This document shows, one piece after another, positions 1-64,000 of a stretch of 64,000 bases of DNA; the stretch's first letter is position 1; each line of letters opens with the position of its first letter. Location of the stretch: the NCBI GenBank assembly GCA_949710005.1, contig OX453273.1:38613038-38677037 (forward strand), read 5' to 3'. The stretch comes from Ricordea florida. Taxonomy: Eukaryota > Cnidaria > Anthozoa > Corallimorpharia > Ricordeidae. Below the pieces are notes generated by a model, which was not told the DNA's origin, searched no databases, and saw only the letters and a list, made by a program, of their open reading frames with translations. A program made the position numbers and the translations under genes.

Positions 1-499
1 TTATTCGAAAGCCCATTGATGTTCACATTCTGTCGATAAAACAAATTGTGCTAATCTCAAAAGGAAGCTCTGTGTTCTCTCACCGTTCATTTTGTTAGTA
101 TGTCGTTAAGAATGGCTCATACAGCTCATGAAAGTGAAGAAATAAATCGGTCTTGTTCAGCAACCGTTTTAAGAAGGAATTCAGAATTTAACAACTCCTT
201 TACAATATAATTTAGCTGCTATTGTTTCTTCACCGCGAAACACCGCGTTTCTCTTACCGCGGCGTTCGGTCGCGTCCGTCCAAGACGAGGTGAAGTAAAT
301 CGGGCGCCTACGGTGGTTTTGTGACCGGACGCTGGGACGAAGACATGATTTCCCAGCGTTCTCATGAATAAACAATTTTTGGTGGAACTATAGGGGAACG
401 GTTTACCATTATCCAATGAAAGATAATTAAATGAAAGGGGAACCTATTCCCTTAAAAATCACAAATGGTTTCTTTAAGAGTGAGAAATGAATAGCTTAC
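1..499. other. TRMT13 intron 9 sequence at window edge
   Basis: Follows the GT donor of the exon ending at 500 on the minus strand. I found no further exon here; the short open frames are not gene-like. Confidence 0.5.
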
Positions 500-3400
500 T
501 CAAATCAAGATGCTCAATATCCAGGTTCAACCTCTGAAATGAAGGCCCCTGTTCCTCTCCTCTGTGGTAACGATCATACTGAAAAAATCCCAGTAATAAA
601 ATAAGTCCTTGATGAGGCAAATAGTTTTTGTTCCAGTAAAGGCAGGCGCATAAGAACCCAACAAGTTGGCACGACATCACCCAACACTGTTGGGCACAAC
701 ACGTTACGTTCGTTTTGTTTGTAAGCTCTGTTGGGCTATGCTGCATGGTGTTGGCACATGATGAGCAAAGTGTGAAACCAGTCAATCTTTTTGCCCAACA
801 GGAATTCACATTCATGCTATGATCGTTTTAACACTCTTCACCAACAACAGCCAACACTGCCCCCCCCCCTCCTCCTCTCGAAGCAGCGATTTCATTGATG
901 GGCTCATGCTAAAACATTATGCCATTTCAAAGTTTTGCGAAAATATTTCAGGTGACCCCCCTTTTTTCCCTATTTTTTTGGGGATGCCCCCCTCCCTCGA
1001 AAGCCGTTTTTTCGCATGCCCCCCCCCCCCGAACCCCACCAGCACCCCTCTCCTCGTAAGAAATGAACGATTCCCAAAATCAGACCAAACCAACAGCAAG
1101 GCTAAATACGTTTTCAAAATTCAATTAATTTTAATGCCTTTTACTACTAGTTATTAATCTCTCAGTAAATGCTTTCAATCCAAAGAGTGATCTTAACGCA
1201 ATTATAGATCAAAATATTAACACCTAAAGTACATCATCAAGAGAATGGTAACTCATAGTTCCTATATCAAATTCTCTTGAGTAACATATAAGGAAAAGTA
1301 TGGAAACTGCCAGGGAGAATTTCTATTCATATCTGGTGAATGAAAGTGGCTTGTTAGATAACTACCTTGTATCTATTATTTGCCCTGTCAATAAGGAGAA
1401 AGTCCACATTCTCTGCAGAATTACCAATTGCCTTTTGTAGCCAATGTGACAACTTGCCTGCACATGGAAAATACAAGGTATACTTCTGTAGGTTGCAAAA
1501 TATCAAACATTTATGATTGAGTTGATGGAAGCACAGTAGTGTAGTGGTTAGTGTGTCGCACTTCTGAGCAGGAGGTTTGGAGTTCGAGCCCTGGTGCTGG
1601 CACTGTGTTGTTTCCTTAGACAAGACACTTTACTCCACACTGCCTCTCTCCACCCAGGTGTATAAATGGGTACTGGCGATACAATGCTGGGGGTAACCCT
1701 GCGATGGACTAGCACCCCATCCAGGAGGGGGGGGGGAGTAATAATACTCCCAGGTGCTTCATGCTAGTGAAACCAGGATAAGCTCTGGTCGTGTGGGCCT
1801 CCTGTGGCTCGTGTGCGCCTTTACCTTTACATGCAGATTGAAAGTCCCTCCCCACCCTCCCCCACTCCTTCCACCAAAACACACAACAATCTAACACTCA
1901 ACTTTCACTTTCATTTAGCTACATAGTTTTATTAACAGTACCACAAGTTTGGCTGCACTGAAATGATTAAGTTTCCTAAAATATGCTAACCATCGGTCAA
2001 TCATGTTATAAGGTAAATATTCCTAAAGCCGCTATTCACTGGGTCGATGAGACTAAATAGAATATTTTTTTTTAGTAAATACCAATGAAGCAACCACAGT
2101 AGGGTACTTGAGTAAACTGGACGATGAGGACTCAGACGCAAACGCACACTTCCCAAGACAATTCAACTACAGCATGCATAATGAAGTAGGGACCTGTGCG
2201 GAAATCATTCCTTTTGTACTTTCCGTAATAGGATTCAGACAGATATTTTCCTGTACAGTCAAATTTGTCAGTTAACAGACAAAATGTGCGTTCAGACTTG
2301 GTACATGTAAGTACCAAAGTTGGTCGAAACAAGTAAATATTATTAACATCACATGCACATCTACATGTACTGTAGCGTACCTCGGCCTGCTCCAAACTCA
2401 AGAAATACCGAGTTTGGTTCCAAAAGGTGTAATCTTTCCATGTGTCCAATAATAGAAGCCTTTAATAAAGGTATAATGATGAAAAATATAACACCATAAT
2501 GATTAAATAACATAATCGAAGCTCACTATCTCGAGCTCGGTTATCTCGAACTTTCCGATGTCTTGAACTCAAACTCATTACCCTTGGAATGTTTTATTCA
2601 GTCATTTACCACCAGTTATCTCGAATCCCACTATAAAAACTACTTGTCGTTTCCCTTGAGAGTTCAAGATACACTTACACTTTAATTAATCTTCAAATAT
2701 ATTTACAAGAAAGGGCATGCCCGCAACCAGCAAAAGCTAATCTAGGCGGGCCATGCCTGAATGGCCGAATTACAACAATAAATCATTATTACCAATTATT
2801 AACTAATAAAGTACAAAGGAAGGAGACAGTATTGAATAACAGCAAGTTGCATTAACCAAATTTAAAATATTATTTAAAGATACAGCTACAGTTTATAAAA
2901 ATAGCCAAGACAGATCAAGAGAAGTATTACCAGGACTTAACATTTTGTATAATCTCAAATAAATCTATTGAAGTGTCATGTGCATCTAATATGTTGAATA
3001 AAATTTGTTTGAGTTTTCTTTTAAACGCATTTTTGGAAAGATTTCTTTAAGGTTCGACTGTAAAGTCAACTACCAATAACTCGAACCTACACTGACTCGA
3101 ACAAATATCGATTTCCCTGGATTTCCGACACATATTTACATGTATTGTAATTGGATCAATGTAAGCATCTGGGCAACTATGCACCTACCGCCCCACCCCA
3201 CTCCAACCAAACATTAACGCTGACTTATTAACTTGTTATAACTTGGGTTAGGGGAGGGGTAGGTGCGCAGTTGCCCAGATACTGACATTGATCCCTGTAA
3301 TTTTACCCTCGGTACCCTCGAAAACTAGAACTTCCCGCAAACTCGAAGCAGTTTTCGTTTTTCTTCAGGTTCCTTTACACTAAACGTATGAGTCCAGTTC

Positions 3401-6400
3401 AGGTTTCGCTGGTTAAGGGTTTACTTTGCATTCCTCATATCGGTCATTTGTTCTCAACCTCCGACAACTGAAACCTTTTGCAATTTCCCTTGAAGGAGTC
3501 AACTGTAATTTCTAATTGTTACTGAAGAGTCAAATCCTACTAACTTGAAATAGCAGGGTTTGAAAAAGCAAGGTTGGTTTGGAATCTCAAGAATTAAGTT
3601 TAAACCATTTTACTTTGGCAAGAAACATTTTATAAAAAAAGCTAAAACATTGGAACAAATAATTAAAAAAAATACCCATTTTTACTTTTTGTGAGCATCT
3701 CTGTTCTTCTTGCTAGGAGAAAATTTAATTCAAGACAAACAAAACATTTTGAAGATTGATTAATTGCAGATTTTGAGTCAACCAAGTTCAAGTTATATGT
3801 AGCTTATGGTAAATAGCTTTACCCTTTCACTCGCAACTGTGATCAGTATACAACTTCTCCTTTCAATATCAACACATTACCAAGAAAACTGATGGTGAGA
3901 ATTGGCAGGTGATCAACCTGAGGATAATTGAGTTGATGTAATACCAAATTCTCCAAACTGTTAGATAAGGAGGTATATGGCACTTGTTAAGGAGAATTGC
4001 TGTTCAGATGATGGGGGTGAACCCACTAAAGGGGTACAGCTAGTTTATGACATACCATGTTCAATATTGTATTATGCTAGGCTTCGCTCAAGGTGTTACA
4101 ATGTAGTTACTTCAATACATCCCTTCACAAAGAGAGGAGCATTGGTGCAACAACAACAATAACAACAACAACAATAAACCAAGCCTGGAATTATGCCCAT
4201 AAACAAAAACTTGAAAACAAAACATTAGCTTAAACCAAAGTTGAACTTATATCTAATACTGCCAGATCATACAAAATAGTTTTGGCAGAACGTATAGCAC
4301 TTATGATTATCTGTCTAACAGAAATCAAATAGAGATACAACATAACTGACCTGTTGCTTCAAGTGTCTTAGGGAAACTGGATTGTCTTTCATTTCAGATA
4401 ACTCCTCCTGGAACACGGAATGAGTGAGGAATTCTTCTGGAACTTTTGGAACATGAACTAAATAAAATTATACAACAAAAATATCAAATATTGCTGTTTT
4501 ACACCGTTTGAAACAGTCAAGCAACAAATAATTATTGACCAATAAAAGTTTAACTAGAAAGTTTAACTAAAAAGTCACTCAAGTTTTTGTTGCGTTCAAA
4601 TGGGGTGAGTGGTGGTAGTGAGAAAATTCTAATGGACTGACTGACTGAATGACTGATGGAATAACTAACCACATGTAACTGACTGACTGACTGATTAACT
4701 GACTGACAAATTACTGTGTGTAATAGACTGATTGACTGACTGACTGACTAATTACAGTGTGTAATGCACTGACTGACTAAATGACTACCAGTAGTTGACT
4801 GACTGATTGATGAAAGGTTACCATCACTAATAGTAAGACAAACAATAGTTGCATCACAGTCCTTTGTCAAAAGAATGTACCTTTGCAGCATTGCTTTATC
4901 TTTTCTATAAGTGATGTGATCTTTTTCTGGGCAACTAAGCTTAGTGGAATCTGAGAAGTTCAAAAACACTAGTAGTCAAACAAAACATGATAATCCCAAG
5001 TTAAAGGAAAGTACAAGGATATAACTGCAATAAAAATTCCCACCTACCTTTTCCAAAGGCGAAAATTCATAATTAAGGATCCCAGAATTGATGTTACATT
5101 TGTAATATACCTTGATAACAGAACACAAGACAAGAGATAAATATAAACCAAAAATGATGCATAAACAATAAATAACTGTATATGATGCCAATTTATAAGA
5201 GTTACATGCTATAACCTAAGTTAAGAACATTGTTTTCTGTTTACGCTATATTATACCAAACTCATAAATTTTCAAATTGGGTGACCAAGGGCAACAACAT
5301 CACTATTCCTTACAGAAATCCTGACAATCCAACTTCTCTCTATCAAGCCACAACAAAGTGGTTTAGTTGTGTGGGAATCTTGTATCAATCATTATTCAAA
5401 ATTCAAACATCAACAACGTTTTTATGAATACAATGACTACATAAAACTTAAGTACATAAGTTAGGTTATGTGAGGAAGAAGCCCAGGCTAGTGAGGTTGA
5501 ATACTTGACTGGGAGATGGCTGAATAAATACCTCTTACTAACCGAGTTTGAGGTCCATACTGTAAGTTACGTACCAAGTTTTTTCCGCTCGGATTTATGG
5601 CCCAAGCACAAAGCACGCAGGCCATAAATCCACGAGGAAAAAAAGAGGATCTGTAACTTACTTGTAAGATATTCATTATATCTCTGGAGACACTTTGGCA
5701 ACAAAACCAACCTTTGAATTTAGCAGGCTGTACAGTGAAGTACAGCCCACTAAATTGACCAATTACAGGGTGCATACTAACGGAGAGATATAATAATGCT
5801 CTCTTACACATGGACCTTTTGTACTACAGGACATGCAGAGAAGTGATAATAAAGACAAAGCCTAGGCTAGGTTCCAGCTGTTCTGCAGGGCTAAAAATTA
5901 ACTGCAGTGGTTGGTGGCCACTCGGGCCAGTTTCCTTGAATTCTTAGCAGCCCATCCCAAAATGAAGTAGCCCTCCATTTGTTTTTTTGAGAGTCACGTG
6001 GCAATCACAAAATAAAAATGGCATCTATGTCTTGTGAATGTGGATCGCTCATGAAATCACTGTTAAAATGGGTCAGAAGTTCCACTTCAGAACTAAAAAT
6101 TCACTAAAATGGATAATTTTAGAGTCCTGGCAAACAAACAAAGAGAAAGGTAGTCCAATTAAACAACATATTGAGTTTTATTTTTAACTTTCAAACTTTG
6201 TTCTTCGCATAATTCACATTGCAACATTTCGAAATTCTGTAGCATAGTCGCACATCAGGCGTTCAAACCTCAATTTTTGGTAGCCCTGGTCAGTTTTAAC
6301 TTGCCATTGGCATCTGTGCGACACCAATTTTTAGCCCTGGTTCTGGAGCCATTCCTTCCTAAAGACTGAAAATTATGTTATATAGCCTATTACATGTAGT

Positions 6401-9400
6401 TGGGTAGGTTAAATCAGACGGTTCAGGTTTTATTTAGCAAGCAAAACAGGGGGTGGCTTCTGACAACAAATCCCTGGTACAGTTGACTTAATGATCTCAG
6501 ATAAAAGAAATCAGATTGTACAATTACTAGTAACAGGTTTCTTACCACAAGGGTCTTTTTTGTTTGATTGCACTTCTTGAGATGTCTTTTCAGTTGATCC
6601 TCAAACACTGTGCTATAAGACGGTTTTAGAAATCACAAGGAAAAGATCTCGACTATCAACAAGCATAATATTATCATGATAAAAAAACAACGAGCAAATA
6701 TGCTACAAAGTTAAAAAGTTGTTGTTCACAACAATTTGGATATCAGTAAAGAAGATACTATATATTTCCTTGAGTCATACCTAAAGGAAATATGCAAGCT
6801 CAATATTATTTTGAAAGGAAAATTCAAATTGCAACCAACATGCAATAGCTTATTTTCTTCGGCAATCAAACAATGGACTAGCTTCCCATGAACACTGTGA
6901 ACATTATGTGTACTTTTACTCATGGCCTCCTTTACAAAACCACCCTAATGAAATACAGTAGAGAGGGCAAAACTTCCATATCATCCCATACTTGGCTAGG
7001 TCCCCATTATACGCACACTGTAGTCATACTGTTTTGTTCCTAGAAAACAAGAAACATTTTCACAGGCATTATACAAGACAATACAGCTACAGCATGCATA
7101 GTGAAGTATGGGGTTATGCGGAAATCTAGCCTAGGACAGTAATATTATAATAATGGTAGATTACACAATTATATTGTAATTGTATGACTCTTTTTTTTTT
7201 CATTTTTAGTCATCTATTTTTTTACAAGCATGCAACGCAGGAGATTCTATGTACGACGTATCAGTCGATGACGAAGAAGTACTGGCACTAGTGTAAGAGT
7301 AGACTGTATTAAATGCATTTTGCAGGAACAGAAAATCAATTCTTACTGATTTTTGTCCAGGGGACAGGGTATTCGCTTGCGGCCTCCAGTCTGGCACAAG
7401 AAAAACCACATTTTAAGTACTGGAAGTATTTTTTTTTAAGAATACTTGTATATGTATACTTAACTGTTTGTTGAGAAGGATTGAAGAGCTATCAACAAGA
7501 ACTACTTAGCTCAAGTAGGTGAAAAAGGCGGGTACCAAGACAATTTAGCTTGTGAGCTAATTTTGATAGAGATTTTGATGGTAATATCAAGCCTATGTGA
7601 AATTGATGAGGATTTGAAACATTTTATTATATAATAAAAAATTTAACAAAGTACATGTCGGTTGTTTGGGTGGGCGGGCGGGCACTTTTTGTGATATTGT
7701 TAAGTTTTTAACAATCAATAAATAGTGTGGGCAGGCTGTCATCAAGTCGATGCAAAGTCGATACCAAGCCTATGTGAAATTGACACGGAGTTGATCAAAG
7801 ATTTAACAAAGTACATGTCGGTTGTTTGGGTGGGTGGGCGGGCACTTTCTGTGATATTGTTAAGTTTCTGATAATCAATGAATAGTGTGGGCAGGTTGCC
7901 GCCAAGCTGATACCAAGTTGATATCAAGCCTATGTGAAATTGAAACCGAGCTGGCGATGCGGGCTTCCAGGACAATTTAGGTTGTAAGCTAATTTTGACA
8001 AAGATTTTGTTAGTGATTTCATCAACGAGCGTAATTTGCGTTTATACTAATTTTGATAAAGATTTTTATATAAAAATGATTTCGGGTTCCAAGACAATTT
8101 AGGTTTAGCCTAATTTTATCAGAGATTTTATTAAAAAAAAATGAATTCTAAAATAGATTTAAAGGACTAAAATGATTTGATAAAGATGGAACAGAAAAAC
8201 GTGAAAGAACTTAAACTTCTCGCTAAAGAGCGCGGGATACCAAGATATTATAGGTTGCGAAGAGCGCAACTTATTGAAGCTTTAGAAAATGTTTTAACCC
8301 AGCAAGGGCCTATTTTTGATGAGCCGGTACCAGAGATTAATATTCCTGTTCTCAAACCTTCTCAACCAACATTTCGGCCTATTTCACTTAAAAAATTAGC
8401 AAGTAAAGTTTCCAATCCTATAAATAAAGAGATTAAAAAGTTCACGGATTGGATACTATCTTATATCCCAAAACCAATCAAAAAGACTGTAAATAAACGA
8501 GTTGATGGTTTGAAGAAAAAGGTTAACCGATTATTCAAGACAAAGAATGAGGAAGCACTTACAGATCTAATAAATAAAAATATTTCTGAACTTACTAATA
8601 ATAAATCACAAAAATCCAAAAGAAAGGTAAATATATCTGATAGTGCTAGAGATGAATTGAATGAAAAGGTTAATCGATTTGAACCAAAAGAACAACAAAC
8701 AGCATTGAGGGGATATCTAAAAACCCACAGGATAGATGGGAAAAAAGGGTATGGTCCTAAAACATTTATTAATAAAATCAAACCAAAAGTTATTGAACTA
8801 ATTAACAAGCAAAAGAAACCGATAAAGATAAAATTTTTATTTACATGTAAGTTTATAAAAAAGAATCCCGCCACAAGACAGACCGACGAAAACTATGGAT
8901 ACTTTCATTCAACAGTAGAAACGATTACTTCATCAACTGATTTATCTGAATTATTTAATACTATGACAAATCATCAACTTGAAAAGGTTGAAAAGTTTCA
9001 AAATGAAGGTTCTGGTTGGCAATTTTATCAAGTTGAATATTTTGATATAAACATCGATCCTTTCGAACCCTTTGTTGGAAGTTCATATATTGAATTACCA
9101 CAAAAATTAGCGGTAAAAAATGCGATTATTAATGTTAGGAATGAGAATGATCATGAGTGTTTTAAGTGGGCCGTTACATCTGCTGTTTACATAAAAAAAA
9201 CTCACCCAGAGAGAAAAAACAAGGAAATGGTTGAAAATTCGAAGAATTTCGACTGGACAGGAATAGAATTCCCCACTTCATTAAAACAGATTGATAGGTT
9301 TGAAAAGCAAAATCCCTATTACACGATTAATGTCTATGGATATGATAATGATGATGTATACCCACTAAGAATAAGTAAAAAACAAAAAGGTTATCTAATC

Positions 9401-12400
9401 AACTTACTTTTAATATCAGAAGATGAAAATAACCACTATTGTTGGATAAAGAATATGAGTAGATTGTTAGCCGCAAAAGTTAGTAAACACAAATCTAAGA
9501 TGTACTTTTGCCCTAGATGTTTAAACGCATTTCAGTCAGAAAAATCATTGGAAAAACATCTAGAATACTGCAGTACAAATAAAGAAGTTAAGATTGAAAT
9601 GCCAAAAGATGATGATGGAAATCCAAAGTATACTAAATTCAATAATTATAATAGAAAAATGCGAGTGCCATTTGTTGTATACGCGGACTTTGAGTGTTAT
9701 CCAGAGAAAATACATACCTGCTCACCAAATGAAAGAGAAAGTTATACTAATCAATATCAGAAACATAAAGCATCAGGATTCAGCTATCTAATAAAGTCTT
9801 TTGATGATAAAATATTTCCGCCCAAGCTTGTAAGATATACCGCCAAATCCCCAGATGATGATATCACGCAGATATTTATAGAAAATTTGGAGAAAGATAT
9901 TAAGGAAATTTATAATAAGATAAAATATCATAAGAAGACGGAGGATATGACAGAAATGGATAAAAAAGAATATGAAAATGCTACTCACTGCCATATATGT
10001 GAAGAAAAATTAGGGGGAGATAAGGTATTAGATCATTGCCACCTTACAGGAAAGTATAGAGGAGCGGCTCATAATGAATGTAATTTAAATTATAAGATAC
10101 CGAAATTCTTCCCGGTAATATTTCATAATCTATCTGGATATGATGCGCATATTTTTATCAAGAATCTTGGTGTAACAGAAGGTAAAATAAACTGCATACC
10201 AAATAATGAGGAAAAGTATATTTCTTTCACAAAGCAGATTGTGGTTGATGAATTTGTAAATAAAGAAGGTAAGCAGATTGAGGTGAAACGCGATATTAGA
10301 TTCATAGATTCATTTAAATTTATGGCGTCAAGTCTAGATAAATTAGTAACTAATCTACCAAAAGAATCTTTCAAAAACTTAAATATTTTCTGTAAAGGCG
10401 AAGAATTAAAGTTATTGCTGAGAAAGGGCGTATTTCCATATGATTGGTTTGATGGATTAGATAAACTAAGTACAAACCAACTTCCGCCAAAGGATGCATT
10501 TTATTCAATACTAAACGATGAAAATATAACAGATAATGATTATAAACACGCACAAAATGTTTGGAAAACTTTTAATATGAAAACTATGAGGGAATATCAT
10601 AACTTATATCTTATGTCAGATGTATTACTTTTAGCCGATGTATTCGAGAATTTTAGGGATGTTTGTATTAAAAACTATGGATTAGATCCTGCGCATTATT
10701 ATACTGCTCCCGGACTAGCTTGGGATGCTGCATTAAAAATAACAAAAGTAAATTTAGAGTTGCTAACTGACATAGATATGCTGCTTATGATTGAGAAAGG
10801 TATTCGGGGCGGTGTATCTATGATTTCTACTAGATATGGGAAAGCAAACAACCCATACATGAAAAACTTTGATATTAACAAAATAATAAGTTATATTATA
10901 TATCTCGACGCAAATAATTTATATGGCGGCGGAATGAGTAACCCGCTACCTACTCACGGTTTTAGATGGATGACTGATAAAGATTTTTCAGACTGGGAAA
11001 ATATACCATGTATATTAGAGGTTGATTTAGAATACTCAAATAACCTGCATGATTTACATAATGATTATCCTCTAGCCCCCGAAAGGCTTGTAGTTAATAA
11101 AGTGGAGAAATTAATCCCAAACCTAAACAATAAGGTAAATTATGTTGCTCATCATGAAACACTAAAACTTTATGAAAGTTTGGGATTAAAAATAACAAAA
11201 ATTCATAGGGGCATTACATTTGAAGAATCGGCTTGGTTAAAACCATACATTGATTTGAATACCAAACTCAGAGCTGAAGCAAAGAATGATTTTGAAAAAG
11301 ATTTCTTCAAGTTAATGAATAATTCTGTGTTTGGTAAAACAATGGAAAACATTAGAAATAGGGTTGACATTAAATTAGTTACAAATAAAAAAGATGCGAA
11401 AAAATTAATAACAAAACCTAACTATCAACATCGCACTATCTTTTGTGAAAATCTTGTAGCTATCCATATGAAGAAAAAAAAGTTAGTATTCAATAAACCT
11501 GTTTATTTAGGCATGTGTATTCTAGATCTAAGTAAAACAACAATGTATGATTTTCATTATAATTATATAAAACCAAAATATGAGGAAAAAGCAAAATTGT
11601 TGTTTACAGACACAGACAGTCTTGTTTATGATATAGAAACAGATGATTTCTATAAAGATATAAGCCCAGATGTAAAGTATAAGTTTGACACAAGCAACTT
11701 TACAAAAAATCATCCGTCAGGTATTAAGACTGATGTGAATAAGAAAGTAATAAATATGTTTAAGGATGAAGCCGGGGGCGAACAGATAACCGAATTTGTC
11801 GGTCTACGAGCAAAGCTATACTCATATAGGATGGATAATGAAGAAGAGATAAAAAAGGATAAAGGGGTAAAGACATCAGTAGTAAAAAAGACCATAAACT
11901 TTGATGATTATAAGAGATGTCTATTTAATAAAGAACCCCAGATGAGAAAGATGAATGTAATAAGAAGCCGTTTACATGATATTTATTCTGAAACGGTTAA
12001 TAAAGTTGCACTATCTGCCGATGATGATAAGAGAATAATTTGTGAGGATGGAATAAATACTTTTGCATATGGGCATTATCGTTTCAAAACAGAATCTGGC
12101 GGAAGTTCTGTATCATAAGGAATAACCTGTAATTCTTCCCTTACAAATCCCCTACTAGGCCCATCAATTAAATAATATAAAACTGGCTGATTGGGCGAAA
12201 CCACGCCCCTGGAAATATAATAAACTTTGGGACTCCAAATAGGATCTGTTGCCCTTATTTTTTCTCCACCCTCAAGTTCACCCGGAGATAATAAATATCT
12301 AACTTTAACACTAGGAGGTAATCTAGCCTCGTCAAGCCCTACCTCTCGCTGATAATTTTTAGGTTCAAAATCGAGTTCTTTCATTTTTATAGCCTCATCA

Positions 12401-15400
12401 GGCTCTTTACCGGTTATTCTAGTTTTTGTATTATTTAAAGTTTTTAGAATAGCTGGTAATCTTTTCACCCATACTCTAGATCTGGTATCACTAATCATTT
12501 CTTGCGCATATTGATGACTAAATAATCTTTCTCCCAATATTCTGTTTGCGTTTTCCACAAATGCTTGGGCTCTGTGATTACCAGCTTCACTTCTTTGTAT
12601 TCTTACATTATGGTAATTCATGAGTTTACCAACTTTGCCCATAAATTCTTTTCCTGGATCAACCATTAATGTTTTAGGATATTTCAATCTTCTAGAATAT
12701 ATTTTCTTAAAAGCTTCTGATATCTCTCGACTTTCTTTTGAGGTTAATGGCTCTGCATCTTTATATCTCGAGGCGATATCAACCACAACTAACGCATATT
12801 TATATGTTTTTCTTCCAACTCTATCATGCGGTAAAAATAATAAATCTGCTTGGTGAATCTGATTTGGTTTATCCACCATCCAATGCGGTCTAGGTATATA
12901 TTTTGGGGCTGGAAGATAGATTTGCCATATTGCCTGTTTCTGCAACCATTGTTTTGCCACATTTTCACTTACTTTCGCCTTCTCGGCTAATTTAGGAATC
13001 GCGGTATATCCTTTCCAATACCCCTCAGCCGAATAATATATTTTTGGCATCATTTAAAAATTAACAAAGTATTTTATAAATTAAAAATGGTGGAGGAAGA
13101 AAAATTTAGCGAATATCAAATTAATCTTATGAAAAAAATTATTAGAAAAAAAATTCTATATATGGAAGATGGCGATAAAATTTTTAATATTATGATTTTA
13201 ATTCCTGATGCGAGAGAATGTTTATTAAAACATATCGAAAAATTAAAGAATAATAGTGTGAAGGGGTTTAAAGGTTAGACAAAGTATCTTATAAATTACA
13301 ATGACGTCAGAAAAAATTAATCCAAACAGAATTCCACGAGAACCCTTTGGTTTGAAGGCAGAATCAACATTAAATAGAATTACTCTAAACCCATCATCGG
13401 CCAGCCCCGGCGAAACATTATATATAAATATTCCAAAACTTTCTGAGAATTTAGTGATTGTACCTGGAAGCGTATCTCTTCTATTTGATTTAGATGTTGA
13501 GGGTCATGCAAATAATAGATTTGTTAATAATTTAGGGGCTAATCTTGTTTACAGATTAAAAGTTCTTTTTGGAGGTGAAACATTACAAGATACCCAAAGA
13601 TATGATCTATTTCAAACATATCATGATTTATTTTTAACTAAAGAAGAGCGTAAAGATAGATTAAAACAAGGTATTTCTGATGAAAATATTAGAAAACTTA
13701 GAACAAATGCGGGTGATAAGGATGATTCTGATGTAAAAGAAGTAGCCCTTGCAGTAGTACATAATACAAAGTATAGAATACCAATAAATCATCCTATTTT
13801 AAAAGATCATGGGGTTTTTTATCCAAAAGCATTAGAAAATCATTTAATATTTGAGATTACATTAGCCCCTGTTTCTGATATTGTTGTTTATTCTGATACA
13901 ACTAAAACACCATCATATTCGCTCAAAAATTTAGAGTTAGAATATTCATCAATTTCAAGCGAATATTTAGCTAAAGAAGCTAAATCAACTTATCAAATTG
14001 GTAAAGGATTCTTTTATGAAAATGTTACTTTACACAAAACTTTTACATTTTTAACTGGAGCTGATGAAGTTATTAATCAACATGTTAATTTACCTAGAAG
14101 ATCAATGAGCGGAATATTATTTTTGTTTATTGCCCCATATGCCGGTGGTGCAAGAGATTCAGAAAATTTTTTCTATCCTGGAATAACTTCTGTTAATATT
14201 GATGTTGATGGTGTACCAAATAGAATATACTCTAAAGGTATGATTATATCAGATCTTTGGGAATCTGTTAAAAAACGATTCCCAAAAATAGTAAAGTATA
14301 ATGTAAAAGAAGGGGATTTTTATACAAATAAGTTTGCTCTTTGGCTTGATACCAGAACTCACCCAGATAATAATATTCATGGTGGGGGACTAGCTCTAAA
14401 TAATACACATGATGGAGTAAAAATAGAAATTAAAAGGAAAAAAAGTGGCTCATCAAGCTCAGTAGTAATAACTTGTCATATGTTTGTTGTGGCTGATGCA
14501 ATGATGGAAATAATGAATTCAAGTTTGAGATCAATTAAGTACTGAGAATCTAAAAACATAATGTTATGATACAAAAATCATGGAAGATTTACGAGATAAA
14601 ATTCCTTTTCATTGTATAATAACTGGACCAACAAATTGTGGAAAAACAAAGTACCTAATTGAACAACTCCGTGGTCCTTTCCGTAAAGTTTTTGAATATA
14701 TTGTTTTAATTTGTCCAACTTATTCTAAAAATAAAACATATCATAATTTCGCTCGTGGGGACAAGAGATTCTTTGTATTATCACCAGATGCAAGTAATCT
14801 CGATGAGATTAATGAATTGTTAAATGATTGCCAAATTTTATTTTCTGGACTCAATACACTAATAATTTTAGATGATTGCGCTGTATCCACCGATCTGAAG
14901 AAAAGATCTAATAAATTTATAGATTTAGCATTCTCTGGCAGACATCACGGATTATCAATGTGGGTTCTAACCCAGCAATTAACATCAATAGCAAAACCAT
15001 TCCGGGAAAATGTAGCCTGCGTTGTTACTTTCCATAATCCATCGCAGAAAGGTATGAAAATGTTTTTCGAAGATTACGGGGGTGATTTGGATTATGAATT
15101 GGGTAAAAAGTTTGTTCAACTACTTAAAACCGAAAAATATTCTAGGTTATGTTTGAGTTTGCGATACCCATTTAATTGCTATTTAGAGATTCCCGAAGTG
15201 ATTTAACAAATATGACAAACGTTGAAGATTATATTGAAGAAAAGACAGACCAACCGTCGGAAAAAGATGATGAACTTGAAATAAAGCAAGAATCACTTGC
15301 CATTCTCGCAGCGCTCGGAACAACAAAGGAATATTTAGGAGTTGAAATGAGTTTGGGTGATATAAAAAAATTATCAGGAAAAGATGTAGAAAAATATTTT

Positions 15401-18400
15401 AACCGGTATCAGGCGGTAATGGGTAAAAAAATTAATGGAGGATTGGTAGATTCATCCCTACAATTAGTTTCTAAACTTATTTCATATTTAGTTCCGGTTG
15501 ATGATATAGAATCTCTTTGCAATGATTTGAAAAATGATGATTTGGTAAATCGTGAATTAACAAACATTGTAGGACTCTTAGCATTAAAAGCAGGAAGACT
15601 GGCGGCACTTGCTAGCGGGCTATTCCAGGTTGCTAAGCACATAAAATTCAACAAAAATCAACAAGAACCAGCAAATTCTTACACAACTGATCAGGAAACT
15701 AAGCAATCTACTGAAGGTATTGATACAGTATATTAAACAGATCTAAAAACTTATTTACAGCATCTAAATAACAATGTCTGATGAGCAAATTACAGCAGAT
15801 CCCACACCTGAAAATAAAGATACTAAAAAGAGGGAGAAAGATCCTAAAAAAGTCGAAGCTGGTAAGAAATTGGCAGAATATAATAAAAAAGCAAAAGAAG
15901 CATTAGCTAGGGAAATGAAACGCGAAGAAAAAATAAAACAGGAAGAAGAGCAAAATGAAAATACATATAGTGAAGCGAAATCATGGCTACCAGAGTTATC
16001 TTTTACTACTGTTTTATCTGTTGTTGGATTAGGTTTTACAGCATTTGATCTTTTTATGAGATATAAGGAAAAAGCTAGGGTTGAATATTCTAATAGGATA
16101 CCTGATTTATCACAAGTTCCCCAATTACCACAACCAAAAAAGATACCATTTTCTGTAGCCCCAAAATATTTAGGAATGGAATAATTATAAATTATTTTTT
16201 ACTACATAAAGTTATTTAAAAGTTTCTTAATGATGTAGTAAAAAATCATGTCAAGCGAAAATAAACTTGTGAAAACTGTAACTGATTCATCGGTACTTAT
16301 CGGATTAGGGGCTGGAGTTGGATATGTAGCTAAAAAGGTAATGAAAGAATCATTTTTGAATGACCCATCCTCAAATATTACAAATTATGCAAAATGGGTG
16401 GCTGTATTATCCGGAAGTATGTATCTAAAAACTTATTTAGAGGATCAAAAGATTTTACCAAAATAAAATGGCAGCAATAGCGATGATGATTGGTGGGGCT
16501 ATATTGAATGCAACAGCATTTGTTGGAGGAAATTATCTTGCAAAAAGTCTTTCAGGGCATAATGTAGATGCAGAAAAAATACGACACGATAAAGCATTAG
16601 AAAAATATCAAAAAGATTATGCAGAATATCAGGAAAAAAGACAAAAAATGATTGATTGGAAAATGAAGAAAAAAGATGAAAAATATCAAGCATCAAAAAA
16701 TATTTCGACCACAAATCAGGATTTTGAATTGTACTCGCAAATGACCGAACCCAAATTCTCTGATTATTACAAACCAAGCGATGAACAAAAAACGGGAGAA
16801 ATGGTATATGTTGGAGCCGGAATGTTAGGTTTAGGTTATGCAGTTAGTAAATTCTTATGAATTATTATTTGTTATGTAACCAGTAATTTGGTTATATAAC
16901 ATAAGTATATTTATTATTGTTTACAAAATACTCCCATCATCAGAATCTTCATCCATTTCTTCAGCTGCAGATTTACTATCTGAAATAGTTAAACCTCTAA
17001 ATTTTGTTAATCTTTTCATTTCTCTGTTTGGTTCTATAACTGCTTCATAAAGTTTTACTTGGAGAGAAATACGAGCCCCAATAAATATTGATTCAATTTT
17101 TATTACACCTTCTTCAACGCGGCAGCCTTTATTTAATAATTTTAATGGGTCAATTAACTTATCATTTTTAGAGTTATAAAATTTGGTTAAAATTTGGTCT
17201 TGTTTTTTATCCCAAATTAATTTTGCATATAAAGTTGGACCTCTATCTGGAACTCTAGCCATTGAAGATTGCTCCAACTTCCAATATAGAGGATTTAAAC
17301 CTCCTTTTTGTTTTTCAAGCTCATTTCTTTCCAACTCAAATTTACCAATTTTTACTCTATTAGTAAGCAAATGATCGATGCAATTGTCGACTATATCATT
17401 GAATAAATCAATCCATTTTTCCTCTTCAGGCGTTGGTTTACTTCCACTCCATAAACATAAGGGAAATGTATATTCTGTAATTACACCCGTTTGGTTTGTG
17501 TTTGTAGAAACACCAAAAGAATATAAATTACCGGTTGAAATAACAAGTTCCCCTTCTGTTCCATCATCATTTTTTGTAAAAATTTTAATTCTTTTAAATT
17601 CAACCTTTGGTTTACTTCCAGGAATTTCACCAACAATTGGTTTAGAAAAAACCATGCTTACTTTAGGTTTATAAGTATTAATATCTATTAATTGTGTAGT
17701 TTCGTTCATCATTTTATTTTTTTATATTTTTTTTAATCCTTTATCAAATTTTAATTTAGTTTTTCAATCTAAAGATTTCTTACTGATGAGTAAAAAAATC
17801 ATGGAAGAGGATATACCATTAGAAGATTTGCCAAAAGGAACTGATGGTGATGAGAACAATGATGAAACAGTTTATTTATCCCCAAACACATCTACATCTG
17901 TTGATCAAGGATATCTTGGTTACTCCGAATATATGGAAGAAAGAAAACGACTTCAATGGGAAATAAAAGATGAAGAGAAAAAAACACCAAATATTGAAGA
18001 AAGAGATGAGAAATATGACAGAAGGCGAGAAGCGGGCCAAGAACTCAAACGTTATTTACCAACTTTCAATCCTAATGATGCGACATTTAATGTAACATAT
18101 GGAGAAGATGGTAGTATATTAGCAGAATTTAGTAATAGGAAGGGTTCTGCACCACATCTCATACTTACTAAAGATAAAGTTCTTATGCTTGAAGATTTAC
18201 CAAAAACAATGAGAAAAGCTCTAGGTGCAGATTATGAAACAATGTTAGATAAATATAATGATGCCATATCACAATTTAATGAAGAAAAACAAAAACATAA
18301 TGAATTACTTTCTGCAGTACAAGGAATAGATTCACTTTTAGCAACAAGAACGGAGGAAATTGGTGGATATGAGAAAAGAGAAAAAGAACTTAAGAAATTC

Positions 18401-21400
18401 ATTGAGAAACAACAGGTAGAAAAAGCAGAAAATAAAAGTCTTTTTGATCAAACCGCTGAACAGAATATAGAATTAAAAATACAAGCAGAGAGACTTTTTG
18501 AAGAACTAAAATTATGCAAAGAGGAAATAGACAAAAATAAGAAGGGAAAATCAAATTTAACAAAGTTAGAACAAAGCAAAGAAAGATTAAAAGCTGAGAA
18601 TGATAAATTAAAAGAACAACTTAGAAATAAAGTAATTTCAGACAAAGAACAATTATCAGATATTGAGGGTCGAAAAGATGAAATACTTAAAAATTTGCCA
18701 TTGCGAGAGCGGATAAAGTATATATTCAAAAAGTATGGTTTTACAGTTTTTGCTGTTCTAAGTTCTGTGGGTGTCATCATTGGGGTTATAGTTTCTAATC
18801 TTTCTAAAGGTTTATCAACATTAGGAAGAGGTGTGGGGAATGGTTTGAAAACTCTTGGTAAAAAACTGGGTGAAATATTACCAGGAATGGTTGGTGCAAT
18901 AGTGAGCTTTCTATTCAAAACAGCCGGTCAAGTTATTGGATTTTTAGGTGAAAATGCATGGCTTTTAATAATGGCAGTGGTCTTATATTTTGTGGAAAGT
19001 ATAAAAAAGAAGAGAAAGTAGGTCTAAAGATATCATTTTGAGTAGTAAAATACAATATGGAAGAATACAATAGAATTTACCCTGTATTACCTAATAATCC
19101 AGATCCTATTAATTTCAGACTACAAAAATCAAGCGAAGTATTACAAAATCTTGAGAAAGAAATTAAACACTACGAAGAAGTAAGGAAAAAATATAATAGG
19201 GCGAGAGGAATATGTACAAAAATTAGTGTTTCTGGTGGTTTGATTTCAGTTATCCTATCAGCAAGCGGTTTAGGAACCTCTCTCACGGGTTTTGGTGCTA
19301 TTGTTGGTGTGCCTTTGGGTGTTGTAGGTGGTTTTTTTGGTGGGTTGTCTGTTGGATTTGGTTTTGCTTCTAAAAGACTTTCTGGTAAAGTTAGTAAACA
19401 CGAACAAACTGCTGCAATTGCAAAATCAAAATTAAACACCATTAACGATTTAGTTTCAAAAGCTTTGAAAGATAATGTTATATCCGATCAAGAATTTTCT
19501 ATAATTTTAGCGGAATTGGAAAAGTTTCAAAAACTAAAACTTGAAATACGGCAAAAATTTAGGAAAACAGCAGAAAAAAACTTGGATATGTCTGTGATAA
19601 GGAGGGAAGCGCGCGAATATCTATTAAAAGAACTTACCGAAGGGAAAGGACATTAAAAATTTCATATGAGAGAACTGATGTTGGTTGTAATTGTTTTGCG
19701 GGTATTAGAAGAGAGATTAATTAACATCTTATTCTTAATCTAAAGACCGGTTTATTTGAAACACAAAGAATAAGATGTTATTGGATGATTTCAAAAATCG
19801 TTACTCAAACGCGAACCTCAATAAATTTACATTTGTGAATGATTCGTATGGTGGATATATTAAATGGAAAGTTAATGGAATGACTGTAATGTCTTATGAT
19901 GATCCTACTGGAAAAACATGGACCGATGATCTCCCCCCTAATTTGAAAACATTATTATGGAAAGATTTAGGGTTAGAAAATGGTTCCTTTCCAGAAAGTT
20001 TATCATCTACAAAAAACACATATCCAATACCCGGTATTAAATTCGATGAATCTGCAAAAAATGTAACAAAAATGTTAACTATTTTAAATATATATGTTTC
20101 AGATAAAAACAGCTTCATTTCCCCCATGAAAAATGTATTTAAAAATCAGACTGTAGGACTTACTAGCGGTAAAGAAGCTAGAGCTTGGTTGAATAAACCA
20201 AATATTAATCACTGGCCACAACAGTTAAACATGGCAGTTTGGTGTGCAACATCTGGATGCGGTGTAAGTTTAAATGATAGTTTAAATTACCCAAAAGTTA
20301 TTAGAAGTTTTTTTATATTTCACATTTACTTTACAATAAGAAGAATATTATATGAATTATCTGTACCATTACCCGACGAACAAACTTTTTCTTTAAAAAA
20401 TAATCCATACAACAAAAATGCTTATAATCGTTTATGCGCAGAATTTGGGTTAAGCAATAATCAAGATTATAAAGGATTAAATAAACCTTTGGCCGATTTT
20501 AGATGGAAAGGGGGTGCAAACCATGGGGTTGGAGATGTATTCATTGATTATGGAAAAGGATATGTACCACCCGGAAGTGTCCCCGGAAGCGCTAGTGGGC
20601 AAGCTATAGGAGGTGGAAATCAAGATGTCAGAATTGTAAGGGGTTATGATAAAGAAGCTAATATATGGCCAAGCAGCGCAAATAGATTTTCCGATGATGG
20701 TGGTAAAAAAATAGATGGGAATTTAATATCCATGCTTCGAAATGATTATTTTGTTGATTTTCAATATTCATGGTTTATACCAGAATCTGGATATGGATTA
20801 ACAAATACTGGATTAGGGAGAATAAATAGATCGGTTGAGGCTTTTGTTTATTGCATTTTGGGGGCCCAAGTTAATACTAGGAATTCAATTATTGGTAATG
20901 GGGGGAGAGCATTTGAAACCCAGCAAGAATTTATAGATTTATTTGAAAGCTCTGTGATTGAAAATGATATCGCAAATTCAAATCAAAGATATCAAATGGC
21001 GGTTCAAGAATCAAAAGTACGGCTTGATTTGGCTATAGCTCCTGATGTTTTGTTGATGCCAAGCAATTTAATTATAAATACAGAAAGCGTTATTGGATAC
21101 AATAATAATCTGAAAATAGCAACAGAAGATATGAAATTTGGGGTAAATAATTCAATAAATGTTGGAACAAAAAATGTAGGAATAACTCATAATTTAGGAA
21201 CATCAAAAATTTTATTAAATACAAATCCTCAACCAAGGAAACCAAAAAAACCAAATAACGATGAATCAGAAAAAACAGATGAAGTTAGTAATATAGAAAC
21301 ATCTTCTCATCAAAATAATCTTATTGTTTTAATATTTGCCGGAGGATTATTATCTTGGTTTTTATTTCGATAAAAATTAATCTAAACATATACCTTCAAA

Positions 21401-23949
21401 ATGAAAAATGTTTAGCATTACAATGTATGATTCTGAAACGCGGGTTTATTTAGACCCCCCAATGAAATACGTTAGTGAATTACAACTTTTAGATTGTAAT
21501 ATTAAAACAAAAAGACTAATAACTTTAAAGAATCAAGAAAAAATAACCGATGAACAAGATAAGCCTTTAGTAATATTTAATCCAGGAACATATTCCATAA
21601 ATGATAAAAAAATATTAATTGAGCTCAGCGAAAAGGGTAAAAATATAGCAATGATTATCGGTGATAATTTTACTTACATAATCAACAATAAAACAATTAA
21701 CATTAAATTTACCCAGGGTTTGCAAAATTCTTTGGGGGTGCCAGAGGTTTTATTTAAAATAACTCAAATAGATATAACTATAAAAGAACCTTTGAGACTT
21801 TTATGCAGTATAGTTGATAATAGAATGTCATACACGAATAAAGGTAAAAATGTAAAAATACAGCCATCCCAATTACTAGCAAACATTCCGTCAAAAGATT
21901 ATCCAACAAGTCCTGTTCGAAAATATGATAACTTTATTAATCACTTTGATTTAACCATTTTAGACTCTGATTGGAAAAAATTTGATCTAAAAGGGCAATC
22001 TATAACTTTTAGTTTAAGATTCACATAAATTTTTGTTATGTAACCATTTATTGGGTTATATAACATAATTATATAATATTAATCTTCTTCACCCCATAGT
22101 TTTTTCAAATATCTTAACTCTTCAACATCAGTGCACCAATCTAAATATCTAGATGGATGCCATGCTACAGCCATTAATTCATCATACAAGTTTTTATAGA
22201 ATTTATTTTTATGATTTATTTTATCTTCATTTACATATATAACAACATCTATTTTTTTAACGATAAACTTGTTATCAAAATTATTAATATTACATTCCTT
22301 ATCATAATAACCAAAAAATATATTATCCTCACCAAAATATTCTAACAATTCTTCATAATTTTCATTAGCGCAATTTAATAAATCTTTTAAAAACTTATCA
22401 ACATATATACCATTAACACCAAAATTTATATCGGGTTCAAAAATAATAGAATGATAAACATTATATTCATCATCATCGCCATCATTATCATCATAATAAA
22501 TTTCAAAATAAATATATCTATTTATTTCATCAATAAAACCGCGATATTTTGATATATTTTTTAACAAATCTTTATTTATTGAATCTATAAATTCACGAAT
22601 AAGAAAACCTTTTTCATTAAAAAACTTTAAATAAAGTTCGCCGTCTTCCATTTTATTTGCAATCTTTTCTAATCCTTAATCATAAATTAATTTTATATTG
22701 TTATGTAACACTTATTTGCGTTATATAACATAATTTTTTATTATTCATCTTATTTTTCGCACACTTCACAAAACCATCTTTGTTTTCCATGAATACATAT
22801 TCCTCTCCCATCGCATTCTTTACATTGATACCTCCTCCGTTTATGCTCACAAATACTACCACCATCACATTCAATACAACGCGATTTCTGTTTTTTGTGT
22901 TCACATATTTGTGATCCTTCACATGGCATACAGTAATATTTTATTTTACCATGAATACACTTATTAGTTTTCGGTTGTTTTATATATTCGATTGCGGCAT
23001 TTTCTAAAGATTCAATAAGTTGTTCTCTACGCAACCAATAATATCTCGGTATCCCCCGCTCTTTAGCGAGAAGTTTAAGTTCTTTCACGTTTTTCTGTTC
23101 CATCTTTATCAAATCATTTTAGTCCTTTAAATCTATTTTAGAATTCATTTTTTTTTAATAAAATCTCTGATAAAATTAGGCTAAACCTAAATTGTCTTGG
23201 AACCCGAAATCATTTTTATATAAAAATCTTTATCAAAATTAGTATAAACGCAAATTACGCTCGTTGATGAAATCACTAACAAAATCTTTGTCAAAATTAG
23301 CTTACAACCTAAATTGTCCTGGAAGCCCGCATCGCCAGCTCGGTTTCAATTTCACATAGGCTTGATATCAACTTGGTATCAGCTTGGCGGCAACCTGCCC
23401 ACACTATTCATTGATTATCAGAAACTTAACAATATCACAGAAAGTGCCCGCCCACCCACCCAAACAACCGACATGTACTTTGTTAAATCTTTGATCAACT
23501 CCGTGTCAATTTCACATAGGCTTGGTATCGACTTTGCATCGACTTGATGACAGCCTGCCCACACTATTTATTGATTGTTAAAAACTTAACAATATCACAA
23601 AAAGTGCCCGCCCGCCCACCCAAACAACCGACATGTACTTTGTTAAATTTTTTATTATATAATAAAATGTTTCAAATCCTCATCAATTTCACATAGGCTT
23701 GATATTACCATCAAAATCTCTATCAAAATTAGCTCAAAAGCTAAATTGTCTTGGTACCCGCCTTTTTCACCTACTGCTCAAAAGAGAAGGCAAGGCCACA
23801 GAGCTCACCTCAGGTTCTCCTGCGACTATCATATGTTCTCCACAAAACTTTCTTCCTTCTCCTACTGTCATTTTACAGTAACGGTTCTTGCGCTTCAAGA
23901 AAAATGCGCATGACTTCCTTTCCACTTGCTTTTCCTCTTCGTCCGCCAT
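500..23949 (-). CDS. TRMT13: tRNA:m4X 2'-O-methyltransferase TRM13 homologue (5' part, nine exons)
   Basis: Methylates the 2'-O of nucleotide 4 in some tRNAs using S-adenosylmethionine (family knowledge). Coding exons, in transcription order: 23949-23809, 7390-7347, 6612-6546, 5110-5048, 4950-4881, 4457-4351, 2459-2381, 1457-1366, 578-500. All junctions are GT-AG and keep one frame (742 nt). Exon 1 gives the N-terminal CCCH zinc motif (C14, C25, C36, H39) and exon 2 the CPLD stretch. Exon 3 supplies the FEDQLKRHLKKCN segment, exon 6 ends in RHLKQQ, and exons 7-8 join to the SAM-binding LEFGAGRGKLSHW. The remaining exons lie beyond the left edge. Intron 1 holds the 16.26-kb Polinton; without it that intron would be only about 150 bp. 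No stop or frameshift was seen in the exons read. Confidence 0.88.
1042..1075. repeat. Solo end of a MITE (GTTCATT family)
   Basis: Contains a diverged form of the terminal sequence seen intact at the right end of the 40248-40567 repeat (CCCTCGTAAAAAATGAACG), beside C-rich tracts at 860-1030. Probably a decayed copy of that family. Confidence 0.4.
1531..1830 (+). repeat. tRNA-derived SINE, near full length
   Basis: The tRNA-like head has an A-box-like TAGTGTAGTGGTTAG and a B-box-like GGAGTTCGAGCCC. It is followed by a body that recurs at 32000-32300 (the CTCCACCCAGGTGTATAAATG stretch). It lies in TRMT13 intron 7, opposite in strand to the gene. Confidence 0.75.
2132..2215. repeat. Fragment of an inverted-repeat MITE
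   Basis: Matches one arm of the palindromic repeat at 55917-56045 (CTACAGCATGCATAATGAAG followed by TAGGGACC). A shorter, more diverged copy lies at about 7085-7125. Confidence 0.5.
2518..3550. repeat. Decayed DNA-transposon segments rich in CTCGAAC
   Basis: Repeated TATCTCGAA / TCGAACT segments in both orientations look like degraded terminal repeats of a pogo- or mariner-type element. No transposase frame was seen. Boundaries are approximate. Confidence 0.3.
3152..3294. repeat. Inverted-repeat MITE (CTGGGCAACT family)
   Basis: The two arms of about 45 bp are near-perfect reverse complements, beginning GGATCAATGTAAGCATCTGG and ending CCAGATACTGACATTGATCC. It could fold into one long hairpin. 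Confidence 0.7.
4620..4810. repeat. Imperfect TGAC/GACT tetranucleotide microsatellite
   Basis: Runs of TGACTGACTGAC interrupted by ATTAACTGA-type units, within TRMT13 intron 5-6 sequence. Confidence 0.7.
5558..5665. repeat. Short inverted-repeat MITE in TRMT13 intron 3
   Basis: GTAAGTTACGTACC...GGATTTATGGCC is mirrored by GGCCATAAATCC...GTAACTTAC, forming an imperfect hairpin. Confidence 0.5.
7509..7514. repeat. Target-site duplication, left copy (GCTCAA)
   Basis: Identical to 23776-23781. If the element starts with AG as on the right, one A of an AAA run has been lost at this junction. Confidence 0.85.
7515..8291 (+). repeat. Polinton left terminal inverted repeat
   Basis: Reverse complement of 22998-23775. 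The outer ~670 bp shows only about one difference in what I compared by eye, while the inner coding 106 bp shows seven. Internal structure: a 160-bp direct repeat (7641-7800 and 7801 to about 7948, both starting ATTTAACAAAGTACATG). There are also degenerate units of the form CAAGACAATTTAGG...AGCTAATTTTGA near 7536, 7970 and 8092. The repeat runs past the PolB start codon, to codon 36. The iterated units may be replication or terminal-protein recognition sites (inference). Confidence 0.9.
8162..8169 (+). promoter_or_regulatory. Candidate early motif AAGGACTA before PolB
   Basis: Starts 24 nt before the PolB ATG, inside the left TIR. Shared as AAGGAYTA with three other genes of this element. 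Confidence 0.45.
8186..12118 (+). CDS. polB: Protein-primed DNA polymerase B with SAP-like head
   Basis: Replicates the element by protein priming (family knowledge). The first ATG gives 1310 aa; an in-frame TTG at 8177 is not needed. Visible parts: SAP-like residues 1-36, encoded in the TIR; a C442/C445/H458/C462 zinc motif; Exo I D501-F-E503. An endonuclease-VII-like zinc insert follows (C602, C605, D616-H-C-H619, TGK, H629, C632). Exo II is H647-N-L-S-G-Y-D653 and Exo III Y808-x3-D812. Polymerase motif A starts at D908 (DANNLYG), motif B at K1042 (NSVFGK from 1046), and motif C is D1142-T-D-S. All catalytic aspartates are present. The long region 40-430 may hold the terminal-protein domain (inference). 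The 3' end overlaps the integrase tail by 43 bp. Confidence 0.96.
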   Translation: MEQKNVKELKLLAKERGIPRYYRLRRAQLIEALENVLTQQGPIFDEPVPEINIPVLKPSQPTFRPISLKKLASKVSNPINKEIKKFTDWILSYIPKPIKKTVNKRVDGLKKKVNRLFKTKNEEALTDLINKNISELTNNKSQKSKRKVNISDSARDELNEKVNRFEPKEQQTALRGYLKTHRIDGKKGYGPKTFINKIKPKVIELINKQKKPIKIKFLFTCKFIKKNPATRQTDENYGYFHSTVETITSSTDLSELFNTMTNHQLEKVEKFQNEGSGWQFYQVEYFDINIDPFEPFVGSSYIELPQKLAVKNAIINVRNENDHECFKWAVTSAVYIKKTHPERKNKEMVENSKNFDWTGIEFPTSLKQIDRFEKQNPYYTINVYGYDNDDVYPLRISKKQKGYLINLLLISEDENNHYCWIKNMSRLLAAKVSKHKSKMYFCPRCLNAFQSEKSLEKHLEYCSTNKEVKIEMPKDDDGNPKYTKFNNYNRKMRVPFVVYADFECYPEKIHTCSPNERESYTNQYQKHKASGFSYLIKSFDDKIFPPKLVRYTAKSPDDDITQIFIENLEKDIKEIYNKIKYHKKTEDMTEMDKKEYENATHCHICEEKLGGDKVLDHCHLTGKYRGAAHNECNLNYKIPKFFPVIFHNLSGYDAHIFIKNLGVTEGKINCIPNNEEKYISFTKQIVVDEFVNKEGKQIEVKRDIRFIDSFKFMASSLDKLVTNLPKESFKNLNIFCKGEELKLLLRKGVFPYDWFDGLDKLSTNQLPPKDAFYSILNDENITDNDYKHAQNVWKTFNMKTMREYHNLYLMSDVLLLADVFENFRDVCIKNYGLDPAHYYTAPGLAWDAALKITKVNLELLTDIDMLLMIEKGIRGGVSMISTRYGKANNPYMKNFDINKIISYIIYLDANNLYGGGMSNPLPTHGFRWMTDKDFSDWENIPCILEVDLEYSNNLHDLHNDYPLAPERLVVNKVEKLIPNLNNKVNYVAHHETLKLYESLGLKITKIHRGITFEESAWLKPYIDLNTKLRAEAKNDFEKDFFKLMNNSVFGKTMENIRNRVDIKLVTNKKDAKKLITKPNYQHRTIFCENLVAIHMKKKKLVFNKPVYLGMCILDLSKTTMYDFHYNYIKPKYEEKAKLLFTDTDSLVYDIETDDFYKDISPDVKYKFDTSNFTKNHPSGIKTDVNKKVINMFKDEAGGEQITEFVGLRAKLYSYRMDNEEEIKKDKGVKTSVVKKTINFDDYKRCLFNKEPQMRKMNVIRSRLHDIYSETVNKVALSADDDKRIICEDGINTFAYGHYRFKTESGGSSVS
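12076..13053 (-). CDS. int: Polinton integrase, retroviral rve type
   Basis: 325 aa DDE integrase that inserts the element with a 6-bp staggered cut. N-terminal helical region 1-50 resembles the integrase zinc/HTH region. Catalytic triad: D70 (in HQADLLFL), D132 (in VDPGKEF) and E167 (in FVENANR), a 35-residue D-E step. The C-terminal ~80 residues (YYISRGVV...GFVREELQVIP) look like the SH3/chromo-like DNA-binding part of Polinton integrases. Two ATG codons are adjacent (13053 and 13050). It is divergent from the 63-aa gene at 13087, leaving only 33 bp between them, and overlaps PolB tail-to-tail. Confidence 0.94.
   Translation of the reverse strand: MMPKIYYSAEGYWKGYTAIPKLAEKAKVSENVAKQWLQKQAIWQIYLPAPKYIPRPHWMVDKPNQIHQADLLFLPHDRVGRKTYKYALVVVDIASRYKDAEPLTSKESREISEAFKKIYSRRLKYPKTLMVDPGKEFMGKVGKLMNYHNVRIQRSEAGNHRAQAFVENANRILGERLFSHQYAQEMISDTRSRVWVKRLPAILKTLNNTKTRITGKEPDEAIKMKELDFEPKNYQREVGLDEARLPPSVKVRYLLSPGELEGGEKIRATDPIWSPKVYYISRGVVSPNQPVLYYLIDGPSRGFVREELQVIPYDTELPPDSVLKR
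13064..13083 (+). promoter_or_regulatory. Shared 20-bp promoter-like element, copy 1
   Basis: ACAAAGTATTTTATAAATTA, 3 nt before the ATG at 13087, with a TATAAA core. Lies in the 33-bp gap shared with the divergent integrase. Confidence 0.5.
13087..13278 (+). CDS. Small basic/acidic helical protein, unknown
   Basis: 63 aa, rich in K, E and I, predicted largely helical; no motif recognised. Kept because it has its own promoter-like 20-mer (13064-13083), nearly identical to the one before the capsid gene 215 bp downstream. It also fills the space between integrase and capsid exactly. Function unknown; a short accessory virion or regulatory protein is possible. Confidence 0.6.
   Translation: MVEEEKFSEYQINLMKKIIRKKILYMEDGDKIFNIMILIPDARECLLKHIEKLKNNSVKGFKG
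13279..13298 (+). promoter_or_regulatory. Shared 20-bp promoter-like element, copy 2
   Basis: ACAAAGTATCTTATAAATTA, 2 nt before the capsid ATG; one base different from the copy at 13064-13083. Confidence 0.5.
13301..14545 (+). CDS. mcp: Probable major capsid protein (double jelly-roll)
   Basis: 414 aa, beta-rich, with no membrane segment. The pattern NNLGANLVYRLKVLFGGETL, then YDLFQTYHDLFLTKEER, then YRIPINHPILKDHGVFYP matches the order I associate with Polinton/adintovirus capsids: N-terminal strand, conserved D(I/L)F...DL(W/F) segment, then a P-rich loop before the first jelly-roll ends. The call rests on that pattern, on beta-strand alternation and on its place just before the packaging ATPase. 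It is somewhat shorter than many Polinton capsids. A search of remote homologues or a predicted fold with two eight-stranded barrels would settle it. Confidence 0.72.
   Translation: MTSEKINPNRIPREPFGLKAESTLNRITLNPSSASPGETLYINIPKLSENLVIVPGSVSLLFDLDVEGHANNRFVNNLGANLVYRLKVLFGGETLQDTQRYDLFQTYHDLFLTKEERKDRLKQGISDENIRKLRTNAGDKDDSDVKEVALAVVHNTKYRIPINHPILKDHGVFYPKALENHLIFEITLAPVSDIVVYSDTTKTPSYSLKNLELEYSSISSEYLAKEAKSTYQIGKGFFYENVTLHKTFTFLTGADEVINQHVNLPRRSMSGILFLFIAPYAGGARDSENFFYPGITSVNIDVDGVPNRIYSKGMIISDLWESVKKRFPKIVKYNVKEGDFYTNKFALWLDTRTHPDNNIHGGGLALNNTHDGVKIEIKRKKSGSSSSVVITCHMFVVADAMMEIMNSSLRSIKY
14549..14556 (+). promoter_or_regulatory. Candidate late motif TCTAAAAA before ATPase
   Basis: TCTA starts 31 nt before the ATG at 14580, flanked by A/T-rich DNA. 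Confidence 0.5.
14580..15206 (+). CDS. Genome-packaging ATPase (A32/FtsK-HerA-like)
   Basis: 208 aa P-loop ATPase expected to drive DNA into the capsid. Walker A is G16-P-T-N-C-G-K-T23; Walker B is L94-I-I-L-D-D99, with the double aspartate typical of this class. A downstream sensor-like TQQ lies at 131-133. Length and motif order fit the compact ATPases of Polintons and virophages. It directly follows the capsid gene, and the next gene starts 5 bp after its stop, so the two may be translated from one transcript. Confidence 0.9.
   Translation: MEDLRDKIPFHCIITGPTNCGKTKYLIEQLRGPFRKVFEYIVLICPTYSKNKTYHNFARGDKRFFVLSPDASNLDEINELLNDCQILFSGLNTLIILDDCAVSTDLKKRSNKFIDLAFSGRHHGLSMWVLTQQLTSIAKPFRENVACVVTFHNPSQKGMKMFFEDYGGDLDYELGKKFVQLLKTEKYSRLCLSLRYPFNCYLEIPEVI
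15212..15736 (+). CDS. Conserved-looking helical protein, unknown
   Basis: 174 aa from the first ATG, 5 bp after the ATPase stop; an upstream in-frame TTG at 15176 would overlap the ATPase and is not favoured. The acidic N-terminus (1-30) is followed by a helical core with LVSKLISYLVPVDDIESL at about 90-107 and an Ala/Leu-rich amphipathic segment (LLALKAGRLAALASGLF). It ends in a polar tail. No catalytic motif and no resemblance to an adenain protease. Possibly a virion core or scaffold protein (guess from position only). Confidence 0.7.
   Translation: MTNVEDYIEEKTDQPSEKDDELEIKQESLAILAALGTTKEYLGVEMSLGDIKKLSGKDVEKYFNRYQAVMGKKINGGLVDSSLQLVSKLISYLVPVDDIESLCNDLKNDDLVNRELTNIVGLLALKAGRLAALASGLFQVAKHIKFNKNQQEPANSYTTDQETKQSTEGIDTVY
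15742..15749 (+). promoter_or_regulatory. Candidate late motif TCTAAAAA before 136-aa gene
   Basis: TCTA starts 32 nt before the ATG at 15774; a second TCTAAA lies at 15763. Confidence 0.5.
15774..16184 (+). CDS. Charged coiled-coil protein with one membrane segment
   Basis: 136 aa. Residues 15-62 are extremely rich in K and E and should form a charged helix. A single hydrophobic segment spans about 75-95 (SFTTVLSVVGLGFTAFDLF). The C-terminal 40 residues are proline-containing and basic. No signal peptide. It begins a run of small membrane proteins, suggesting a virion-associated or membrane-remodelling role (inference). Confidence 0.75.
   Translation: MSDEQITADPTPENKDTKKREKDPKKVEAGKKLAEYNKKAKEALAREMKREEKIKQEEEQNENTYSEAKSWLPELSFTTVLSVVGLGFTAFDLFMRYKEKARVEYSNRIPDLSQVPQLPQPKKIPFSVAPKYLGME
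16194..16246 (+). promoter_or_regulatory. Promoter flanked by 14-bp perfect inverted repeat
   Basis: ATTTTTTACTACAT (16194-16207) and its exact reverse complement (16233-16246) enclose TTTAAAAG (16215), a one-base variant of the TCTAAA motif 33 nt before the ATG at 16248. The right arm ends one base before the ATG. The same design occurs at 19722-19780. Confidence 0.5.
16248..16466 (+). CDS. Small membrane protein, 72 aa
   Basis: Two weakly hydrophobic glycine-containing segments (about 14-27 and 44-60) separated by a short polar loop. No family recognised. The next gene starts one base after its stop, so the pair is likely expressed together. It has its own promoter-like element inside an inverted repeat. 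Confidence 0.7.
   Translation: MSSENKLVKTVTDSSVLIGLGAGVGYVAKKVMKESFLNDPSSNITNYAKWVAVLSGSMYLKTYLEDQKILPK
16468..16860 (+). CDS. Small membrane/coiled-coil protein with PKFSDYYKPS motif
   Basis: 130 aa. Hydrophobic N-terminus 1-28, charged coiled-coil helix 35-75, a conserved-looking motif at 95-111 (PKFSDYYKPSDEQKTGE), then a hydrophobic C-terminus 112-130. From memory, similar small proteins with PxxSDFYxPS near the C-terminus recur in cnidarian predicted proteomes; not verified. Starts one base after the preceding stop. Confidence 0.75.
   Translation: MAAIAMMIGGAILNATAFVGGNYLAKSLSGHNVDAEKIRHDKALEKYQKDYAEYQEKRQKMIDWKMKKKDEKYQASKNISTTNQDFELYSQMTEPKFSDYYKPSDEQKTGEMVYVGAGMLGLGYAVSKFL
16871..16900. 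terminator. 3'-end hairpin between convergent genes
   Basis: GTTATGTAACC pairs with GGTTATATAAC across an 8-nt loop (one G-T pair). It lies between the stop at 16860 (+) and the stop at 16921 (-). Nearly the same hairpin is found at 22035 and 22700. Confidence 0.6.
16921..17712 (-). CDS. Candidate single-stranded DNA-binding protein
   Basis: 263 aa, beta-rich centre, no membrane segment. The strand-rich segment around GPTLYAKLIW (about 155-165), a later GVIKIESIFIGARISLQVKL (about 210-230) and a strongly acidic C-terminal tail (EEMDEDSDDGS) resemble the layout of phage and viral ssDNA-binding proteins. The acidic tail recruits replication partners in those families. It shares the AAGGATTA upstream motif with PolB, which fits a replication role. 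The function is inferred from architecture, not from a named domain. Two ATG codons, 17712 and 17709, are possible starts. Confidence 0.6.
   Translation of the reverse strand: MMNETTQLIDINTYKPKVSMVFSKPIVGEIPGSKPKVEFKRIKIFTKNDDGTEGELVISTGNLYSFGVSTNTNQTGVITEYTFPLCLWSGSKPTPEEEKWIDLFNDIVDNCIDHLLTNRVKIGKFELERNELEKQKGGLNPLYWKLEQSSMARVPDRGPTLYAKLIWDKKQDQILTKFYNSKNDKLIDPLKLLNKGCRVEEGVIKIESIFIGARISLQVKLYEAVIEPNREMKRLTKFRGLTISDSKSAAEEMDEDSDDGSIL
17734..17741 (-). promoter_or_regulatory. Candidate early motif AAGGATTA before ssDNA-binding gene
   Basis: Starts 29 nt before the ATG at 17712, followed by an A-rich run. Confidence 0.45.
17768..17775 (+). promoter_or_regulatory. Candidate late motif TCTAAAGA; decides the 17801 start
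   Basis: TCTA is 33 nt before the ATG at 17801 but only 18 nt before the in-frame ATG at 17786. The usual spacing in this element favours 17801. Confidence 0.5.
17801..19021 (+). CDS. Long coiled-coil protein with C-terminal membrane segments
   Basis: 406 aa from 17801 (411 from 17786). The TCTAAA spacing and the similarity of the leader to that of the 16248 gene favour the later ATG. An acidic disordered N-terminus is followed by a small beta-like region (about 85-130) and a long coiled coil (about 140-290). The hydrophobic C-terminus has segments near 315-334, 362-383 and 386-401, separated by a glycine/lysine stretch (GNGLKTLGKKLGEILPG), and a basic tail. From memory, similar C-termini occur in cnidarian hypothetical proteins. 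It may be a membrane-anchored tether or virion protein; function unknown. Confidence 0.8.
   Translation: MEEDIPLEDLPKGTDGDENNDETVYLSPNTSTSVDQGYLGYSEYMEERKRLQWEIKDEEKKTPNIEERDEKYDRRREAGQELKRYLPTFNPNDATFNVTYGEDGSILAEFSNRKGSAPHLILTKDKVLMLEDLPKTMRKALGADYETMLDKYNDAISQFNEEKQKHNELLSAVQGIDSLLATRTEEIGGYEKREKELKKFIEKQQVEKAENKSLFDQTAEQNIELKIQAERLFEELKLCKEEIDKNKKGKSNLTKLEQSKERLKAENDKLKEQLRNKVISDKEQLSDIEGRKDEILKNLPLRERIKYIFKKYGFTVFAVLSSVGVIIGVIVSNLSKGLSTLGRGVGNGLKTLGKKLGEILPGMVGAIVSFLFKTAGQVIGFLGENAWLLIMAVVLYFVESIKKKRK
19023..19030 (+). promoter_or_regulatory. Candidate late motif TCTAAAGA before 199-aa gene
   Basis: TCTA starts 34 nt before the ATG at 19057. Confidence 0.5.
19057..19656 (+). CDS. Glycine-rich membrane-hairpin protein
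   Basis: 199 aa. Amphipathic helix 20-50, then one long glycine-rich hydrophobic stretch 56-105 likely to cross the membrane twice, then helical C-terminal 110-185 with alternating charge. No signal peptide or enzyme motif. The helix-hairpin-helix layout is like pore or membrane-lytic proteins, but nothing proves such a role. It follows the coiled-coil gene by 35 bp and has its own TCTAAA motif. Confidence 0.8.
   Translation: MEEYNRIYPVLPNNPDPINFRLQKSSEVLQNLEKEIKHYEEVRKKYNRARGICTKISVSGGLISVILSASGLGTSLTGFGAIVGVPLGVVGGFFGGLSVGFGFASKRLSGKVSKHEQTAAIAKSKLNTINDLVSKALKDNVISDQEFSIILAELEKFQKLKLEIRQKFRKTAEKNLDMSVIRREAREYLLKELTEGKGH
19722..19780 (+). promoter_or_regulatory. Late motif flanked by 15-bp perfect inverted repeat
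   Basis: TAACATCTTATTCTT (19722-19736) and its exact reverse complement (19766-19780) enclose TCTAAAGA (19739). The right arm contains the ATG at 19775, so the start codon sits in the symmetric site. It could be an operator or an RNA structure. Confidence 0.5.
19775..21373 (+). CDS. Tail-anchored virion-type protein, unknown
   Basis: 532 aa with no N-terminal signal peptide and a single hydrophobic segment at the extreme C-terminus (about 514-531), so it would be tail-anchored. It has a tryptophan- and glycine-rich middle (ARAWLNKPNINHWPQQLNMA near 155-170), then an asparagine-rich, repetitive beta-like region (about 440-485) and a proline/lysine linker before the anchor. Size and position suggest a surface or vertex protein (inference). 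It does not look like a class I fusion protein, and no fusion peptide or cleavage site was seen. Confidence 0.8.
   Translation: MLLDDFKNRYSNANLNKFTFVNDSYGGYIKWKVNGMTVMSYDDPTGKTWTDDLPPNLKTLLWKDLGLENGSFPESLSSTKNTYPIPGIKFDESAKNVTKMLTILNIYVSDKNSFISPMKNVFKNQTVGLTSGKEARAWLNKPNINHWPQQLNMAVWCATSGCGVSLNDSLNYPKVIRSFFIFHIYFTIRRILYELSVPLPDEQTFSLKNNPYNKNAYNRLCAEFGLSNNQDYKGLNKPLADFRWKGGANHGVGDVFIDYGKGYVPPGSVPGSASGQAIGGGNQDVRIVRGYDKEANIWPSSANRFSDDGGKKIDGNLISMLRNDYFVDFQYSWFIPESGYGLTNTGLGRINRSVEAFVYCILGAQVNTRNSIIGNGGRAFETQQEFIDLFESSVIENDIANSNQRYQMAVQESKVRLDLAIAPDVLLMPSNLIINTESVIGYNNNLKIATEDMKFGVNNSINVGTKNVGITHNLGTSKILLNTNPQPRKPKKPNNDESEKTDEVSNIETSSHQNNLIVLIFAGGLLSWFLFR
21381..21386 (+). promoter_or_regulatory. 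Candidate late motif TCTAAA before minor-capsid candidate
   Basis: TCTA starts 27 nt before the ATG at 21408. An ATG at 21401 opens only a four-codon frame. Confidence 0.45.
21408..22028 (+). CDS. Candidate minor capsid (penton-like) protein
   Basis: 206 aa, almost all beta-strand, no membrane segment. The ending, FDLTILDSDWKKFDLKGQSI then TFSLRF, is the pattern (strand, D-x-x-W-x-x-hydrophobic, final strand) I associate with penton-like proteins of Polintons and related viruses. It is the last plus-strand gene of the virion block. A single jelly-roll in a structure model would support the call; without it the protein remains a beta-rich unknown. Confidence 0.6.
   Translation: MFSITMYDSETRVYLDPPMKYVSELQLLDCNIKTKRLITLKNQEKITDEQDKPLVIFNPGTYSINDKKILIELSEKGKNIAMIIGDNFTYIINNKTINIKFTQGLQNSLGVPEVLFKITQIDITIKEPLRLLCSIVDNRMSYTNKGKNVKIQPSQLLANIPSKDYPTSPVRKYDNFINHFDLTILDSDWKKFDLKGQSITFSLRFT
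22035..22064. terminator. 3'-end hairpin between convergent genes, second copy
   Basis: GTTATGTAACC pairs with GGTTATATAAC; the same arms as at 16871-16900. Lies between stops at 22028 (+) and 22079 (-). Confidence 0.6.
22079..22651 (-). CDS. Acidic protein with giant-virus-like C-terminal motif
   Basis: 190 aa, very rich in N, D, E and Y, with an acidic run DDNDGDDDEYN near 75. The C-terminal 35 residues carry AVAWHPSRYLDWC followed by acidic/basic residues. From memory, A-x-HP-x-R-x(3-4)-W at the C-terminus is common in uncharacterised proteins of Mimiviridae and relatives; not verified. It shares AAGGATTA at -26 with the replication genes, so early expression is likely. Function unknown. 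Confidence 0.75.
   Translation of the reverse strand: MEDGELYLKFFNEKGFLIREFIDSINKDLLKNISKYRGFIDEINRYIYFEIYYDDNDGDDDEYNVYHSIIFEPDINFGVNGIYVDKFLKDLLNCANENYEELLEYFGEDNIFFGYYDKECNINNFDNKFIVKKIDVVIYVNEDKINHKNKFYKNLYDELMAVAWHPSRYLDWCTDVEELRYLKKLWGEED
22670..22677 (-). promoter_or_regulatory. Candidate early motif AAGGATTA before acidic gene
   Basis: Starts 26 nt before the ATG at 22651; followed by GAAAAGATT. Confidence 0.45.
22700..22729. terminator. 3'-end hairpin, third copy
   Basis: GTTATGTAAC pairs with GTTATATAAC. Lies just after the stop (3' side) of the minus-strand zinc-repeat gene that ends at 22750. Confidence 0.6.
22750..23103 (-). CDS. SAP-like head plus four C-x-H-C-C zinc repeats
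   Basis: 117 aa from the ATG at 23103. Residues 1-36 repeat the PolB N-terminus with only four substitutions because they are encoded by the TIR. Residues 49-115 hold four exact-period 18-residue units C-x-H-x6-C-x2-C: C49/H51/C58/C61, C67/H69/C76/C79, C85/H87/C94/C97, C103/H105/C112/C115. Similar cysteine-histidine repeats occur in giant-virus and algal proteins (from memory). A DNA- or nucleic-acid-binding early regulator is plausible, and the SAP-like head could recognise the TIR. A hairpin follows its stop. Confidence 0.85.
   Translation of the reverse strand: MEQKNVKELKLLAKERGIPRYYWLRREQLIESLENAAIEYIKQPKTNKCIHGKIKYYCMPCEGSQICEHKKQKSRCIECDGGSICEHKRRRYQCKECDGRGICIHGKQRWFCEVCEK
22998..23775 (-). 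repeat. Polinton right terminal inverted repeat
   Basis: Mirror of the left TIR, including the duplicated 160-bp block and the iterated units. Its inner end encodes the first 36 codons of the minus-strand SAP/zinc-repeat gene. The open frame at 23314-23547 exactly mirrors the one at 7742-7975, which illustrates the identity of the two copies. Confidence 0.9.
23120..23127 (-). promoter_or_regulatory. Candidate early motif AAGGACTA before zinc-repeat gene
   Basis: The right-TIR copy of the PolB promoter motif, 24 nt before the ATG at 23103. Confidence 0.45.
23776..23781. repeat. Target-site duplication, right copy (GCTCAA)
   Basis: Follows the CACCTACT end of the right TIR directly. It lies in TRMT13 intron 1, 27 bases inside the splice donor at 23808/23807. 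Confidence 0.85.
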
Positions 23950-24149
23950 TTTGAAACTTGGTCCCACATGCGCTAAGGGTGAAACCTGCGGACCCATGTG
24001 TGTGCGGACTCTTTCCACTGCCATTTGCAGACTCGGAACACCAAAATAGCCGTAACGCGCTGATTGGCTGAGAATAAGCCAGTTAAAGAAGGGAAAAAGA
24101 AGGGCGTTTCGTTAGATAAGGACCGACTGTGGAAAGGAAAACTTAGAAC

Positions 24150-24610
24150 AAGAGTGGAAGGAATTCTCTGGCGGTGAAGGAAGCGGAGAAACTATTGAAC
24201 TGTGCAGACTCAATTCAAAAAATGCCCTCAATCAATGCAATTGACCCAAGACAGGAGCCCATCACCAAGACAAAGTACCTTGTTGCTGCACAAGACGTTA
24301 AAAGATGCATGTACGAGTGCACAGTTCATCGTGACACGTCCTTGTACGTGCCATTGTTACAAATACAATGGGCCATGCGGGCATAGTCTTTGTATTGCAG
24401 AAAGAACTAATTTGTTGAAGGAGCATATTGTATTTCTTTTAAAATCTCCTCTCCGCCCAAAGCCCTCCATAAGTAACCTTTTAGAGCCACCAAAATACTC
24501 TGCGGGAAAGAAAGGAAGTCGCCTAAGGAACCCTTGGCGACCTGGTCGGGAAAAGAGCCGTGGCATCGCAAGCAACCAACAGGCAACACCTGCGCATCCC
24601 TATACCTAGT
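24150..24610 (+). pseudogene. Decayed SWIM-type zinc-finger gene fragment
   Basis: Two overlapping frames, 24171-24386 and 24202-24609, look like one gene split by a frameshift near 24340. The second carries CHCYKYNGPCGHSLCIAE (C-x-C...C-x-H, a SWIM-like pattern) followed by a basic GKKGSRLRNPWRPG tail. Probably a remnant of a transposon-borne or host SWIM gene; no intact start. Confidence 0.35.
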
Positions 24611-25674
24611 GTACACTAAGTCCATCACGACGACAAGCCTCTCGTCGCAGGTTTCCTATCTGATCATAACAAAGCGACAGAGTGTCCACAGTGCCACAAA
24701 GCCGCGTTCCCACATAGATCCACTTAGGACTCAGTGAAGCCAGTAATACCGTACGATATCGTTCTGGCTCATGATGAAAAATGGATGTAACCCAACCCTA
24801 AGAATCCAACTGAGAAGCTACCATCAGCAAAATTCACAACGAAGTTTTGCAGCGTACAAGTGCCATACTAGTCGATTTCCTTATTTCGATTCGTCCTATT
24901 TGGAAATCCCAACTGAAGTTAGAGTGACGTTATAGGATGGGCACATGAATTTGCGCACATGGAGCTAGGCCGCACCACAGTAAGAAATAATCATCAGCAT
25001 TTGAACAATGAACATCTTTAGGGAACTCAGGGAACTTTAGGGAACTTTTTTTTTTGCTATGTTGCTTTTTTCGACATCGATCCGACTAGCATCGGCCGTC
25101 GCTGGCAGCAAACGTATTGACACGTGCGTAAAATGTATAAACGTGAGAGTCGTCCTTGAAATTTAAAACGTTTCCACCATGTCAGTGATCTTCATATCGA
25201 CACGTGTTTAATTGCACTTTTCAACAAGTTAACACCCCAGGATAGCTTTCCCTTAGTAAGGAACAAATTACAAACACTGACCAGTTAGACACGCATCACG
25301 CTGAACATATCCTTTTTATAGGTACCATGCATTTACAGCGTTAGAAATAATACTCTGGATCTGCGCCCAAGCTCGAGTATTAATGATCTAGGCGGCAATC
25401 ATATTCTCAGTCTACTCATATCCCGTGCCAAGATAAGCTCATTTGTCTGGCTCCTCACGCAACACTTCTCCCCTTTCGAGAGGCATTGTCAAACAAGAAT
25501 ATCATTTTCACTTTATTTCAGGTCTAATAACTAAACTAACAATACTAACTTTTAGTGAACGCTTCGCAACCGATGGACGTCACGTTTTGGACAGAATGCT
25601 GCCGAGCCATTGTGTTTTAAAATACTTCGGTCCTAGAACCTTGAAAGTAAGCTGAAAAATATTTTTAAGACTGC

Positions 25675-25975
25675 TTAGGGACGGACCATTAGAAAAGTGA
25701 TGGGGGGGGGGGGGTGGGGAATTTTCAGCTTGCACGAATTTTTTTTTTCGCTCACTGCTTGTGCAGGAATTTTTTTTTTCAGGTGAACCCCTCTGCACGA
25801 ATTTTTTTACTACATGTGAAAAAGTCACAATTGGACCTTCCTTCTGCTTGAATTTTTTTTTTACCTTCTTCTTTGCATGAATTTTTTTCCTTGGCATTTT
25901 CCCTTGCATGAATTTTTTTTGTTTTTTTTTTTTCCCACCCCACCCCCTATCACTTTTCTAATGGTCCGTCCCTTA
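25675..25975. repeat. MITE with ~30-bp terminal inverted repeats
   Basis: AGGGACGGACCATTAGAAAA at the left and its complement TTTTCTAATGGTCCGTCCCT at the right enclose G-rich and T-rich filler with repeated GCATGAATTTTTTT units. Confidence 0.8.
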
Positions 25976-26734
25976 AGCAATTTCTGTAAGCAAAAAGGAC
26001 CGGCTACCGCACTAGAACGATCTAAGGACTGAAATCGTGTGATCTACACTGTATGCACTGTTAACAGGAGGTTTTAAAGTGCACATGAAACGAAATTTTA
26101 CCACCAATTTTTTCTACGGAATCTGAACATTAATTATATAATAAATATTTTAATGGAAAAAACAAAGGATCCAGCTTTGCGGGAACATGTTTACGGTGAC
26201 GAAAGTTTGGTATTTCGCTGGTAAAATTTTCGGCAAGAGCCTGGGGTCTAGTCTAGGGGTCATGACGTCATTCGTGTGCATTGACGAAACTCACGTTTTC
26301 AGTCCAGTCCCTTTGGCTTAGAAAAAATGTTTAAGCATTGCTAAGTGTTATTTTCCAGCTTACTTTCAAGCTTCTTTAGCTGTAACGCAAAAGGTGGTCT
26401 CCTTTAATTTGGAAGCGTTGCGTGACGAGCCAGAAGACGCTTGCGAAGGAAACTACTGTCTAGCTGAAAGGAACAACAAAAGAAAATAACCGCCTGACCG
26501 TAGGTTAGCATTGATATGAACAACGGAAAAGCTCCTTCTCCTTGTGATCTCCTCTTAATTAATTTCTTAAAGGCCTTAGTTTTCTAGGTCTTGGTTTTCT
26601 ATGTATTGGTTTTCTAGGTCTTAGTTTTCTAGACACCCTACATATTGCTGGTTCTTACGGAAGCTTCAAAGGGACATGGAGTTTCATCCTAAATGGAAGT
26701 TTTTCTTTTTGAAAATGGTAATTTGTTTTTTCGA

Positions 26735-27075
26735 AAATGGAAGCTGAAATTGTAAAAATGGAAATTGAAGTTGTGAAAATGGAAGTTGAAGTTGTGAAAT
26801 GGAAGTTGAAGTTGTGAAAATGGAAGTTGAAGTTGTGAAAATGGAAGTTGAAGTTGTGAAAATGGAAGTTGAAGTTGCGAAAATGGAAGTTGATGTTGTG
26901 AAAATGGAGGTTTGGTTTTGCAATTTCGCCCCAACTTCCATTTTCACGACTTCAACTTCCATTTTCACAACTTCAACTTCCATTTTCACAACTTCAACTT
27001 CCATTTTGACAACTTCAACTTCCATTTGACAACTTCAACTTCCATTTCAAAACTTCAACTTCCATTTTTACAACT
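26735..27075. repeat. Inverted array of 21-bp tandem repeats
   Basis: About eight units of GAAGTTGAAGTTGTGAAAATG (26735-26906), a ~26-bp spacer, then about six to seven units in the opposite orientation (26933-27072). Open frames on both strands here are repeat artefacts. Confidence 0.9.
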
Positions 27076-27360
27076 TTCAACAAACGGAAATTTAAAACCC
27101 ATTCTCGGTAATTCTCATCAACAGTGACAGCGGCGTAAAAAGCGGACATGCGCTTTTCAATATCGTATACAAACGGTTGTTTTCCATCGAGCAAGGAATA
27201 TTCAATTCTGCTGGAACATAAAGAAGTTACAGACGTTTCGTCACCATTATAAGTTGAGTTCATGACATTTTTAAGCCACTCTGTAGCGTGCTGCTGGTAA
27301 ACAGGGAAAAATTCCATTTCGCTGAAAAGGTGGTGGTGTCATCTCCACTATAACAGGATC

Positions 27361-27595
27361 CTTATTCAACTCTTTCAGTAAAAACTTGATCAGCATTGAT
27401 CAACATCCAATTTCTCCTAATATTATCATTATACACTATACAGGATAAAAGACAACCATCACCAAGAATGTCCTGTGTTGATATTCTAGCAAATTCTCCT
27501 AAATGGTACTGTATAAAATAGATGGGGAACATTTTGGAGAATTTGTATCTTGGCAACATTGCGGCTAGGGCTCTAAGAGGGTTAACTAATTTAAT
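27361..27595. repeat. Possible MITE ending in GGGTTAAC
   Basis: The sequence resembles the family at 40845-41022 (CATCCAATTTCTC, CAAATTCTCCT). No clean left end seen. Confidence 0.35.
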
Positions 27596-27679
27596 CATCT
27601 GCTCACGTTTTCCCCTCTACAAAAATTCTATGATCCAGAAGGAACTCGTGAATAAATCTTAGCGTCCCTCTCCCCTCCC

Positions 27680-27740
27680 AACACACACCCAGACACACAC
27701 ACAGACACACACACAGACACACACACAGACACACACAAAA
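27680..27740. repeat. CA-rich microsatellite (CACACACAGA units)
   Basis: Repeats of ACACACACAGAC in phase. Confidence 0.85.
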
Positions 27741-28270
27741 AGAAAATATGTATAGATATACGTCTTTGTATACATATCACACTTTTTGTGCGAATTTTAT
27801 TCTTTAGATAGTGTGTATCAGTCAATTCAATGCTATTTTCGTGTTAGCTTTTTTAAAAACCGCACATTTTTTAAGGGTATGTTCTTTTCTTTTACACTAC
27901 TGAACGGCCTGAGAGAAGCTGTTCATGTTACTGTGACGTTTTTTTTTCTTCAACAGAGACGACAATCAGACATAGTTTGATGCTACGCTGGTTTGAAATA
28001 AAGAATGCAACCTTCAAAGCTACAATTCACCGACCGGTATGTTCGCACATCTTCAGAAATGCGGAAAAACTTCGCACGCCACTCCCAGGGCAGTGGACAT
28101 CAACTGCACTCCGCTTTATTGAATAAGTTATTTCGTCGCATTTCTTTTTGAAGACTTAAATGTTTCACTAAAATAAAATCTAGGAAAGCAGTTGAAGTCA
28201 AGACCCAGTTTCCGGCGGTTCACTTTTAAATATGGTGCCCATTCCGTAAGGCGAAGCACTTCGCGGAACT

Positions 28271-29043
28271 TCACGTAAAATGTTTAGCAAGTTTGGCGGT
28301 CCTGTAGTCGACGCGAAGTTGTACGAACTGTTGTAGCACAGCTTTGTCTAGCATCGCCTGCGGAAAGAAAGAAAACAACAGATCAATGGTGAAATGTAAA
28401 GTTCTTAAAAGGTTGGAGGGGCCGCTTTTATAATGCCAACAAAAATACCATAACCCTTAATGTGTGTCCAACAAACAGAACAGGTATCCATAGACTAGTG
28501 TTCGGAGGGCTGTCGATAAATGGTCATATATGCCATCTCCTGCCAGGCATGAATTTAATTGCTGGAAATAATACTAAAGAAATACTAAATAGAAAATATG
28601 ATAAACTGAGACAGAGCCAGAACTGAAGAAACTACCACATATTGTAATGCGACCCTTTTAAATCATTCAAATTTTCATCACCAACGAAGCAACCTCCCAA
28701 AAACACTCAAATCTGATTAATGTGGACTCACTTACCAACTGCTCCTCTGAGCAAACTTGCTTCAAGTTTTCTGGTTGAACAACTAACAGATTTGTAAGTG
28801 AGTACAGCTTGTCAAATAGTTTCACCAACAGCGGGATCTGTTGAGAAAGGATTGCGTTACTTCTATCAGGGCTACATTAGTCACGAGCTTGCCGTCAATT
28901 ACGTATGTAGGACAAGTTATAAAACACCTACAGTGTAAGGCATCATAGCATCTCTGTTACTCGACTCTCTTAAATTTTATTCATTTGTATGTGTACTTTG
29001 TTAGTCGTTTTATTTAGATTGTTGTAATTATTTTAGTGTATAT

Positions 29044-29084
<41 letters not shown>

Positions 29085-32000
29085 TTTTTAACTTTTTAAC
29101 TTGTATGTCTGAGGAAGGCCGAACGGCCGAAACGTTGTACAAAGACAATATTTTACTCACTCGCTGCGCTCGTTCGTAAAATATTGTTTTGCCACTCGAA
29201 AATAAAATTCATATCTTCGCGCCACCGTGTAATATCCTCTATGTATTGCCTTAAAAAGGGAATCAAATTTTGATTTTCTACCCTCAAATGGGCACACACC
29301 TATCCTAAATTGTCGGGAGTGCCTCACCGGAATTAAAACACAAAACATGATTGTTTATTAAACGCCATCGCTGCAAAATAAAAGATAAGCTGACGTTTTT
29401 CACCGGAATTAAAACACAAAACATGATTGTTTATTAAACGCCATCGCTGCAAAATAAAAGATAAGCTGACGTTTTTCACCGGAATTAAAACACAAAACAT
29501 GATTGTTTATTAAACGCCATCGCTGCAAAATAAAAGATAAGCTGACTTTTCGAGCGTTAGTCCTTCGTCGGCACAGATAAAAGTTAAATGATTGACGTGT
29601 TCTTGGCAAACTGAATGACTTACCAGTTACAAGGACAACTGATTGCGCCATAACTGAACGGAGGCGTAAGTACGTACCTTGAATGACTTGATACAGTTTC
29701 TGTATTCACTGATATCACAGATTGCCACCATGCCACCTAGAAAAGATATCAAAAGTGAAGACCACTGACGAGCCATCAATGTAAAAAGGTACTTCAAAAA
29801 GGACACCGGCTTAAAAAAAAAACAGACATTTCTCCAACTGTATGGCGGGTTTTTGACAAATGAGAAATTTACACCGCACTGTATAGTAAAACGAAAACTA
29901 TTAAAATACAGTTAGAAAACAATAGACTACCCTGGAGTCACAGTTTCTCTGTTCGTAAGTGATTACAATCACATGTGTAGCATGCTTGTCTCGGTTCATG
30001 ACTTAAGGAACGAGGTATAAAACATGTGTAGCGTGCTTGTCTCTGGTCATAACTTAAAAACGAGGAATATTACATGTGTAGTGTGCTTGTCTTGATTCAC
30101 GGCTTTAAAAACGAGGTATATTACATGTGTAGTGTGCTTGTCTCGGTTCATGACTTAAGGAACGAGGTATATTACATGTGTAGCGTGCTTGTCTCAGGTC
30201 ATGGCTTAAAGAACGAGGTGTATCACATGTGTAGCGTGCTTGTCTCGTGTCATTGCTTCAAGGACGAGGTATTTCAGGACTAGAGTTCCCGAAATTACAG
30301 TGGACGCGATGCGTCTCCAGGGAAGTCTAGTGGAGTGTATTGAATATGGATGAACAGAACAATCCTGGACAAACATCACAAACGATTCCCCTAGCCCTAA
30401 AAACAAACGAGCTGCGGCATGCATGAAGCGGTCGAACGAAGCCAACAGTTAAAAAGAATGATATTTTGGGGTTAAAAAATGGTAACACTGAATGGAAAAT
30501 AGGAGCAGAACAGCAAACTAAACTTACCTATTGAAGTATATTGAAACTGTTGAAGATGTTCGAACAGATGTCGATGAAATCGTGTACCAAGCTCTGTAAG
30601 TACAGACTCTAAGTTTTTCCCATCCAAAGATTCCTGGATAAACGTCAGTTGGGAATAAATGAAATCGCACGTCCTGGAACACGCCTAGGAGGACAAAACA
30701 AACTGGGGGTTAAGTGATAAGCTTCCTAAACCATTTTGACGTATCATTACAGGGGTCAAAAGACCAGTTATAGCATAAAACGAATGTGAAAAAGGAAAAT
30801 AACAATCCACCCTTGTTAAAAAGTATCAAACAGTCGAAGCTCTCGTAAGCGACCACCTCGGAAATACGAAAAAGTGGTCGTAACTAGAGCTGGTCGCTAA
30901 CGAGAGCGAGCTCGCGTAAGCGACCACGGGATGAGCATTAGGGACCGGTCGTTTACAAGAGCTTCAGTTCAATTAGCATTAGCATTGCGAAGCATTACGA
31001 AGGTGGTCGTAACTTGGGCTGGTCGCCTACGAGAGTGATCACAAGGTGAGCTTCGACTGCATTTGTATTCTATAGTTCTATACATGTTATTTTTGTTGTT
31101 CCCTTACTTTACCGGGAGGACTTCTAGTGATAACAGTAATTTTTTTACCACATAAACAATAAAAGAGTAAAACTCTATCTATCTCAAGAGAATAATACAC
31201 GGTTCAACATCTGTTTCAACAATTTACAATTTGTTCAGTTGACGTTAGCTTGCGTAGCAAGCGTTAGCAGGCGTTTCCGTTTGGTTTTTGCGCGCTTGAA
31301 AGCCGATTTTCAAAAATGTTGCTTCGCAGGCTAAGTTGATGTTGATTTGCTGAGTGATACTGAATAACTCCTACAGCGCTCATTTTGAAAACTGCAGGAA
31401 AGCACCTGACACCAAACCAGAACGTGATTGGTCGGTGTCCTTCAAGAAGCGGCAAGTTGAACCAAGTTTCATTCCGTTCAACAACATTCCACACAGTGCT
31501 CGACCTTAGCGGTAGTCCACTAGTCCTGGACTAGTGCAAATTGCTTCTGGACTAGTAGAAACTTAGAACCACTAGTCACAGGACCAGTAACTACTTTGTA
31601 GTTCGTAATGTTAAAAAATAATACAAGTTGAAAACAAAATATAGGTCTTGTAAACGCTGTTTCAATGCGTTCCTCGCAATGTTCCGACTACCACAGGACT
31701 ACCACAGATTTACTCAGGACTAGTAAATTTTCAGTTCAACTAGTCCAAGGACCAGCGATTTAAAAAGTTAAGGTCGAGCACTGCCACATGATAAAAAGTT
31801 TTCTTTAAAATTCATCACTACAAAAGACTAAACTGTTCAGCATTTAATGAGCAGGGATAGTAACATTTGGTAATCGACCAATGAATATTTAACCTGGTAG
31901 AATTTGCTTAACTTAGAGTGGTGACCAAAGATGGGAACAGATGGCATCTTGAGGAGGGCAGACACCTCTTTTAAGGCCGGTTTGTTACGGTGTAACGAGA

Positions 32001-35000
32001 CACGGTAGTATAGTGGATAGCGCGTCCGACTCCTAAGCGGGAGGTCCGGGGTTGGAGCCCTGGTGGTGGCACTATGTTGTTCCCTTAGAAACGTAACTCC
32101 ACACTGTCTCTCTCCACCCAGGTGTATAAATGGGTACCAGTGATACAATGCTGGAGGTAACTTGTGTTGCTTTTTTAGACAAGAAACTTAACTCTACACT
32201 GTCTCTCTCCACCCAGGGGTATAAATGGGTACCGGCGATATAACACTGGGGTTAATCCTATGTTGGACTAGCATGTTATCCAGAGGGGTGTAACAATACT
32301 CTCAAGTAGAGCGCCGGCCTGTCGTGCGGGAGGTCGTGAGTTCAAACCTCGGCCGGACCAACACTCAAGGTCTTAAAATAACTTGAGGAGAATGTGCTGC
32401 CTATGTTATGAAATCTGCAAATGGTTAGAAATTTTAGTCTTCTCGTATAAGGGCGAAAAACCCTACGTCCCGTCTCACAGCACTGTTCTTATGGGACGTT
32501 AAAGATCCCACAACACTGTTAGAAAAGAGTAGGGGACGTAGACCCCGGTGTTGTGGCTGTCTTTTGAATGATAAATCGATTTAATCAGGGCCACAAGTTT
32601 ACTAGCTTATGGCTATTACATGCTACCCTCATTAAGTGCTTCATGCGGCAGAAACCGGGATAAGCTCCTGCCGTATGGCTTTCATGGCTCATGCGCAACT
32701 TTACGTTTTATCTCACAATGTACCGAAAAACCCATCGAAAAATATTGAGTGTTCTTTAATTCAGCTGATACTTTCCATCTGGCATAACAGGAGCAGTATG
32801 TGAGTTTTATAATTGAAAATGCACGCTGAATTCTGGTCAAGAAAAAACAAACCTATGGTTACAGGAGCCCTTTCAGAACGGGACAGGATTTTACATCTAC
32901 GTTATCGCCCTCTTTCACGTTAACTTCTCGCAGCCGAGGACACTGCGAAGTTCCCCGAATATGTACGATGATTTACAAACAGCAACACTTCTTACCATGG
33001 TGCGTTCTACAAGGCCTATTCCACTTTCCTCGGGTCTAAAATCCGGCTTCTTCTGTTCCGTGGACAAAAGCGACCGCACCCAACCCGCAATCGACGTAAT
33101 AATCCTGCAAAAGATTGAAAACAAAGCAAAGTGAGAGAAGACTAATAACCCCGGCTATATGAATGTGAAAAAAAAAAACAATGGTAACCAGGAAAGTAAT
33201 AGTGAAATAACAAAGAAAAACTTCACAGTTTCTTACACCGATGTAGACCCAAATATTTCGACTTGAACGTGATTCGAACCCAGGACCTTGCGATACCGGT
33301 GCAACGCTCTACTGGGAGCTGGTCATTTGTGAGTTCGTAATATACCCACAGAGGATGAAGAAGTGAATGTGAATATACGAAGATTTTTGTTAATCCAACT
33401 GCAACAATCTTTATGTTATCAAACACTGACTATATTGAACATCACGTTCAGCGTATAGCATTGAGTTATTCGAGATAGGTTGAGGATAAATCAATAAAAA
33501 CGAATTTATGGTAAAACTCCTTGATGAAGTCTGGTGTTTTATTTTCCACACTACAAAGAACAACACCTTTATTAAACAAATCACATTTAGGAAAATGCAT
33601 ATCAAATTGAATCACACTTAGCGAGAAAACCATCGCCTATAGCTCGGGTTCCAAGTTCAGTCAAAATGGCCTGCTGTTAGTCTCATTACTTTTTAGAGTA
33701 CACATCACGCAAAAAGTTACTCATATTCAACTGTATGACTTGTATATGGCTGGTTTCGCGAGAGAGCAAGATAAGATAAACACAGCAGGCATGATGGGCC
33801 CATCTGAGCCGCTCGGGATTTCCCGCTTTGTCCCGCAAGACAAAACAAAACAAAACGAAATAGCTACGAAATAAACCCTTTAGTGACCAAGCTTGTTCGG
33901 TCAAGATGGCTGGAAATTGGCCTCGTTCTCTTTTGCGTTTTTAGTGACCTCGACTGTGTCTCGTTCACGAAAAATGCAAAAAGAACGCGGTCAATATGCA
34001 GCCATCTTGACCTTACGCTAGGTAAATATGCAGCCATCCTGACCTCATGTTAGGTCAATAACGCATTTATCTTGCACCTAAGGATATATCGGGCCGTATG
34101 TATCAGTTACAGTTAAAATACTAGCGACCAACATAACGATCAAGTTTTAAAGCACTCAGCAATTCTCCAGAAACTTACTTATCTATGCCAGAGTCCAGTT
34201 TGCTCTCCATCATTGCCATAACTTCCTTCTTTTTACGGACGCATTCAGCATACACAGGCGAAGATCTGGGAACAACAGATCAGAGAGGATTGATAAATGA
34301 AAGATACTGTTATGTAAGCAACATGGTCAGTAGCCAAGATAAGACCTGAAACAAATTCAGGCTTGGACGGGATTCGAACCCATGCCCTTCCGATACCGGT
34401 GCAACGCTCTAAGCAACTGAGCTATCAAACCAGCTGGGAGCTGGTCATTTTAAGAGTTCGTACTGTACCCGTAGAAGATAAAGAAATGAATTTACACCTA
34501 TGACAAGTTCATATGTGTGCAATGCGGTAGAAGGGTATTTAATAAATATGAAAGATCCTCGCATTTATGTAAACAACATAGTCAGTTACAATCAGAGATC
34601 AGAGACGGTTAACAATGCGGTCCCTGGACTATTACTGCCGCGAAGCATTAATTTACGTGAACAACAGCGATAAGAAAGCACCATCTCGAACCGTGTCATT
34701 CCTTAACTGATCATGCGACTGATTGAATTTTTTTACGTAAAGATTTAATCAGCGTTTTTCTGCCGTCATTTTGATTTCTCCGAGGTAAACCCCAAAATTG
34801 ACCGATTCTCACACGACCCGAGGAAGTCCTGATAAACGTCGGTGTTCGCGAGAGAAAACAATCTGAGACACATTCCATCGCCGTAAAAACCTAGGTGTTA
34901 GATCGTTAATTTATACTTCGGCCTTTTCGCATTTGTCCTTGTATTAAAGATTAATTTTGCTTTTCAAATAATGTTTTTTTAAAGCTACACTTTATTATTG

Positions 35001-38000
35001 TGCGCCGTTATAGAAATACTAAAAAAATAAACATAGACGCACTATTACTTTCTGACTTAATAAGTAAAATAATATTCAAATATTAGCTGGAAAAGCTCCA
35101 TAGCTAATTCTTTTCAGGTGATACAATAAGATCTCTGAATGTTGTTTCGCGTTTTTTGCTTTGTCCCATGCCCTGTCACGCTCGCTTTAGTACCTGTTAT
35201 ACAAGAATATGAAAATTCTTTCTACCTCTCAATCTGCTTTTTATGTACATCTAGTTTATCAAGTGTCTCTCTGCTGTAATTTTTTATTTTTTTTTTCAAG
35301 TTCACGTAGCTTTCTGTTTGTTTGTTCTTTTGTTTTCGCGTTGTAAACCTCTGTAAATAAAATATAAGAATTGAATTTAAAAAAACTAAATAAAATAATA
35401 TTGTGTTTTTCTCTCTCGTTTCGCTTACATCGTTTTCGTTAGTTGCAGTCAAAAGTCATAGAATTAGTAATAAAAACTTCGGAGAAATATACTTTTTCGT
35501 TTTCGTCTTCGTAACTGTCCGAGTTGCATAAGTATGTCGCACAACCGTACTTTGTGGTGGTAAAAATTTATTAACTCGTCTGACCACAACAATTTTTTGT
35601 CTTCAATTCCTCGCCAACCCTGCACCAGTTTATCAGAGAAACTAAGTAAGCCCTCTAGTGATAACAAACGTCGCACAGCTTTCGCGAAGAGGACATCGAC
35701 CTGAAATTCGTTATAGGCCTTTTCTGCCACAGACAATCAGTTGTCATTATCATAGCCAAACCAAGACGCAGAATTAGCTTCTCAACAGGATCAATTCTAT
35801 TTGGTGATCCTTTCTTTTATTCTGACAGCCTCAAGCTTCATCTTGTGATTAAATCAATTTGTAAGAACTTAAAATGTTGATCACTCACGCCACAAGTCCA
35901 ATGACACTGTCAGTAAAGTGTTTTTCCAGCAGATGGAAGATGGCGTTGGCTTGTTCTACAACTTTGAAGAACACGTTGTCTGGAGGAGATCTGGGTTCAG
36001 CCGGAGGTAACACTGGAGAAAACAAATACAAAATACACTCACAAAACGAAGTCGTGAAGGCTTGAAACAATCAAAATTGTGTTCACATAAGTCCAATTAG
36101 TCTCCAGAAGGCGAAGACGGGGGGGATGGTAAGCGTGTTTTGGGGAAGGGTATGGGGGAGAAGGGAGCTTTAGGGGGATCGAGCGATGAATAGTCTCCTA
36201 TAGGAATTAGGGCGAACTAAAAGTGATTTTAAGGGAGAGGATGACGGTTTTAAAATAGATGGGAACGGCCACACCCCCCCCCAACCCACCACCCTATTAT
36301 ATACGAGCGAACAACACCACAGAGCGCCTCCCCTAATTGGAAATTTCCATTTGAATAGGCTAGGTTTTCAAGCCGAGGTTTCAACGAGTCAAGGACCAAT
36401 GCAAACATAGCCTTAATCCAATGAATAAACCAGGCGTTACAAGACGCAACAGTGACCACACCTTGTAAACTCATGTTGAGCGCGTAGTCAATGTGTTCGA
36501 TACACAGATGAAAGAGAAGTTTTTGGTAGATTTCAAATCCACTTGCTGCAACATCCGAAGAGGAGGACAGCTGTGGGAAGAAAAGCAAAAACAAGCATGC
36601 AACAATGGAATGATCACTGGATTACATTAAAAAAATTGTGTTTACTATGAGCACAACGCGCTAATTAACTGGCGCAGTTCCCATTTTTATTAGCGATCTG
36701 TCACAATGCCAGTTCTAATCAACAAATGAAGCCTCCAAAGCGAAACTATCGTATGTGGTTTGTGGTTGCTTCGCCCAATGGTCAGTTCGTCCCAAACCAG
36801 TTCGCCCGAAACCAGTTCGCCCGAACTTCCTCAAAAGTCGATTCGTTACATCGAGAAGTCGGTAGTCGGTTCTCGTGGACTATTTTTGAGGTGTTTCAAT
36901 AAGTAAACCAGTTGTTAAGTTTGTTTCGATCAGTTTCTCGACGATTTATAACAAACTCAGGGCAAAGACGTTCGCTGGTTCAGAAGCCTTTAGTAAACTT
37001 GAACTTTGTTCTGAGCTCTTTTCTCAAACGCGGATTATGTGCCACAAATTGTCACTGAATTAATTCGGGAAAATAATACGCTGGTCTGTATACATAAATG
37101 GATAAACTTTAAACTTTGTTTGTTCTTGGCCCTGCTATTAAGTCCGGACGAAACCCTTTTCGTTCGGGCGAATCGACTCTTAAGGTTCGGGCGAAACGGC
37201 TTCAGTTCGGGCGAACTGAGCGTCGGGCGAGACGACCAGTTACCTCGTACGTGACGATTTGAAATTAAGAAATGAAAATAATCGAAATCAGCTAAATTCT
37301 TTCCCTGCGTTTGCAATTCAATAAGAAAACAGTGCGTTGTATTTATTTCTTTTCGTTTTAACAATTCATTTCTAAGAATTATGGAAACCAAAACTCCTGT
37401 GTTCTTGCCCTGCCTGGCCCGACAAACCAACCTAATTAACAAACAACCAGCCGGCGCTGAGAAATATCGTTGTTCATGCATACTCTATTTTCCAACTTTA
37501 GCGGAATGCCACAAAAAAAACCAATACAAAGAAAATAACAAAGTTAATTCAGGGTACAGGTTTCCTATTAAATAGTAGAACCCATGCAAAATTTTAGTTC
37601 ACCAGAACAATTTCTAACTTTTACGACTAAATCGTCACATAATAAACTGGAACAAATAGCGGGAAGATTTTTCTTTTCTCACGCACCAGTTCACATCTTC
37701 TTAAAGCCATTTTGTTTTCCTGTAGAAGACTAACGGCTACATCTTGAGAAAGCAGAGTTTCTCGGCTGGTTTCCATGGCGCTAGCCTGCATCCTGATAGG
37801 CATTCGCTTGGAGAGTTCCTGGCTGATAAGCCTAAAGAAAGGACGAGCTTACAGTCACCACAATGAGGGAAGTATGAAAAGTTAGTTCCAAAAAAATGGT
37901 GCTGCGTCGGTGTGAACTTGAAACAAACAAAAAACTGATGGGTTAATGTCAAACAATTGAAACTGTACGTTGCACCATCGTAAAATTTAACCCTTTAACC

Positions 38001-41000
38001 GCAATATCAATTTTTATTTCCTCCTAACTGTTCTCACAGGTTTCTCATGGCTCGATCGGGCAGAACAGGTCCATCCTACCCACTCGGCTAGCCAATCAGA
38101 GCACAGGATTTGGTTCGCCTGTTTTCGTGGAAAGGAAACCGAATGAAGCCAGCAAAGTGCTCTTTGACAGCTTACTGACGTTGGAGGCCGAATATTTGTG
38201 TATCTGAAGGGTCATCTCACTCTATCCCCGCCTCTGGGCACGCGTCAACATGGGTCGCACCATCGGCCATGGATTTCAGTAGGCCCCTGATAGGCAGGCA
38301 CGGGCCTCTTCGAGGACGCTGAGAGCTCGATTCACTTCTTGGTTCTGTCCTCAGATACCGGTACACAAGGGAATAACCATTGCATTTTCTTTGTTTAGGA
38401 GTCATTGGTTAGCTGTAATGTATCGTTTGGTCTTTTGTATCGGCTCTTGTGTGCCGGTACACGAGGACAGAACCCACTTCTTGGTTGGTGGACCGACAAA
38501 GGAGTTCGCAGCGTGTTTTTGTGTAGAAGAAACTGGGTAAATCAAACGAGTTGATTAAGTACGTTACACCACCGTAAGGTAAAAGGGAGGTGCTGACGTT
38601 TCGAGCGTTAGCCCTTCGTCGTCGCTCCAACGAAGGGCTAACGCTCGAAACGTCAGCACCTCCCTTTTACCTTACGGTGGTATAACTTACTTAATCAACT
38701 CGTTTGATTTACCCAGTTTCTTGTGTTTCAATTTCCCACCGACGCCACACCAGTTTCTTTAGAAACTATCCCCACAATACTTGTTTTTGTGTAGGATAAC
38801 TTTTTTTATAAAACAATGTTTCAAATTATGCCATCAGTCGCTTTGAAGGTGACGACAAAACCATGTTTGTACACAACTATTAGCCAATAAGAGCCCGTGT
38901 ATTGTACATGTATCTCTTCTATATTAACATAAAATAATACATAAATATATATGGAGTCATAACTTACCCAGCACCACTTGGTCTTTCTCGTTTCTCGTGA
39001 CCGATAGAGTGGTAGTACTTGTCTAAGATGGCACAAGATTTCTCGGATAAATAATCCAGCTCTGTTCTGTAACATGAATAAAAATCACGGAATGTGAATT
39101 ATATGGCAAATTTCACTTATTGAATACAAGTAACTGTTGAGTAATAACTAGTTTCACATTAACAGAGATCTATTATCACAAGTTTACTGAGCTACACTGG
39201 ATGCAAACAGAACTGGGGCAGGGCAGAGAAACACACGACACTTGAAACTAACAAGGGGAGTAGATACAAGTAAATTAAATATTTATTTACTAAATAAAAA
39301 AAAAATAGACAGCTTTTCGCGGTGGCAAATTTACCAGGTGGCTACGGTCGAACCTCGATTACTCGGACTCGTAGGACCTTGTGTTAAAAGCCCGGACAAT
39401 CCAGAGTCTGGATAATCGAGGTTCGACTACATTCTTGGTAGTCGCGGTCGCTCGCGAGAGCTTTTTATTACAGACTTTAAGAGGCCTTCCAAGGGGGGTA
39501 GTCTTGTCGCCTTGTCGCATCCTTCTGTGTACCTTTGTCGCCTAACCAGCGGAGGAAATTGTCGCTGTCGTTTTTCTGTACAAATTCATATTTCGTTGTC
39601 GTTACGTCTTCGCAAATTGTCGCCCCTTTCATCTCAACTTCTGTCGGCTGTCGGTACTTTGGTAACAAATTGTCGCCACATTTTGACGCAATGTCGCTTG
39701 TCGCTCAAACCCCTTGGAAGGCCTCCTTTCAAACTGGATTTCTCAAAGGTGGCCGTACAGCTGTAACTAGAGATGACGTCAAAGGATTCAACAGTGATCA
39801 TACGCTATATTCTTCCAAGTTTCAATGATGGTTCCGTCACTTTAACACTTGTATGTTGAGGAAAAGGTATAGTATATATACTAATTAAACACATAACACT
39901 CACCTAATATATGAAGACAAATATTCACTGAATAAATTCTTTCTGAGCCTTTCAAGGAAATTTGAGTCAGAACCAAGCTTGTACACCGATAATTTCTCAC
40001 TTAATTTCTTAGCCCTGGGATGAAATGATAAAGTCAACATGTGAACAGAAGCATATCACTTGTGAAAGTTTACATTGGAAAAAGCGGTCTTCAAAAAATT
40101 AGTTGGCACATCAGATTTAAGGGTCGGAAATCTGAAATTGCTGTGATCACAGGGACAGTGTTTCACAAGAATAACAAAACAAAAGTACCTCACAATTTGC
40201 TACAGGAAACCTTAATAGTTATTATATAATTATACTTCTTGGAAACAAGGGACCGTTCATTTTTTACGAGGGAGGAGGGTATGATTGGGGAACCCCTCGA
40301 CTCCCCTCGAAGTGGTAATATTTTTCGGATGACCTGCCCCCCAAATTCTAATACCACAGAGAACTGTTTTAACAGAGAACAAAAATCAAAAGAAAGAGAA
40401 GTCAATTTCGAATTAAAACATTATGACCTAAAAGTATTGCTAAATATTTCCCGTAATCCTCCTTTTCCCTAATTTTTTGAGATGGCCCCCCTCAGCAGCA
40501 GTTTTTTGCATGCCCCCCCCAAAATCATACTAGCCCCCCCTCCCTCGTAAAAAATGAACGGTCCCTAATGCATGCAAAGACTCTTTCAGCACCTTCAGTC
40601 CAGTGTTAAAAACACGTTAGTTAAAACAAGACAATTTGTCATATCAAATCAGGTTACAGAGCAGCACCATCTTGTTGTGTAATGATGCTTTTCTTCACTC
40701 AGGTGTACAAATGGACAACAAAACGTCACTGACAACCAGAGCGGAAGTCATCATCAGAGTCAAGCGACTGTTTATGAGTGAGTGATTGAACTTAAGATGG
40801 AAAACTCTATCCAGCAGAAGGAACACCAACTAACCTTAACCCTTTAAGTACCAATGGTAACCAGCATCCAATTTCTCACTACAATATTCACTGTTCACCA
40901 ACCATTCAGGTTATGCGAATAACGAAAATGATCACCAAAAAAGAGTTGTATTGATATTTAAACAAATTCTCCTCACTAGTACCACTAGTAATATTGATAT

Positions 41001-44000
41001 TGGGGTTTATAGGGTTAAGTCAGATCGAATTGACACCATACAGTGCTGCTTACCTTTCATACAATGTCTGAAGGTTCTTCAAAGACTGCTCCTTGTCTGA
41101 ACCATAGCTATGAAGCTTTGAATCAACATGTTTCTGCAATATAAAAAAGCCAAGAATTTGTTTATTTCCAAGAAAGACATAATGCAGTACATGAAGTTTT
41201 TAAAATATCGTATGAACATTACAAATGAATAAACTACCGTTTCCCAACACAAACTAATAACTGTACATCACAAAAAAACTGCTGTATGGATATTTTTCCA
41301 TCTGCAGAAGGTTTTTCTGTAGACAAAGAGATTATTTCATAATGATAGATTAGCACATCTTGTAGCCCTCATTTATTTGTCTTTTTTCTGTTTTTTTAAT
41401 TACATTGCTAACACTCAGTTATTATTTCTAACTTTTAAATCCCCTACTCCTCTTACTGTACAGTCATTTACTCCCATTACTTACTTACCACTGCTTACAT
41501 TACACACATTCTCATATATTGCTCACATGTACAGGGTATCAAGTGAGAAATGTCACTCCAAAAGTAGGAAAACAGGAATGACAGTAGGTGAAAAATAGGA
41601 AAAAAATAGGAATTCTAGCCCCAACATAGGAAAAAACAGGAAACAATCTTTGAGTTATATCCATTTAATACTCTCAGCAACAACTGTTCCAGTGCAGTAT
41701 TTAACAGACATGATGATATACAACTTCAGTGTATTCATACAAGTACATTGGCATTACTGTATAACGAAAAACAACTGTTATCACTCATGCAACCAAATAC
41801 AACTAATCCTACAACATTACAAATTTCAATTTTCATGGGATATTTCACAACTGAAACCAACGCCCGGCATGTAAAACTGAGCGAACAATGAGTGGCAAGA
41901 AATTGTTTTTTTTTTAACAACCAATGTAAAAATTCACTGTCAACAAATGTACGTCTCTCTTACAATAACATCAAAAGAGGCCTTTGAACAACCAAAAAAG
42001 CTTATGTTTTAGTTCTTTTAGCAGAATGGATGACCTTAGTTTGCTTCCCCTTTTTGTGGGCAACATTTGCCATTGATGACATGGCCTTTTCTATAAAGAC
42101 TTTGTGTTGCTTGTCTGTCAACATGCAGCTTTCTCTCTTTTTTTCAATTTTCTCCAAGCTTTGCATTGCTTGGTCTTGTTTGTTCTTAGAAGTGTCAAGC
42201 ATCATTGTGGCAACATTAACACTGTCCATTGACAGAAGAAAATCCTGAGTTGTTTTCAAAACTTTATAAGAGCCTTGTACGTCCGATACTCGAATCTTTT
42301 TGGTGTCCACACCTCATATAAAACGACTCAAACACTTTGGAGAAAGTACAACGTAGAGATCCAAATGTGCCCTTGGAAATACTGGGCAAGACATGCCCTA
42401 TGAAGAACATCTAAAGCTCCTTAAATGGTCAACACTTGAATAAAGAAGATTATTTTCATCTTTTATCGAGTGTTATATTGGACAATAAATAGACTAAATG
42501 GAAAAGATTCCTCTGCATTTTTTATGTTTGCACATGATTTTCAGCCCTTAAGAGCTAATCAGTTTTAAACTTAAGTTTGCATCCGCAACTTTAAACAAAT
42601 TTAAACATTCTTTCTTTATATGCAAAGTCAATTCAGGAGAATAATCTACCAAAGGAAATTGTTGAGGCAAATAATTTGAACACTTTTAAGAACAGACTGA
42701 GATGTCATCTTGTAAATTTTTTTCTAGTGAACACTAAGTTCTTTGTCATGTGATGTATTAGATGTTTATTGTTAGTGTTTTAAACAGGTGTAAATAATTT
42801 CTGTTTTAATTTATTTTATTATCAGGAGATAACCTGGAGAGGGGTAACCTCTTTCATCTCCTTTTCACTTTCCTATGGATTTGTGAATAAACCATTGTAT
42901 TGTATTGTATTGTATTGTATTGTATTGTATTGTTATTTTTGTATTGTATTGTACTGTATTGTATTGCATGGTATGGTAGGGTATGGTATGGTAGGGTAGG
43001 GTAGGGTAGGGTAGGGTAGGGTAGGGTAGGGTATGGCATGGTATGATATGGTATTGTACGGTTGTTGCCGATATGGCATGAAGGAGTTTTGATGTTGCAG
43101 ATGTTTTGATGTTCTGATGTTGCAGAATATATATAATGCAATGCTCTCTTGCAAAGAGGCATTTCCTGTGTTGTTTTTCTGTTGTTCTTTACTACGCTTC
43201 TTACTTGACTGGACCTTAAAACAATTCAGCAGTTCTCCACTGTTTTAATGCGTATAGGCATTATTTGTTTTGTTTTTTTCTATGTGCCGACATTAATATT
43301 ACATTTAGGTTTAGAGCCAATGTTAGATCATCTTATGACAGATGCAAACTTAATGTTTACAGTATTATAACAAAATTATCATGAATACAATCATAATTAT
43401 TACCACAATTTTATCATAATTAAATTTTGATAATTAATACTCTATTATTAATTAATAGTAATAACAGTTATAAAAGAGTAAAGAATCATTCCATGTAACT
43501 TTTAATCTAAATTATATTTTTTTAAAGTCACACATGTACATGTAAGTTAACTTTCACTAACTGGATTTTTCATACCTTTAACACCTCTTCATGAATGTTT
43601 TGAACCATTTTGCCCATCACAATCTCAGCATTATTGCCAAACACTTTATCAATTGTTTCATGAACCATTTCACAGAGGGGCATTACATCCTGAAACACAT
43701 CTGCTGAACGAAACTGGCCCTGCAATCAAAAAGGTAAACAAGGAAACAATGCATTCAGTCACAGAAACCACAAGTGCAACATCAAATAACATCCAATACA
43801 TGACAGATCACTGCAGTTATGTACCCAATTTAAGAAGATGCAAAAATAATACCTAAAAAAATTCAGGCTTGAATGGGATTCAAATAATGACTGTGCAATA
43901 CTGCTACCATGCACTATCAAGCCAACTGGGAGCATGTCCTTTTGTGAGTTTGTAATTAATATACCCTTGGAGGATGAAGATGCGTATGTAAATATTAAAC

Positions 44001-46592
44001 AAGATGTCATATGGGAAAGATCATTGCAGTCATGGGTTTGAATCCCATTCAAGCCTGAATTTTTTACAGGCATTATCTTTGCAACTGCTTAAGTTGTGTA
44101 CATAAAAATTACTGCAATGACCTTTCATTTATTAAATCTTTCTTCCACAGTTCACACATAAATTTTTCATATATTCACATTCAAATAAAATGTAACAGTC
44201 ATTGTTATTGAGTATCATATGACAACCCTCAAGAGGTTACCATAACTATGTGTAACTACTGTAGGAAAAGTTATGCGCTGGCATGTGAGCCTCTTATAGT
44301 ATCCATTAAAACAAACATTTGACAATATTGCCACAAACTTGTGATACAAACTCAACAGATACATCAGTTGAAAAATACATGTATTCTATATTGCCAATTC
44401 ATTTGTGACAAAGTACTCCATGTACCTCAAGAGACACACAGTTCCAGTGATGACCCAATGAATATTAAGTTCCTATTGGATGGGTTCAAGTTGATGAAAT
44501 GTGCTGGCAATATGGACTCTCCAACAACGTGTTGCCAACACTCATCAATACGCACCTGAGTGGCAAGAGGCCACATTCTTTATACCACAAACCTTTCTTT
44601 AATTTTGTTTAAATAGCCAAAAATTCCAGGTATTCTGGTTACTGCATACTGTAGTCTGTGTAACATTAATTTACCTCATCCTCAAAAAAATGTCCAGATC
44701 TGTACACTAAAAATATAATACTAATAACTCTTGCATCTGTAGTCTATCTAACTTCCATATTTTAAATTTGTGATATATAAATTGTATATAACAGCACCAC
44801 TCCTGTGGACCTGCTGTGATGCGTAAAGCAGCTATGTCAACACAAAATCTATACCTTCTGACTCTGTCTGATGAATGAATCAATGCACTGAGAGTAGGCC
44901 TGTGGAGTAAAAATTGCATACAATCAGGCAAGCACTGAAAATGGGAAAGGTCACATGTATATACCAACCACGAGTACCCAACTATGTGACACAAGTTAAA
45001 TTATTTGATGCACCATTCAATTATCTTAACCCTTTCACTCCCAAGGGGTCTCCATTTGACGAGTAAAATCGTCTGGCATTAGACAGAGTAAAATCTATAA
45101 AGTCACTCTTGGGTGTGAATGGGTTAAGGGAGATAGTTTTTAACCCTTTCACCCCCAAGGGGTCTCCATTTGACGAGTAAAATCGTCTGGCATTAGACAG
45201 AGTAAAATTTATAAAGTCACTCTTGGGTGTGAAAGGGTTAACATACCATTCAATTATGTACCATTCAATGTTGATGCCATCTTAATTAAAGCTACATGTA
45301 CATGTACACTGTTGGCAGAAAGCCAGGTTGGGACAGTACATGTTTTTGTACCAAAAATGAAACAACTCCCCCTTCCCTCCTCTCCAAGGCTGATGTAATG
45401 TTCAAAACCTTTATTAAAGTTACATTCTTGATTCTTCAAACAACATTGCACAAGGCATATTTGAATGCTATCAGGGTACATGTAGTTGTTGACTGAAACA
45501 TAATATTATTTTCAACGGTGTCCCAAGGATTTTCTACCTTGATTGTACATGTAGCTACCTACTAAGCTCACTCATTAGATTTTAAATTCTTATTTTATTC
45601 TTAAGCCTGGTTCACACACATGATGCAAATGCAACTAAAATGCAAATTCCAATAAAACAAAATATACAGCTACCCTAATGCAAATGCAAATGCAAATGCA
45701 AACACAAGCCTCAACGCCAGAAATGGAAAAGTTCTCATTTTCTTACACCTGCAGATGCAAGGCAAATACACAGGTTCCATTGGTTACATTCCACCACGGC
45801 ACATATTATAAAGGCAATATGACGTCGACATCCACAAGTGGCAATAAAAAACTGGCAGAGAGTGTCAGGAAATTTCCCCAACTCTATGACAAAAGCTGTC
45901 AAGAATTCAAGGACAAAACAAAAAAGGTGCTTGCTTGGCAATTAAGATGTGGCCAGTGAAGTGGGTCTCAAGGACGATATGTATTGAGGAACACTATAAA
46001 AATAGATAGCCAAATGATGCCAATCTGCCACCAAGCTCTGTTTTCCAAATTTTGGAGACCTCTCCTCAAAGCTCTACACACCAGAACAACAAACAAAAAG
46101 GTTAGTGCAACAAAGCTTCATCGTCGTCCATCTTGGAAAATTAAATAATGTCACTGCGCTTGCATATCTCACTTTCCCTGCATTTGCATTGCACATGTGA
46201 ACTTCCCTCATATTTTCATTAAGAAATAGAAAACATGTACCGTGTTTCTATCGAGTTTTAGTATAAATCTACCAGCGTTTTATCACAAATGCCATGCTCT
46301 GATTGGCTACGCTACCCACTATCTATTCTGTGATAGTTAGTGAGTAGCGTAATGGCGGCACTTCTTCACGTTTTCGAAGTGTCCGTGAAGAAGATTTAGA
46401 CAGTTTACTGCTCACGGCTGTTCCAGAAAAGACAAAGTTTTGAACGACTAGTAGATTTATACTAAAACAATTAGATTATTCGCTCTCGATTTCTCTACGT
46501 GATAGTTGACTCAGGCTGCACCCTCGTCAACTATCACGCGATAGAAATCTCGAGCTCATAATCTAATTGTTTAATAGAAACACGAGTGTATG

Positions 46593-46623
<31 letters not shown>

Positions 46624-46670
46624 GAGCTGCACGCGAGTGTTTCCACAGCTTTTTCGGGTTCTCCCAAACT

Positions 46671-46709
<39 letters not shown>

Positions 46710-49700
46710 CATGTTTTCTATTTCTTTTAGAAAACACCGCGACGAACAACAGGAAAACAACTTTTTAATTTTGATGACCAAAATGTAAATTCTCTTTGGT
46801 CGCATCATCATTATGTTAACAGCTCGTGCTAGTTCTGTTTTTCTATCGAGTTATAGAAACATAAATTCTAACCAATCAGCGTGCGTATTTTTTAGGACTG
46901 TTTTCTAATTTACGTTTGCGTATGCATTTGCATCACTTGTGTGGACCAGGCTCTACTCATTAGTTTTGCTATCTTCTTCATAAACTGAGAATCTTACATG
47001 ACCTCCTAGTCAAAGATTTATTTTTGTTTGTTTGTTCTTTTTTTGTTTTGTTTTGTTTTTTACCTTGAATGGAAGGAGAGTTTCAGCACAAGCTCTCATC
47101 CTACTGATGTTCCCTTGGTGATGGGCATCTTCAAACTCATCAATAAGAGCCAGCTCCACATGATCATGACATTCTAAAGAAACACATACATACAGACTGA
47201 ATGAACTACAAACTATGGCACTTAAAAGAATAACAGCAATACATAGACAGAAACAGAATGTACTGGTCATCAAAACAATGAACAGAGACTAAATGCATGC
47301 AGTATAAACCATAACACTTTACAGCAATAGACACACACTGAATGCATGTACTATAAACCATGGTATTTAAACACAGAGATAGAGAGCGTACAGTATGTAC
47401 CACAAGCCATACAATTCTACAGCAATACACAGAAAAGGAGACTGAATGTACTATAAACTGACATTCTACTGAATACAACAATCATATGCAGGCAGAAACT
47501 GAATGTACTGTCAGTACTGAAGAAATGGTAAACTTGCAGCATGCAACAATCTAGTTTAATATGGATGCAAGCAGGAGGTTGCTGAGCACAAAAGAAATGT
47601 AAGAGATGATGGAGGTGCAGCCAAGAGCATCTCTAGCTTCTTGATTGCTTAGCAAACCTCCCAAGTGTATCCATAACTCAATGGTTTCACACCTGCTGCA
47701 TTTCCCATTTTCTTTTATAACATAAGAATTCGCAACTTCACAATCTGACGTCACAATGCAACCCATGGGCAAATAGATTGTGCGTATTTGCCAATCATAG
47801 CACGTGCTTTCCCAAAGCTATCTTATAATAAATATTAAACCATGCCTTCTACACTGTACAGCAATACTCAGAAAGTGAATGAACATTAAAAGTATAAACC
47901 ATGGGACTCTACAGCAGTGTGCAGCGAACTAAATGTGCTATAAACCAATCACTGCTGACAAGGCACCTCTCAAAACATTAAAAGTTACAAACCAGATTAG
48001 GTAATTAGTTACTTCATTTTTACTTAACACTTTTTCATTTATAAGCTGGTATTACTCAATTTATCAACTTGTGCAAGATAACTGCAACTTTTGTTGTCCC
48101 AGCACCACTCAGTTTCTCTAGAAATTAATCCTTTTCTACATATATAACTACAACAAAACTAAATTGTTATAATTATTGGAGATCTGATAAAAAGGATACA
48201 AACCTTTAATTCTATCTTTAACATCACCAAATCTATTGAGAATAGAAATAAATTATAGTCACTAACTAAATGAGATTATTTCATGGGCTTGGCGCAGATA
48301 CATTATACATAAAGCAGGGTGGTTCCTAAACAATTCTAGTTTATACCGACAGACGAGAGAGAGTGAAAGACAAACTCAGCTCAGGCTTGAAGGACACAAA
48401 AGTTTACTTTCAAGATGTGAATTAGAGTTCTCACTCCTGATCTGCTTTTTAGTCAGTGAATTTTCAGTGGCCACTGCGCACCTTTGTCACTTTCAAGAGA
48501 TAAGAAATCTGATGAAGATGACTAAAAACAAATCGGGTAAACCAAAAAAGAAGCTAAGAATAATGAGTCAATCAACATAAAATGGCGGTCAACACAAAGC
48601 AATGCGTTACATTCAATTTGTTTACTTATTATATATGAATAGGCTTTGTAATAAAATTTTAAGCTAGTTAACTATGAGGAGCAATGAACATTGTGTGTTT
48701 TTTCCCTTGGTGGCTTCATCCTACAGAGTGTTAAGTGTATCATCAGTCAGTATGTCAGTTGTCAGTGTTTGTAGCAGTTAATGTTTGTAACCATTAGCAT
48801 GTTTTACGTGATCTTATTGTCAGTTGGCATCTGGCATTTTGTCAGTGGTCCACACATGTGGGGCAGGATCTACAGATGACTCACAAGAAATGTTGTCATT
48901 TCTGGTGTGCAGCAGGTAGCCATCTTGGAATGTAACCTTTGTGGTCAGCAGAGCCCTGGGGCAGTTGATTGGGATGACAACCAGGGATCTTCTCCTGTTG
49001 CCTTGGTTCATCGTATGCATTGTGTACTTTTAGTGTGTACTTTGCCTTCCAAGTTGTCAGTTGCTCTTGATCGTTCTGATCTGTTCTTCGAGTTCCCCTC
49101 CCTCCCCATTGCCCTTGGCTGTTGTCATAGTTAGTTCTTTTTCATAGTTATTTTTTTTCCACTGAGTGTGCCCAGTGTGTGGTGTAGGGTGTGGTGTAGG
49201 GTGTGGTGTAGGGTGTGGTGTAGGGTGTGGGGGGCTATTGGCAGGGTCGGCAGGCAGTGCTTGCCAGCTGGGCGGTCTTCTTAGGGTGGAGGGTTTGGGC
49301 AGTCATTCCCGCCCACGGCCTCCTGGGGCACCTAACCTCCACCTTGCGATGATTGTTGTTAAACATATAAATTAACAGTAAATGAGTTATTTTACTAACA
49401 TTGTAAATGACAAAACAATGCCATGAAAAAATTACACAGAATATTGGGCAAAAATTAAACTGTAATATTAAATCCATGCCTTTCTGAGGGAAGTTCTTGA
49501 GCAATTAGTGATAACTTCTGTATAATATTAGCTGCATCATGGATCTACAATTTCAAGAAATAACATTTTATTTAATTTGTAAACAGTTACTTCAAGGATA
49601 TCTTTCAATAATTTAAAGATAATTTAATAATGAAAATAATAATTAAAGATAACAAAATAATAGTAATTAAAACAATAATTAAAAATATTAACATAATAAC

Positions 49701-52700
49701 ATATCAATTATAAATAATGACAAATCACTATTAAATAAATAATAACCAAAATAATATAAACAATTTTACCACTATTATAAAGTTATAATACATTTTCTAA
49801 ATTATACACAGTAAAGTTGCAGAACCAGTTTATTGCTTGTCAATTGTCTACCAACTGTCTTTTGTTTCAGATTCAAGAAAAGAATAGCAAAGAAAGTGAC
49901 CATGAAATTCAAAGCTTTTTGCATAAATTTTTATGACTCAAAATGCAACACAAACTAGCCAGGCCTTCTGATAGGGTGCGATAAAAAAATGCAAATTATG
50001 CGAAATTTGCAGGGCAGATTATGCGATTAGAGAGGCCAATTATGCGATAAATAATGAAGATTATGCGATTTTTTCTGAGCAATTTTAAGCTTGTTTTACA
50101 AGGTTTCAGGATAAGAAAAACACTTTTTTGCTGCTCTAAAGACATTTTGAATGCGTTTCTGCTTTATATGAAACAATTTTATTGTGCAAAACACAAAGCT
50201 AAACTGAAACACGATGCTGACGTCTGTTGGCACACGTGCAGTGCAAACCTAACATTGTCTGTGATAAAAAATAATGTAAGAATACTCCTAATATTCCTAG
50301 CTAGCACTGCCTTAAGTTGTGGAGTATATTCCCGAATCAAGTGATTTTTTAGACTTAGTAGAACCTGAGATAAATAAATGTCTAAGTGATCTGTTCAATT
50401 CATGGCACCGCATAATTAGTGCAAGGCGATAAAAATATAATTGTCGGCACGCGTGTAAACAAAACAGAGACAAGGATAGAAATAATACCAAAATTCTCGA
50501 CGCATCAGTGAAAAATTAACAGTTAGCACTGCCTTCATTTAAAAGTATATTTTCCCGTTTCAAGCAAGTTCTAAGACCCAGAAGATCCAGAGATATTGTT
50601 TTTTGAGGAAATTGCGAACCGAATTCAGTTACAAGTTTGTTCAATTCTTAATGAAAATCGAAAACAATGGTTGTGAAAACTTGCTAATAGCACGCTGAAA
50701 AGTATTTTGCTAAACAAAAACAATGAATAAAGTTTTCTTCAATTCTAACAACTATATAAGGCTAACTGACTCAATAAGTTTTAAAAACATCTATCATTTA
50801 CGACAAGAGCCCATTTTTTATGGGCTCCTGTTTATGATAAGTGTTTCCACGAGTCAATTACGAGAAATACGAGTTCACTTAAAAAATGCCTGAAAGGCTC
50901 AGAGGAATTTCTAATCGCTACATCGCTTCAAATTTTGTGAGTTATATAACTATTTTGCATAACTTTCTTTTGTTTTTGTGTGCGGGTTATCTGCAAATAC
51001 GTGTAATCTGACGATTCTTTTTTCTCCTTTTGGCAAAAATCACCCGTGGGGGTAACCTGCCATGCGGGTAAACAGCCGGAAGTTACAGCCATTCAGATTG
51101 GCTAATCTGAACAAGTGGCGTGTTTGTGTTACACCAATATACGACTCTTTAAGAATGAGACTCGTACCAGGTCCTTGACATTCAAAATAACGCCTTATGA
51201 ATGTTGTGCGTTATTTTTTTAATTATGTGATTTTTCGTGAATTGTGCGATCGGATGTGATTTGAGGTCGATTGTGCAAAATCGCACCATCGCGTAATACC
51301 AGAAGGCCTGACTAGCGGAAAACTACATTTTAGCCATTTTGTTGAGCACTTTAAAAAATGACCAAAAAATTTGAGGAGACGTTTTTGCCACAAGCCTTTT
51401 AACTTAGCAACAGTTTACTATTAAACAGGCTACCAAGTTAATAATTATTCAGCTCTAGTTAATTTTTGAGTCAGCGGTAACCTTGGTTGCATGACATGCA
51501 CGTCTTTTTGTTGACATGTCACAAAAAGTCTAAGAACAATTTACCGTCAGTTACATGTATTTGTAAATGTAGCTGACTAATAGTTGGGAGAAATGTTGGT
51601 TGACTAATTCATCAAAATAAAAAAGAAAAAGTGTTGGTCAGCACTTGGGTCACCATTGGCTAAAAGTCAAGTTTCAGGTACTGGTAAGAGATACAGTGTA
51701 CACAGTGTATAAAGAAGACCATTCCTAAAACTTTCCTCTACCTGAAACTGATTGTGGAAAACACCTGATGTCAACTTCCCCGAAGCAAACTCATCAAAGT
51801 ACTTCATGAGTTCCTGTGCTTCAATAGCACGTGAACGAGGAGCGTTAATTCCTTCCAGCTGATCACCTAGATGAACAACTTTGGTAGCAACATAGTTGAT
51901 TCTGTCATCCAGTTCTTGGAACAGGCCATAAGCAGACTAATTCAGAGGATACAAAATCAAAGACTGAGTCCAAACAAACTTTGAACAGCTGTTCAAAGAT
52001 AATAATAATAATAATAATAATAATATTAATAATATTAATTATTATATTAATCGTGAGAAGTTGTAGAAAACACTGCTGAATAGTGCTCAATACACATTTG
52101 TGTAGAGCGGTATATACAATTCCAATTATTATATTATCATTATATTATATAACAATATAATATTATATAATATTATTAATTATTCATTATTCTTTAGCCC
52201 AAAATAAATGTATATGAATTTGACAAATGTAATTGTTAAATAAGTATGTTTTAACAGTGAATCATGAGTACTGTGGGTCAGAACACTGAACTCCGTAGTC
52301 TGCCAGTAACTGTGTGTGGAAAAATGGGTGCCAAAGCTTGCTGTGAGCTCCATGACTTAAAAGCATAATGAACAATTCCCTTTTTATTCTCAAATATATA
52401 GAGGATATATTTAATACATGGTCACATAAAGATATATGAAATTTTTCATTGAGTGTTGAAAAATATTTTAAGTCACTGAATGTAGCAAACAAGTGTAAAA
52501 TTTTGTAATCCATAGAAGGGAAATTCTGTATCTCCAAGCGACCATGTACTTTCCTTTTTACTATGAAAGATTTAGTGATATACTAATTACTGAGTGTTAG
52601 TGGATCAGTAGAAACACTACCCCACCAGTGATATTACACATGTATGATATCATTTATCTTACCTCTACTCATGTGTGATTTCATTGTTATTGATTCTCAA

Positions 52701-54808
52701 CCATTTAGTATACCAATTTATTTTATATACTAGTGATAATTTTTTTTAAGGAGTAAAAGAATTTAAACAAACCTTGAAAGTACTCTCAAGTTGTTTAGCT
52801 TTCTGTTTGTGCTCTTCTTGTTCCTTAATACAGAGCTCTTCTAGCTTATTGATACGTCCTTGCATCTTTTCATCTAAAGCTGTAAGTTCTCTGATAGTTT
52901 GCTCAAAAACATCTGAAAGAGTCTTTGGATCAAATGCTTCTGCTCCTCCTTTAGTTCCACCACCAGCCACGGTACTCGCCAGACGTTCAACATATTCATA
53001 TGCATCAAATTCCCCCTGAAAAAAGCAAATGTTAACTATTGTGAGCATATTACGAGAAGAAAATGGAAATGGATTGGGCATACGCTACAGAAGCCTGAGA
53101 ATAATATTACCCGTTACGCTCTTGAGTAGAACCCTCAGGGGTCCAGAAGAAGAGGTCGCCCAAAGCAATCCTGGAGGCGAAGTGTGATAGCTGAGCTCGC
53201 CAAGAATAAGATCACGTGGATAGAGGCAAAGCGAACTGCCAGTAATAGAGTTAGGTGGAGATCCATGGTTGATGCCCTATGCTCCCCTTAGGAGCGAAGA
53301 TCTATGGCCTATACTATGCTATACTATTGTGAGCATATTAGTGGAACCCGACTCAAACAATATCAAGAATACTGCAATCAGATTGGCTAAATTAATCACT
53401 ATCTATTCTGTAATGGACAGTCACTTGCACTTGGAAGATTGACGTAGCATTTTATACAATAAAAATCAGATTGCTATGAAATCATCAGAAGTATTTAATT
53501 GGGTTTCTACTTAAACAGTTAAAATACTTGTTCTCCTTTTCAGAATAAAATAGTCAACCTGCTGCTTTGCACCTAGCTGACTAACAACTCAAACTCATAG
53601 CCAAATAAATAGAGCTGAGAGCATGATAACTGTCTTACGGAGGCAGGATGGCCGAGTGGTCTAAGGCGCAGTATTTCAATGTGGTGACCCGGGTTCAAAT
53701 CCCGCTCTGGCCACTACCTGGTGTTGTTCTGGGTAAGTACCTGGTTCAACTCTTTGATCATCCTTGTAAATAGCCAACTGGTCTGCCTCCCACCAGTTGG
53801 GATTCTTAACTATGTTGTATGTTGTATGTAATAAGTGACTCTGAAAAGCCCTCGTGGGGACGAGCCACTATATGTATGTATGTATGTATGTATGTACAGT
53901 GTGTATGTCAAATTTAGAACATCAAGCAGCTATGCAAAAAATTCTATTTCAGTCTGACCTATTGGGGTGATGAATGGTCCATTAAAATTTTTAACTGCTT
54001 GCAAAATTTTACCTTTGCTCGATTTACTCGCAAAATTTAAACGAGTGCTCGCTTGCTCATGCTCCCTAAATTTTTGCAGTTGCTCGCATGCTCACAAAGC
54101 AATTTTTTTACCTCTGCTTGTGCTCGCAAAAAATTGCCTGCTCGCATTGCTCGCAAATGCTCGCAAAGACCATTTGTTGCCCCTACCTATGGCTAGGGGA
54201 CAGGGACCGCGGAGGGGGAGGGGCTGGTAGGGCTATAGCCCCCCCCCCCACCACTTTTTTGCTTGGATTTTGTTTTCTAGGGCAAGATAAGTGGCGAAAC
54301 ACTGACATTTAATTTTGCTTGCGTCAGCAAGATTTGATAGCCCTATCACTTTAAAATGGTCTCCGCGGTTCCTGGGGGAGGCATCATGGCTATTCTATAT
54401 GTAGATTTATATTAGATTTTTGGGTCGCGTAAAATTTAAGGGGAAAAAGATCGATCGAACGATCACAGGTAACTAAAACTTGAGTTCTTGTTAATATAGC
54501 ATGGAAGTTCGGGCAGAGATCTCATGTATAATTATACCCACCGCGAGTCCCCTGTACGTAAATGAATGGTACGTCGACGTAATTGAATGGTGCATTGAAT
54601 AATTTAATGTGTTTTACGTATTGGGGACTCGTGGTATGTATATACATGAGATCTTTCTCGAAGTATTGGAATAAACCAAAAATTGATTAATCATTTCTTC
54701 CAAGATCATTTCCTTGTTGGAAGCCAGGTACCAAGGTGTGGCCAGTATTCTAGAGAAACCCTGCACCAAAGCTACGTAACACACCTCAAATTCTTCAAAC
54801 GACGCCAT
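28271..54808 (-). CDS. EXOC5: Exocyst complex component 5 (SEC10), complete, 20 exons
   Basis: Tethers secretory vesicles to the plasma membrane as part of the exocyst. Coding exons in order: 54808-54785, 53015-52773, 51936-51742, 49544-49480, 48232-48204, 47173-47064, 44899-44855, 43719-43576, 41133-41054, 40014-39904, 39066-38968, 37831-37687, 36570-36462, 36012-35889, 34265-34179, 33104-32996, 30684-30528, 29736-29678, 28837-28736, 28357-28271. They sum to 2124 nt (707 aa plus TGA), matching the 708 aa I recall for human EXOC5. Landmarks: YEYVERL near the N-terminus, EAFDPK, YVATKVVHLGDQLEG, LCIEHIDYAL, STEQKKPDFRPEE, and LAKHF before the stop. Splice phases agree throughout; 18 introns are GT-AG and intron 4 is GC-AG. 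The N-terminal third (about 40-90) is coiled coil. Confidence 0.95.
29040..29082. repeat. (TA)n microsatellite
   Basis: About 20 TA dinucleotides in an EXOC5 intron. Confidence 0.9.
29325..29549. repeat. Three tandem copies of a 76-bp unit
   Basis: CACCGGAATTAAAACAC begins units at 29325, 29401 and 29477; the copies are nearly identical and the last is cut before TTTCGAGCGTTAGTCC. Intron of EXOC5. Confidence 0.9.
29971..30275. repeat. Six tandem copies of a 51-bp unit
   Basis: ACATGTGTAG begins units at 29971, 30022, 30072, 30123, 30174 and 30225. The apparent 69-aa open frame here is a by-product because 51 is a multiple of three. Confidence 0.9.
30831..31059. repeat. MITE with CAGTCGAAGC termini
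   Basis: Ends CAGTCGAAGCTC and GAGCTTCGACTG are inverted repeats. The interior repeats GTGGTCG and GCGACCAC. Confidence 0.75.
31494..31783. repeat. MITE with CAGTGCTCGACCTTA termini
   Basis: CAGTGCTCGACCTTA at the left and TAAGGTCGAGCACTG at the right; the interior is rich in ACTAGTCC. Confidence 0.8.
31999..32712 (+). repeat. tRNA-derived SINE interrupted by a second SINE
   Basis: The outer SINE (about 31999-32298 and 32637-32712) is the same family as 1531-1830 and contains an internal partial duplication of its CTCCACCCAGG segment. The inner SINE (about 32299-32636) has its own tRNA head, with GAGCGCCGGCCTGTCGTGCG and the B-box GAGTTCAAACC. Confidence 0.75.
33235..33345 (-). repeat. tRNA-derived SINE fragment
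   Basis: The reverse complement has GGTTCGAATCACG (B-box) and GCACCGGTATCGCAAGG; same family as 34365-34500. Confidence 0.65.
34340..34500 (-). repeat. tRNA-derived SINE
   Basis: The reverse complement reads as a tRNA-like head, GATAGCTCAGTTGCTTAGAG then GGGTTCGAATCCCGTCC. It is followed by the family body shared with 33300 and 43950. Confidence 0.75.
36780..37241. repeat. MITE rich in TTCGGGCGAA
   Basis: GTCAGTTCGTCCC at the left and GGGCGAGACGACCAGTTAC at the right, with repeated AGTTCGCCCGAA units near both ends in opposite orientation. Confidence 0.65.
38529..38720. repeat. Near-perfect 93-bp-arm palindrome
   Basis: GAAACTGGGTAAATCAAACG opens and its complement closes the unit. The centre is ACGAAGGGCTAACGCTCGAA against its mirror, with a spacer of about 5 bp. 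A fragment lies at 29550-29573. Confidence 0.85.
39345..39432. repeat. Short hairpin repeat (TCGAACCTCGATTA ends)
   Basis: GGTCGAACCTCGATTACTCG mirrors GATAATCGAGGTTCGACTAC; it looks like two transposon ends brought together. Confidence 0.6.
40248..40567. repeat. MITE with AGGGACCGTTCATT termini
   Basis: AGGGACCGTTCATTTTTTAC at the left; GTAAAAAATGAACGGTCCCT at the right. Confidence 0.85.
40845..41022. repeat. MITE with TTAACCCT termini
   Basis: Opens CTTAACCCTTTAAG and closes AGGGTTAAG; related to the repeats at 27361 and possibly 62880. Confidence 0.55.
42305..42960 (+). mobile_element. Degraded non-LTR retrotransposon 3' end
   Basis: Broken frames resemble the C-terminal part of a CR1/L2-like reverse transcriptase protein (YEEHLKLLKWSTLE, then a later NLPKEIVEANNLNTFKNRLR). 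They are followed by a 3' tail that ends in (TATTG)n, the type of simple repeat on which such LINEs terminate. Confidence 0.65.
42896..43035. repeat. Pentanucleotide arrays (TATTG)n and (TAGGG)n
   Basis: Continues from the LINE tail; the TATTG run drifts into GTAGG units. Confidence 0.85.
43858..44075. repeat. SINE-derived repeat with inverted ends
   Basis: TTCAGGCTTGAATGGGATTC at the left is the complement of GAATCCCATTCAAGCCTGAA at the right. Either two SINE heads face each other or one copy has folded back. Confidence 0.6.
45026..45127. repeat. 102-bp TTAA-flanked MITE, first of two
   Basis: TTAACCCTTTCACTCCCAAG opens; CTTGGGTGTGAATGGGTTAA closes. Ends are inverted repeats bounded by TTAA. 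Confidence 0.8.
45140..45241. repeat. 102-bp TTAA-flanked MITE, second copy
   Basis: Almost identical to 45026-45127 and in the same orientation, 12 bp downstream. Confidence 0.8.
46235..46900. repeat. Compound inverted repeat (ATAAATCTACC / TCTATCGAGTT)
   Basis: Segments GAGTTTTAGTATAAATCTAC and GTAGATTTATACTAAAAC face each other; TCTATCGAG recurs in both directions. Similar sequence ends the window at 63735-64000. Confidence 0.5.
49178..49232. repeat. 12-bp tandem repeat (GTAGGGTGTGGT)
   Basis: About four and a half units in phase. Confidence 0.85.
49955..51315. mobile_element. Non-autonomous DNA transposon, 1.36 kb
   Basis: Ends CCAGGCCTTCTG and CAGAAGGCCTGA are inverted repeats, each flanked by CTAG. 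Subterminal TGCGAT motifs occur in both orientations. No transposase frame of useful length. Located in an EXOC5 intron. Confidence 0.65.
52000..52040. repeat. (ATA)n microsatellite
   Basis: Uninterrupted ATA triplets then ATTAAT units, in an EXOC5 intron. Confidence 0.8.
53050..53335 (+). mobile_element. Non-LTR retrotransposon 3' fragment
   Basis: The plus-strand translation contains SRRRGRPKQSWRRSV, then KNKITWIEAKR and RVRWRSMVDALC, typical of the C-terminal end of RTE/CR1-type LINE proteins, with one stop. Ends in a short TATACTATGC tail. It begins just upstream of EXOC5 exon 2. Confidence 0.7.
53638..53897 (+). repeat. tRNA-Leu/Ser-like SINE with (TATG)n tail
   Basis: The head GGATGGCCGAGTGGTCTAAG has a good A-box and GGGTTCAAATCC a good B-box, but the anticodon arm is not a proper tRNA. 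A body and a TATG repeat follow. In EXOC5 intron 1. Confidence 0.8.
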
Positions 54809-55193
54809 TTTCAACGAAGTAAAAATAGGAATGACTTGTTCATCGTAAAGCGCTAACAGCGGACGTTACCCAGAGTTTATAGTTTATAAGAGATGAAACC
54901 ACCATTGACTGTCCGCCATGTTTGTTTGTCTGGGAATAACCTCGGCTCAGGCCTGCTCATTCGGGTTATAACCAAACGAAATTAACGCCTGACTATTTTT
55001 AAGTTTATAAGGGTTATGTTTCACGTTTTGCCACGATTAGCGTTTTTTATCACGGTAGTTTACCATCTAGCCACGTTTTTTTGCTCCAGGGGTGTAGCTT
55101 TAATATATATCTTTACAGAAGCTTCTGATATAAGGACACGCTTGGCTGCTTCACAGTTGTATATAGATGGAAATAAATTATTCCACCCGTGGA
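54809..55193. promoter_or_regulatory. Divergent promoter region EXOC5 / HVCN1
   Basis: 385 bp separate the EXOC5 ATG (54808, minus) from the HVCN1 ATG (55194, plus), so both 5' leaders and promoters must lie here or overlap. No TATA box in a convincing place. Confidence 0.6.
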
Positions 55194-58100
55194 ATGGACC
55201 CAGATGACAAAGAGTTGGTCGATGTAAACAGACCGTCATTTTCCGATCCCGATTATTCAGAAATGGAGAAATCTGCTAAAACGTATGGGACAGAAAGCGC
55301 AGTTAATCTGACAGAGGACAGCAATGAAAGGTGATTGAAGGGTTTACCTCGGTGTAAAAACCTGTCAAGTTTTTGATTTACAGTCTGTAAAGATCCTCGT
55401 TTTAAAAACAAGATTCCCTGTACAGAAATTGCAAGCTGCTTGGCGGAGTGACCATATAATATAAATGAGTTTATTCAAAGCTCATACATGGTTGCATTTG
55501 TTTATGAGTTAACTGAGTTTCTTCTGCATAATTTCCTAAGCATTTTGCTCCGTAAAGTCACCGAAAAAGTTTCAGGAGCGTGCCTGTTAGACGTTGTAAA
55601 CTGTAAAGCTTTCGTTTCGTCAAATATCTTATTATTTACTTGTTCTTGTTCCGAAGTTAAGTTTATTAATGATCGGTTGTTGTTTTCCTTCAGTTCCAAG
55701 AGCCATCGAGAGAAATTGGCTGAAATCCTTCATAGCCATAAAGCACAATATGTGATTGTCGCTTTGGTCATTGTAGACATGGTTATTGTGATAGCTGAGT
55801 TGCTTCTTGACTTGAGAGCAATTGAAGGTGATGTTCGAATGTTAGTTTATTCGAAAGAGAGGTTATTAACTTATCAGAATTGCTTTGCAAAAATTTGTGT
55901 GGAATGATTTCCTCACAGGTCCCTACTTGATCATTATGCATGCTGTAGCCATACAGTTTCATTCTCAGAAAACAGGAAAATAATGTTTGCACACGCACTT
56001 GCCAAGACAATTCAACTACAGCATGCATAATGAAGTAGGGACCTGTAGGGAAATCATTCCCATGAAACATTTAGTTTGCTTGACTATATATGGTTGGCCT
56101 ATGGATGACAGCTGAATACACTATAGCTGAAAATTTGTATGGAGTCATTAAATTGACCAAATCAAATCAAGTTTCTTCAATTTTTAAAGTTATCAGTCTC
56201 ATCAATTCAGGAAAACAGTGGCAGAAGTTTTACTGTTTGTTCAGTATGTGAATGTAGAAAGGTGGAAAAAAAATAACAACAGCTTCTTGCATATTTTGTA
56301 TTATTTAGTACAGTCAAACCTGTATATAATGGCCCTGTATATAGTGGTCACCCTGTGTAAAACGGTCACTGAACAACTTCCCAAAAATCATCCTTTATAT
56401 TTGCTGTTAAGTTGTTAGTCCTTGTATATGAGGAACACTGAAATATGGACAGAACATTGTTATTTCCTCATACAAAATAAGAAACAATACACCTTAAAAT
56501 CAAAAAGCAGTGTAAATATTCCGTTAGTACAGCTGTAATTACCTGAATTTGAAAATTTAGTGAACAGTTTGTTTTTTGGTAAGAGAGCTACAGACTTTAA
56601 TTACAAGACAAGACGATCTAAGATCGTAAGTCGGGCAACAGGGAGACATTCTCTATTTTCAGTTCGCAGAACGACCCGTTTCGAAGTATACGCTCATTAC
56701 ACACGCCATGTTTTAGAGTGGATCTACCGCGAACGGTGTGTGGGTCTGTATGTTTGAGCGTAGAAAAGGTGACACCATTTGTTTCCGACATATTCGCCAT
56801 CGACTTCGACATCGTGGAAAGGTTGCGCCCGTATTACGTGTCTGCGGTATTCCCCATTGCACGTGACTGCGATTTGCGATGAAACTCGAGGGTAAACCTA
56901 TAGTCGGTTGCCCGACTAATAAAGTTTGACTGTCTGATTGAGGTACTACAGTATTATACGTATGTTGTAGCTCAATTTTATCCTTGGTTTAAATTTTATT
57001 TTCAAACTCATTATCATACATTGCCATACCCAAAAACAAAGGAAAATAAAATTTAATCAAGGAGAAAATTGAACCACAACATGTATATTTGTACCACTCA
57101 AAAATTATTATAGTAATAATTATTGTTACTATTATTTTGGTGATCCCTTCTGAAATGAAATGTATTCAACCATTGCAGTTCACCATGAAAGCCCAATACC
57201 CCATGTGTTACATTACATCAGTATTGCCATCTTGTCCATCTTCTTAGTTGAGGTAATGATCAAATTTATGATTTAATTACATGTATCAGTCTACTTATTT
57301 TACAAATTGTATCTGTGCCTACACAGTCGTCATGACAATAACTTGGTATTATTGAAAAGTTTAGCTTGAAGAGCAGGCTGGCACCACCTTGCCAATTTTA
57401 TTGTCTGGGCAAACAAAAGCCTTATTTTGTTGCTCATTCATCAAAAGGCTTGTAAACATGCCATTCGAAGTCAAAAACTGCACTTTTTGCCTACTTTATT
57501 TCTTCAAAGTTAAATGCAAAACAGGAGAAAGAGATTGCAAGATCGAACTACGTTTAAAAAAAAAAAGTTCAATATGAAGTAAAGCACATGTGAAATTTGG
57601 AGGGTTTTCAACAATGGTCATTTTAAGTTGATTTTGATTACTCCCTTGTAGCAGTTACCTGTACCTTTTCAATTTCGAATTTAATAATATTAGACTTTGT
57701 AATTATGTAGTTGTAGACAAGATGGTGCAATATTATTCCTCAAAGAGTCCTTTTTCATTTTTGTTTTCAGTTGCTTCTGAAAATTTATGCCATGGGCCTG
57801 ACATTTTTCACGCACAAATTGGAGGTAAGAGCAGCTGCTGAGTTTATTCAGCTATTGCATGGATAAAACCTGCTTTTATCTGTTAATTAAGGTTAGGGTA
57901 TCTTTGTTTATGGGAAATAATGATCATATTAGAGCAATAACCCAGTCCAGGAATATTTAACTTAGATAAAGCACATGGGTGTAAATTTATTTTTAGTTCA
58001 TGTTGTGTTGGCTAGTAAAACTGCAGCCATTAGATTAGGCTTCATGGGAGTTCCTATAATAGCTTACTCCCTTCCTAATGCATAAAGTTCCCATTCATAT

Positions 58101-61100
58101 TCCTTTCCCCCTAAACTCCACACTGAATTGAACTCAAAAAGCTGAAAAATTAAGCTGTCTTTCTGTTGGCTTGCATTTATGCTTGTTATCCCTTATTTTA
58201 CTTGCAAGGTTTCCTACTCAAGGAATCCAGAGATAATTTTATGTATAATATTGTCAGTAGCTTTAATAATTGTAATACATTAAATGCCAATATCCCACTG
58301 GTTGGGTGTAACTTTCATGTAAATTAAATCATTAAATCCACACAGTATTCACTTAACAGCCATTATCAGCTTGACTTGCATAATTTACATTACAATTAGA
58401 ATTCACTCATTGGCAAACAATGCCAACCAAAGGCACACAATCACAGTTCATGTAAATTAAGGTCTTGGGAAAACAGTAGGATACCAGATCTTGCCTAGCA
58501 ACCCTATTATGCTGACATACAGTACTACATGCTGTACATGTATCTTTCCCAGCTGCAGTAGGGAAAACAGAGTGTGTTTTTTCATATTATCTATAGCATC
58601 CTCACCAAACATATAACAATAAATGTTGTAATAAATTTAATTCAATTTTGAAATTTAGTGGTGCATAACATATTGATCTTTTTTTCATTACTAAATGATT
58701 TTGATAAAATAAATGTTTATGTTGGTTGTTATCTAATTCTAGCTCTCTGACATTATTAGTCGATTAAGTGGTAATGCATAGATAAAACATAGTAGAGTTG
58801 ACACCTTGAAACAATATATTTAATTTCTTTGACATTTTGTCAGGTTTTTGATGGAATTGTAGTTATTGTTTCATTTGCTCTGGATATTGCCTTCAGGTAT
58901 GCAGTTCAGGTATTTCTCAACAGTACTTTACAATCTGTACAAAATGATTTTAAATTGTTTATTAAAATTTATATAAATTTGAAATACGATAGGTACAGCT
59001 GTAGTCTTCAATATTTTCTACCAAGTTGTGACTGTTTTAATAGCTGTAAAGAGTAAATTATTCACTCACACTTGCTACTTTCATGAAAAGACGTTTCCCA
59101 AATAAACTTTATTGCGATTACTGTATGTCTATAGGGAATAGGCCCTTAATTTTTGCAACAACTGGTGACGTGACCTTTGTTCATAAACATGATGATACCG
59201 CTGGTTTCTTGAAATTATTTTGACAGAAATAAAAAGAGCAGCTCAAAATATGCTACCATGCCAATTTCCGTTGGTATATTGTTTAAAGTGGTGTTGTTAC
59301 AGTTGAAAAAAATTTATAAGGATTTATATGGGAAAAGGATGCTTTGCCACCCAGTCACACTTCGATGATTTTCGCACAAATCATTGTATTTGTCTAAGTT
59401 TTCAAACCACTATAAAATCCTTCCTTTAAAATATAAAAGTCTGAAAAATTCCACCCTTGCACATTTATTCTTGCTTATTTGACCCACGGTATTAAATTAA
59501 TAGGAATTTGAGCTCTGTTTGTGGCACTTAATTAGGGAATTAATTACACTGGGTTGCAAAGTATTTTTGTTCATAAACAAAAGTATGGAAAATTTCGAGT
59601 GTTGAAATGGTCATGATCTTTACCTTAAGATCAAGGTATTTCTCTATTTGTATTCTGGCTAAGACAAACAAATCTTTCCATTTCTGGAATTTATCTGAGT
59701 CTGAGCTTTAAGTTCACCATCAGTCATGTCATGTGACAAGTTTGTTTCAAAGGGCCTATTATGCAATTGCCTGCAAGCACTGTTGTGATACCAAATTCCA
59801 ATAGTGTCAAACCTCAATTATCAGGACTTGCTGGGCCTTGTTCAAAATGTACTACGATTAACAAGAGTTGGGATAATAAAAAATAATGTGACAAATGTAT
59901 TTAACCGCAAAAATAAAGGGAACACACTGTAATAGCAAATTAATAGATCATACTCAAATATAAAGGTGTTATGCCTGTGATGATATTTAAACTTTTCTAA
60001 CCAACTGGTTGATGATTCAAGGCTTTTGCAATTGTCTGACTCAATTGTACTGAGAAAGGTATTGCCTTACCAAAGTCACATTTTATTAATATTTACTAAC
60101 ATTCTTAAACCACAACATATTCCACATACAATATACGTATTACAATAAAACTTAAACATTCAATTTGTCAATTCCAGCACTACTAGTTTGATATCAGCAT
60201 TTATCTTTCTCAAGTTTTTTGTTTTGTCTTATGTTATGGACTAATTAACTCACAACAACTTTATATAACTCTAAAGTTTGAAAATTTAGTAGCTCTTTCT
60301 TAATTTTCACATTCTAATTTCTTTCCTGAGACTTTTGTCCTTCTCTCACCTTCATAGTGGACATGGAGGCACTGTAGATGGGATAGGGTTGATCGTTATC
60401 CTTCGACTTTGGCGAGTCACAAGAATTGTCAATGGTGAGTAGGCATTCATTGATTGAAAGAAAAATATGTAGGATTTTTGAGATGTGGACGTTTAATAAT
60501 AATCAGGAATACCTGTCAGATTACTTTTGATAATGCCTAATTGATTTGCTAACTAATCTTCCAGGAATCGTTCTGTCTGTTCAAATGCAAGCAGAAAGAA
60601 AGCATGAACATCTGGAGAAGGAAAACCGTGAATTGAAAGAAGAAATTGAGCACCTTAAATTAAAGTGCTCACAGCTTGAGGTATGTAGTTTTTGTTTTGT
60701 TTGACATTGTTCTTCTTTTACTTAATTGTAAACTGTCCAAAAATTGGGTCTATAATGTGAATTATATACATGTACCTTCCCTAAGTTAGAGATTTGACCC
60801 TTGTAGTATTAGCACAAGTCACTTTAAAAAAAGGAATATGCTGGAATAGGATCAGAACTGCGACCTCACAATTACCTTTAACTGAGGAGATTTGGAGTAC
60901 CAGTGTAACAGGGCATTTGCACCAAGAGGGATTTGGACCTGTTTTATCAAGGGTTTGTAAGGGAATATTGTAGACCTTGGACTACCAAAGTGAAGTCCAG
61001 TATCACATTGTTCTTTTTTTCACAGAAACTTGACCACTTGTTAGAAATTTAACAAACAAAACTTGAATGTGGTACATGTATTGTTCACTCGTTTAAATGA

Positions 61101-61682
61101 TCGTTAATTTAGTACTGTATTTGCAAGCAGCTGGTGTATAATTACAGTGAAAAACAGTGCATGTTAAGGACCTAGAGCTAGAAGAAGAATGGCTTAATTT
61201 CACTAAAATTGCAGACCACAAGAAAAGAGATTCAAACAACTTTATTAACTGTAAGACTTGATCTAGGTAAAGATCTGAAACAAATAATTTGGTATAAGCT
61301 TGGGATTGTTGTACAGTTTGAGTTTTTGGGATTCAGGCGCATACACAGGTGTATACATGTATTATTTTTATTTGAACCCCTGCAGATTTTGGTCCTTCTG
61401 ATAAATTTTTTGGCTCCTTTTTAAAATGGAATTCCATGCAGTTCTCCAACATCTTAAACAGAAAGGAAACTAAAGTCAAGAGAGAGACCTAAATCCTTAT
61501 GGGAGGGGGGTCTATAAATGCCCTCAGAGTGGAGTTAGTAAGTTATCTGGCCTTTCAGGATTTCAACAGATCCCATGATTGTTTTTAGCCTCTCTGTATT
61601 GAGTTGGTGTGGAATTTGTTTCTAGAAAGAGTTGCAGACCCTAAAAGCTAGTAGCCCTGAAGAGGAAGGAGGAAGGATATAA
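55194..61682 (+). CDS. HVCN1: Voltage-gated proton channel Hv1, complete, 8 exons
   Basis: Conducts protons out of the cell when the membrane is depolarised. Exons: 55194-55330, 55694-55827, 57179-57252, 57771-57824, 58844-58896, 60358-60434, 60565-60680, 61626-61682. They total 702 nt, 233 aa plus TAA, all GT-AG with consistent phase. S1 is near 66-85 with the selectivity aspartate D74. S3 contains VFDGIVVIVSFALDIAF (from 134). S4 is L162-I-V-I-L-R167-L-W-R170-V-T-R173-I-V-N176-G, the Hv1 signature with three arginines. The C-terminal coiled coil spans about 178-217 and would dimerise the channel; there is no separate pore domain. It is shorter than human Hv1 (273 aa by recall), mainly at the N-terminus. 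A coral Hv1 has been described in Acropora and linked to pH control in calcification. Confidence 0.95.
55917..56045. repeat. Palindromic MITE in HVCN1 intron 2
   Basis: GGTCCCTACTTGATCATTATGC mirrors GCATAATGAAGTAGGGACC; single arms occur at 2132-2215 and near 7085. Confidence 0.7.
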
Positions 61683-63300
61683 TCCAATTGGAATATGAAT
61701 CTGTGGCAAGGTGAATTTTGATGTTGTATCTGAGATCATGAGTACTTTCACAGCACACCACCCTTGTTATTACTGTAAATAGTTTGAACCCAAGATTCTC
61801 TGTAGTTGACTGTCGAGTTGGATCGTCCATGTGTGGGTAGCTCTGAGAAAAACTGTTATTCAGATTGACTGACATTTCGACAACCAGAGCAGAACTCCTC
61901 ATCAGAATCCAGTGATTTACATGTGGCCAGGTGGTGGTATTTATGTGTCTGTTCAATGTTGTGATTGGTTGTTTAAGCCATGATGTTATTAGCTGTTGTC
62001 GGGTGTGAGTAGTTTTGACTGAGAAGGACTGTTGTTGACATTGACTGACGTTTTGACAACCTGAGCAGAACTCATCATCAAAATCAAGTGATTTACATGT
62101 TGTCAGGAGGTGATATTTATGCCTCTGTTCAACATTGTGATTGGTTGTTTAAGCCATGATGTTATTACCTGTTGTCAGTGAGGCCATGGTGTTATTAGCC
62201 TTAAAGCCTCAGTTGTTATCTGTCCATTTTTGTCAGTTGGGATCTGTTTGTTAGTTATAAGACTGTTCTTTGGATGTCGTCTATAAGTCATCTGTGCAGT
62301 GTAGGTAATTGTTGGCAACGGTTCAGTCGTGTCTCCTGCAAGTTAGTGAACCAGTTCTCTAGAGGGAATCGTTGGTAGTACTCAGTACTGTACGTGACAC
62401 ACACAGCAGAGTTCTAGTCAGTTCTGTGGTCAGTTTGTAATCATTTATGGTTAATAAATAATAATCAATTTATAATCCTGGATCATTTTTTACTACATTG
62501 GTACATTCACTGTATCTATTAGCTATCGATAATAACTAATTATTATCTTCTTTATTTAAATCTTCAGGATGGACAACTTCAATGTGTTGGAGTTATATCA
62601 TTCTGAAGTCAGAATCACAAACAATTCATAAGCAAAAAGCTGAGTTTCTTTTGAATTTTGTAGAACACAGAAGAGTGTTATTAAGAAACAAAATTGCAGG
62701 ATGTATGATTTTTGTATCTTGGAATGGGTCTGTAAATTAACCATCTCCAGTCTAGGATGAGCATATGAACTCTTATTTTTTTACACGTTGTAAATATCAG
62801 TTTTATTTTCAGAATCTATAGATATTATTAGTGAAATATTTTTGAAAAGTGAAAAAAAATCACAGGTGGTGCAAGATCCTGATCAGTTTACCCAAAATCA
62901 ATATTGATATTGGGGCTTGAAGGGGGTTTTAGTTTTGAATAGTTATTTTTGTATAACTATAAAATTGTAAACAGTTGGTAACTAGGCAATAAATGCAATT
63001 TCAAGAAAATTATTTTCTTAGCTGACCAAGGGTTTGTTCATCTGAACCGGTTGTACTCAGTTCCAGGTCCTCAGATAGTTAGGGGGAAGCCTGGGAAAAC
63101 TCCTATGAAAAAATACGGTATTGCTCGTCGGAAATTTTCGAAACCACCCTAAAAGGTACCATAATCCTGTTTGATGGGCGTGGCTCAACAGACTTTACCC
63201 CAAGAGGTACCAATTCAAAAACACAAAAAGGAACGATTTGACCATTTCAATTACGATAGAGACGACTGTATCAAATACCTTCTACTGTACTCTTATACTC
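61683..63300. other. HVCN1 3' flank without recognised gene
   Basis: Contains the 3' UTR and downstream DNA, and a ~177-bp tandem duplication (near 61863 and 62040, both with ATTGACTGAC then GACAACC). The rest is AT-rich. No gene seen. Confidence 0.5.
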
Positions 63301-63313
63301 TTATAAGTAAACA

Positions 63314-63679
63314 ATGTTAGGAATCTACATTTTATCCACCCCAAACGGTAAGGAAGCATTGAAGTGGGACCAGCTATCATTAAGAGGAAGAAAGCATAAA
63401 GCTATAATGATGTTTAAGTCCCTCAACGGGTTAGCCCCAGTGTACTTACATGAAGTATTCAGTAAGCGACACACAGACCATGACTTGCGTGACTCTTTCC
63501 GTAAGTTAAACTTACCCAAGCCGCGCACTAACTATTTGAAACGTAGCTTTAGCTATAGCGGTGCCTTACTGTGGAATTCTCTTCCTGAAAGTGTTAAGGC
63601 GATTAAATCAATTGGGCAGTTTAAGAAGGAAATTAACCGAGCTCTTGAAACATTCAATTTCCACTCGGCAATCTTGTAA
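63314..63679 (+). mobile_element. LINE reverse-transcriptase C-terminal fragment
   Basis: 121 aa open frame whose segments RKHKAIMMFKSLNGLAPVYL, KLNLPKPRTNYLKRSFSYSG and ALLWNSLPESVK are the conserved tail of non-LTR retrotransposon ORF2 proteins. The upstream polymerase is missing: a 5'-truncated copy. Confidence 0.8.
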
Positions 63680-63734
63680 ATCAGTTTTTTATAGTTATTT
63701 TAATTTTTGCATATGATTGTAATTAGAATACTTT

Positions 63735-64000
63735 AGTATAAATACTCAGGTGATTATTCAAAACCGCGCGCTCCGATTGGTTCGCTATTTCGGATTATCA
63801 GCCGATAATCACCTCGACGAACAAAATGGCTGCCAGTCGTTCGCGCGCTTTTGATGAAATAGAATTTTCTCGTTGTACAATGCTTTTTCTTTTCTTTTTT
63901 TGAAATAATCACCTTTGTATTTATACTAAAACAATTATTCGCCTCAGGATCGTCATTATCGGTGAATATTCACCGAGACGAAGTCCAGGTGAATATTCAC
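63735..64000. repeat. MITE-like repeat at window edge
   Basis: AGTATAAATAC...GATTGGTTCG and TTTATACTAAAACAATTATTCG match the family at 46235-46560; GGTGAATATTCACC is itself a palindrome. Truncated by the window end. Confidence 0.5.

Follow-up and report, generated by a model that had tools for sequence, protein, structure and literature searches.

Promoters of related viruses and elements

Vaccinia virus intermediate promoters have been described as consisting of a core at positions -26 to -13, reported to have no sequence consensus, and a TAAA at -1 to +3 (PMC12917281). In yeast virus-like elements, a hexamer has been reported 20-40 nt ahead of each ORF, most genes (12) also having TAAAN where transcription starts, and the transcripts of the yeast cytoplasmic linear plasmids (pGKL) are stated to be monocistronic (PMC6211774). 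A TCTA motif has been described for CroV, ChlorV and mavirus-type EMALEs (PMC5294985, PMC13196603, PMC8547959). MELD viruses have been reported to combine adintovirus-like PolB and integrase genes with pox- or giant-virus-like virion genes, and the word "promoter" is absent from the main text of the paper concerned (PMC11071296). Literature searches returned no title on the promoters of animal Polintons among the matches listed.

A Polinton-like element in Ricordea florida

The window analysed here comprises 64,000 nt of contig OX453273.1 of the corallimorpharian Ricordea florida and contains a Polinton-like element of 16,262 bp (7514..23775, unstranded, as are its repeats). As is characteristic of Polintons/Mavericks, the element has long terminal inverted repeats and a target-site duplication. 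The repeats are 778 nt long (left, 7514..8291; right, 22998..23775), with 8 mismatches in 778 positions between left and right, and the duplication is the 5-nt GCTCA, while published Polinton copies were chosen by perfect 6-bp duplications (PMC8097293). Two further Polinton/Maverick traits are present, namely an rve integrase (12076..13053, minus strand; PF00665, E 1.5e-8) and the pairing of a double jelly-roll major capsid protein (13301..14545, plus strand) with a packaging ATPase (14580..15206, plus strand; Pox_A32, E 3e-11). The Capsid_N match of the former (E 1e-4) is just below the cut-off, and its structural model has a pLDDT of 84.6. When this model was searched with Foldseek, the SGIV and PBCV-1 capsids were the best matches and the mavirus capsid ranked 38th, although its TM-score was similar; against BFVD, many NCLDV capsids were matched, some top matches being unnamed, with an adintovirus protein at rank 12 and a MELD virus protein at rank 39. 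As modelled, the capsid protein is closest, by E-value, to NCLDV capsid proteins, and the element's capsid and ATPase are NCLDV-like. The mixture of replication genes and NCLDV-like virion genes resembles that of MELD viruses, a likeness drawn from their description (PMC11071296).

The element genes are densely packed and mostly on the same strand. The DUF2738 gene (16921..17712, minus strand; PF10927, E 5e-54) corresponds to the ssDNA-binding candidate of a first-pass annotation of this locus. An ORF of 1310 aa is presumed, from polymerase motifs and its gene size, to encode PolB, the protein-primed DNA polymerase expected of Polintons/Mavericks; searches of Pfam, NCBIfam, PHROGs and PDB sequences gave it no match to a polymerase, and an endonuclease VII match is located within it. 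The product of the zinc-repeat gene has Cys/His repeats and a Rho_N-type N-terminus, and genes of unknown function are also present. The predicted structure of the 19775 protein was too poor for use (pLDDT 38.6). A Pfam scan of the element ORFs of at least 100 aa gave no match to an adenovirus-type cysteine protease, another Polinton/Maverick trait, and several ORFs matched nothing. No relatives were confirmed in IMG/VR and GTDB contigs, and the extended promoter pattern described below had no exact match in IMG/VR.

A conserved hexamer upstream of the genes

The hexamer T[C/T]TAAA (the box) is found 27-37 nt upstream of most start codons, including those of PolB, orf63 and the capsid gene; the DUF2738 gene has it in other copies. 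The first-pass annotation had placed TCTAAA 31, 32, 33, 34, 36 and 27 nt upstream of the genes starting at 14580, 15774, 17801, 19057, 19775 and 21408, and these distances are exact; its TTTAAA 33 nt ahead of the 16248 ATG has also been confirmed. The corresponding putative promoters, on the plus strand and taken from the box to a downstream TAAA or its variant, are located at 14549..14575 (ATPase gene, TCTAAA..CAAA, box at -31), 15742..15768 (gene 15774, TCTAAA..TAAA, -32), 16215..16242 (gene 16248, TTTAAA..TAAA, -33), 17768..17794 (gene 17801, TCTAAA..TAAA, -33), 19023..19049 (gene 19057, TCTAAA..TAAA, -34), 19739..19767 (gene 19775, TCTAAA..CAAA, -36) and 21381..21406 (gene 21408, TCTAAA..GAAA, -27). 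Two further plus-strand candidates of the form TTTAAA..TAAA precede orf63 (ATG 13087; 13053..13080, box at -34) and the capsid gene (13267..13295, box at -34). A TCTAAA upstream of gene 16468 (16424..16429, plus strand) lies at -44, within the 16248 coding sequence.

The motif had been said to be absent at this position before PolB, the integrase, the DUF2738 gene and the zinc-repeat gene. This holds for the integrase, where the zone is boxless in 17 of 18 distinct leaders and the box occurs in one, and it fails for PolB and the zinc-repeat gene, whose leaders are identical, both lying within the terminal repeat, and carry TTTAAA at -28 in addition to a TCTAAA at -39. The left repeat contains the putative PolB promoter (TTTAAA..TAAA, 8158..8184, plus strand; TAAA 23 nt past the first base of the box; extra TCTAAA at 8147 in the window copy) and the first PolB codons, and the right repeat contains its identical counterpart upstream of the zinc-repeat gene (TTTAAA..TAAA, 23105..23131, minus strand). 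For the DUF2738 gene, the absence is true of the window copy but not of the family, TTTAAA being present at -24 to -40 in 14 of 17 distinct leaders. No box precedes gene 22651 in the window copy, and none of the 20 late-module stretches yielded this gene together with its start.

Within the window element, TCTAAA occurs at -38 to -26 in 6 of 15 leaders, compared with a maximum of 4 in shuffles (n=2000) and with 4 of the 607 remaining ATGs. Because 117 of 2000 shuffles had some hexamer in 6 or more leaders, the evidence for TCTAAA from this one element is only moderate. When motifs were sought without guidance in the same 15 leaders, the likelihood ratio was 42.7; shuffled leaders gave 28.9 ± 2.6, and 0 of 60 reached the observed value. 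The comparison of other copies with shuffled leaders, proposed together with the original claim, has revealed an enrichment of the box: T[CT]TAAA is present at -26 to -38 in 14 of 18 leader types, those of one gene being partly related, with a shuffled mean of 1.5 and maximum of 8 (n=5000). Under looser clustering the count is 12 of 15, and the loosest cuts give 6 of 8 and 4 of 6. Leader types were obtained by ungapped clustering, a gapped alignment having merged all leaders into one group. The claim of a motif at a set distance is in this respect partly confirmed: the motif is real and promoter-like, and it holds its position across many copies.

Gene-by-gene comparisons drew on 44 copies of the window's family, with gene coverage varying by copy. 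Counts are given as distinct leader sequences because entries L031-L036 duplicate L013, L015, L017, L022, L012 and L011, and L002 is the window's own copy. Rows without an N-terminal match or without an ATG were dropped before counting (4 of 20 stretches for gene 17801). For gene 17801, the box is retained in 16 of 16 distinct leaders, though the upstream 25 nt are only 54-58% alike and the proteins fall to 33% identity. Gene 21408 has dissimilar leaders in some copies, still with TCTAAA at -30 to -32. The ATPase gene is more variable, with TCTAAA in 14 of 23 distinct leaders and 9 of 23 without a box in the zone; in 20 late-module stretches, 10 have TCTAAA, 9 ACTAAA and one neither. The zone is boxless in 23 of 32 leaders of gene 15212 and, taken as -24 to -40, in 12 of 12 distinct leaders of gene 16468. 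The 91-100% identity within the box is partly by construction, and only the low upstream identity is informative, as box-bearing leaders alone were registered together.

The conserved stretch could in principle act at the RNA level, serving as an acceptor for trans-splicing or as a signal for translation rather than as a promoter. Tight gene packing on mostly one strand would suit such a role, as would the pyrimidine tract and AG found close to the ATG in some leaders. By inspection, however, several leader types with TYTAAA intact lack the AG, so that a trans-splicing acceptor is disfavoured, and leader types that are otherwise dissimilar retain the box and its distance. An RNA-level signal is regarded as extremely improbable.

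A second element, TAAA, at fixed spacing

A downstream element was overlooked in the first-pass annotation. TAAA begins 22-25 nt past the first base of the box in 9 of 14 box-bearing leader types (resampled mean 1.8, maximum 7, n=5000), in 78 of 113 distinct segments (resampled mean 17.4, maximum 31, n=500) and in 14 of 15 box-bearing leaders of two sister lineages, the arrangement of a core with TAAA at fixed spacing that characterises NCLDV and virus-like-element bipartite promoters. The leaders of the ATPase gene and gene 21408 depart from it, TAAA being replaced by C/GAAA and occurring in 0 of 8 and 0 of 10 segments, respectively. A hand count gave five C/GAAA cases. In the window element alone, TYTAAA-N17..18-TAAA has 8 sites against 2.7 expected (maximum 7, n=60), while a looser TYTAAA-TAAA pattern is not above chance there, since its 19 sites (12.0 expected) fall within the shuffled maximum of 21.

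This spacing, and the identity of the hexamer, bear on whether the host could read these genes. Host RNA polymerase II and TBP might use TYTAAA as a divergent TATA box, with TAAA as an initiator-like or translation-context A-run. The box is one base off TATAAA in a TATA-like location, integrated elements reside in nuclear chromatin, A-rich sequence is common ahead of an ATG, and the integrase leader has a TATAAA at -25. Nonetheless, TATAAA is nearly excluded from the zone. It occurs there 0 times against 27 for TYTAAA in 35 leaders (18 types and 17 sister leaders, not fully independent), despite element totals on both strands of 45 for TATAAA, 42 for TTTAAA and 38 for TCTAAA, and the count in 278 distinct leaders is 3 against 196. 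Polymerase II starts about 30 nt from its box; at that spacing the leader would have zero or negative length in 43 of 166 leaders, and the 22-25 nt between box and TAAA are shorter. An ordinary TATA box is disfavoured by the absence of TATAAA from the zone, and host polymerase II transcription as a whole is judged a genuine possibility, though unlikely on balance.

The described two-part promoters offer a closer parallel. Like those of vaccinia intermediate genes, the putative promoters of the element have an upstream core near -25 and a TAAA, the distance from the first core base to the T of TAAA being 25 nt in vaccinia and 22-25 nt here; they differ in that the vaccinia core is A/T-rich and described as lacking a consensus, whereas the element has a strict hexamer and no viral polymerase was found in it (PMC12917281). 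The UCS promoters of pGKL share a hexamer 20-40 nt before the ORFs and TAAAN starts (PMC6211774), but their hexamer is ATNTGA, not TYTAAA, and pGKL-type plasmids have their own RNA polymerase. On this comparison, a hexamer and a TAAA with a leader of 3-13 nt match the promoters of yeast virus-like elements and of vaccinia intermediate genes more closely than they do a polymerase II TATA box.

The second base of the box and the late-gene reading

The box had originally been read as a late promoter inherited in common with CroV and mavirus, by which a CroV-like virus would switch the virion genes on late. As in those viruses, TCTA stands in an A/T-rich setting before many genes, including most virion genes of the window's subfamily, and mavirus is itself related to Polintons and has its genes expressed by a giant virus. 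The evidence from sister lineages points elsewhere. In two such lineages, with 71-77% DNA identity in the capsid gene, the box is present in 15 of 19 leaders (shuffled mean 1.4, maximum 6), a total that includes two gene 19775 starts and a zone widened to -39 for one site there (14 of 19 when ending at -38). TTTAAA is the form found in 13 of these 15, so TCTA is seen as a variant that the window's subfamily favours, and the TCTA core of the CroV/mavirus late promoter is not a constant of these leaders. Within the window family, C and T replace each other at one and the same site of a given gene, TTTAAA being found in some copies of gene 15774 and TCTAAA in some copies of gene 16248. In the capsid gene only the T form is seen, across 16 of 16 distinct leaders as well as all 10 further diverged pieces.

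Early and late genes are not told apart by the second base. The box is not confined to virion genes, as the T form also precedes the PolB, orf63, capsid and DUF2738 genes, and TCTAAA as a late-only mark is rejected. The element differs from CroV and mavirus in having C or T at the second base, a box of the same architecture before PolB, and a TAAA partner, which the accounts of CroV and mavirus cited above do not describe. Homology to the CroV TCTA is rejected on the sister-lineage leaders; the CroV/mavirus reading is already largely refuted and is considered very unlikely. What survives of the proposed giant-virus-like system is a promoter-like architecture closer to giant viruses than to a TATA box, without its late or CroV identity.

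A candidate mechanism of transcription

From this arrangement we infer a start site, a polymerase type and a helper. Most element genes would each have their own core promoter, a strict T[C/T]TAAA mostly accompanied by an initiator TAAA(A) at 22-25 nt. Transcription would start in the A-run of TAAA, leaving about 3-13 nt to the ATG, and the polymerase would be of the NCLDV or yeast virus-like-element type, for whose promoters a start at the TAAA with non-templated 5' poly(A) is characteristic. Since the scanned ORFs of the element include none recognisable as an RNA polymerase gene, the enzyme would be provided in trans by a co-infecting nucleocytoplasmic virus. That the two-part core promoters are served by such an NCLDV-type polymerase is given about an even chance. 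In the host genome, Pox_VLTF3 has 4 matches above the cut-off, compared with 0 of 14 control genomes; two contain stop codons and the other two are weak (28 bits, cut-off 25). The four lie at C15:18661274, C8:15643102, C12:7234181 and C6:16806129 and could represent old insertions or parts of other elements.

The element might instead be self-sufficient, with a DNA-binding protein of its own, such as the zinc-repeat or DUF2738 product, binding TYTAAA and recruiting the host polymerase. The strictness of the hexamer is what a dedicated factor would produce, and the genes of unknown function and the Cys/His-repeat gene with its Rho_N-type N-terminus offer candidates. Against this, no transcription factor was recognised among the element proteins scanned, and the TAAA spacing resembles that of polymerase-read initiators, making self-sufficiency quite unlikely.

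Significance for Polinton biology

The status of Polintons as independent viruses, transposons or helper-dependent satellites is debated, and a two-part promoter with viral spacing, from which TATAAA is nearly excluded, bears on the choice. It also constitutes a signature that can be searched for in other Polinton families. Should an NCLDV-type polymerase serve these promoters, the family may tentatively be pictured as a virophage-like satellite, silent until an NCLDV-type infection whose polymerase reads the TYTAAA-TAAA promoters, although we consider this rather improbable at present; virophages in the functional sense depend on a giant virus for their replication. If true, the hundreds of copies, or more, would constitute a virus-responsive reserve, like that of mavirus in its flagellate.

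Box Upstream of Genes in the Element

The Polinton-like element (window 7514-23775) is delimited by 778-nt terminal inverted repeats that mismatch at 8 positions and by a 5-nt target duplication, and six stop-free frames of at least 250 aa have been detected in it. A zf-TRM13_CCCH zinc-finger exon (window 23767-24024) adjoins the element and shows the neighbor to be a eukaryotic gene of the TRM13 type, into an early intron of which the element has probably been inserted; the host is presumably an animal. At window 26709-27079, the host DNA holds a short AAATGGAAGTTGAAGTTGTGA-like unit in dense inverted repeats.

The first-pass annotation had reported TCTAAA 27 to 36 nt before six virion-type genes, as well as TTTAAA before gene 16248 (genes are named by window start), and each distance was recovered exactly. 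TTTAAA is also present at -34 before both the capsid gene and orf63 (starts 13301 and 13087). Their leaders (window 13267-13300 and 13053-13086) are alike over one promoter stretch, upstream of which the sequence differs in some copies, as if swapped by recombination. The motif had been reported absent from PolB and the zinc-repeat gene, which is true only of the exact string at the stated distance: TCTAAA (-39) and TTTAAA (-28) both stand in the leader that these genes share. Through the terminal repeat these two genes have their promoter and first codons in common (window 8186-8291 and 22750-23103), with the zinc-repeat gene running on into Cys/His repeats beyond the shared codons.

TCTAAA occurs at -38 to -26 in 6 of 15 gene leaders, compared to a maximum of 4 in 2000 shuffles, and before 4 of 607 other ATGs. 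When any hexamer is allowed, at least six leaders are reached in 117 of 2000 shuffles because A/T runs recur, so that the single-element case for TCTAAA, taken alone, is moderate. An unguided motif search of the 15 leaders returned ATYTAAAR with a score above all 60 shuffles, its sites lying at -28 to -37 in 12 genes (some weak, e.g., integrase and 15212). The box zone was picked post hoc, and other copies constitute the better test.

Conservation Among Copies and Sister Lineages

A capsid protein search of the 538-Mb host assembly gave at least 101 scored matches with 94-100% identity, window included (3 with an internal stop; taken from 6171 first-look candidates), while a diverged relative used as query found at least 100 places with 61-66% identity to that relative. 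Within the window's family, 44 copies supplied leaders, comprising 30 capsid-centered loci (one being the window) and 20 late-module stretches, 6 of which come from copies already in the 30. A TYTAAA box at -24 to -40 is found in every distinct leader of orf63 (16/16), capsid (16/16), 15774 (24/24), 16248 (18/18), 17801 (16/16), 19775 (14/14), and 21408 (11/11), in most of those of 19057 (13/14), DUF2738 (14/17), and ATPase (14/23), and in few or none for 15212 (9/32), integrase (1/18), and 16468 (0/12). With leaders grouped into 18 types on the 23 nt adjoining the ATG, motif zone excluded, 14 types have the box (shuffle mean 1.5, maximum 8 in 5000). Types of one gene are partly still related, and looser cuts give 12/15, 6/8, and 4/6. 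For 17801, no distinct leader lacks the box, whereas similarity over the upstream 25 nt is 54-58% and protein identity drops to 33%. TCTAAA is common to mutually dissimilar 21408 leaders.

Other variation has been observed among the 20 late-module stretches (L031-L050). The 17801 protein shows 33-50% identity in several copies, most neighboring genes showing about 80-99%, as if alternative protein versions had been exchanged. Identity of the DUF2738 gene to the window copy is about 59-63% in 5 stretches, against 87-97% in the 13 others with a match. In 9 of the 20, the distance from capsid stop to ATPase start is about 8 nt shorter than in the window, and the ATPase box there is ACTAAA, with the capsid stop codon inside it.

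In two sister lineages, with capsid genes at 71 and 77% DNA identity to the window's, 15 of 19 genes are preceded by the box at -26 to -39 and 14 of 19 at -26 to -38 (shuffle mean 1.4, maximum 6 of 2000). These leaders being homologous to the window's, the result is evidence of conservation and not of fresh origins. Thirteen of the 15 boxes are TTTAAA and two TCTAAA, and further diverged capsid leaders have TTTAAA in 10/10. The second-base C of TCTAAA is thus not conserved, and the proposed specific link to the CroV motif falls.

A Second Element and Its Possible Reader

Of 113 distinct segments, 78 show a TAAA starting 22-25 nt past the box, as do 9 of the 14 motif-bearing types (mean on resampling 1.8, highest value 7 in 5000); the other five types have CAAA or GAAA at +22 to +25 (hand count). 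Among sister leaders having the box, 14/15 have the TAAA partner. Across 166 distinct leaders the box-to-ATG distance ranges from 27 to 37 nt; initiation 24 nt past the first T would therefore leave a leader of 3-13 nt.

The obvious reading, and the main rival, is that host Pol II reads the genes and the box is a TATA box. TATAAA is as available in the element as TTTAAA (45 vs. 42, both strands), yet none of 35 leaders (18 types and 17 sister leaders) has it in the zone, 27 having TYTAAA there; among 278 distinct leaders the tally is 3 TATAAA to 196 TYTAAA. Pol II initiates about 30 nt from the box, a distance that would leave no room in 43 of the 166 leaders.

The two-part arrangement has closer counterparts elsewhere. 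Vaccinia intermediate promoters, read by the viral polymerase, have a core at -26 to -13 and TAAA at -1 to +3 (PMC12917281), and yeast virus-like elements (VLE) have a hexamer 20-40 nt upstream of every ORF, with TAAAN marking the start of 12 genes (PMC6211774). Both layouts match the box and TAAA of the element, whereas its hexamer is unlike either.

No RNA polymerase match was found among the scanned proteins of the element. Its ATPase matches Pox_A32, and its capsid structure model ranks iridovirus and PBCV-1 capsids over mavirus by E-value, with similar TM-scores. Pox_VLTF3 (PF04947) exceeds the cut-off four times in the host genome (C15:18661274-18661657, C8:15643102-15643353, C12:7234181-7234453, and C6:16806129-16806344; two with internal stops, two weak) and in 0 of 14 control genomes. 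By these matches the host genome contains viral late-factor-like sequence, which is no demonstration of a present helper virus. The predicted two-part promoter is very likely real and element-wide, and it probably belongs to the type of nucleocytoplasmic large DNA viruses and VLE; that a co-infecting virus serves these promoters may be proposed tentatively.
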